From Pseudomonadota bacterium (GTDB lineage: Bacteria; Pseudomonadota; Gammaproteobacteria; Burkholderiales; Burkholderiaceae_C): a stretch of DNA of 43,332 nt. Every line of letters starts with the position of its first letter. Positions within the stretch are counted from its first letter, which is position 1. The notes below the pieces were generated by a model. The model ran no database searches. It worked only from the letters and a program-made list of their open reading frames with translations, and had not been told where the DNA came from. The stretch covers positions 1 to 43,332 of the forward strand of contig JAFECU010000095.1 of assembly GCA_018242005.1 (NCBI GenBank). The letters are read 5' to 3'. A program made the position numbers and the translations under genes. Shown in pieces: positions 1 to 43,332 of the stretch.

Positions 1-311
1 CGACCACAATCCGGTGCCTGCCGGCATGGTGGGGCGGGGAATTTGTCGCGGACCTGCAAAGAATGTCGCCACTCCGTGTCGGCAGGGCGAAGCGCGGTCG
101 GACGGTTTTGACGCTTCAGTCTGCAGGGTGGGAATGGCCTGAAGTCATATACACCAGCCAGTGAATGCTATCAATTTTAATATGTCCCCATTTATTATTA
201 AGTCTGTAAATGGAGAAAAAAATTGGAATCTGACCCTATTTAAAATGCTTGTCGCGCATGGAGTCATGCTCTATCCTGCGTATCCCTGCGAAATTATTGA
301 GAAAGCGCGCG
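1..311. other. Upstream region of gltB, no gene seen
   Basis: No convincing coding sequence is seen. The first 150 bases are GC-rich and could be the end of an upstream intergenic region. Bases 160-300 are clearly AT-richer than the rest of the window, which fits a promoter region for gltB, but I cannot place -35/-10 boxes with confidence. Bases 222-240 read attggaatctgacccta, resembling a string I remember beside IS200-like (RAYT) transposase genes, so a small mobile-element remnant is possible. Short reading frames here lack a ribosome site and recognisable sequence. Confidence 0.5.
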
Positions 312-5042
<4,731 letters not shown>

Positions 5043-5049
5043 TTGACAG

Positions 5050-5166
5050 CTCCCTCCCCCTCTGGGGGAGGGCAGGGGTGGGGGCCAGCGACGCATGAAC
5101 GGTGATGCCGGCAAGATGCCGGCGCTCCCGGCCCCCATCCCCGCCTTCCCCCAAAGGGGGAAGGAG
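5050..5166. repeat. Inverted repeat between gltB and gltD
   Basis: Two 37-base arms, 5050-5086 and 5130-5166, are inverted copies with about five mismatches. Each arm is itself palindromic (cccctctgggggag and ttcccccaaaggggga). The 43-base centre contains gatgccggcaagatgccggc. The structure can fold into one long hairpin in the gltBD transcript. It resembles GC-rich dispersed intergenic repeats of Comamonadaceae. There is no T-run, so it is not a classic terminator, but it may stabilise the mRNA or reduce read-through to gltD. Confidence 0.75.
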
Positions 5167-5216
5167 TAAAGACCCAGATACCTCACGAACACAGACACAA
5201 GCGAAGGACCCGCACC

Positions 5217-6695
5217 ATGGGCAAGACCACCGGTTTCATGGAATACGAGCGCATCGAGGAGGGCTATCCGGCCCCCGCCGAGCGCGTCAAGAACTACAAG
5301 GAATTCGTCATCGGCCTGACCGGCGAACAGGCCAGGATCCAGGCCGCGCGCTGCATGGACTGCGGCACGCCGTTCTGCAACAACGGCTGCCCGGTCAACA
5401 ACATCATTCCGGACTTCAACGACCTCGTTTACCACCAGGACTGGAAGAGCGCGAGCGCGGTGCTGCACAGCACCAACAACTTTCCCGAGTTCACGGGCCG
5501 CATCTGTCCCGCGCCCTGCGAGGCCGCCTGCACGCTCAACATCAACAGCGACGCCGTGGGCATCAAGAGCATCGAACACGCCATCGTCGACCGTGCCTGG
5601 GCCGAGGGCTGGCTGCCGCCGCAGTCGGCAAAGCACAAGACGGGCAAGAAGGTCGCCATCGTCGGCAGCGGCCCCGCGGGCCTGGCGGCCGCGCAGCAGC
5701 TGGCGCGTGCGGGCCACGCCGTGACGCTGTTCGAGAAGAACGACCGCGTGGGCGGCCTGCTGCGCTACGGCATCCCCGACTTCAAGCTCGACAAGGGCCA
5801 TATCGACCAGCGCGTCAGGCAGCTCGTGGCCGAGGGCGTCACGGTCCGCACCGGCGTTTTCGTGGGCAGCGCGAAGGACGGCCTGGGCAAGGACAGCAAG
5901 GTCACCAACTGGGCGACTGAGACGGTCACGCCCGAACAGCTGCAAAAGGACTTCGACGCCGTGCTGCTCACGGGTGGCGCCGAGCAGAGCCGCGACCTGC
6001 CCGTGCCCGGGCGCGACCTGGCCGGCATCCACTTCGCGATGGAGTTCCTGCCGCAGCAGAACAAGGTCAACGCCGGCGACAAGCTCAAGGGCCAGCTGCT
6101 CGCTACGGCCAAGCATGTCATCGTCATCGGCGGCGGCGACACCGGCAGCGACTGCGTGGGCACCAGCAACCGCCACGGCGCCAAGAGCGTGACGCAGTTC
6201 GAGGTCATGCCCATGCCGCCCGAGCAGGAAAACAAGCCCCTGGTCTGGCCCTATTGGCCGCTCAAGCTGCGCACCAGTTCCAGCCACGACGAGGGCTGCG
6301 TGCGCGAGTTCGCCATCTCCACCAAGGAATTCATCGGCAGCAAGGGCAAGCTCACGGGCCTGAAGACCGTGCAGGTCGAGTTCAAGGACGGCAAGTTCGC
6401 CGAGGTGCCCGGCACCGAGAAGGAATACCCCGCCGACCTGGTGCTGCTGGCCATGGGCTTCGTCGGCCCCGTGGGCACGGTGCTCGACGCCTTCGGCGTG
6501 GACAAGGACGCGCGCGGCAACGCCCGCGCCAGCACGGACTTCATCGGCGGCTACGCCACGAACGTGCCCAAGGTGTTCGCCGCGGGCGACATGCGCCGTG
6601 GCCAGTCGCTCGTGGTCTGGGCCATACGCGAGGGCCGCCAGGCGGCGCGCGCGGTGGACGAGTTTTTGATGGGGGAAAGCAGCCTGCCGCGCTGA
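5217..6695 (+). CDS. gltD: Glutamate synthase (NADPH) small (beta) subunit
   Basis: GltD oxidises NADPH through FAD and passes electrons to GltB by iron-sulfur clusters. It has 492 residues, typical of the family. The ATG at 5217 is preceded by gaagga about nine bases upstream. Cluster cysteines appear in [18 protein letters not shown] and [12 protein letters not shown] in the first 110 residues. The FAD-binding [13 protein letters not shown] lies near residue 150 and an NADPH-binding [10 protein letters not shown] near residue 305. The C-terminal [17 protein letters not shown] is the conserved FAD-contact end. It forms the alpha-beta holoenzyme with the gltB product, and the same orientation with no gene between them suggests one operon despite the inverted repeat. 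Confidence 0.97.
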
Positions 6696-6746
6696 GGGGA
6701 GCTCTCGAAACGCCTCAAGTAGCGACTTCCGATGAAGAGGAAGCCG

Positions 6747-6776
6747 CCGTCATCCCCGCCTTCGCAGGGATGACGG
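6747..6776. repeat. Short palindromic REP-like hairpin
   Basis: The 30-base palindrome runs ccgtcatccccgc...gcagggatgacgg. It is of the REP-like type (gtcatccc...gggatgac) common between genes in many proteobacteria. It lies 51 bases after the gltD stop and could protect the 3' end or help terminate the gltBD message, though no T-run follows. The rest of the 324-base gap between gltD and the next gene holds a second dispersed repeat (6844-6888) and no gene. Confidence 0.7.
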
Positions 6777-6843
6777 GCTCGGCGTGCATCGCCTGCCCTG
6801 GCATGACGCATCAATAGGCATCACCGTTTGAGCCCTTAAAACG

Positions 6844-6888
6844 ATAGCTGCTGACGCTTGCTGCCGGCGCGTCGTGGCCGGTTTTGGC
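6844..6888 (+). repeat. Dispersed ~45-bp element, copy 1
   Basis: This degenerate copy of an element seen four times in the window begins atagctgctgacgcttgctg and reaches a ggcc followed by gttttggc. The copies at 19211-19255, 23678-23724 and 26107-26151 (reverse strand) share the atagc start, the central weak palindrome and a near-final (g)gcc plus ttgac-like end. It lies in the gap upstream of the amino-acid-binding protein gene. It is the most diverged copy together with the one at 23678. Confidence 0.45.
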
Positions 6889-7019
6889 TGCATGCAGTGG
6901 CGCCGCTGGGGCGCGGCCCATGCCATCGGTGGGACAATCGGGGGTTTACCCGGCCCGGCAGAGCATCTCAAGCGCGCGCCGGTTCCTTCCCCCTTGTTTC
7001 TTTCAAAGACCGCTACGCC

Positions 7020-7814
7020 ATGAAGAAGATTGCCGCCGTTGCCCTGCTGTCCCTGGGTGCCCTGCTGGTGGGCTGCTCCAAGCAGGAGCCGCCCGCCCCC
7101 GCCGCCGCGCCCGCGCCCGCCGCAGTGACAAAAATTGTGATCGGCCTGGACGACAACTTCCCACCCATGGGCTTTCGCGATGAGAAAAACGAGCTCGTGG
7201 GCTTTGACATCGACATGGCCAAGGAGGCCGCCAAGCGCCTGGGGATGCAGGTCGAGTTCAAGCCCATCGACTGGAACGCCAAGGAGGCCGAGCTCACGGC
7301 CAAGCGCGTGGACGCGCTGTGGAACGGCCTGACCATCACCGAGGAGCGCAAGCAGAACATTGCCTTCACCGCGCCCTACATGGAGAACCACCAGATCATC
7401 GTCGTGCCCGCAGGCTCCGCCATCAAGACCAAGGCCGACCTGGCCGGCAAGGTGGTGGGCGCGCAGGAGGGTAGCAGCGCCGTGGACGCGATCAAAAAGG
7501 AAGACGCCGTCTTCAAGTCGTTCAAGGACTTCAAGACCTTCGGCGACAACGTCACGGCCCTCATGGATCTGACCACCGGCCGCCTGGACGCCGTGGTGGT
7601 CGATGAGGTCGTGGGCCGTTACTACGTGGCCAAGAAGCCCGAGGCCTACGCCGTGCTAGACGACAACTTTGGCACCGAGGAATATGGCGTGGGCGTGCGC
7701 AAGGACGACACCGAACTGCTGGGCAAGCTGGACAAGGCCCTGGCCGACATGAAGGCGGACGGCGCCGCCGCCAAGATTTCCGAGCAATGGTTCGGCAAGA
7801 ACATCATTAAGTAA
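7020..7814 (+). CDS. Polar amino-acid ABC transporter, lipoprotein substrate-binding protein
   Basis: The 264-residue protein is a periplasmic binding protein of the extracellular solute-binding family 3 (SBP_bac_3), which captures polar amino acids for a membrane permease. The ATG at 7020 gives a clean lipoprotein signal peptide, MKKIAAVALLSLGALLVGC, with lipobox LVGC, so the mature protein should be tethered by a lipid at Cys19. A proline/alanine-rich linker follows, then the family start KIVIGLDDNFPPMGF, with TITEERKQNIAFTAPY further on. The permease and ATPase genes follow. The substrate cannot be read from the sequence; cystine, glutamine or basic amino acids are all possible. Confidence 0.9.
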   Translation: MKKIAAVALLSLGALLVGCSKQEPPAPAAAPAPAAVTKIVIGLDDNFPPMGFRDEKNELVGFDIDMAKEAAKRLGMQVEFKPIDWNAKEAELTAKRVDALWNGLTITEERKQNIAFTAPYMENHQIIVVPAGSAIKTKADLAGKVVGAQEGSSAVDAIKKEDAVFKSFKDFKTFGDNVTALMDLTTGRLDAVVVDEVVGRYYVAKKPEAYAVLDDNFGTEEYGVGVRKDDTELLGKLDKALADMKADGAAAKISEQWFGKNIIK

Positions 7815-7846
7815 TAGCGAACAACCCCCCGTGTCGCTTCGCTCCT

Positions 7847-7924
7847 TTCCCCTTCTCTCGAATTGCTGCGCAATTCGGGAAGGGGGACGACGCCAGCGCG
7901 GCGGGGCGGCCCTTGCGCGGCGTC
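7847..7924. repeat. Two consecutive hairpins between binding-protein and permease genes
   Basis: A perfect 8-base stem, cgaattgc/gcaattcg (7859-7877, loop tgc), can extend through cccctt/aagggg on its flanks. It is followed by gacgcc (7889-7894) pairing with ggcgtc (7919-7924). Together they fill most of the 177-base gap. Such hairpins after a binding-protein gene often shield its 3' end and lower expression of the permease. The sequence resembles a dispersed Comamonadaceae intergenic repeat. No T-run follows. Confidence 0.6.
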
Positions 7925-7991
7925 TGCTGGCTTGGTGCGCGCCAGTTGCAAGCGCTCCGTGCCGTGCAAGGCATTCCATTTCCGTGACCGC

Positions 7992-8645
7992 ATGGACTAT
8001 GTACTCTCCCTTCTGGGCCCGCTGGCGCAAGGCGCCGTCGTCACCCTGAAGCTGTTTGTCATCACGCTGGCGCTGGCCGTGCCGCTGGGCCTGGCGCTGG
8101 CTCTGGCGCGCCTGTCGCACTGGAAGGCCTTGTCGGGCGCAGTGAGCGGCTATATCTGGCTCATGCGCGGCACGCCGCTCATGCTGCAGATGCTGTTCAT
8201 CTACTTTGCGCTGCCCTTTGTGCCGGTGATCGGCATCCGCCTGCCGGACTTTCCGGCGGCCATCACGGCGTTTGCGCTCAACTACGCGGCCTACTATGCC
8301 GAGATCTTCCGCGCCGGCATACAGTCCGTGGACCGCGGCCAGTACGAGGCCGCCAAGGTGCTGGGCATGAACTACGGCCAGACCATGCGCCGCATCGTGC
8401 TGCCGCAGATGGTGCGCAGCATCCTGCCGCCCATGAGCAATGAGACCATCACCCTGGTCAAGGACACCTCGCTCATCTACGTGCTCGCCTTGAACGACCT
8501 GCTGCGCGCCGCGCGCGGCATCGTGCAGCGCGACTTCACGACCACGCCCTTCATCGTCGCCGCGGCCTTCTATCTCGTCATGACCCTGGTGCTGACCTGG
8601 GGCTTCCAGCGCCTGGAGCAACGCTATGCCAAGTATGACCAGTGA
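7992..8645 (+). CDS. Polar amino-acid ABC transporter permease
   Basis: This 217-residue inner-membrane permease belongs to the HisMQ-type family. The ATG at 7992 gives MDYVLSLLGPLAQGAVVTLKLF, the usual short N-terminus leading into the first membrane helix. Several hydrophobic helices follow. The EAA loop that docks on the ATPase is visible as EAAKVLGMNYGQTMRRIVLPQ. There is a single permease gene, so it probably acts as a homodimer. The stop overlaps the start of the ATPase gene, supporting translational coupling. Confidence 0.92.
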   Translation: MDYVLSLLGPLAQGAVVTLKLFVITLALAVPLGLALALARLSHWKALSGAVSGYIWLMRGTPLMLQMLFIYFALPFVPVIGIRLPDFPAAITAFALNYAAYYAEIFRAGIQSVDRGQYEAAKVLGMNYGQTMRRIVLPQMVRSILPPMSNETITLVKDTSLIYVLALNDLLRAARGIVQRDFTTTPFIVAAAFYLVMTLVLTWGFQRLEQRYAKYDQ

Positions 8646-9405
8646 CGTGCCCATGATCGAGGCGCGCGGCGTGAAGAAGCGCTTTGGCCACAACGAGGTG
8701 CTGCGAGGGGTGTCGCTCAGTGTGGCGCGGGGCGAGGTGGTGGCCATCATCGGCCCTTCGGGTTCGGGCAAGAGCACCTTTCTGCGCTGCCTGAACCACC
8801 TGGAGACCATCAACGCCGGCCATGTCGCCATCGAGGGGCAGGCGCTGGCGACGACCGACGAGCACGGCCACTGCCGCTACGCGCCCGATGCCGAGCTGCG
8901 CCGCATCTGCGCCAAGACCGGCATGGTGTTCCAGCATTTCAACCTGTTCCCGCATCTGACGGTGCTGCAGAACCTCATCGAGGCGCCCATGGTGGTGCAG
9001 GGCCTGGGGCGGGACGAGGCCGTGGCACGTGCAGAGGCGCTGCTGGCCAAGGTGGGCCTGGTGCAAAAGCGCGACAACTACCCCGCACGCCTTTCGGGCG
9101 GGCAGAAGCAGCGCGTGGCGATTGCGCGCGCGCTGTGCATGCAGCCGGACATCATGCTGTTCGACGAACCCACCAGCGCGCTCGACCCCGAGCTCACCGG
9201 CGAGGTGCTGCGCACCATGCGCGAGCTGGCCGAGGAGCGCATGACCATGCTGGTCGTCACGCACGAGATGGGCTTTGCGCGCGAGGTGGCGCAGCGCGTG
9301 GCCTTCATGGACCAGGGCGATCTGCTCACGGTGCTGCCGGCGCGGGAGTTCTTCGACGACCCTGGGCACGAGCGTGCCCGGGCGTTCCTGGAGCACATGC
9401 TGTAG
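8635..9405 (+). CDS. Polar amino-acid ABC transporter ATP-binding protein
   Basis: The 256-residue ATPase belongs to the GlnQ/HisP family and powers the neighbouring importer. Walker A is GPSGSGKST, the Q-loop region is TGMVFQHFNLFPH, the signature is LSGGQKQR, Walker B is IMLFDEP, the D-loop SALDP follows, and the switch histidine is in VVTHEMGFA. The ATG at 8635 overlaps the permease by 11 bases; another ATG at 8653 (MIEARGVKKRF) would also give a full domain. Both starts are in frame and I cannot decide firmly between them. Confidence 0.93.
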   Translation: MTSDVPMIEARGVKKRFGHNEVLRGVSLSVARGEVVAIIGPSGSGKSTFLRCLNHLETINAGHVAIEGQALATTDEHGHCRYAPDAELRRICAKTGMVFQHFNLFPHLTVLQNLIEAPMVVQGLGRDEAVARAEALLAKVGLVQKRDNYPARLSGGQKQRVAIARALCMQPDIMLFDEPTSALDPELTGEVLRTMRELAEERMTMLVVTHEMGFAREVAQRVAFMDQGDLLTVLPAREFFDDPGHERARAFLEHML

Positions 9406-9431
9406 GCTGAAACCATCATTCGTCCCTGCCC

Positions 9432-10739
9432 ATGAACCTCGCCGCCACCATCCCCGCGCAGCACTCCCAGCGCGCGCTGTTGCACAACGAAGTCCATGCG
9501 CGCCCGCCCGAGGCCCTGGCCGCGCCGCTTGCCATCACGCACATCGTCATGCTGGCCGACGCGCCCGGGAGGGACGCCAGCCGCGCCCATTTGGCGGCTC
9601 TGCTGCGCGATCACCATCTGGCCCCACCCGATGCCCACACCACCCATCTGCGCGTGGACCTGGGGGCATTTCGCATCCGCTGGGAGCTGCATACCGAATT
9701 CGTCACCTGGACCTTCTCGGTGCTGCCGGCCGGTGGCATTCGGTGCGACGGTACGCGCGCGCCCGATGCGGCGCTGGAGGCCGTGCCGCGCGACTGGCTG
9801 GCGGCGCTGCCCGGCGAATGCCTGTGTGCGCTGCACCTGTGGGTGGCCAGCGGCGCCGGTGCAGCGGAGGGGCCGGTGCCGCGCGGCTGGCTGCGCGAGG
9901 AGTCTCTCGTGGCCTGCGCCGTTGCGGGCGGCCAGGGCGAGGTCTATACCGACTTCGCCATCCACGCCGATGGCTTCTCACGCATGCTGCTCGTGGCGGG
10001 CGCACTCTCGCCTCAGCGCCTGGGCCGGCTGGTACAGCAGCTATTGGAGATCGAGACCTATCGCATGGCGGCGCTGCTGGGCCTGCCAGCGGCACGCGCG
10101 GCCGGCGCCGCCCTGGCCAGCGCCGAGCGCGAGCTGGCCGCACTGGCCGAGGCCATACGCAGCTCCAGCCGCGACACCGAGCCCGCACTGCTCGACCGCC
10201 TGACACGCCTGGCGGGCCAGGTCGAGGGGTTGTACGCGGCAACGCATTCGCGCTTCTCGGCCAGCAGTGCGTACTTCGAACTGGTGGACCTGCGCGTGCA
10301 GGACATCGCCGAATCTCGCATCGCCGGCCTGCAGACCATAGGCGAGTTCATGGAGCGGCGCCTGAGCCCGGCGCGCAGCACCTGCGCCTGGGCGGCACGG
10401 CGGCAGAATGCGCTGTCCGAGCGCGTCTCGCGCATGAGCAATCTGTTGCGCACGCGCGTGGAGATCGAGCAGCAGCAGAACAACCAGGCCCTGCTGGCGT
10501 CCATGAACCGCCGCGGCGACCTGCAGCTCAAGCTCCAGTCCACCGTGGAGGGCTTGTCGGTGGCGGCCATCACCTACTACATCGTTGGACTGGTGAGCTA
10601 CCTGGCCAAGGGCGCGCAGAAGATCGGCTGGCCGTTCTCGCCAGAGAGCACGGCGGCGGTGGCAATACCGCTCGTGGCGGCCAGTGTGTGGTGGTCGCTG
10701 CGGCGCCTGCACCACCGAATGTTTGGCGAGGCGCATTGA
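9432..10739 (+). CDS. DUF3422 family membrane-anchored protein
   Basis: The 435-residue protein begins MNLAATIPAQHSQRALLHNEVHARPPEAL; the LHNEVHARP motif is the hallmark I recognise for DUF3422. The middle is a long charged, alanine- and leucine-rich helical region with coiled-coil character (ERELAALAEAI, then VEIEQQQNNQALL). Two hydrophobic segments near the C-terminus (AAITYYIVGLVSYLA and AAVAIPLVAASVWW) should anchor it in the inner membrane. The helical arrangement recalls CorA-like proteins, but no function is established. It starts 26 bases after the transporter ATPase gene, so it may be co-transcribed, without proof of a shared role. Confidence 0.85.
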   Translation: MNLAATIPAQHSQRALLHNEVHARPPEALAAPLAITHIVMLADAPGRDASRAHLAALLRDHHLAPPDAHTTHLRVDLGAFRIRWELHTEFVTWTFSVLPAGGIRCDGTRAPDAALEAVPRDWLAALPGECLCALHLWVASGAGAAEGPVPRGWLREESLVACAVAGGQGEVYTDFAIHADGFSRMLLVAGALSPQRLGRLVQQLLEIETYRMAALLGLPAARAAGAALASAERELAALAEAIRSSSRDTEPALLDRLTRLAGQVEGLYAATHSRFSASSAYFELVDLRVQDIAESRIAGLQTIGEFMERRLSPARSTCAWAARRQNALSERVSRMSNLLRTRVEIEQQQNNQALLASMNRRGDLQLKLQSTVEGLSVAAITYYIVGLVSYLAKGAQKIGWPFSPESTAAVAIPLVAASVWWSLRRLHHRMFGEAH

Positions 10740-10929
10740 TCCTGGCGGGCTGTCGGACCTCGAACGCCGATGGCTCTCGACGGGTGGGGATGCCAAACAT
10801 GGGCTGCGTCGGTCGATGTCCGGCCGGCGATCTACAGGTCCGGCAGTAGTCTCCTGGGCTGAGCTTCAATGTGAGCGCAAGGCCGCCCATGCCAGCCCTC
10901 GGGCGCCCGTTCGCCGCGGGCCGTACCCA

Positions 10930-11337
10930 TCAGGCGCGATCGACGCGGTGCAGTTGGGGATGGCTGGGGCCGAAGGCCGCCAGCAGCTCGCCAAACAGCC
11001 GCTCGGCCTTCGGGCAGTTGTTGCCCGTGAAGTTGCAGACATACACGTCCAGCGTCACGAAGCCCGCTTCGGGCCAGGTGTGGATGGATAGGTGGGATTC
11101 AGCCAGCACCACTACGCCGGTGACGCCGCCACCCTTGCCAAAGCTGTGGAACAGCGAGCCCACGGAGCTCAGGCCGGCCGCGCCTACGCGCTCCTTGCAG
11201 AATGTCTCCAGGTAGGTGGCATCCTGCATCAGGCGGCTGTCACACCGGCAGCCGTGCAGATCACCGATGAGGTGCAGACCGGTGGCCTTGCCATGAATCG
11301 CCGGCGCCGTGGGCGCGACGGACTGGAGGCTCGTCAT
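10930..11337 (-). CDS. speD: S-adenosylmethionine decarboxylase proenzyme
   Basis: SpeD decarboxylates S-adenosylmethionine to supply aminopropyl groups for spermidine synthesis. The 135-residue protein matches the short (class 1B) prokaryotic form. The motif ESHLSIHTWPE contains the self-processing Glu80-Ser81 bond; Ser81 becomes the pyruvoyl cofactor. His86 and Cys101 are spaced as expected for the processing and catalytic residues. The ATG at 11335-11337 is preceded by a gtaaagg ribosome site; an in-frame extension upstream lacks family sequence. No spermidine synthase gene lies alongside. The 190-base gap between it and the DUF3422 gene shows no gene or clear terminator. Confidence 0.93.
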   Translation of the reverse strand: MTSLQSVAPTAPAIHGKATGLHLIGDLHGCRCDSRLMQDATYLETFCKERVGAAGLSSVGSLFHSFGKGGGVTGVVVLAESHLSIHTWPEAGFVTLDVYVCNFTGNNCPKAERLFGELLAAFGPSHPQLHRVDRA

Positions 11338-11554
11338 GGGTGTGTAACCTTTACTCTTTTTGCAGAGTTGGCAAATACCGCCACAGGGGCCGGGCAAGGA
11401 GCGCCGCGGTACAGACCGGCACGCTTCGGCGACGGCGGGCACGAGACGGAACGAAAGGAAATGTCACTGCCTCATTGCCGCGCCTTTGCTCGCTGCTGCG
11501 CTTTGATGCGTCCATGCAACGCTGACAGCAAACAGCCACGCGGGGATGCTGAAC

Positions 11555-11584
11555 GTGACATTTTTTCGAACCCTTGATTATACC
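11555..11584 (+). promoter_or_regulatory. Possible sigma-70 promoter for the mla operon
   Basis: In the 365-base gap between speD and mlaF, gtgaca (11555-11560) and tatacc (11579-11584) are 18 bases apart and lie 120-150 bases before mlaF. They are reasonable but imperfect -35 and -10 boxes. The surrounding 11550-11620 is AT-richer than the genes. The same gap must also hold the speD promoter on the other strand. No other gene is seen there. Confidence 0.3.
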
Positions 11585-11702
11585 GAGGCGTTATATTCAA
11601 ACCACAGGTTCTATGAGCCCGCCGCCGATGCCGAAGGGTTTTCCCCTATGATGCGCGGTTCGCCATGCGGCCCAGGCCCCGGCGATTCCTTTGATTCTCA
11701 CC

Positions 11703-12551
11703 ATGTCATCCCAAGCTCCCGCGTCCAGCGACGCACTCGTGGAACTGCGCAACGTCACCTTCGGGTATGGCGAGCGCGTGATCCTGCGCGACCTGTCCCT
11801 CCGCGTGCCGCGCGGCAAGGTCACGGCGCTCATGGGCGCCTCGGGTGGTGGCAAGACCACGGTATTGCGCCTGATCGGCGGGCAGCAGCGCGCCCAGCAG
11901 GGTGAGGTGCTGGTGGCCGGGCAGGATGTGGGCCGCATGGACATGCAGCAGCTCTACGCCGCGCGCCGGCGCATGGGGATGCTGTTCCAGTTCGGCGCGC
12001 TGTTCACCGACATGAGCGTGTTCGACAATGTGGCCTTCCCGCTGCGCGAGCACACCGACCTGCCCGACGAGCTGATTCGCGACATCGTGCTCATGAAGCT
12101 GCATGCCGTGGGCCTGCGCGGCGCGCGCGACCTCATGCCGAGCCAGATTTCGGGCGGCATGTCGCGGCGTGTGGCCCTGGCGCGCGCGATTGCGCTGGAC
12201 CCCGAACTCATCATGTACGACGAGCCCTTCGCCGGCCTCGATCCGATCTCCTTGGGCACGGCGGCACAGCTCATACGCCAGCTGGGCGACTCCATGGGGC
12301 TGACCACCATCATCGTCTCGCACGACCTGGAGGAGACCTTTCGCCTGGCCGACCATGTCATCATCCTCGGCCCCGGCAGCGTGGCCGCGCAGGGCACGCC
12401 AGACGAGGTGCGCGCCAGCCAGGACCCGCTCGTGCACCAGTTTGTGCATGCGCTTCCCACGGGGCCGGTGCCGTTTCACTACCCCGGTCCCAGCGTGGCG
12501 CAGGATTTTGGCGCCGTCGGGGTGCAGCAGCAGGATGGAGGTGCATCATGA
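11703..12551 (+). CDS. mlaF: Phospholipid-transport ABC ATPase MlaF
   Basis: MlaF is the ATPase of the MlaFEDB inner-membrane complex that moves phospholipids between the membranes and helps keep the outer membrane asymmetric. The protein has 282 residues. Walker A is [10 protein letters not shown], the signature ISGGMSRR, Walker [14 protein letters not shown] and the switch histidine is in IVSHDLEE. The ATG at 11703 starts [23 protein letters not shown]. It overlaps mlaE by four bases (ATGA), as expected in a tightly coupled operon. The order mlaF-E-D-A-C-B here includes mlaA, which is a separate gene in E. coli. Confidence 0.95.
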
Positions 12552-13330
12552 GCTGGTGGCGACCGTCGGACCTGGGCTATGCCGTGCGCTGCAAGCTGGC
12601 CGACATTGGCATGGGCATGCGCCTGTTCGTGCGCCTCGTGGGACTGTTCAGCCCGGTCATGCGGCGCTTTGGCCTGGTGCGCGACCAGGTGCATTTCCTG
12701 GGCAACTATTCGCTGTCCATCATTTCCATGTCCGGCCTGTTCGTGGGCTTCGTGCTGGCGCTGCAGGGCTACAACGTGCTGCAGCTCTATGGCTCGGCCA
12801 ATTCGCTGGGCCTGGTGGTCACGCTGGGGCTGGTGCGCGAGCTCGGACCCGTGGTCACGGCGCTGCTGTTTGCGGGCCGCGCGGGCACCTCGCTCACGGC
12901 CGAGATCGGTCTCATGCGTTCGGGCGAGCAGCTTTCGGCCATGGAGATGATGGCCGTGGACCCGGTGCAGCGCATCCTGGCGCCGCGCTTCTGGGGCGGC
13001 GTGATCGCCATGCCGCTCCTGGCGGCGGTGTTCAATGCCGTGGGCGTCATCGGCGGCTGGCTGGTCGGCGTGGTGCTGATCGGGGTGGACGCCGGTGCCT
13101 TCTGGGGCCAGATGCAAAGCAGCGTCGATGTCTGGAAGGATCTGGGCAACGGCGTCGTCAAGAGCGTCGTGTTCGGCATCGCCGTGACCTTCATCGCGGT
13201 GCTTCAAGGCTTTGTCGCCAAGCCCACGCCCGAAGGTGTGTCGCGCGCCACCACCCGCACGGTGGTCATGGCGTCGCTTTCCGTGCTGGGGCTGGACTTT
13301 GTCCTCACGGCACTGATGTTCAGTATTTGA
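12548..13330 (+). CDS. mlaE: Phospholipid-transport permease MlaE
   Basis: MlaE is the integral-membrane permease (MlaE/YrbE family) through which lipids pass between MlaF and the MlaD hexamer. Its 260 residues and helix pattern match the family. Recognisable stretches are [36 protein letters not shown] and a glutamate-containing cytoplasmic loop [22 protein letters not shown]. The gene starts inside the mlaF stop codon and is followed 34 bases later by mlaD with its own ribosome site (cgaggaaattcacc). Confidence 0.95.
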
Positions 13331-13364
13331 GGGGCGGCCCAGGCGCCGCCCGAGGAAATTCACC

Positions 13365-13853
13365 ATGCAGCATTCCAAGAACGATATCTGGGTCGGGCTG
13401 TTCGTCCTGCTCGGGGGCGTGGCGCTGGTCTTTCTGGCCCTTCAGTCGGCCAACCTGCTCCAGCTCAACTTTCGCTCGGGCTATGTCGTCACGGCGCGCT
13501 TCGACAACATAGGGGGGCTCAAGCCCAAGGCCGCGGTGCGCAGCGCCGGCGTGGTCGTGGGGCGCGTGCAGTCCATCGGCTTTGACGACAAGACCTTCCA
13601 GGCGCGCGTGGCGCTGGAGCTGGAAAAGCGCTACGCCTTTCCCAAGGACAGCTCGCTGAAGATCCTCACCAGCGGCCTGCTGGGCGACCAGTACATAGGC
13701 ATAGAGCCCGGTGCCGATGAGAAGAATCTCGCCGACGGCGACCTCGTGACCAACACGCAGTCCGCCATCGTGCTGGAGAATCTGATCGGCCAGTTCCTCT
13801 TCGGCAAGGCCGAACAATCCGGCACCCCGGCCACTGGGGGCGCAAAGAAATGA
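13365..13853 (+). CDS. mlaD: MCE-domain lipid-binding protein MlaD
   Basis: MlaD is a 162-residue MCE protein. It has one N-terminal membrane helix (DIWVGLFVLLGGVALVFLALQ, about residues 6-26) and one periplasmic MCE domain that forms a hexameric lipid channel on MlaE. The MCE core reads VTARFDNIGGLKPKAAVRSAGVVVGRV, and the later LLGDQYIGIEPG is also conserved. The C-terminal tail after about residue 140 (LFGKAEQSGTPATGGAKK) is short and probably flexible. Its stop overlaps the mlaA start by four bases. Confidence 0.95.
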   Translation: MQHSKNDIWVGLFVLLGGVALVFLALQSANLLQLNFRSGYVVTARFDNIGGLKPKAAVRSAGVVVGRVQSIGFDDKTFQARVALELEKRYAFPKDSSLKILTSGLLGDQYIGIEPGADEKNLADGDLVTNTQSAIVLENLIGQFLFGKAEQSGTPATGGAKK

Positions 13854-14590
13854 CCACTCAAGCAAGACCCACCACCGGGGCCCGGCGCTGGGCGGCGCTG
13901 CTCCTGGGCGCGGCCCTCGTGACCGGCTGCGCCACGGGGCCCAACGCCAATCCGGCCGACCCGTTCGAGCCCTACAACCGCAGCATGACCACGTTCAACG
14001 ACAACGTGGACAAGGCCGTGCTCAAGCCCGTGGCCACGCTGTACCGCGACGTGACGCCGTCGCCCGTGCGCACTGGCGTGGGCAACTTCTTCAGCAACCT
14101 GGGCGATGCCTGGTCCTTCGTCAACAACCTGTTGCAGTGGCGCGGCCTGGAGGCCTACGAAAGCCTGGTGCGTTTCGGCACCAACACCTTCCTCGGGCTG
14201 GGCGGCCTGCTGGACATTGCCAGCGAGGCCGGCATAGAACGGCACAAGCAGGACTTCGGCCTCACGCTTGGCCGCTGGGGCGTGCCCACGGGCCCTTACC
14301 TGGTGCTGCCGCTGCTGGGACCGTCCACGGTGCGCGACACGGCGGGCCTGTCGGCGGACCTGTTCGTGGGCGACCTGCTGGACCGGGTCCATGAGGTGCC
14401 AGTGCGCAACTCGCTCTATGCCCTGCGCTTCGTGGACGCGCGCGCCAGCCTGCTGCGCACCACCACGGTGCTAGACGAGGCCGCGCTCGACCCCTACAGC
14501 TTCACGCGCGACGTCTACCTGAAGTTGCGCACGGGCGCAAAGGACGGCGCCAACAATGACGACGGCGGCAAGCTGCCCAACGACTACTGA
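13850..14590 (+). CDS. mlaA: Outer-membrane lipoprotein MlaA (VacJ)
   Basis: MlaA sits in the outer membrane with a porin and removes phospholipid from the outer leaflet, handing it to MlaC. The 246-residue protein has a signal peptide ending in lipobox LVTGC (Cys near residue 26). The family motif DPFEPYNRSMTTFND follows, and then NFFSNLGDAWSFVNNLLQ. Further on are the conserved GVPTGPYLVLPLLGPSTVRD and YALRFVDARASLL. Presence in the mla operon rather than elsewhere is common in betaproteobacteria. The start overlaps mlaD (ATGA). Confidence 0.95.
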   Translation: MTTQARPTTGARRWAALLLGAALVTGCATGPNANPADPFEPYNRSMTTFNDNVDKAVLKPVATLYRDVTPSPVRTGVGNFFSNLGDAWSFVNNLLQWRGLEAYESLVRFGTNTFLGLGGLLDIASEAGIERHKQDFGLTLGRWGVPTGPYLVLPLLGPSTVRDTAGLSADLFVGDLLDRVHEVPVRNSLYALRFVDARASLLRTTTVLDEAALDPYSFTRDVYLKLRTGAKDGANNDDGGKLPNDY

Positions 14591-14699
14591 CACAGATGCC
14601 GGTGCGGCCGGTTGCCCTTGCTTGCAACCTGGCACGCATTGCGACGCAATTGGGCTGCACGGGCACTCCACAATCGAAAAAAATCCTGAGGACTTCTCC

Positions 14700-15362
14700 A
14701 TGATGAATCGCCGCACCCTCACGCAATCCGCCGCCGCCCTGGTCCTGGCGGCCTGCCTGCCCTGGCCCCAGGCCGCGCTGGCCGCCGATGAGGCGCCCGA
14801 TGCGCTGATCAAGCGCCTGTCGTCCGACGTGCTGGAGACCGTGCGCAACGACAAATCCATCAAGGGCGGTGACGTGGACAAGATCATGGTGCTCGTCAAC
14901 AAGACCATCATGCCGCACGTGAACTTCCGCCGCATGACGGCCGCCGCCGTAGGGCCGGCCTGGCGCAGCGCCACGCCCGCGCAGCAACAGAGCCTGCAGG
15001 ACGAGTTCAAGACCCTGCTGGTACGCACCTACTCGGGCGCTCTGAGCCAAGTCACGGACCAGACCATCGTCGTCAAGCCGCTGCGCATGGACCCGGGCGA
15101 CACCGACGTGCTGGTGCGCACCGAGATCCGTGGCCGCGGCGACCCGGTGCAGCTCGACTACCGCCTGGAAAAGACCCCCGGCGCGGGCAGCGGCTGGAAG
15201 ATCTACAACCTGAACGTGCTGGGCGTGTGGCTGGTCGAGACCTACCGCAGTCAGTTCGCGCAGGAGATCAACAGCAAGGGCATCGATGGCCTGATCGCCG
15301 CCCTGGCGGCGCGCAACAAGGCCAATGCCGACGCCAATGGCGGCGTGGCCCGCGCGAAGTGA
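14700..15362 (+). CDS. mlaC: Periplasmic phospholipid-binding protein MlaC
   Basis: MlaC ferries phospholipid across the periplasm between MlaA and MlaD. The protein has 220 residues from ATG 14700; the next codon is also ATG. The signal peptide, MMNRRTLTQSAAALVLAACLPWPQAALA (split here as MMNRRTLTQ plus a hydrophobic core), carries an Arg-Arg pair, so Tat export is conceivable. The mature part shows NKTIMPHVNFRRMTAAAVG, TYSGALSQVTDQTIVVKPL and LDYRLEKTPGAGSGWKIYNLNVLGVWLVETYR, all typical of the Tol_Tol_Ttg2/MlaC family. An upstream in-frame extension is not needed. Confidence 0.93.
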   Translation: MMNRRTLTQSAAALVLAACLPWPQAALAADEAPDALIKRLSSDVLETVRNDKSIKGGDVDKIMVLVNKTIMPHVNFRRMTAAAVGPAWRSATPAQQQSLQDEFKTLLVRTYSGALSQVTDQTIVVKPLRMDPGDTDVLVRTEIRGRGDPVQLDYRLEKTPGAGSGWKIYNLNVLGVWLVETYRSQFAQEINSKGIDGLIAALAARNKANADANGGVARAK

Positions 15363-15652
15363 GCGCGGGGAGCGCCGGCATGCTGGTACTGCCTACCGAA
15401 CTCACGCACCGCCAAGCCTCGGTCAACCTGCGCATGCTGCTGCAGGCGCAGAAGGCCATGGGCGGAACGCAGGTGGTGGTCGATGCCGGGGCGCTGGCCA
15501 CCTTTGACTCCTCGGCCCTGGCCGTGCTGCTGGAATGCCGCCGCGCCGCCCTCTTCGAGGGCAAGGGCTTTGCGGTCAAGGCCCTGCCGCCGGCCCTGGC
15601 CAGCCTGGCGGGGTTGTATGGCGTGCAGGAGCTGCTGCCCGCGTTGGGGTGA
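15359..15652 (+). CDS. mlaB: STAS-domain protein MlaB
   Basis: MlaB is a small cytoplasmic STAS protein that binds MlaF and controls assembly or activity of the MlaFEDB complex. I used the GTG at 15359, which overlaps the mlaC stop (GTGA) and gives 97 residues. An ATG at 15380 (MLVLPTELTHRQA) gives 90 residues and is equally possible. The STAS core reads QVVVDAGALATFDSSALAVLLECRRAAL, with the conserved DSSALA loop that in MlaB faces MlaF. The gene ends the mla set; a diguanylate cyclase gene follows 58 bases later. Confidence 0.88.
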   Translation: MSAGSAGMLVLPTELTHRQASVNLRMLLQAQKAMGGTQVVVDAGALATFDSSALAVLLECRRAALFEGKGFAVKALPPALASLAGLYGVQELLPALG

Positions 15653-15710
15653 CACCCGCAGGCGGTGCGTGGGACGTTGTTGCAGCCCTGGCTAACAATC
15701 AGAATGCCCC

Positions 15711-17006
15711 ATGCCTACGTCCAAGCCCGCACCCGACTGCGCACCGGCCGCCCTGGCACCTGATCCGTTTCGCCAACTGCTCGACGAGGTTGGCGCCTTT
15801 GTCTACACCACGGATCTGCAGGGGCGCTACACCTATGCCAACCGCTTGGTGCTGGAGTTGCTGGGGCACGCGCTCGACGATGTGGTGGGCAAGGACACTA
15901 CTCATTTCTTTGGCGAGGCGGGCAACGAGGCCCTGCGCGAGAACGATGCGCGCGTGCTGCGCGGCGGCGAGACCATTGCGCGCGAGGAAAGCAACCTCAT
16001 CATGGCCACGGGGGAGCTGCGCACCTACTGGTCGCTGAAGAAGCCGCTGCGCGACGCTGCCGGCAACATCATTGGCATGCTGGGCATCTCGCACGACATC
16101 ACCGAGAAAAAGCGCCTGGAAGACCGAGTGCGCAAGCAAAAGGAACTGCTCGATACGGTGCTGGACAACGTGGACGCGCTGGTCTACATGAAGGACACAC
16201 ACCGTCGCTTCATCTACGCCAACCAGCACGTGGCCGAGGCCCTGGGCCAGCCGGTCGAGCGCATCATCGGCCGCTTGGACACGGAGGTGCTGCCGCGCGA
16301 GGTGGCCGACAAGTTCTGGGCGTTGGACCAGAAGATCTTCGCCACGGGCCAGCGTCATGCCGGCGAGGAGGCCTTGGTTGATGGCGACGGACGGTGGCGC
16401 CATTTCTGGAGCGTGGTCGTGCCGCTGTCCGCGCCCGACGGCACGCCGGCCGTGATCGGCCTGAGCACCGACATCACCGAGCTGCACGAGCTCAAGGAGG
16501 AGCTCAAGCGCCAGGCCAGTACCGATGCGCTGACGGGTCTGGCCAACCGGCGCAGCTTCTGGGAGCGAGCGGGGCATGAGTTTGCGCGCAGCCGCCGGCA
16601 TGGCACGGCGCTGTCGCTGATCGCCATCGATATCGACCATTTCAAGCGCCTGAACGACAGCTTTGGCCATCTGGCGGGCGATCGCGTGCTGCGCGAGTTT
16701 GCCGCCTGCTGCCGGGACATGCTGCGCGACGGCGACCTGTGCGCCAGAACCGGTGGTGAGGAATTCTGCGTGCTGCTGCCGGACACGGACCTGGCCGGCG
16801 CGATGCACATTGCCGAGCGCATCCGGGCGCTGACGGCTTCCCTGTGCCTTGACGACCAGGGCCAGCGGCTGCGCGTCAGCGCCAGCTTCGGTGTTGCCAG
16901 CCTGGGGGCAGGGGACGAGGACTTTGATGCCCTGTTCGCGCGCGCCGACCGGGCGCTCTACGGCGCCAAGCAGCAGGGCCGCGACCGCATTTCCTCCGGG
17001 CGCTAG
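15711..17006 (+). CDS. PAS-PAS-GGDEF diguanylate cyclase
   Basis: The 431-residue soluble protein has two PAS sensor domains (about residues 20-135 and 145-260) and a C-terminal GGDEF domain (about 268-430). The active site is GGEEF at 348-352, a functional variant. An RxxD inhibitory site (R339-D342) lies exactly five residues before it, so product feedback by c-di-GMP is expected. The domain opens with STDALTGLANRRSFWE. There is no membrane segment, so the PAS domains likely sense a cytoplasmic ligand, which cannot be read from the sequence. It lies after mlaB in the same direction; a role in lipid transport is not implied. Confidence 0.93.
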   Translation: MPTSKPAPDCAPAALAPDPFRQLLDEVGAFVYTTDLQGRYTYANRLVLELLGHALDDVVGKDTTHFFGEAGNEALRENDARVLRGGETIAREESNLIMATGELRTYWSLKKPLRDAAGNIIGMLGISHDITEKKRLEDRVRKQKELLDTVLDNVDALVYMKDTHRRFIYANQHVAEALGQPVERIIGRLDTEVLPREVADKFWALDQKIFATGQRHAGEEALVDGDGRWRHFWSVVVPLSAPDGTPAVIGLSTDITELHELKEELKRQASTDALTGLANRRSFWERAGHEFARSRRHGTALSLIAIDIDHFKRLNDSFGHLAGDRVLREFAACCRDMLRDGDLCARTGGEEFCVLLPDTDLAGAMHIAERIRALTASLCLDDQGQRLRVSASFGVASLGAGDEDFDALFARADRALYGAKQQGRDRISSGR

Positions 17007-17039
17007 GAACGTGGGCGGCAGAAGAAGTGTCGGCTGCAA

Positions 17040-17062
17040 ATGGGCCGCATCGGTCCATTTTT
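17040..17062 (+). terminator. Likely intrinsic terminator after the GGDEF gene
   Basis: A 7-base stem, atgggcc/ggtccat (one G-T pair, loop gcatc), is followed by a run of T at 17058-17062. It lies 34 bases after the stop of the diguanylate cyclase gene and would end the mla-GGDEF transcript. The stem is short, so efficiency is uncertain. Confidence 0.45.
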
Positions 17063-17122
17063 GGCTTCGCCGCTCCTCGAGAGCAACGGCTTCTTGACCC
17101 ATGGCCCGGCCATAGGCCTGCG

Positions 17123-17157
17123 AACCCGGCAAAGACCGGCCTCGCTGGAGCCGGGTT
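17123..17157. repeat. Hairpin in the gap before the ABC-2 exporter
   Basis: A perfect 8-base inverted repeat, aacccggc (17123-17130) and gccgggtt (17150-17157), is separated by 19 bases. The remainder of the 272-base gap 17007-17278 has no gene. A putative start region for the exporter lies just before 17279 (cataaaatgcc could serve as a -10, cataaa), but this is weak. Confidence 0.4.
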
Positions 17158-17278
17158 TGGCGACGCCTCGCTTCGAGAGCGCCCTTGGCGCTCCAGGTCC
17201 GCTGCCTGCCGGGGTGGCGGACGCCGATAGCCCCTAGGGTGCTGGTTTGGTGGCGGCATCATAAAATGCCCGGTTCCC

Positions 17279-18199
17279 ATGACCGCTGTATCCTTCCAAT
17301 CCGTCTCCAAGATCTTCCCCACGCCGCGCGGGCCGTTTCAGGCCCTGCATGGCGTGAGCCTGGACATCGCGGAGGGCGAATTCTTTGGCCTGCTCGGTCC
17401 CAACGGCGCCGGCAAGACCACCATGATCAGCATCCTGGCGGGCCTGTCTCGCCCCAGCAGCGGCCGCGTGTCCGTGCTGGGCCACGATGTGCAGGCCGAC
17501 TTTGCCAACGCGCGCCGGCTCCTGGGCGTGGTGCCGCAGGAGCTGGTGTTCGACCCCTTCTTCAACGTGCGCGAGGCGCTGCGCATCCAGTCGGGCTACT
17601 TCGGCGTGAAGAACAACGACGCCTGGATCGACGAGCTGCTGGAGAGCCTGGGCCTTGCCGACAAGGCAACGGCCAACATGCGGCAACTGTCGGGCGGCAT
17701 GAAGCGGCGCGTGCTCGTGGCCCAGGCGCTGGTGCACCGGCCGCCCATCATCGTGCTCGACGAGCCCACTGCCGGCGTGGACGTGGAGCTGCGCCAGACG
17801 CTGTGGCAGTTCATTGCCAGGCTGAACAAACAGGGCCACACGGTGCTCTTGACCACGCATTACCTCGAAGAGGCCGAGGCCCTGTGCGGGCGCATCGCCA
17901 TGCTCAAGGGCGGCCGCGTGGTGGCGCTCGACAGCACCACGAGGCTGCTGCAGAGCGCCAATGCCAGCGTGTTGCAGTTCAAGACCGATGCGCCGCTGCC
18001 GCCGCAGCTCGCACCGCTGGCGCGCGTGACCGGGCGCATCGTGCAGCTGCCCGCGCATGACGCGGCCGAGATCGAGCAGCACCTGGCGCTGCTGCGCCAG
18101 GCGGGTGTGGCCAGCGAGGATGTGGAGATCCGCCGCGCCGACCTGGAGGACGTGTTCCTCAAGGTCATGGGCACGGAAGCCGCGGAGGCCGCGGCATGA
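17279..18199 (+). CDS. ABC-2 type exporter ATP-binding protein (YadG-like)
   Basis: The 306-residue ATPase has Walker A GPNGAGKTT, signature LSGGMKRR, Walker B IIVLDEP, D-loop AGVDV and switch histidine LTTHYLEEAE. The last 80 residues form the C-terminal extension typical of exporter ATPases (DRR/YadG type). Its stop overlaps the permease start by four bases, so the two form one exporter. The substrate is unknown. The position between the mla genes and the bolA-murA pair is striking, because in E. coli mlaB is followed directly by ibaG (bolA-like) and murA. Confidence 0.9.
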   Translation: MTAVSFQSVSKIFPTPRGPFQALHGVSLDIAEGEFFGLLGPNGAGKTTMISILAGLSRPSSGRVSVLGHDVQADFANARRLLGVVPQELVFDPFFNVREALRIQSGYFGVKNNDAWIDELLESLGLADKATANMRQLSGGMKRRVLVAQALVHRPPIIVLDEPTAGVDVELRQTLWQFIARLNKQGHTVLLTTHYLEEAEALCGRIAMLKGGRVVALDSTTRLLQSANASVLQFKTDAPLPPQLAPLARVTGRIVQLPAHDAAEIEQHLALLRQAGVASEDVEIRRADLEDVFLKVMGTEAAEAAA

Positions 18200-18951
18200 C
18201 GGGCTGGCAGACCCTGTTCTACAAGGAGGTGCTGCGTTTCTGGAAGGTGGCCTTCCAGACCGTGGCCGCGCCCGTGCTCACGGCCGTGCTCTACCTCTTG
18301 ATCTTCAGCCATGTGCTCGAGGATCGCGTGCAGGTCTATGGGCAGCTGAGCTACACGGCGTTTCTGGTGCCCGGCCTCGTCATGATGAGCGTGCTGCAGA
18401 ACTCGTTTGCCAACAGCTCGTCGAGCCTCATCCAGAGCAAGATCATGGGCAACCTGGTGTTCGTGCTGCTCACGCCGCTGTCGCACTGGGCCTGGTTCTT
18501 CGCCTACGTGGGCTCGTCGGTGCTGCGCGGGCTGCTCGTGGGCCTGGGTGTGTTTGCCGTTACGCTGTTCTTTGCTCGGCCGGAGTTTGCGGCGCCGCTG
18601 TGGGTGCTGGTGTTTGCGCTGCTGGGCGCGGCGCTGCTGGCCACGCTGGGCGTGATCGCCGGGCTGTGGGCCGACAAGTTCGACCAGATGGCGTCGTTCC
18701 AGAACTTTCTCATCATGCCCATGACGTTTTTGTCGGGCGTGTTCTACTCCATCCACTCGCTGCCCGCCTTCTGGCAGCAGGCCAGTCGGTTCAACCCGTT
18801 CTTCTACATGATCGACGGCTTTCGCTACGGCTTCTTCGGCGTGAGCGACGTCTCGCCCTGGCTGAGCCTGGTCATCGTCGGCGGCGCCTGGGCGGCCGTC
18901 AGCCTTCTGGCGCTGCGCCTGCTGCGCACGGGCTACAAAATTCGGAACTAG
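18196..18951 (+). CDS. ABC-2 type exporter permease (YadH-like)
   Basis: The 251-residue integral-membrane protein belongs to the ABC-2 membrane family, with about six hydrophobic helices. Recognisable features are the N-terminal amphipathic segment TLFYKEVLRFWKVAFQTVAAPVL (shown in two parts: TLFYKEVLRF and WKVAFQTVAAPVL), SSSLIQSKIMGNLVFVLLTP and PMTFLSGVFYSIHSLPAFWQ, the last being the conserved ABC-2 loop. It is coupled to the ATPase gene by an ATGA overlap. The bolA-family gene follows only two bases after its stop. Confidence 0.9.
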   Translation: MTGWQTLFYKEVLRFWKVAFQTVAAPVLTAVLYLLIFSHVLEDRVQVYGQLSYTAFLVPGLVMMSVLQNSFANSSSSLIQSKIMGNLVFVLLTPLSHWAWFFAYVGSSVLRGLLVGLGVFAVTLFFARPEFAAPLWVLVFALLGAALLATLGVIAGLWADKFDQMASFQNFLIMPMTFLSGVFYSIHSLPAFWQQASRFNPFFYMIDGFRYGFFGVSDVSPWLSLVIVGGAWAAVSLLALRLLRTGYKIRN

Positions 18952-18953
18952 CA

Positions 18954-19199
18954 ATGACTGCAGACCACATCAAAGACATCATCCGCGCCGGCATGGCCTG
19001 CGACTACATCACGCTCGAGGGTGACGGCCGCCACTGGTACGCCGTCATCGTCTCGCCCGAGTTCGAGGGCAAGCGCCCGATACAGCGCCACCAGCGCGTC
19101 TACGCCACGCTGGGCGACAAGATGGCGCGCGACGAGGTGCATGCGCTGTCGATGAAGACCTTCACACCGGCCGAATGGGCCGCGGCGCAGCAGTCCTGA
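18954..19199 (+). CDS. BolA/IbaG family protein
   Basis: The 81-residue protein starts MTADHIKDIIRAGMACDYITLEGDGRHWYAVIV (given here as start, GMACDYITLEGDG and HWYAVIV). It contains the BolA-family core RHQRVYATLGDKM with the conserved histidine that helps bind a [2Fe-2S] cluster together with a monothiol glutaredoxin. In E. coli the homologue IbaG sits between mlaB and murA, and here too murA follows. Its start is two bases after the exporter permease stop. The family is involved in Fe-S cluster handling and acid or envelope stress; which applies here cannot be told. Confidence 0.9.
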   Translation: MTADHIKDIIRAGMACDYITLEGDGRHWYAVIVSPEFEGKRPIQRHQRVYATLGDKMARDEVHALSMKTFTPAEWAAAQQS

Positions 19200-19210
19200 A
19201 CTGCTTTTTT

Positions 19211-19255
19211 ATAACTGCCTGCGCATGATTGCTGGGCGTTTCGCCCCTATTTGAC
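19211..19255 (+). repeat. Dispersed ~45-bp element, copy 2
   Basis: The copy reads ataactgcctgcgcatgatt and continues to a cctatttgac end, matching in length and pattern the reverse complement of 26107-26151. It fills most of the 70-base gap between the bolA-family gene and murA, ending 14 bases before the murA ATG. Confidence 0.55.
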
Positions 19256-19269
19256 TCAAAAGACCCCCC

Positions 19270-20540
<1,271 letters not shown>

Positions 20541-20544
<4 letters not shown>

Positions 20545-21191
20545 CCCAGCCCATCACCCTGGCCCTGTCCAAGGGTCGCATCTTCGACGAGACCCTGCCG
20601 CTGCTGGCGGCCGCCGGCATCACGGTCACCGAAGACCCCGAGAAATCGCGCAAGCTCATCCTGTCCACCGATCAGCCCGATGTGCGCGTGGTGCTGGTGC
20701 GCGCCACCGACGTGCCCACCTATGTGCAGTACGGCGGCGCCGACCTGGGCGTGGCGGGCAAGGACTCGCTCATCGAGCATGGCGGCCAGGGGCTGTTCCG
20801 CCCGCTGGATTTGAAAATTGCCAAATGCCGCGTGAGCGTGGCCGTGCGCGCCGGCTTCGACTATGCGGGCGCCGTCACCCAGGGCTCGCGCCTGAAGGTG
20901 GCCACCAAGTACACCAGCATCGCGCGCGACTTCTTCGCCAGCAAGGGTGTGCATGTCGACATGATCAAGCTCTACGGCAGCATGGAGCTGGCGCCGCTCA
21001 CCGGCCTGGCCGACGCCATCGTGGACCTGGTCTCCACCGGCAACACCTTGAAGGCCAACAAGCTGATCGAGGTGGAGCAGATCATGGACATCAGCTCCCA
21101 CCTGGTCGTGAACCAGGCCGCGCTCAAACTCAAGCAGGGGCCGCTCAAGCGCATCATCGACGCGTTTGCCTCCGCCATACCCAAGGTTTGA
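20541..21191 (+). CDS. hisG: ATP phosphoribosyltransferase, short form
   Basis: HisG joins ATP and PRPP in the first step of histidine synthesis. The protein has 216 residues, the short form (HisG-S) lacking the C-terminal regulatory domain. Short forms need the HisZ regulatory subunit, which is not in this window. Motifs include [32 protein letters not shown] and [16 protein letters not shown], the last part of the PRPP-binding loop. It starts inside the murA stop codon (ATGA), and hisD follows after 19 bases. Confidence 0.96.
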
Positions 21192-21210
21192 TTCCATTCA
21201 GGTTGACACT

Positions 21211-22530
21211 ATGCAATTCGTAGCTGCTCCCGCCCGTCTGTCAACCGTTAACGCCACATTTGAGGCGGATTTTGCGGCGCGCCTGCACTGGTCGGCCGAG
21301 CAGGATGCGGCCATCGAGGAGCGCGTCGCCGCCATCCTGGCCGACGTACAGCAGCGCGGCGATGCCGCCGTGCTCGAATACACCCGGCGTTTCGACGGCC
21401 TGCAGGCCACAAGCATGGCTGCGCTGGAACTCACCCAGGCCGAGCTGCGAGCCGCCTACGACGGCCTGCCGGCCGGTCAGCGCGATGCCCTCACGGCCGC
21501 CGCGCAGCGCGTGCGCAGCTACCACGAGGCGCAGAAAAAGGCCTGCGGCGAGAGCTGGAGCTATCGCGACGAAGACGGCACGCTGCTGGGCCAGAAGGTC
21601 ACGCCGCTCGACCGCGTGGGCATCTACGTGCCCGGCGGCAAGGCCGCCTACCCGAGCAGCGTGCTCATGAACGCCATCCCCGCCCAAGTGGCGGGGGTGC
21701 AGGACATCATCATGGTGGTGCCGACTCCGCAGGGCGCCAAGAACCCGCTGGTGCTGGCCGCGGCCTGCGTGGCCGGTGTCACGCGCGCCTTCACCGTGGG
21801 CGGCGCTCAGGCCGTGGCGGCGCTGGCCCATGGCACGGCCACGATTCCGAAGGTGGACAAGATCACGGGCCCCGGCAACGCCTATGTGGCCAGCGCCAAG
21901 AAGCGCGTGTTCGGCCAGGTGGGCATAGACATGATCGCCGGGCCGTCTGAAATTCTGGTGCTGGCCGACGGCAGCACGCCGGCCGACTGGGTGGCCATGG
22001 ACTTGTTCAGCCAGGCCGAGCATGACGAGCTTGCGCAGTCCATTCTGCTGTGCCCCGATGCCGCCTACATCGATGCCGTGCAGCGCGAGATCGACCGCCT
22101 GCTGCCCCAGATGCCGCGCGCCGAGATCATCGCCAAGAGCCTCACCGGCCGCGGGGCGCTGATCCACACGCGCAGCATGGAGGAGGCCTGCGCCATCAGC
22201 AACCGCATCGCGCCCGAGCACCTGGAGGTCAGCAGCCGGGAGCCGCACCAATGGGAGCCGCTTCTGAGGCACGCCGGCGCCATCTTCCTCGGCGCCTATA
22301 CCAGCGAGGCTCTGGGCGACTACTGCGCGGGCCCCAACCATGTGCTGCCCACCAGCGGCACGGCGCGCTTTTCCAGCCCGCTGGGCGTGTACGACTTTCA
22401 GAAGCGCAGCAGCCTGATCGAGGTGAGCGAGCAGGGCGCCCAGGTGCTGGGCAGGATCGCCAGCGTGCTCGCCCATGGCGAGGGCCTGCAGGGGCACGCG
22501 CGCGCGGCCGAGATGCGGCTCACGCCTTGA
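21211..22530 (+). CDS. hisD: Histidinol dehydrogenase
   Basis: HisD oxidises L-histidinol to L-histidine with two NAD+ and a zinc ion, the last two steps of the pathway. The 439-residue length is normal. The ATG at 21211 ([21 protein letters not shown]) was preferred over an in-frame TTG at 21166 that lies inside hisG. Conserved stretches are [51 protein letters not shown] (zinc and substrate residues) and [18 protein letters not shown]. After this gene the histidine operon is interrupted by a convergent lipoprotein gene. Confidence 0.97.
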
Positions 22531-22571
22531 GGCATCGATAGGGAACGGGGGGGCGACCCCCGCCCCACCCA

Positions 22572-23315
22572 TCAACGAAGGGCCAGGAGGGCCGTGCCTG
22601 CGGAGCCGTCGGGCGTGGTGCCCGTGATGACCAGCTGTGTGCCGACGCTCGGCTCAACGAAACTCAGGGCAATGCCCCTGGCCTGTTCGCCAGGCAAGCG
22701 GCAGGGCGCTGGACCGAAATTCAAGCTCACATCGAACACGTTCCTGCCACTGGCGCGTGGCTGCGCCTGACCGGTGATGTTGCAGCCCTGGAAGCCGGCG
22801 CGGAGGGCACCGGTGGCGTCAATGGTGATCTGCCCAAGGCCTCCGCCCAGGACCATGCCGTTCCAGGTGCCGGCAATACTGGAGAGGCTGGCCGGCGCCT
22901 GATAGTCGTAGTCGCTCTTCTTGACCACCTCGGTGGTGAAACTGTTCGTCAGTCCGAACGACGTCGTCGTGCCTCGGAAGCTTTGCCCTGGCACGTAGCT
23001 GCCGCTGAGGCTGCCATCGGACACCCGGCCGTCGTAGGAGTAGTCCCTGAGTTGCGCCGAATAGCTGGAACCGTCGCTGTTGCCCTGTGTGGCGCGCACC
23101 ATGCCTTTGACGTCCAACGCCTTACCGATGGGGATGCCATACAGCATCCACGAGTCTCCGTTTTCCAGCGTCACCGAGTAAACGAAGCGTTGCGCCGTTC
23201 CCCCCTCGTAGGCGCCTTCCAGCTTGGCGGCCACATTGTCATCGCCTCCACCGCCGCAGGCCGTCAGCAGGCCTGCCACCACCCATAGTGCGCATGGAGT
23301 TTTCATCGCTTTCAT
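22572..23315 (-). CDS. Unknown secreted lipoprotein
   Basis: I do not recognise the family. The 247-residue protein starts at ATG 23313-23315, seven bases after a perfect aaggag. It has a lipoprotein signal, MKAMKTPCALWVVAGLLTAC, with lipobox LLTAC at Cys20, followed by GGGGDD. The rest is rich in Gly, Ser, Thr and aromatic residues with alternating patterns (RFVYSVTLENGDSWMLYG, YSYDGRVSDGSLSGSY), suggesting two beta-rich halves. The second half begins near SIAGTWNGM and contains two cysteines (QGCNITG and PAPCRLPG) that could form a disulfide. It lies between hisD and a toxin-antitoxin pair, divergent from the latter. Confidence 0.75.
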   Translation of the reverse strand: MKAMKTPCALWVVAGLLTACGGGGDDNVAAKLEGAYEGGTAQRFVYSVTLENGDSWMLYGIPIGKALDVKGMVRATQGNSDGSSYSAQLRDYSYDGRVSDGSLSGSYVPGQSFRGTTTSFGLTNSFTTEVVKKSDYDYQAPASLSSIAGTWNGMVLGGGLGQITIDATGALRAGFQGCNITGQAQPRASGRNVFDVSLNFGPAPCRLPGEQARGIALSFVEPSVGTQLVITGTTPDGSAGTALLALR

Positions 23316-23434
23316 AAAGCGCTCCTTGTGAAATATCGTATCAACTGTAATGCAGATTTCTATTTGTAAAAAGTGCATGTGTGGGCAAACTGACAACAGC
23401 CTGGGGGAAAAGACACTGCTCGCCTGTTTTTCTG

Positions 23435-23463
23435 CACGAATTTCGTGGAACACGAATTTAGTG
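23435..23463 (+). promoter_or_regulatory. Tandem palindromic operator of the toxin-antitoxin pair
   Basis: Two copies of a 13-base palindrome lie side by side: cacgaatttcgtg (23435-23447) and cacgaatttagtg (23451-23463), 16 bases apart start to start. They end 13 bases before the antitoxin ATG, over the likely promoter. Paired palindromes one to one-and-a-half helical turns apart are what a ribbon-helix-helix antitoxin uses for autorepression. The lipoprotein gene runs the other way from about 120 bases upstream and could share control. Confidence 0.7.
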
Positions 23464-23476
23464 TAAACTTGCCACC

Positions 23477-23746
23477 ATGAAGAACCTGACCATCACGGTC
23501 GAAGACGGCGTGCTCGAATGGGCGCGCATCGAGGCGGCGCGCCGCGGCACCAGCGTCTCGCGCATGGTGGGCGACTTCATGGCCGAGATGCAGCAGCGCG
23601 AGGACGCCTACGAGCGCGCCTACCTCGCCTGGCGCACGGACGAGCGCAGCTGGCAGGCCCAGGGCATAGAAAAAACAATAGCGCGTACCACAGGCCCAGA
23701 AAGGGCTGAAGGCCAGAATATTCCGAAATCCGGGGTCGGTGCATGA
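23477..23746 (+). CDS. Antitoxin, ribbon-helix-helix-like
   Basis: The 89-residue protein starts MKNLTITVEDGVLEWARIEAARRGTSVSRMVGDFMAEM (cited in parts: MKNLTITVED, EWARIEAARRGTSVSRMV). This is a short beta strand followed by two helices, the CopG/ribbon-helix-helix plan of many VapB-type antitoxins. It should bind DNA through the strand and neutralise the PIN toxin through its C-terminal part. Residues from about 68 to the end are encoded by a dispersed repeat (23678-23724) and its flank, so the tail is probably acquired. The stop overlaps the toxin start by four bases. There is no clear ribosome site, and a palindromic operator lies just upstream. Confidence 0.8.
   Translation: MKNLTITVEDGVLEWARIEAARRGTSVSRMVGDFMAEMQQREDAYERAYLAWRTDERSWQAQGIEKTIARTTGPERAEGQNIPKSGVGA
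23678..23724 (+). repeat. Dispersed ~45-bp element, copy 3, inside the antitoxin gene
   Basis: The stretch starts atagcgcgtaccacaggccc and passes through gggctgaaggccagaatattcc. It matches the other copies in length, the atagc start and the aggcc.a.t end, though it is quite diverged. It lies in frame in the 3' part of the antitoxin gene, giving the residues after about 67. Confidence 0.5.
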
Positions 23747-24186
23747 GCCCCGTGTTTGTCGATACCTCGGTGCTGGTCGCGGCCGAGAACGTGGCTGGCG
23801 GTGCCCTGTACCGTGCCTGCCTGGACTGGCTCGATGCCCTCTGGCGCACCCGCAGCGGCCGCACCGGCAACCAGGCGCTGGTGGAGTTTTACGCTCAGGT
23901 GACCAGCGCGGCCCCGCCCATGCCCCAGGGCGACGCGCGCGCCGCCATCCGTCGTTACCAGACCTGGACGCCCTGGCGCACCGACGCCGCCACGCTTGAG
24001 ACCGCCTGGGCCGTTCAGGCCCGCCATGACCTGGCCTTTGGCGACTGCCTGGCCTTGGCCTGCGCGCAGCACAGCGGCTGCGGCCACATGCTGAGCCTGC
24101 ACCTGCCCCACGGGGCGGAGTTTGGCGGCGTGACCGTGCTGCATCCACTGCAGCAGCCCGCGCCCCTGCCGGAGGCGGGCGCCTGA
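23743..24186 (+). CDS. PIN-domain toxin (VapC-like ribonuclease)
   Basis: The 147-residue protein has the PIN-domain plan: FVDTSVLVAAEN at the N-terminus with Asp7, NQALVEFYAQV with Glu48, and DLAFGDCLALACAQ with Asp101. These are three of the acidic metal ligands of VapC ribonucleases. The fourth acidic position, usually in an SxDxx segment after the last core strand, reads MLSLHLPHG here, without an acid. VapC toxins cut RNA, often initiator tRNA or rRNA; the target is unknown. The start overlaps the antitoxin stop (ATGA), the usual antitoxin-first order. The last ten residues are proline-rich and likely disordered. Confidence 0.85.
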   Translation: MSPVFVDTSVLVAAENVAGGALYRACLDWLDALWRTRSGRTGNQALVEFYAQVTSAAPPMPQGDARAAIRRYQTWTPWRTDAATLETAWAVQARHDLAFGDCLALACAQHSGCGHMLSLHLPHGAEFGGVTVLHPLQQPAPLPEAGA

Positions 24187-24348
24187 GAGGCTGTGAGTTT
24201 TTCCCCTATGCCCGCCTTGCACGCCAAAACACCCCCGCTCGTCGTTGCAAATACTCGCCATAGCCCGAGCTATGTCTGCGTTTTGCGCCTCGATCGGGTG
24301 CGTTTTCGCGCGCCTTTCGGGCACGAGGGAAATACTCACAGCCTCTGA
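24184..24348. repeat. Long imperfect palindrome between toxin gene and hisC
   Basis: The outer arms, 24184-24205 and 24327-24348, are 22-base inverted copies with two mismatches (core agaggctgtgagt / actcacagcctct). Inner segments also pair: the stretch gccaaaacacccccgctcg against cgatcgggtgcgttttcgc, and catagc-ccga-gctatg at the centre (about 24259-24274). The whole 165-base unit can fold into one extended hairpin. It begins in the toxin stop codon and fills nearly all of the gap before hisC. It resembles a MITE-like or REP-type dispersed repeat, but no second copy is in this window and no protein is encoded. Confidence 0.75.
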
Positions 24349-24370
24349 GCCCGGCAAAGAAAGAACCATC

Positions 24371-25471
24371 ATGAACGATTTCACATCCTCGGCCCTTGAA
24401 CGCATCCGCCCCGAAGTGCGCGCCACGCACGCCTATGTGGTGCACGACGCCACCGGTTACCTGAAGATGGATGCCATGGAAAACCCCTTCGGCCTGCCAC
24501 CGGCGCTGCAGGCTGCGCTGGGCCGGCGATTGGGGGCTCTGGAGCTCAACCGCTACCCAGGCACGCGCCAGAACGACCTGAAGGCCGCGCTTGCCGCGCA
24601 CGCCGGCGCCCCCGAGGGCAGCGCGCTTATCCTGGGCAACGGCTCGGACGAGCTCATCGGCCTGGTGCAGCTGGCCTGCGCGCAACCCGGTGCCGTGGTG
24701 CTGGCGCCCGTGCCGGGTTTCGTCATGTACGCCATGTGTGCCCAGCAGCATGGCCTGCAGTTCGTGGGCGTGGAGCTCGACGGTGAATTCCAGCTGCGCG
24801 AGCAGGCCATGCTGGCTGCGATCGCCCGGCACCGCCCGGCCATCACCTTCCTGGCCTACCCCAACAATCCCACGGCGACGCTGTGGGATGAGGCCGTGGT
24901 GCAGACCATTGTCGATGCTGCGGCCGCCGTGGGCGGCATCGTGGTCATGGACGAGGCCTACCAGCCCTTCGCCAGCCGCAGCTGGATCACGCGCATGCGC
25001 GACGAGCCGGCGCGGAGCGGCCATGTGCTCTTGATGCGCACGCTCAGCAAGTTCGGCCTGGCCGGGGTGCGCCTGGGCTACATGATCGGCCCGGCCGCGC
25101 TGGTGCACGAGGTGGACAAACTGCGCCCACCCTACAACGTGAGCGTGCTCAACTGCGAGGCGGCGCTGTTCGCACTGGAGCACGCCGAGCTGTTCGCAGC
25201 CCAGGCCGCCGAGCTGCGCGCCGCGCGCACCGAGCTGCTGACCCTGCTCCGCGCCATGCCGGGCGTGCAGAAGGTGTGGGACAGCCAGGCCAATATGGTG
25301 CTGTTGCGCGTGGCCGATGCCGCCCGGACGTTTGAGGGCATGAAGGCGCGCAAGGTTCTGGTCAAGAACGTTTCTACAATGCACTCTTCGCTGGCCAACT
25401 GCCTGCGTCTGACGGTGGGCAGCTCCGCCGAGAACACCCAGATGCTCGCGGCGCTCCAGGCATCGCTATGA
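24371..25471 (+). CDS. hisC: Histidinol-phosphate aminotransferase
   Basis: HisC is a PLP enzyme that converts imidazole-acetol phosphate and glutamate to histidinol phosphate. It has 366 residues from ATG 24371 ([22 protein letters not shown]), following an aaagaaa-containing leader. The fold-type I aminotransferase motifs are visible: [27 protein letters not shown] (PLP phosphate loop), [13 protein letters not shown], and [16 protein letters not shown] with the cofactor lysine in SKFG. Its stop overlaps hisB by four bases. It is separated from hisD by 1.8 kb of inserted sequence, so its transcription may start at the toxin-antitoxin promoter or pass through it. Confidence 0.96.
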
Positions 25472-26100
25472 CTTCCTCTGCACTCGTTCCCTCCTCCCTC
25501 GACGCCCTGGCCGACCGCACGGCCGAGGTCAGCCGCAACACCGCGGAGACGCGCATCAGCGTGCGCATCAACCTCGACGGCACCGGCCAGGCCAGTCTGC
25601 ACACGGGCATCGGCTTCTTCGACCACATGCTCGACCAGATCGCGCGTCATGGGCTGATCGACCTCGACATCCACGCCGAAGGCGACTTGCATATCGACGG
25701 CCACCACACGGTGGAGGACGTGGGCATCACCCTGGGCCAGGCCTTCGCGCTTGCCGTGGGGGACAAGAAGGGCATCAGGCGCTACGGCCATGCCTATGTT
25801 CCGCTCGATGAGGCGCTCTCGCGCGTGGTGGTGGACTTTTCCGGCCGCCCAGGCCTGGTGCAGAACATTCCCTACACCAGCGGCATGATCGGCGGCTTCG
25901 ATACCCAGCTCACGCACGAATTCTTCCAGGGCTTCGTGAACCACGCGGGCGTGACGCTGCACATCGACAACCTCAAGGGCATCAACGCCCACCACCAGTG
26001 CGAGACGGTGTTCAAGGCCTTTGCGCGCGCGCTGCGCGCGGCGCTGGAGCGCGACCCGCGTGCGGCGGGCGTCATCCCATCCACCAAGGGCTCCTTGTGA
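25468..26100 (+). CDS. hisB: Imidazoleglycerol-phosphate dehydratase
   Basis: HisB dehydrates imidazole-glycerol phosphate to imidazole-acetol phosphate, using manganese bound by histidine-rich motifs. It has 210 residues and only the dehydratase domain, not the bifunctional form of enterics that also carries histidinol phosphatase. Typical motifs are [32 protein letters not shown] and [17 protein letters not shown]. It begins in the hisC stop codon and is followed by a dispersed repeat that reaches the hisH start. Confidence 0.96.
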
Positions 26101-26106
26101 TTTCAA

Positions 26107-26151
26107 GTCAAATCGGCCTGTAACGCTTATATGGCAAGCGCTGACAGCTAT
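26107..26151 (-). repeat. Dispersed ~45-bp element, copy 4, at the hisH start
   Basis: Read on the minus strand, the copy begins atagctgtcagcgcttgcca and ends aggccgatttgac. It has the central inverted repeat aagcg/cgctt. It fills almost the entire 49-base gap between hisB and hisH, and its last two bases form the AT of the hisH ATG at 26150. Of the four copies this one is closest to the Comamonadaceae form I remember. Confidence 0.65.
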
Positions 26152-26818
26152 GAATAGTGATGTGAAAACCGTTGCCGTCGTGGACTACGGCATGGGCAAT
26201 CTGCGCTCCGTCTCGCAGGCCGTGCAGGCCGCGGCCCAGGGCAGTGGCTGGCATGTCCTGGTCACCGCGCGCCCCGACGAGGTGCGCGCCGCAGAGCGCG
26301 TGGTCCTGCCCGGCCAGGGCGCCATGCCCGACTGCATGCGCGAGCTGCGCGAATCGGGCCTGCTCGAATCGGTGCTGGAGGCCGCGGCCACCAAGCCGCT
26401 GTTCGGCGTCTGCGTGGGCATGCAGATGCTGCTGGACCACAGCGCCGAGGGTGACACGCCCGGCCTGGGGCTGATTGCCGGCGAGGTCATCAAATTCGAT
26501 CTGGAGCACAAGACCCAGCCCGACGGCAGCCGCTACAAGGTGCCGCAGATGGGCTGGAACCGTGTGCGCCAGACGCGCCACGCGGGCGTGGCCCACCCGG
26601 TCTGGGCCGGCGTGCCCGATGACAGCTACTTCTATTTCGTGCACAGCTTCTATGCGCGGCCGGCCAATCCCCTGCACTGCGCGGGCGAGACCGACTACGG
26701 CCTGCCGTTTGCGGCAGCCATCGCACGCGATAATATTTTCGCCACCCAGTTCCACCCCGAAAAGAGTGCCGAACAGGGGTTGGCGCTCTACCGCAACTTC
26801 CTCACTTGGAAACCTTGA
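26150..26818 (+). CDS. hisH: Imidazole glycerol phosphate synthase, glutaminase subunit
   Basis: HisH hydrolyses glutamine and channels ammonia to HisF, which makes imidazole-glycerol phosphate and AICAR. It has 222 residues. The class I amidotransferase triad is visible: Cys88 in [11 protein letters not shown], His202 and Glu204 in TQFHPEKS. The N-terminus [15 protein letters not shown] is typical. The ATG at 26150 overlaps the end of a dispersed repeat and has no good ribosome site; GTG at 26162 is an alternative that would trim four residues. Its partner hisF is 15.9 kb away in this genome, beyond the Pel locus. Confidence 0.95.
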
Positions 26819-26887
26819 TCGTTGTGCGCCGGGGGCTTTCCGGTACCCCTCGGCACGCAACGCCTAACGCTCATCCTCTGCCAGACC

Positions 26888-27631
26888 ATGCTGCTCATTC
26901 CCGCCATCGACCTCAAGGACGGCCACTGCGTACGCCTCAAGCAAGGTGACATGGACCAATCGACCACCTTTGGTGAAGACCCCGCCGCCATGGCGCGCAA
27001 ATGGGTCGATGCCGGCGCGCGCCGCCTGCACCTGGTGGACCTGAACGGTGCCTTTGCCGGCCAGCCCAAGAACAAGGCGGCCATCAAGTCCATCCTCGCC
27101 GAGGTGGGCGCGGACATCCCGGTGCAGCTGGGCGGCGGCATCCGCGACCTGGACACCGTGGAGCGCTACATCGACGCGGGCCTGCGCTACGTCATCATCG
27201 GCACGGCCGCGGTGAAGAACCCCGGGTTCCTGAAGGACGCCTGCAGCGCCTTCGGCGGCCACATCATCGTCGGCCTGGACGCCAAGGACGGCAAGGTGGC
27301 CACCGACGGCTGGAGCAAGCTCACCGGCCACGAGGTGGTGGATATTGCGCGCAAGTTCCAGGACTGGGGCGTGGAATCCATCATCTACACCGACATCGGC
27401 CGCGACGGCATGCTCTCGGGCATCAACGTCGAGGCCACGGTCAAACTCGCGCAGGCGCTCACCATCCCCGTGATCGCCTCGGGCGGCCTGGCCGGCATGG
27501 CCGACATCGAGCAGCTCTGCGAGGTCGAGGACGAGGGCGTGGAGGGCGTGATCTGCGGTCGCGCCATCTACAGCGGCGACCTGGACTTTGCCGCCGCCCA
27601 GGCGCGTGCCGACGAATTGGCCGGCGTGTAG
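26888..27631 (+). CDS. hisA: Phosphoribosylformimino-AICAR ribotide isomerase (ProFAR isomerase)
   Basis: HisA opens the ribose ring of ProFAR to PRFAR, the substrate of HisF/HisH. The 247-residue beta/alpha barrel begins [21 protein letters not shown] with catalytic Asp8. The phosphate-binding sites [12 protein letters not shown] and [13 protein letters not shown], and the second acid in [12 protein letters not shown], are present. The ATG at 26888 follows the hisH stop by 69 bases; an in-frame extension upstream has no family sequence. The gene ends eight bases before a convergent gene, with no visible terminator between them. Confidence 0.96.
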
Positions 27632-27639
27632 GCAAGGCT

Positions 27640-28845
27640 TCAGCAGCCGGGCAACGCCTTGCCTTGGTTGATGGCGTCTACAGCCCCCAGCATCTGCTCC
27701 CAATAACTGGGCAACGTTGCCCAGGGGTTGCCGGTGTTCGTTGCGTAGTCATAGTGCCGGTCCGTGGCAAAGATCAGGCCGGTATTGCGCTGCGGCGTAT
27801 TGGCCGAGCGCAGCACCTCCTGCATGGCGCTGCAGTTCATCGCGTCATGCACCAGCGCCGCCTGTGCGCTGTTGGCACCGTTGTAGACCCAGGTGTTTGA
27901 CGGCTGAGGCGTGGCGTTGGCATAGGCTGCAGCCTGGCCCTCGAAGCTCACCAGGGCGTCGGCCACGTCGGCGAAACTGGCGACCGGGTAGGTGCCGGGG
28001 TTGCCTACCACGCGCAAATGGGCGTCCAGACCCTTGATGTACTGGTAGACCTCGCGGTAGAAGGCCAACTGCTTGCCGGTGGCATCCATCTCGTCGAGAA
28101 AGAAGCCATCGATCTGCGCCCCATAGGTCTTGCGGTAATTGTCGACATTGCGCAGCACGTCAGTGACCGAGCGCGAACCCTTGCCGTAGCGGGTGTAGAC
28201 ATAGCCAAGCACCTTGCCACCGCTTTGCCGGAAGGCGGTAATGGCCGCCGTGACCAGCGCATCCTCCTTGGTGAATATGCCGTTGCTCGGATTCAATATG
28301 GCCGTGATGGGTGCCGCGCCAAAGGCTTGGGCGCCACGGGCCAGCCTGTCCCAGTCGGACCCCGGTCCGGGGCTGAAGTAGGCCGGCACCAGCAGCTCCA
28401 GCGGCTGGGGCTTGGGGCGGATGTAGAGGCTGCGCGTGGCGCCGACCTTGTCCAGCGTGCCGGCCGCGACGGCCTGCAACTGCACCTCGCCGGGCTGCGT
28501 GGCGGTCAGGCTGGACTGGGCCAGCCCGGCGCTGGTCAGCGGCTGCACCGGTGCAAAGCTGACGCTGGCCGGACCACTGAGCGCGATGGCCGTTCCGTCG
28601 GCTGCGGCTGCTCCGGCTGCCGTGACGCCGAGCCGCAGTGTGACCGGCGTGTTGACGGTGTGTACGTTGTCGGCCTCGGCGGGGGCCGTGAAGATGACTT
28701 CGGCCTTGGATGGGGTCGGCGCATTGGGCGTGGCGGCTGGCTCGCTGCCCTGGCCATTTCCCCCACCGCCGCAGCCGCCCAGCAGCGTAAGCAGGGCGAG
28801 AAGGGAAGCGGCAAGACGGCAGGCAGGGTGCGGCAGGAGAGGCAT
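27640..28845 (-). CDS. Secreted Spherulin-4/GH135-like lipoprotein at the end of the pel operon
   Basis: The 401-residue protein has a lipoprotein signal with lipobox LLGGC (Cys25). A Ser/Pro/Ala linker and an Ig-like beta domain (about residues 47-143) follow. Residues about 150-395 form a TIM-barrel-like domain of the Spherulin-4 family: LLVPAYFSPGPGSDWDRLA, AILNPSNGIF, GKVLGYVYTRYG, then IDGFFLDEM with Asp251-Glu252 and ALVSFEG with Glu302 as likely catalytic acids. The fungal member Sph3 (GH135) hydrolyses galactosaminogalactan, a polymer chemically close to Pel. The gene follows pelG by 65 bases in the same direction, so it probably trims or releases Pel at the cell surface. It is not part of the standard seven-gene operon. 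Activity is inferred. Confidence 0.82.
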   Translation of the reverse strand: MPLLPHPACRLAASLLALLTLLGGCGGGGNGQGSEPAATPNAPTPSKAEVIFTAPAEADNVHTVNTPVTLRLGVTAAGAAAADGTAIALSGPASVSFAPVQPLTSAGLAQSSLTATQPGEVQLQAVAAGTLDKVGATRSLYIRPKPQPLELLVPAYFSPGPGSDWDRLARGAQAFGAAPITAILNPSNGIFTKEDALVTAAITAFRQSGGKVLGYVYTRYGKGSRSVTDVLRNVDNYRKTYGAQIDGFFLDEMDATGKQLAFYREVYQYIKGLDAHLRVVGNPGTYPVASFADVADALVSFEGQAAAYANATPQPSNTWVYNGANSAQAALVHDAMNCSAMQEVLRSANTPQRNTGLIFATDRHYDYATNTGNPWATLPSYWEQMLGAVDAINQGKALPGC

Positions 28846-28910
28846 GATGAACAGGTATGTGGCAAGACGGCTGCCGCGATTGTGCCCATCGTGACGATGC
28901 CCAAAACGCG

Positions 28911-30284
28911 CTATTGCAGCATGAATGTCTGGTATTCCAGCCGATGCAGGCGCTTGGACAGCAGCAGCAGGCCCGTGGCCAGGGTCAGCAAGGTGGCCAG
29001 TGCGAAACCATAGCCATACAGGGCCGCGCCAGACGCCAGCGACAGTCCGGTAAGCGCCACGTTGAGCAGTACGAACATGGCGCACAGGAGCAGCACGGTG
29101 CGCCGTTGGTCCAGGTAGAAGAACACGTTGAGCACGGCCATCAGGCCCACCTGCAGGCCGGCGCCGACCACCTGCACATGCAGGAGCGGCAGGTACAGGC
29201 GCGATATGCCCAGCGTATCCAGCAGCCAGGGGCCGGCCACGAAGGTCACGAGCACGGCCAGGGTCTGGATCTTGGCGATCTCGCCCAGGCCCTGCTGTAT
29301 GGCGTAGACCATCTCGTCGCGCATGGCCTCTATGTATTCGAGCGAGCCACCGCCGCGCACGGCGTCGTAGAACTTGTCGTAGTACTCGACGAAGTCGGTC
29401 TCTATGCGCACCAGGAACACCGCCATGCCGGGAATGATGGACAGGTAGGACAGGAACACCGGCATGTCGTAGATCAGCGAGGCGCGCAGGTGTCCGATGA
29501 TGGGCTGCGAGGTGGGCGGGAAGAACCAGAACATGAACTTGTCGGCCCAGATGCCCAGGTTGTAGAGAAAGCCGACCGCCACCAGCGTTGGGTACAGTCT
29601 GTCGGGCCGCAGGAAGTCGAAGGCGATGAGCCGGCGCGCGGGGTGGAACTCCTTGACCACCAGCAGCCACATGCCCGCCAACAGCACGAAATGGCCCAGC
29701 ACGAAGCCGGCCAGCAGGCCCTCCAGGCCCCAGGGACGCAAGAGCAGGGCGCTGACCACGACCAGCCCGTAGCCCATGCCGAACAGGCCGACGATGGCCT
29801 TGTAGCGCTTCATGCCCGACAACAGCACCGTGAGCACCCACACGCCGCTCATCAGCATGAAGCCCGCCAGCATGAGCAGCCGGTACGCCAGGCCCAGGCC
29901 TGGCAGCACGATGAACAGCGCCAGCGTTGCCAGGCCGGCCGCGCCCAGCAGCACGATCACCATCAGGCCGTGCAGATTGGGCATGACCAGGTGTTTCTGC
30001 TTCTCGAACAGCCGATCCGAGATGAAACGTGTGAACGCCAGCTGCACCAGCCCGGTGTAGATCAGGCTGCTGGCGACCAGGTAGGTGACCGAGGTCTGGA
30101 ACTGCGTCACCAGGCTGGCCGGCACCACTACGCTGGCGCTGAAGATACCCACGAGCAGGATGCCGACGATGGACAGCACCCAGGGCCCCGAGCCGATCAC
30201 CCCCGCGTAGGCATAGGCCTGCACCAGGCTCAGCAGCGTGTTCTTGCGCAGCATGTGGCGCAGTTCGAATCCTATGCCGGCCAT
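28911..30284 (-). CDS. pelG: Pel inner-membrane transporter PelG
   Basis: PelG is a 457-residue polytopic protein related to polysaccharide flippases (MATE-like), with about 12 hydrophobic helices. It works with PelD and PelE and passes the polymer made by PelF across the inner membrane. The start MAGIGFELRHMLRKNTLLSLVQAY is strongly conserved in PelG proteins. Other recognisable segments are GSGPWVLSIVGIL, FTRFISDRLFEKQKH and LGIWADKFMFWF. It starts one base overlapping the pelF stop (TGATG). Confidence 0.95.
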   Translation of the reverse strand: MAGIGFELRHMLRKNTLLSLVQAYAYAGVIGSGPWVLSIVGILLVGIFSASVVVPASLVTQFQTSVTYLVASSLIYTGLVQLAFTRFISDRLFEKQKHLVMPNLHGLMVIVLLGAAGLATLALFIVLPGLGLAYRLLMLAGFMLMSGVWVLTVLLSGMKRYKAIVGLFGMGYGLVVVSALLLRPWGLEGLLAGFVLGHFVLLAGMWLLVVKEFHPARRLIAFDFLRPDRLYPTLVAVGFLYNLGIWADKFMFWFFPPTSQPIIGHLRASLIYDMPVFLSYLSIIPGMAVFLVRIETDFVEYYDKFYDAVRGGGSLEYIEAMRDEMVYAIQQGLGEIAKIQTLAVLVTFVAGPWLLDTLGISRLYLPLLHVQVVGAGLQVGLMAVLNVFFYLDQRRTVLLLCAMFVLLNVALTGLSLASGAALYGYGFALATLLTLATGLLLLSKRLHRLEYQTFMLQ

Positions 30285-31816
30285 CAGGCTGCTCCCGGGG
30301 CGCCGGTCAGGGCACGTTCGTAGACCTGGCGGTAGCGGTCGAACATCAGCCTGTCGGTGTAGTAGCGCTCCACGCGGGCAATGGCCGCGCGGCTGGCGGC
30401 CCGCCAGCGGGCGGTGTCGCCCAGCAGCTCCAGGGCGGCGTCGGCCAGTAGTTGCGGCTCGGCAATCGGTACCACCAGGCCCGAAGGGCCGAGCGCGCGG
30501 TCCTCATCGGCGAGGCCCTCGATGAGCTGGCGGCACGAACCCACATCGGTGGACACGGCGGGCACGCCGGCCGCATAGCCTTCGAGCAGCACCAGCGGCA
30601 GGGCCTCGCTGATCGAGGAGAGCACCACCAGGCCGATTTTCGGCATCAGGTCCTCGACGCGCTGCATGCCCAGGAAGTGCACATGCTCCTGCAGGCCCAG
30701 GCTGCGCACCAGGTTGCGGCATTCCTCGGCATAGGCCGGATCTTCCTCGGCGGGGCCGGCGATCCATCCCTGGGCATCGGGGCGCTGGTTGACCACGCGT
30801 CGCATGGCGCGGATGAAGGTCTTGATGTCCTTGATGGGCACCACGCGGCCAATCAGGCACAGCACCGGCGGCGGCTCGGGCGGCCGCGCTGCGCGCAGCG
30901 CGGCAAAGCGTTCCAGCTTGATGCCGTTGGGGATGTTGGCGGTGCGTCCGGGCGCGGCGCCGTCCTGCACCTGGCGCAGGCGGTTGGCCTCGTACAGCGC
31001 CAGGATGGGGTCGGCATGCGCGTAGCAGTAGCGCCCCAGCCACTCGAAGAAGTAGATCCACATCTGGCGGAAATAGGACAGCTCGGTCGGGTCGCGCTGG
31101 AAGACGTTGCGGTTGTCCCGAATCCACTCGCTCTTGAACAGGTCGATCTTGCGTTCCTTGGTGTAGATGCCATGCTCCGACAGGATCAGCGGCACGCGGC
31201 GTGTCTGCGCCAGCAGGCCGCCCAGAAAGCCCGCGTAGCCGGTGGAGGCGCAATGCACGGCGCGCACGGGAACGAGCTGCTGCGCCACGCGCGCCAGCAG
31301 CCATAGCGGCTGGAGCATGAGGCGTATGGTCCAGAAGAAATCGACGAACGAGGGGTCGGCGCAATGCCGGCGGTAGATGCCGCAGATGAGATCCCAGGCG
31401 CGCTTGCTGTAGAGGAAATCACCGAGCTGCACCGTGCCTCCCGGCGTCATCTGCAGCGCTACCGCCTCGAAGGCCTCCATGGCTTCGCGGCTGTCCGCAC
31501 CATGGTCGAAGGCGTCCAGCAGCCGCTGCACCAGGGCCTGGCCCTGGACTTCGCCGCGGCGCGGGGCGGGCTGCGGGTGCCAGGGCGCCTGTTCGTGCAG
31601 GTAGTGTTCCTCGAAATGCACCACGTTGGGGGGCAGCTCGTACTTGAAGCCGCCGTAGTCCTCGCGCCGGCTGCCGAGGAAGACAATGGCATAGCGGTAT
31701 TCGGGATAGGCGCGGATGATCTGATTGATCCAGCTCGACACCCCGCCGCTCACGTAGGGGAAGGTGCCCTCCAGCATCAGGGCGACGTCGGCCGACTGTG
31801 CCTTGGGGTGGTTCAT
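30284..31816 (-). CDS. pelF: Pel glycosyltransferase PelF
   Basis: PelF is a cytoplasmic GT4-family glycosyltransferase that polymerises Pel from UDP-GalNAc. It has 510 residues from ATG 31814-31816 (MNHPKAQSADVALMLEGTFPYVSGGVSSW; the ALMLEGTFPYVSGGVSSW part is diagnostic). The retaining GT-B motif EX7E is visible as SEALPLVLLE, and the nucleotide-sugar region includes LCLIGRVVPIKDIKTFI. The start overlaps the pelE stop by four bases. The adjacent galE-type epimerase could supply its substrate. Confidence 0.95.
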   Translation of the reverse strand: MNHPKAQSADVALMLEGTFPYVSGGVSSWINQIIRAYPEYRYAIVFLGSRREDYGGFKYELPPNVVHFEEHYLHEQAPWHPQPAPRRGEVQGQALVQRLLDAFDHGADSREAMEAFEAVALQMTPGGTVQLGDFLYSKRAWDLICGIYRRHCADPSFVDFFWTIRLMLQPLWLLARVAQQLVPVRAVHCASTGYAGFLGGLLAQTRRVPLILSEHGIYTKERKIDLFKSEWIRDNRNVFQRDPTELSYFRQMWIYFFEWLGRYCYAHADPILALYEANRLRQVQDGAAPGRTANIPNGIKLERFAALRAARPPEPPPVLCLIGRVVPIKDIKTFIRAMRRVVNQRPDAQGWIAGPAEEDPAYAEECRNLVRSLGLQEHVHFLGMQRVEDLMPKIGLVVLSSISEALPLVLLEGYAAGVPAVSTDVGSCRQLIEGLADEDRALGPSGLVVPIAEPQLLADAALELLGDTARWRAASRAAIARVERYYTDRLMFDRYRQVYERALTGAPGAA

Positions 31817-32811
31817 GCCTGGCTCCAGTAGTCGATCACGGGGCGCAGTCGCGGCAGCGCCCCCCATTGCCGCAGTTCGCGCATCAACGCCTGCGCCTGC
31901 ACATGGTCGCGCCGCTCAAATGCCAGCTGTGCCAGGTAGGGCAGCACCCGCGTCGCGGGCAGGCCCAGGTCGCGTGCGCGGGTGTAGGCCTGCCCGGCCT
32001 CCTGCGCGCGGCCCAGCGCATGCAGCAGGTGCCCGCGGCGCAGGTGCATGGCGGCGTTGCCATCCTGCCGCTCTAGCACCTGCAGGCAATAGCGCAGCGA
32101 TTCCTCGATGGCATGCGTGCGCAGGTCGCCTTGCACCAAAGACTGGTACACCAGTTCCCAATACAGGTCGGACAGGCGCTGGGCGCTGTGCAGCAGTTGC
32201 TGGCTGCCAGGGGTCGCCGCCTGCAGCATGTCGAGCTCGCCGTCGATGGCGCGGTTGATGCGCTGCTCCAGGTTGTCGAGCATGCCGTAGGCCAGGAGCC
32301 GCAGGTCTTCGCTGGAGTCGCTGAGCACGCTGCGCAACAACGGCGAGGCTGTGCGCCCCGAGGCATATTGCAGCGCGGCCATGGCACGCATGCGCGACTG
32401 CACCGGCACCTGGGCATTGACCAGGAAGGATTGCAGCCCGGCGTGGCGGAACTGGTTTTGCCGGCGCTGGTGCTGGTCGAATTCGGGCAGCTGCACGGCT
32501 TCGAACGCCTCGGGCAGTGGCGTCCGGCGGTACAGCCGCAGCACGACAAAGGCCGCGATCACGCCCAGGAAGCCGGCCACGGGCACCGCGTAGCTGCAGG
32601 CCGTCATGAGCAGCAGCGTGGCCCAGCGTGGCTTGGACAGACGCTGTGGCAGCAGCGGCAGAAGCGACAGCGACAGCAGCAGGCTGGCCGCGGCATGCAG
32701 CAGCAGGTAACTGGCCAGGGCCGCATCCGAGCGCCCGGTCAGAAGCCAGGCGCCGCTCCAGGCGCTGACCTCCAGCCCCAGCGCCGACAGGCCAAGCTTG
32801 AGGTTAAGCAT
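31813..32811 (-). CDS. pelE: Pel inner-membrane TPR protein PelE
   Basis: PelE has 332 residues from ATG 32809-32811 (MLNLKLGLSALGLEVSAW). Two or three hydrophobic helices fill the first 100 residues, including LASYLLLHAAASLLLSLSLL and YAVPVAGFLGVIAAFVVL. The rest is a cytoplasmic helical-repeat region of TPR type (LRRGHLLHALGRAQEAGQAYTRA, given in part as LHALGRAQEAGQAY). In P. aeruginosa PelE joins PelD and PelG in the synthase complex. The start overlaps the pelD end by eight bases, and the stop overlaps the pelF start. Confidence 0.92.
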   Translation of the reverse strand: MLNLKLGLSALGLEVSAWSGAWLLTGRSDAALASYLLLHAAASLLLSLSLLPLLPQRLSKPRWATLLLMTACSYAVPVAGFLGVIAAFVVLRLYRRTPLPEAFEAVQLPEFDQHQRRQNQFRHAGLQSFLVNAQVPVQSRMRAMAALQYASGRTASPLLRSVLSDSSEDLRLLAYGMLDNLEQRINRAIDGELDMLQAATPGSQQLLHSAQRLSDLYWELVYQSLVQGDLRTHAIEESLRYCLQVLERQDGNAAMHLRRGHLLHALGRAQEAGQAYTRARDLGLPATRVLPYLAQLAFERRDHVQAQALMRELRQWGALPRLRPVIDYWSQA

Positions 32812-34198
32812 CGGCGATGGCCCGCAGGCGCTCCACGGTACGCACGGGCAGCGCACTGTCGAGCGGCACCACATGCGGAAAGATGCCGGCCTGGGCCAGT
32901 GACTGCTGGCTCTTGTGCTTCATCCAGTCCTCCAGGCGCCGGATATAGCCCTCGGCCGTGGCGGCGTTGCCCAGCGGCATGAGCACGGCCAGCACCTGGC
33001 GCTCGGACGCCACCATCAGCCAGATCTCGTCGAGCTCGCGCCTCAGGCGCTGGATCTGCGCGGGCAGGTCCCGTGCAAGCGCGCGCTGCTGGAACTCCAG
33101 GGCCACGACGATGCTGGGCACCTGGGTGCTTTTGTGCATATGCGCCAGGCGCTGCAGCTCGAAGGCAAACGGGGGCGGGCAGTCGGTGTATCGCTGCACG
33201 ATGGGCCGGGCCAGCGCGTTGCGCGCCAGTCCGTCGGTGTAGTAGCCCAGCAGCAGCTGCAGGGTCTGCAGGGTTTCCTCCTGCAGCGCGAAGAAGGGCA
33301 TGTTCTGCACCAGCAGCAGGCCGTAGATGTCGCCCGTCAGGTCGGTGAGCGGCGCAGCGACCAGATAGCGCGTGTCCTGCCGCGCCGTCGCGGCCTGGCT
33401 CACGTGGCAGGGTTGGCCGGTCTCCAGCGCCTGGCGCACCAGTGGGTCGTCGGCCTGCAGCCCGGTGTAGGCGCCTATGCTGGCGGCGGGCTGTGCACCG
33501 ACCTGGCGCTCCGAGACGGCATGCAGGGCCGCGCATTCGAGCTGGCAGTATTGCGACAGCAGTCGCAGCAGCGCCTGCGGCGGGAGATCGTCGCCGCTGC
33601 CCTCCTGCCCGGCGTGGTGCAGCGCCACGAGCGCATCGCGCATGGACATGGGGCGGGAGATCAGCTCCTGCTCCAGCCGGTCGTGCGACAGGCGCAGCAG
33701 GTAGTGCTGGCGCACCAGGTGCTCCAGGCGCTGGTCCAGGTACAGCTGCAGGGTTTCGGCGCGGCGCGCGCGCGCCTGCCAGAGGCTGGAGAACTCGCCC
33801 ACCAGCATCACCAGGATCAGGCCGCCGAGAAAATACAGCTGCGGAAAGGCTGCCCAGTTCCCCAGGTTGAGCGCGAGCCAGCAGGCCAGCAGCACGCTGG
33901 CGCCGCCCAGGCCGGCCATGGGGCCGTAGCGCAGGGCCAGCACCACGGGCGCAAGCCAGGGCCAGGCAAACGCGGCCTGGGTCTGCAGCGGGTCCTGCGG
34001 CGCCCAGGCCAGGCCCAGAGCCAGGGCCAGCAGCGGCAGCAACAGGGTCTCGCCCACGGTGATAACGGGGTGGCTGGCCGCCGTGGCCAGCCTGCCGAGC
34101 AAATGCCGGGGCAGGCCCATGCCTTGCCGCGTCGGTGGACTGGCGTCGGCTTCGGCCATCTTGCGGCGCAGGCCCGGGCTATCGGATGGTGTGTCCAT
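32804..34198 (-). CDS. pelD: c-di-GMP receptor PelD
   Basis: PelD is the inner-membrane receptor that switches on Pel synthesis when it binds c-di-GMP. The 464-residue protein has about four N-terminal membrane helices (residues 45-140), a coiled stretch, a GAF domain (about 185-330) and a degenerate GGDEF domain. The c-di-GMP inhibitory-type site is kept: R387-E-L-D390 (RRELDEIWLM), with an arginine pair at 420-421 close to where the third contact of P. aeruginosa PelD is expected. There is no GGDEF active-site motif, so it should bind but not make c-di-GMP. The gene starts seven bases after pelC. Confidence 0.95.
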   Translation of the reverse strand: MDTPSDSPGLRRKMAEADASPPTRQGMGLPRHLLGRLATAASHPVITVGETLLLPLLALALGLAWAPQDPLQTQAAFAWPWLAPVVLALRYGPMAGLGGASVLLACWLALNLGNWAAFPQLYFLGGLILVMLVGEFSSLWQARARRAETLQLYLDQRLEHLVRQHYLLRLSHDRLEQELISRPMSMRDALVALHHAGQEGSGDDLPPQALLRLLSQYCQLECAALHAVSERQVGAQPAASIGAYTGLQADDPLVRQALETGQPCHVSQAATARQDTRYLVAAPLTDLTGDIYGLLLVQNMPFFALQEETLQTLQLLLGYYTDGLARNALARPIVQRYTDCPPPFAFELQRLAHMHKSTQVPSIVVALEFQQRALARDLPAQIQRLRRELDEIWLMVASERQVLAVLMPLGNAATAEGYIRRLEDWMKHKSQQSLAQAGIFPHVVPLDSALPVRTVERLRAIADA

Positions 34199-34205
34199 GG
34201 GTGCT

Positions 34206-34760
34206 TCAGCGGCTGCCGGCCAGGCCCGACTGCAGCAGCTTGCGGATCAGCTTTTGCGCCACGGCCGACAGAGCCTCGCGGCTCCATCCGCTTTGGCCGC
34301 CCGAACCGCTCCACAGGGTCTCGCCCGTGGCCACGTCCAGGATCTGCAGTGTCACGCCGGCGGCGGGCTCGCCGTCCACCCCCACCTTGTAGCGCCATTC
34401 CTCGACGCTGCCCGCGAGGGCGTAGCGCAGCTGCTGCTCGCGCGCCCAGGCCAGTGCGTCCTCGGCGCGCTGCGCATCGCCGGCATTGAACAGGGTGTCC
34501 TGCTGTGAAGTGCCGGGCGCGCGGCGCACCGGGCCCACGCCCTGCGCGGCAAGCAGCGACTGTGCGATGGCCTCGGCGCGTTGGCCCGCCAGCGGCGTCT
34601 CGGTGTGGTTGGCAAAGGGCAGCACGACCCAGCTGGCCGGGCGTGCCAGTTGTGGCGCATGTCCCTGGTCCAGGGTGGAGCAGGCGCCGAGCAGGGCGAG
34701 TGCGCCGGTGGCCAGCAACAGCCGCAGCTGGTGTCGGCGGGAGGGGCGGTGATGGAGCAT
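34206..34760 (-). CDS. pelC: Pel export lipoprotein PelC
   Basis: PelC is a small outer-membrane lipoprotein; in P. aeruginosa it forms a dodecameric funnel that guides Pel to PelB. It has 184 residues from ATG 34758-34760, chosen because gaggagaa lies about eight bases upstream; a longer in-frame start lacks this. The signal ends in lipobox LLGAC (Cys near residue 27). The mature part has the expected WVVLPFANHTETPLAGQRAEAI, YALAGSVEEWRYKVGVDGEPAAGVTLQILD and the closing LWSGSGGQSG; I recognise it mainly from these and its place between pelB and pelD. Confidence 0.92.
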   Translation of the reverse strand: MLHHRPSRRHQLRLLLATGALALLGACSTLDQGHAPQLARPASWVVLPFANHTETPLAGQRAEAIAQSLLAAQGVGPVRRAPGTSQQDTLFNAGDAQRAEDALAWAREQQLRYALAGSVEEWRYKVGVDGEPAAGVTLQILDVATGETLWSGSGGQSGWSREALSAVAQKLIRKLLQSGLAGSR

Positions 34761-34789
34761 GAAGGCTTCTCCTCGGTGGTGTCTCAGGT

Positions 34790-37700
34790 TCAAAAATGGT
34801 GCCGGTACGAGAGTTCCAGCAGGCGCGTGAGCCCCAGGGACTGCACGCCGGATTTGCTCAGACCGAAGCTCAGGCGCAGGTGGTCCGGGCCCAGCACGTT
34901 GCCGGCCAGGCCCAGGCGCAGGTCATAGCCCGGGCCCAGCAGGCTGTGGCGTGTGAGGCTCAGGCTCGCAAACGGTCGCAGCGCGCGGGTGTGTTCCTGC
35001 TCGAAGCGCATATTGGTCGAAAGTCGCAGGCCGTAGAACTGAAAGCTCTCGGGCAGGAAGTAGTCCAGCCCCAGGCTGGTGACGCCCGTGGGTGCAAGGC
35101 GCTGCATGAAGTCCTGGCCCTGCGGGCCCAAAAAGAAGGGGTGGCGGCGCTCGAAGCGGTGCGTGGACCAGAAGGCAGCCCATTCCCAGGTGGGCGCATC
35201 CTGGCGAAAGGCGTGGGAGTATTCGAGTCCGGTGTGGCTGCCGCGACCCACCTCGGCGCCCGTTTGCAAGCGGTATTGCTCGCTCCACTGCGACAGCACC
35301 AGACTGTCCTGGCGCGTCGCCTGGTAGCGCAGCAGGGCGGCCACGCGCGTCTTCATGCCGCCGATGCGCAGCGCCAGGCTTTCCTCGCTGGGCAGGTGCC
35401 AGCCCAGTTCGCCGCGCAGGGTCAGGCGCTTGTCCAGGCGCTGCTCATGCTCCAGCGCGATGGGCGTGGTGTTGGCGTAGCCGCGGCGACTGGCCATGCG
35501 CAGCCTTGTCTCGCCGTCGTCGTGGCGCCATTGCAGCAGCGCGCCGGCGATGGTTTCGTCGGGGGCGCTCTGCAGTTGCTCCGGCGCCGTGACATGGCGG
35601 CGCAAGCGGCTCAGATCCACTTCCAGCGACAGGCGCGGGTTGATGACCAGGTGCAGCAGGGCCAGGGTCTGGTCCTCTTCGATGGCTCCCAGGTCGCGGT
35701 GGCGCTGTAGCAAGCCGCCTTTGTCACTGAAGGACAATAGGTTTTCCGCCAGCTGCAGGTGCAGCGGATCGTCGTCTGGCTGGTGTTCTTGCGTCTCGAA
35801 GGCGGCGCTTTGTGCGAGGCGGACGTCGCCCACGGCGGCCGCGGCATTGATGCGGTCGTAGCGCGGCAGGCGCTCGTCAAAGTCCTGCAGCAACTGGCCC
35901 GCGCTGGCCTTGTCGTCCTCGGCCAGGGCCACGGTGATCTCGGCCCACAGCGGTCGGTTGCTGCGCAGGCCGCGGCTGCGTGCGTACTGGTGCCACAGGA
36001 AGCCGCGCTCCGCCGTGTATTCGCCCGCGTCCTGCAGCCAGCCTATGGCTGTCTCGGCGGCGGCGTTGGAGTAGCGGCCCTCGGCGTCCCGGTCCAGGCG
36101 CAGCAGCTCGCGCAGCACCTCCTGGGCCGCATCGCCGGGCCGTTGCAGCAGGATGAGGCGGGCGCGGGCGATGCGCTGCGTGGCGTCCAGCCCCTCTTCG
36201 GTGAGCCAGCGCTGGCGCGCCTGAGCCGCGGTCAGGCGCTGGCCATGGCGTCCCTGGCGCGCGTCCTGCCACTCGCGCGACAGCAGGTGGCGGCGCAGGC
36301 GCCAGGCGCGGTCGGCCTCCTGGTTCTGCTCCAGCGCGTCGGCATAGTTCATGAGCCACAGGAAGTCTTCCTTGTGCTCGGCCACATGGGGGCTGAGGTA
36401 GCGGTTCAAGGCCACTTGCGGCAGGGACAGCGCCTGGTATGCGGCGGCCAGCACCTCGTGCAGGTCTTCGCTGGCGCTCCAGGCCGGTTCATGCACGGCC
36501 AGCAGCTGGCGGATGGCGCTGGCATCGTTGCCGTCTATGAGCAGCCACAACAGCGCCTGGCGAGTGTCGGACGACGACGGGTCCAGGGCCAGTGCCTCCT
36601 CGTAGTACTTGCGCGACAGGGCCAGGCGCCCGGCGCTGTGGTGGTAGCCGCCCACCAGACGCAGGAACTGCGCGGAGCGGCGCAGCTGCGCCAGTGCGTG
36701 GTGCTTGGCCGTGGGCGAGGGGTCGAGCCGCTCCAGCGCATGGGCAAAGTCGCTCCATTGGCTGCGGCTCGCGTACAGGCTCAGTGCCTGGATCAGGTGG
36801 CGTGGCTCGTCGTACTGCTGCCAGGCCAGCAGCGCCACCTGGGCGGCCTCTTGTGGCTGATCCTGCAGCAGCAGCTGGAGGAGCGCGTCGTAGTCCGCAA
36901 CGCTGGCATGCCGCGCGTCCACCAGCTTGCGGTAGGCGGCAATGGCAAGCTGACTGCGCTCGCGGTTCTTGGCCAGTTCGCCCGTGAAGCGCCACAGCTC
37001 GGCGGCGGACTCTGCGGATGCCGGCGGGCGGTCCTGCACGGCCTGCAGCCACTCGAGCCCCAACTCCGGCTGGCGGTGCTGCAGGGCCAGCACGGCCGCA
37101 TGCATGGCGCGCTCGGACGTGAGGTGCGCCGGGTCGGCCAGCAGCCGGCGCCAGGTCTGCAGGGCCAGGTCGGGCTGGCCGGCGCGCTCCGCCAGTTGCG
37201 CGAGCAGTTCCAGGGCGGCGGGTCCTTGCGCGTGCTGTCGCAGGTAGTCTATGGCGGGCTGGGGCTCGCCGAGGCGCTCCTGCGCATCGACCAGGGCGCG
37301 CATCAACCTCGGATCGCTGGGGCGGCTGCGCAGCTGGTGGCGCAGTGCCAGCACCAGCGCGGCATCGTCGAACTGGCCCGGCGCGAGCCGCAGTACGGCC
37401 TGCCAGGCGCTGTCCTGGTTGGTCTGGCGCGCCAGCACCAGCCAGTTTTCCAGCGCGATGGCGGGGCGCTGTGTCCATTCCGACACCTGCGCCAGGCGTT
37501 CGCGCCAGCGCATGTCGGCGGGGCTTTGGCGCACGGCGGCGTTGGCAATGGCCCAGGCATCTTCGAGCTTGCGGTTTTCCAGGAATACCTCATAGCCCAG
37601 GGTGTAGGTCTTGTCGTCAAACGGCAGGCCGGGCAGGTGCCCGGTGGCTGTCCTGTCCGCCACCTGCAGTGACAGGGCGCCGGCCGGCTGCATGAGCAGG

Positions 37701-38695
37701 CCGGCGCCGTCGTCGAACGCCGGTGCCGGTGCCATCTGCGCCGCAGGCGGCTGGGGGTGCCAGGCGACGGGCTGCAGAGCATGTTCCTGGGCCGTAGCGG
37801 CCCATTGGTTGAACTGCTGCTCCAATGCCATGTGCAGCAGGCGGCGCACATAGTGTTCGGCCACGTCGGGACGGCCCGCGGCGCGCGCCAGCTGCGTGAG
37901 CATGAACAGGGTTTGCGGGTCGTCGGCCAGGGGGCCGAGCTCGCGCTCGGCCAGTGCCAGTGCGGCTACGGTCTGGTTGCCCGAGCGCAGCGCGGCAATG
38001 GCCGCTTCGTAGTAGGCCTTGGCCTGGTCCGGCTCGGGCGTGCTGCTGCGTGCGGACAGGTAGAGCCGCGCGCAGCCCTCGTAGTCGCCGCGGGCCAACG
38101 CCTCCTTGGCGGCCCGTTCGTAGAACAGCGCGGCCTCGCGCGGGTCCTCCGGGGCCTCCTGGCGGTTGAGTGCCAGTGCGATCTCCGGCTCATCGAACTG
38201 GCTGGCCAGAGTGGCGAGCCGCCTTTGCCGATCCAGCGGCCAGGCGTCCTGCGCCAGCAGGCGAATCTGTTGCCGCAACGCGCCTGCCAGCGCCACCCGC
38301 CTGTCGGGCTCGCGGTCCGGGACATGCCGGTACTCAGAGTAGAGCAGATCCCACTGCGCCCACAGCGCCTCCTTGCGCAACATCGGGTCGGCAGAGTCCA
38401 GCGCCGGCTGCAGCGTGGCGCGGGCGCTGGCGGTGTCGCCTTGGGCGATCTGGCGCTGCGCCAGCATCAGGCGCAGGTGCGGGTTGGCCGGGTCGCTGCG
38501 CAGCAGATTGTTGAGGTAGGCGGTGGCCAGTTCGGACTCGCCGCTGGCGGCCAGGCGCTGCTCCAAATCCTGGCGCGGGTACAGGAGCCACAGCGCGCCG
38601 CACACCATGGCGGCGAGCAGCACGATCAGCCAGGTGGGCGCGAGGATGGGACGTTCGACGCTAGCGGCAGAGGACCTGGATCTGAGCGGCGGCAT
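34790..38695 (-). CDS. pelB: Pel outer-membrane export porin PelB
   Basis: PelB exports Pel through the outer membrane. From ATG 38693-38695 it has 1301 residues, somewhat longer than the P. aeruginosa protein (about 1190). An N-terminal hydrophobic segment (PTWLIVLLAAMVCGALWLLY, about 17-36) anchors or targets it. A very long periplasmic TPR superhelix follows (roughly residues 45-900), which in P. aeruginosa contacts PelA. The C-terminal ~350 residues alternate polar and hydrophobic residues like a beta-barrel and end SYRHHF, with the terminal Phe used by the Bam machinery. The start lies 35 bases inside the end of pelA, implying translational coupling. Confidence 0.95.
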   Translation of the reverse strand: MPPLRSRSSAASVERPILAPTWLIVLLAAMVCGALWLLYPRQDLEQRLAASGESELATAYLNNLLRSDPANPHLRLMLAQRQIAQGDTASARATLQPALDSADPMLRKEALWAQWDLLYSEYRHVPDREPDRRVALAGALRQQIRLLAQDAWPLDRQRRLATLASQFDEPEIALALNRQEAPEDPREAALFYERAAKEALARGDYEGCARLYLSARSSTPEPDQAKAYYEAAIAALRSGNQTVAALALAERELGPLADDPQTLFMLTQLARAAGRPDVAEHYVRRLLHMALEQQFNQWAATAQEHALQPVAWHPQPPAAQMAPAPAFDDGAGLLMQPAGALSLQVADRTATGHLPGLPFDDKTYTLGYEVFLENRKLEDAWAIANAAVRQSPADMRWRERLAQVSEWTQRPAIALENWLVLARQTNQDSAWQAVLRLAPGQFDDAALVLALRHQLRSRPSDPRLMRALVDAQERLGEPQPAIDYLRQHAQGPAALELLAQLAERAGQPDLALQTWRRLLADPAHLTSERAMHAAVLALQHRQPELGLEWLQAVQDRPPASAESAAELWRFTGELAKNRERSQLAIAAYRKLVDARHASVADYDALLQLLLQDQPQEAAQVALLAWQQYDEPRHLIQALSLYASRSQWSDFAHALERLDPSPTAKHHALAQLRRSAQFLRLVGGYHHSAGRLALSRKYYEEALALDPSSSDTRQALLWLLIDGNDASAIRQLLAVHEPAWSASEDLHEVLAAAYQALSLPQVALNRYLSPHVAEHKEDFLWLMNYADALEQNQEADRAWRLRRHLLSREWQDARQGRHGQRLTAAQARQRWLTEEGLDATQRIARARLILLQRPGDAAQEVLRELLRLDRDAEGRYSNAAAETAIGWLQDAGEYTAERGFLWHQYARSRGLRSNRPLWAEITVALAEDDKASAGQLLQDFDERLPRYDRINAAAAVGDVRLAQSAAFETQEHQPDDDPLHLQLAENLLSFSDKGGLLQRHRDLGAIEEDQTLALLHLVINPRLSLEVDLSRLRRHVTAPEQLQSAPDETIAGALLQWRHDDGETRLRMASRRGYANTTPIALEHEQRLDKRLTLRGELGWHLPSEESLALRIGGMKTRVAALLRYQATRQDSLVLSQWSEQYRLQTGAEVGRGSHTGLEYSHAFRQDAPTWEWAAFWSTHRFERRHPFFLGPQGQDFMQRLAPTGVTSLGLDYFLPESFQFYGLRLSTNMRFEQEHTRALRPFASLSLTRHSLLGPGYDLRLGLAGNVLGPDHLRLSFGLSKSGVQSLGLTRLLELSYRHHF

Positions 38696-41519
38696 CGGGC
38701 AGCTTGAATTGTTGCACCGCGGTGCGGGCCTGTGCCGCGGGGCGCAGGGCGGTGAGGGGGCGCTGGTTGGCGCGCACCTGGCAGGCCTCGGTGTTGGCCA
38801 GGGCAAACTCCAGCGGCACATGGCCCTGGAGCGTGAACTGCAGGCGCCGACCATCGGGGTCGGCCTGCCAGTCGACCAGGCGGGCGTTGGCCTCGTGCAG
38901 GTAGGGGCTGCTCGTCTCGTCGGCGTTCGTCTGCAGCAGGGCTGCGGGTCCGCTCAGGTGCACATAGCGCCCTTCGACGCCCGGGCGCCAACCGGCCACG
39001 GCCTGGCTGGCACCGGTCCGGGGCAGGCCCAGTGCCGCGGGCAGGCGAACGGTGCGCAGGGCTCCATTGCTGCTGCGCAGGCGCCAGCCATCGCCATCAC
39101 GGGCCATGGCGTAGTCGTAGAAGTCCTGCACCTTGGCGATGAATTCGGAGGCGTGCACCGGGTGCAGGGGGTGGTCCAGGGCCCAGTTGTAGACCTTTTT
39201 CAAGGCCTTGAGTGAGGCCGGCTTGCTGGCCGAGTAGCTGTGGTAGTAGATGCCCACGGGCTTGATGCGCCGCGGGGTGTCCGTCATCTCGAAGCTCTCT
39301 ATGACGCGCTCAAAACCGTAGTAAGGCCCGGTCCACAGGTGGGTGTAGATGTTTTCGTTGGTAATTGGCGCATAGACCTGCAGCAGGCCACCCTTGCGCA
39401 GGCCCAGCGCTCCCACGGCCGTAAGCGAGGGGTTGGTGCGGCTGATGGACGTGTCGCCGCCGTTGATGTTCAGCAGCCCGGCGCGGTAGCTGAGCGCCAG
39501 CGCTTCGGCGCTGGGCGCGGTGTCGCCCGACCACTGGAAGATCTTGACGGGCTTGTCTCTGGGTGCCAGACGCTCGTTGATGTAGCGCGTGGAGCCCACG
39601 ATCTCGCGCTCCAGGTTCATGGTGTAGCCCGGAACGGCCAGGGAGCGGGCGGCCTCGCTGTTGTCGGTGAAGATGCCGTGCTGAACTGCGGTGTCCCACT
39701 GGAACGGGTGGGAATAGCTGTGGTTGCCGACCTCGATGTGGGGCAGGCGGAACATCTTGCGCGCGACCTCTTCCATGCGCGGGCTCAGCGCGGGGTACAG
39801 ACCGTCGGGGGCCACTTCGGCCTCGATGACGGACATGGTCTGCGGAATACGGTATTTCTCGAAGACCTCCGTGAGCAGCACCTGCGCGGCGAGCGGGCTG
39901 CCGGGGAACTCGGCGAGCGACGGGAAGCCGTCGCCGTCCACATGGGCCAGCAGCAGGCGCCGGCCATTCTCGGTCGTCGTGTCCGGCACGGGAATGGCGG
40001 GCAGGCGCAGGGCCTGCTGCAAGAAGGCAAAGGGATCGACCAGCCAGCGCGCCTCGTCGGTGCCGGGTATTTCGAACAATACATTCGGGTCGAGGACGAA
40101 ACCACCCCAGGGGGTGATGGCGCCGCCCACAAAGGAGCGGTCGCGCGCGTCGCGCAGCTCGACCAGGCTCTGGGACTGGCGCGCCATGTCGGGCGTGAGC
40201 TGCACCAGATCGTTCTGCCGCGAGGGCAGGGGCAGCGGATTCTCAAACCCCATCATGGGGGCGGCCTGCACCTGGCGCAGCGTGCCCTGGGGGTCGGCCC
40301 GGTCGGGCACCAGTCCCAGGCTGCGCGCGAGGGCACGGTCGGGCGCCAGGCCCCAGTCGCCCACCACGGCGAGCGGCATGCCTTCGCGCATGCGTGCCTG
40401 CAGCCACTGGCTCAGGCCGGCGCGCTGGGGCGCCGCAATGAAGCCTGAAAACCAGCTCACCACGCCGGCATAGCGGTCGCCCGCCACCAGCCTGGGCAGT
40501 TCGCCGCGCACGTCCACATAGTCCGTCACGTAGCCCATGTGGTTGAGCGGCATTTGCAGGTAGCGGTGGGCGTTGGTGTAGTCGAGAGCGGGCGCCTCGC
40601 CGCCGTTGTAGAGCACCAGCACCCGGCGCGCCACGGGCTCGATGCTGCCAATGCCGATGGTGGTCAGCTGCGCGTCCGTGACCCAGGGAATGAAACCGTC
40701 CTGCTGGATCTTTTGCGCCGTGGCGCGCGTGAGGGCCCGATCCTGCGGCGCGACATAGTCGATGACCAACACCGGCAGGCCGTCTCTCTGCCGTAGGGTG
40801 CGCAACTGCTCCATGAGCCATTGCCGGTCCTGGGGCGGCACCTCTTCGTAGCGCCGGGTCTTGGCGTTCCAACGCTGGTAGAGCGATTCGGCCGCCACCA
40901 TCTCGACCTTTCCCTGCAGTTGGGGAAGGATGTCGAAGCCACGGTTGAGGATGAGCCGTATACCGGGAAAGCGCTGATGCAGGGTTTCGATCACGCGCAC
41001 CAGGCCCCGCTGCTGGGCTTGCTCGTCAAACTCGCTGGCCAGGCGGTAGGAGTCCAGCGTGTCGAGAAAAAAGCCCCGAAAGCCGCGCTCCCACAGGGGG
41101 GCCACAACGCGGCTGGCGAAAAACTCGGGCCAGGCCGCGACGCTCTGATCGACCACCTCGGACTGCCAGTCCTGGTTGCGTGCCAGTTTCCACTCTGCCG
41201 GAATATCGGCGTGGTAGGCGCGCGAGGGTTGCACCTCGGTCACCGAGACATAGGCGTACACCTTGGTGGCGGGCCCCAGGGCGTCGACACGGTGCATCGG
41301 ATGGTCGGGGTCCACCACCACCAGATCAAAGGCGCGAAACTCGCCCAGCGGGATCTCATGGCCGTAGTACAGCGCCACTGCGGGCATGGCGGCCCGGGCG
41401 CCGCAGGTCAGCAGCAGGCAGGCCAGAGCCCATGCCAGGCGCATGCGCAACTGCGAGAATAAGCGGGCGGCCATGGGGTCAGATGGGGGCGAGGCGGGGA
41501 TTGGCAGGGCTTGGGTCAT
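38661..41519 (-). CDS. pelA: Pel hydrolase/deacetylase PelA
   Basis: PelA is the periplasmic enzyme that deacetylates and can cleave Pel. From ATG 41517-41519 it has 952 residues, close to the P. aeruginosa length. A signal peptide covers about residues 20-45 (LAWALACLLLTCGARA); ATGs at 41474 and further in could also be starts, and none has a strong ribosome site. The hydrolase domain (GH166, about 46-300) has VPLWERGFRGFFLDTLDS-like sequence (here APLWERGFRGFFLDTLD) and likely catalytic Glu211 in VAAESLYQ. The deacetylase domain has metal residues near 526-530 (HVDGDGF) and His600/His604 (NHSYSHPF), spaced as in P. aeruginosa. It is the first gene of the operon. Confidence 0.95.
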   Translation of the reverse strand: MTQALPIPASPPSDPMAARLFSQLRMRLAWALACLLLTCGARAAMPAVALYYGHEIPLGEFRAFDLVVVDPDHPMHRVDALGPATKVYAYVSVTEVQPSRAYHADIPAEWKLARNQDWQSEVVDQSVAAWPEFFASRVVAPLWERGFRGFFLDTLDSYRLASEFDEQAQQRGLVRVIETLHQRFPGIRLILNRGFDILPQLQGKVEMVAAESLYQRWNAKTRRYEEVPPQDRQWLMEQLRTLRQRDGLPVLVIDYVAPQDRALTRATAQKIQQDGFIPWVTDAQLTTIGIGSIEPVARRVLVLYNGGEAPALDYTNAHRYLQMPLNHMGYVTDYVDVRGELPRLVAGDRYAGVVSWFSGFIAAPQRAGLSQWLQARMREGMPLAVVGDWGLAPDRALARSLGLVPDRADPQGTLRQVQAAPMMGFENPLPLPSRQNDLVQLTPDMARQSQSLVELRDARDRSFVGGAITPWGGFVLDPNVLFEIPGTDEARWLVDPFAFLQQALRLPAIPVPDTTTENGRRLLLAHVDGDGFPSLAEFPGSPLAAQVLLTEVFEKYRIPQTMSVIEAEVAPDGLYPALSPRMEEVARKMFRLPHIEVGNHSYSHPFQWDTAVQHGIFTDNSEAARSLAVPGYTMNLEREIVGSTRYINERLAPRDKPVKIFQWSGDTAPSAEALALSYRAGLLNINGGDTSISRTNPSLTAVGALGLRKGGLLQVYAPITNENIYTHLWTGPYYGFERVIESFEMTDTPRRIKPVGIYYHSYSASKPASLKALKKVYNWALDHPLHPVHASEFIAKVQDFYDYAMARDGDGWRLRSSNGALRTVRLPAALGLPRTGASQAVAGWRPGVEGRYVHLSGPAALLQTNADETSSPYLHEANARLVDWQADPDGRRLQFTLQGHVPLEFALANTEACQVRANQRPLTALRPAAQARTAVQQFKLPDAAAQIQVLCR

Positions 41520-41638
41520 CAAATTTTATGAGGCGCAAATCGTATCCATTGATTTCCCACTTGGTTTCGCAGTGACGTTTGTTAACGCCGTGTTTGCGAC
41601 AATCGTGGTCAGACTAGGCCTCGTCGTAGGAGGGATTC
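41520..41638. promoter_or_regulatory. Divergent control region between pelA and galE
   Basis: These 119 bases are the only space for both the pel and the galE-hisF promoters. The stretch next to pelA is AT-rich (aaattttatgaggcgcaaat). An aggaggga ribosome site (41631 region) serves galE. I cannot fix -35/-10 boxes or a c-di-GMP-responsive operator by eye. Confidence 0.45.
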
Positions 41639-42652
41639 GTGATCTTGGTGACTGGTGGCGCGGGCTATATCGGCTCGCATATGTGCGTGGCGTTGGCACA
41701 GGCGAACGAACCGTTTCTGGTGCTTGATAACTTCGGTAACAGCCGCCCCTCGGTGCTGGAGCGCATAGGGCGCATCACGGGGCGTGAACCCGAATGCGTG
41801 CGTGGCGATGTGCGCGACGCCGCCTTGCTGCGGCAGTTGTTTGCGCGCCACAAATTCACGGCGGTCATCCATTTTGCCGCACTCAAGGCCGTGGGCGAAT
41901 CGGTGCGCGACCCGCTCGCCTACTACGAGAACAACGTCGCCGGCACCGTGACGCTGCTGCAGGCCATGCGAGAGGCGGGCGCGCGCCAGCTGGTGTTCTC
42001 CTCGTCCGCCACGGTGTATGGCGACCCGGCCAGCCTGCCGATCCGCGAGGACTTCCCGCTCTCGGCCACCAACCCCTATGGCTGGAGCAAGCTCATGATG
42101 GAGCAGGTGCTGGCCGACGTGGACGCGTCTGAGCCCGGCCAGTGGCGCATTGCGCGCCTGCGCTACTTCAACCCCGTGGGCGCGCACGAGAGCGGCCTGA
42201 TTGGCGAAGACCCGCAGGGCGTGCCCAACAACCTCATGCCCTATGTGGCCCAGGTGGCCGCCGGCCAGCGCGAGTTCTTGAACGTCTGGGGCAACGACTA
42301 CCCCACGCCCGACGGCACGGGCCAGCGCGACTACATCCATGTCTGTGACCTGGCCGACGGCCATGTGGCGGCGCTGCGCTATCTGCGCGAGCACCCGGGC
42401 CTGCTGACGGTGAACCTGGGCACGGGCCGGCCCGTGTCGGTGCTGGAGATGGTGCGCGGCTTCGAGCAGGCCAGCGGCCGCCCCGTGCCCTACCAGGTCG
42501 GGCCGCGCCGCGCGGGCGACGTGGCCGCCTGCTGGGCCGACCCCGGCCTGGCCGAGCGGCTGCTCGGCTGGCGCACAAGGCGCGACGTGCAGGCCATGTG
42601 CGAGGACGCCTGGCGCTGGCAGGATGGCGTGGCGCGCGAGCTGGCCGATTGA
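41639..42652 (+). CDS. galE: UDP-hexose 4-epimerase, predicted to accept UDP-GlcNAc
   Basis: The 337-residue short-chain dehydrogenase interconverts UDP-glucose/UDP-galactose and, by inference, UDP-GlcNAc/UDP-GalNAc. It starts with GTG after a strong aggaggga ribosome site. The NAD site is [10 protein letters not shown]; the catalytic triad is Ser123 and Tyr147-x3-Lys151 ([15 protein letters not shown]). The gatekeeper residue is Cys298 in [11 protein letters not shown], aligned with Tyr299 of E. coli GalE and Cys307 of human GALE; small residues here let the enzyme take N-acetylated sugars. It is divergent from pelA, and in some pseudomonads the pel-linked epimerase PelX has this role. hisF follows 49 bases later. 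Confidence 0.93.
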
Positions 42653-42701
42653 CGGGCCATGGCCGTGGTATCTTGCCCGCCCCAGCCGTAGAACAACTGC
42701 C

Positions 42702-43332
42702 ATGCTTGCCAAACGCATCATTCCCTGCCTGGACGTGACCGGTGGTCGCGTCGTCAAGGGCGTCAACTTTGTCGAACTGCGCGACGCGGGCGACCCCGTG
42801 GAGATCGCCGCGCGCTACAACGAACAGGGCGCGGATGAGCTTACCTTCCTGGACATTACCGCCACCAGCGACGGGCGCGACCTGATCCTGCCCATCATCG
42901 AAGCCGTGGCCAGCCAGGTCTTCATACCGCTCACGGTGGGCGGCGGCGTGCGCACGGTGCAGGACGTGCGCCGCCTGCTCAACGCGGGCGCGGACAAGAC
43001 CAGCTTCAACTCCGCCGCCATCGCCACGCCCGAGGTCATCAACCAGGCCAGCGACAAGTACGGCGCGCAGTGCATCGTCGTGGCCATAGACGCCAAGCGC
43101 CGCCAGGGCCAGGACGTCGTGGACCGCGGCGAGGGCTGGGACGTGTACAGCCACGGTGGGCGCAAGAACACGGGGTTGGACGCCGTGCGCGGGGCCGAGG
43201 AGATGGCGCGCCGCGGCGCGGGCGAGATCCTGCTGACCAGCATGGACCGCGACGGCACCCGCAACGGCTTCGACCTGCCGCTCACACGTGCCGTCAGCGA
43301 CGCGGTGCCTGTGCCCGTCATCGCCTCGGGCG
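42702..43332 (+). CDS. hisF: Imidazole glycerol phosphate synthase, cyclase subunit (partial, cut by window end)
   Basis: HisF closes the imidazole ring using ammonia from HisH. About 210 of an expected ~255 residues are present before the window ends. It starts [23 protein letters not shown] with catalytic Asp11. The phosphate-binding site [16 protein letters not shown] and the second acid region [14 protein letters not shown] are present, and the last visible residues (PVIASG) belong to the next phosphate site. It is separated from hisA by the 15-kb Pel locus and now follows galE in the same direction. Confidence 0.97.

Follow-up and report, generated by a model that had tools for sequence, protein, structure and literature searches.

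A pel operon normally provides its Pel hydrolase as a domain of PelA. The operon in the window analysed here (the whole 43,332-nucleotide contig JAFECU010000095.1 of a Burkholderiaceae_C bacterium, assembly GCA_018242005.1) ends in an additional gene of glycoside hydrolase type, and raises the question of whether it encodes a second Pel hydrolase and, if so, what such an enzyme would do beside the first.

The pel island and its last gene

The features of the locus are collected in Table 1. The genes galE, pelABCDEFG and the additional GH135 gene form an island placed between hisA and hisF that interrupts the histidine genes (25468-43331 with these included), with hisB, hisH and hisA ending at 27631 and hisF starting near 42700, all on the + strand. 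Neither galE nor the hisA/hisF placement had been mentioned in the initial annotation of this DNA. The epimerase encoded by galE may supply the UDP-GalNAc precursor for Pel. A galE also lies next to pelA in L047-L051 and L054, an epimerase-like ORF adjoins pelA in L163, L145 and L164 (by eye only), and no galE match was found beside pelA in Comamonas testosteroni (L063). The true start of pelB is probably further 3' than its ORF bound. As the initial annotation had stated, the GH135 gene follows pelG in the same direction, on the - strand after a gap of 65 nt, and a weak consensus scan found no terminator-like or promoter-like site within 27400-29100. It is the one Spherulin4 gene of the window's genome.

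Table 1. Coordinates of the pel island in the window, and of altered paralogues at other loci
Feature	Position	Strand	Basis or remark
GH135 (Spherulin4) gene for a 402-aa predicted lipoprotein, at the end of the pel operon	27640..28845	-	ORF (ATG at 28845, stop ends at 27640), Pfam
Signal peptide with lipobox LGG-C25, Gly at +2	28771..28845	-	sequence read
Ig-like (Big_1-like) linker domain, weakly supported, missing from some orthologues	28402..28707	-	Pfam below cut-off
Spherulin4/GH135 catalytic domain (predicted), aa 150-401	27643..28398	-	Pfam, alignment
Asp251-Glu252, aligned with Sph3 Asp166-Glu167	28090..28095	-	alignment
Glu302, aligned with Sph3 Glu222	27940..27942	-	alignment
pelG	28911..30284	-	Pfam PelG 1.4e-161
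pelF, DUF3492 + glycosyltransferase	30284..31867 (ORF bounds)	-	Pfam
pelE	31813..32874 (ORF bounds, putative start)	-	by position; weak TPR below cut-off
pelD	32804..34198 (ORF bounds)	-	Pfam PelD_GGDEF 2e-37
pelC	34206..34793	-	by position; Pfam match below cut-off
pelB	34790..38854 (ORF bounds; overlaps pelA)	-	Pfam PelB_C 1.2e-81
pelA, GH166 hydrolase + deacetylase	38661..41522	-	near full-length match to solved PelA
PelA Asp154 (FLDTLDS motif), = D160 of P. aeruginosa PelA	41061..41063	-	
PelA Glu212 (AAESLY), 58 residues after Asp154, = E218	40887..40889	-	
galE, UDP-glucose 4-epimerase, divergent from pelA	41639..42652	+	NCBIfam galE 1.7e-125
Altered lipoprotein paralogue	L061:7046-8389	-	
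Altered lipoprotein paralogue	L065:226-1458	-	
Altered lipoprotein paralogue	L028:236-1561	-	
Altered lipoprotein paralogue	L010:1465-2853	-	
Altered lipoprotein paralogue	L025	-	

The product matches the Pfam family Spherulin4 (PF12138) over residues 151-389 with an E-value of 4.1e-44 (151 bits versus a curated cut-off of 30.2). A phmmer search of the PDB matched the fungal Sph3 structures 5c5g and 5d6t at ~4e-11, and in the same alignment D251-E252 fall on the Sph3 Asp-Glu pair and E302 on its distal Glu. The numbering of the three acids in the initial annotation proved exact. The catalytic residues of Sph3 are Asp166-Glu167 and Glu222 (PMC10485009), and a hand count of 56 residues between the Asp and Glu of Sph3 in the alignment agrees with positions 166 and 222; Asp196, printed as an Sph3 residue in the available part of PMC12054363, does not fit this spacing. 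By its profile match and its predicted catalytic Asp-Glu and distal Glu, the window protein is a member of GH135. No NCBIfam model matched it at E <= 0.01. GH114 was rejected, with no Glyco_hydro_114 match and Spherulin4 the sole Pfam match at E <= 1, as was membership of GH166: hhalign against the PelA hydrolase profile gave a probability of 10.6% (E 0.0029), a weak match that puts FFLDE on FFLDT, and no PelA chain was among the protein's three PDB matches by phmmer.

The signal peptide with a lipobox was likewise confirmed. The lipobox reads L22-G23-G24-C25 and C25 is invariant in 14/14 aligned sequences, the window's included; with this cysteine in place the protein is a predicted bacterial lipoprotein. 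Under the usual +2 rule, the glycine at +2 would direct it to the outer membrane. For the Ig-like domain the initial annotation held in part: a weak Big_1-like signal is present, but all matches lie below the curated cut-off, both in the window (Big_3_5 E 0.075, Big_1 E 0.26) and in relatives, where Big_1 falls as low as 5e-5.

Linkage and co-occurrence with pel

A contig scan for relatives with the 14 aligned sequences yielded 63 loci, and at 29 of them the GH135 gene lies directly 3' of pelG on the same strand. These loci belong to Acidovorax, Paenacidovorax, Paracidovorax, Giesbergeria, Simplicispira and Xylophilus as well as to MAGs, with a pelG-to-gene gap of 34-180 nt (first copies with placed starts). 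Chance can be excluded because the gene is conserved across genera. After 12 exact duplicates among 103 GH135 domain rows had been merged, we found D251, E252 and E302 kept in 43/43 distinct pelG-linked domains and in 86 of the 91 distinct domains overall. In an unrooted tree all 43 pelG-linked domains fall on one side of a branch holding 60 rows (support 99/99), and of the other 17 rows of this clade 13 have all the acids, whereas 4 lack the glutamates. When those 13, which were not seen beside pelG, are taken together with a gene stub at L128, PelG is present in 12 of the 14 genomes concerned, one of which (L072) has its contig edge at the gene, with linkage out of view.

At least two Spherulin4 domains stand in tandem at 10 of the 29 linked loci. 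Tandem genes behind pelG were seen at L049, L052, L081, L082, L084, L088, L091, L095, L097, L098 and L100. All the catalytic acids are present in the copies read, and the copies fall in separate subclades, which makes the duplication seem older than these species.

The initial annotation had proposed a survey for co-occurrence with pel, and its outcome favours an association. The family sample (n=120) held 12 genomes with Spherulin4, 13 with PelG above cut-off and 9 with both; the corresponding figures were 9, 30 and 7 in the phylum sample (n=398), and 12, 43 and 11 in the order sample (n=399). Thus PelG accompanies Spherulin4 in 9/12, 7/9 and 11/12 genomes, respectively. One-sided Fisher values of 1.4e-8 (family), 2.2e-7 (phylum) and 7e-11 (order) are uncorrected for kinship and hence optimistic, as relatives within one sample are not independent and some family genomes are in both the phylum and the order sample. 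PelG matches below cut-off were dropped (G108 in the family sample, four genomes in the phylum sample), G032 was counted as PelG-positive despite a match in two pieces 67 kb apart, and the named-locus and sample counts overlap in that several genomes occur in both (e.g. L089/G320, L101/G025, L102/G206).

In the window's genus, Spherulin4 occurs in 8/8 genomes and PelG in 6/8, with Spherulin4 behind pelG in 6/6. Nine genomes of the family sample hold both genes, and in 4 of these they are neighbours; among the remaining five, four have Spherulin4 lineages that are distant and fall outside the clade. Outside the family, the order sample (n=387, that is 399 minus the 12 family genomes it shows) contains 6 genomes with Spherulin4, 36 with PelG and 5 with both (p 3e-5, kinship-uncorrected). 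In these five, four of which are from one genus, the genes were never found side by side (different contigs in four, ~845 kb apart in the fifth), which makes inherited gene order a poor explanation there. The signal peptide is plain, with no lipobox, in all 5 of the orthologues that were read from outside the family. Spherulin4 is absent from 32/43 PelG genomes in the order sample, so the GH135 gene is optional. Given its recurrent linkage and co-occurrence with pel, we regard it as a pel accessory gene.

PelA hydrolase domains beside the GH135 gene

PelA of the window matches solved PelA over nearly its full length (9cgy 4.9e-183; 5tcb 5.4e-47). The hydrolase residues of P. aeruginosa PelA are given as D160 and E218 in the available part of PMC12022489, and the counterparts of both are in place. 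Since PelA here keeps its hydrolase residues, the operon is predicted to encode two hydrolases, one with GH135-type residues and one with intact GH166 residues, in agreement with the proposal of the initial annotation. Net charge as a predictor of their substrates does not discriminate and was dropped (window Spherulin4 barrel -3, PelA GH166 -6; pelG-linked barrels mean -2.2, range -7 to 3).

The PelA residues D154, D157 and E212 are kept in 19/19 PelAs from family genomes with a GH135-clade member, and strict replacement of the PelA hydrolase by GH135 was accordingly rejected for the family. Of 69 loci given to the PelA reading 6 gave no PelA ORF, and L145, where pelA is split into two ORFs, was not counted as degenerate. 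Degenerate PelA hydrolase motifs were seen at L163 and L164 (Burkholderiales), in genomes with no Spherulin4 match and with PelG scores among the lowest in the order sample.

A second linkage was found in two Paraburkholderia genomes, P. bryophila and Paraburkholderia sp. BL21I4N1. Divergent from pelA, on its 5' side, they have a distantly related GH135 gene (35% identity) whose product contains all three acids and lacks the Ig-like part. The anchor of the Paraburkholderia proteins is ambiguous, some carrying LAGC near the signal end. The hydrolase domain of the neighbouring PelA is down to ~203 of 250 residues, with the first Asp changed to Glu and the second Asp lost; the PelA of the other pel operon in the same two genomes has all residues (L135, L136). 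A shortened PelA class with 198-215 hydrolase-domain residues left is carried by 21/55 Paraburkholderia genomes; D157 is lost in 21/21 and E212 changed to D, P or G in 20/21, while the first Asp is kept in 18/21. These long PelA proteins with shortened hydrolase domains and altered catalytic residues were recorded as L204-L224. The canonical class occurs at 12 places in the 55 genomes, and the 10 that were read have all residues (10/10). Because its catalytic residues are lost, the shortened class is probably inactive.

Spherulin4 is found in 8/21 genomes with shortened PelA versus 2/34 without (p 0.004, uncorrected) and adjoins the shortened-class pelA in three (G546, G937, G961), and the three acids are kept in 10/10 Spherulin4 proteins of these Paraburkholderia genomes. 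No Spherulin4 was found in the remaining 13/21 shortened-class genomes, which rejects obligate replacement and, with L163 and L164, makes replacement at most occasional.

What the GH135 protein may do

The closest characterized relative is Sph3 of the fungal galactosaminogalactan (GAG) pathway, which shares the Pfam family and the aligned DE and E. The GAG cluster consists of gtb3, agd3, ega3, sph3 and uge3 (PMC10485009), with the epimerase described in the available part of a Neurospora paper (PMC11356417). It thus combines a glycosyltransferase, a deacetylase, two hydrolases (one of them GH135) and an epimerase, the same set that is found at the window operon. Unlike Sph3, the window protein is a predicted bacterial lipoprotein with an Ig-like linker and would putatively serve Gram-negative export through PelB/PelC. 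The GH166 domain of PelA works in the same pathway and is likewise a barrel with endo-alpha-1,4-N-acetylgalactosaminidase activity, but belongs to a separate family, is fused to a deacetylase and tolerates GalN. We found no published GH135 gene at a bacterial pel locus among the best-ranked matches of a literature search that covered few subscription papers, and 'spherulin' is absent from the main text of two pel surveys as far as these are available (PMC7112194, PMC7112168). Within that scope, a predicted GH135 member in a pel operon, which would bring the hydrolase families of the operon to two, appears to be new.

The explanation that we favour, and hold to be moderately probable, is that the gene encodes an outer-membrane GH135 endo-alpha-1,4-N-acetylgalactosaminidase, a dedicated Pel accessory that would cut poorly deacetylated Pel. 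The lipoprotein would be made with PelA-G, exported, lipidated at Cys25 and sorted to the outer membrane, where the barrel would be held on its linker near the exit of Pel through PelB/PelC. With Asp251 as putative nucleophile and Glu302 as putative acid/base, it would cut fully acetylated poly-GalNAc runs that PelA had left undeacetylated and so complement PelA's own GalN-tolerant GH166 domain; under-modified polymer would be removed or released, and mature cationic Pel would not be dissolved. AlgL of the alginate operon, reported to degrade own-pathway polymer that cannot be exported (in the available part of PMC9894940), offers an analogy only, being a lyase that acts on another polymer. 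The family match and kept acids, the pelG linkage, the co-occurrence, the Paraburkholderia linkage and a joint loss at L128 described below all support this explanation, as does the resemblance of the gene set to the fungal GAG cluster. Pointing against it are the equally conserved neighbour hisA, adjacency in only 4/9 family genomes, the optional nature of the gene, paralogues that lack the glutamates in genomes where no PelG was found, planctomycetes without PelG, the plain signal peptides outside the family and the ambiguous anchor in Paraburkholderia.

The proposed specificity is taken from Sph3. According to the available part of PMC9135694, Sph3 cuts only acetylated poly-GalNAc and the PelA hydrolase tolerates GalN; Sph3 degrades re-N-acetylated Pel and releases no product from native P. 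aeruginosa Pel, from which the PelA hydrolase domain frees small amounts. In the available text of PMC12345266, Sph3 leaves P. aeruginosa Pel biofilms undisrupted and disrupts GalNAc-rich Streptococcus intermedius aggregates. If the window enzyme shares the specificity of Sph3, its preference would be for acetylated stretches only.

This bears directly on the main rival, in which the same enzyme acts on mature, partly deacetylated Pel for release, length setting or dispersal, the roles that the initial annotation had in mind. There is precedent for such roles: the PelA hydrolase is reported to make secreted low-molecular-weight Pel (PMC9894940, in part), accessory hydrolases are described as flanking Gram-positive pel clusters (PMC7112168, PMC12345266, both in part), and loss of PelAH (BCE_5582) beside the Bacillus cereus pel operon reportedly raises biofilm (PMC7112168, in part). 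Purified PelAH and SIR_1591, each encoded at a pel locus by an additional hydrolase gene, as is predicted for the window protein, are both reported, in the text available, to disrupt Pel-dependent biofilms (PelAH on Pel biofilms, PMC7112168) or aggregates. The Gram-positive accessories differ, however, in that PelAH is PelA-hydrolase-like and SIR_1591 a DUF4832 barrel, and in that the PelA of their clusters is without a hydrolase domain whereas the window PelA has one. The GH135 genes beside a PelA with degenerate GH166 in some Paraburkholderia would also suit release or dispersal. A dispersal role is nevertheless less likely if the enzyme shares the specificity of Sph3, because Sph3 was inactive on native P. 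aeruginosa Pel and its biofilms, and we consider this reading on the whole unlikely; the Pel of the window organism may be more acetylated than that of P. aeruginosa.

Less probable still, and in our estimation quite unlikely, is that the gene is an inherited neighbour of hisA whose product acts on some other GalNAc polymer, such as soil fungal GAG or a surface glycan. HisA is present at 24/29 pelG-linked loci, and at the five without it the sequence stops less than 0.9 kb past the GH135 gene; because hisA is an equally conserved neighbour without a known Pel role, part of the synteny may be inherited. Delftia (G320) has the gene beside hisA and pelG ~17 kb off, and Comamonas testosteroni (G206) has its pel genes between hisA and hisF and the GH135 gene elsewhere. 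No PelG was found in 9/9 planctomycete genomes with GH135 members, some proteobacteria likewise carry GH135 without PelG, and in the window's genus the 2/8 genomes without PelG carry a relative. Those two relatives, however, have lost E252 and E302, and a further argument against this reading comes from an Alicycliphilus MAG with no PelG found in its genome (L128:8169-12342), in which the order hisF-galE-[last 48 codons of GH135 gene]-hisA is a scar of pel loss, and operon and most of the GH135 gene seem to have been lost together. Nor does it account for the second linkage in Paraburkholderia or for the five-in-six co-occurrence that arises outside the family without adjacency. An inherited hisA neighbour is thus possible for the family alone and leaves the other lines of evidence unexplained.

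The relatives without glutamates belong to a paralogous lineage (DGT or DGA; 4/91 distinct domains) in which the first Asp and the lipobox are kept, along with much of the sequence that is conserved in the family. Its four tree rows are G085 and G122, where no PelG was found, and G123 and G124, where PelG is present; G121, with no PelG found, carries the same altered form, and no pel gene occurs in the surroundings read of the altered paralogues in Table 1. They are possible pseudoenzymes, and the persistence of the lineage shows that retention of the protein does not depend on the glutamates. This lineage, together with the lipobox and Ig-like linker, would suit a lectin-like protein that anchors Pel at the outer membrane without cutting it, which is very improbable against the catalytic acids kept throughout the 43 pelG-linked domains.

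Returning to the outer-membrane GH135 hydrolase as a dedicated Pel accessory, a broader version is possible, if doubtful, in which GH135 would be a portable Pel hydrolase, recurrent among bacteria and completing in them the enzyme set of the fungal GAG cluster. It would serve for proof-reading and, in some Paraburkholderia, replace the decayed PelA hydrolase. Blind to deacetylated sugar, it would spare polymer that PelA had deacetylated and cut at the outer membrane what PelA had missed. The locus bears on the purpose of hydrolases in exopolysaccharide operons and on how the amounts of cell-bound versus free Pel are set, and a natural operon with two predicted Pel hydrolase families, together with its decayed-PelA relatives, makes both testable by single-gene removal. 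The GAG pathway of fungi and the Pel pathway of bacteria are linked by this family-level homologue, and the many predicted bacterial GH135 enzymes are candidate tools against GAG or Pel matrices.
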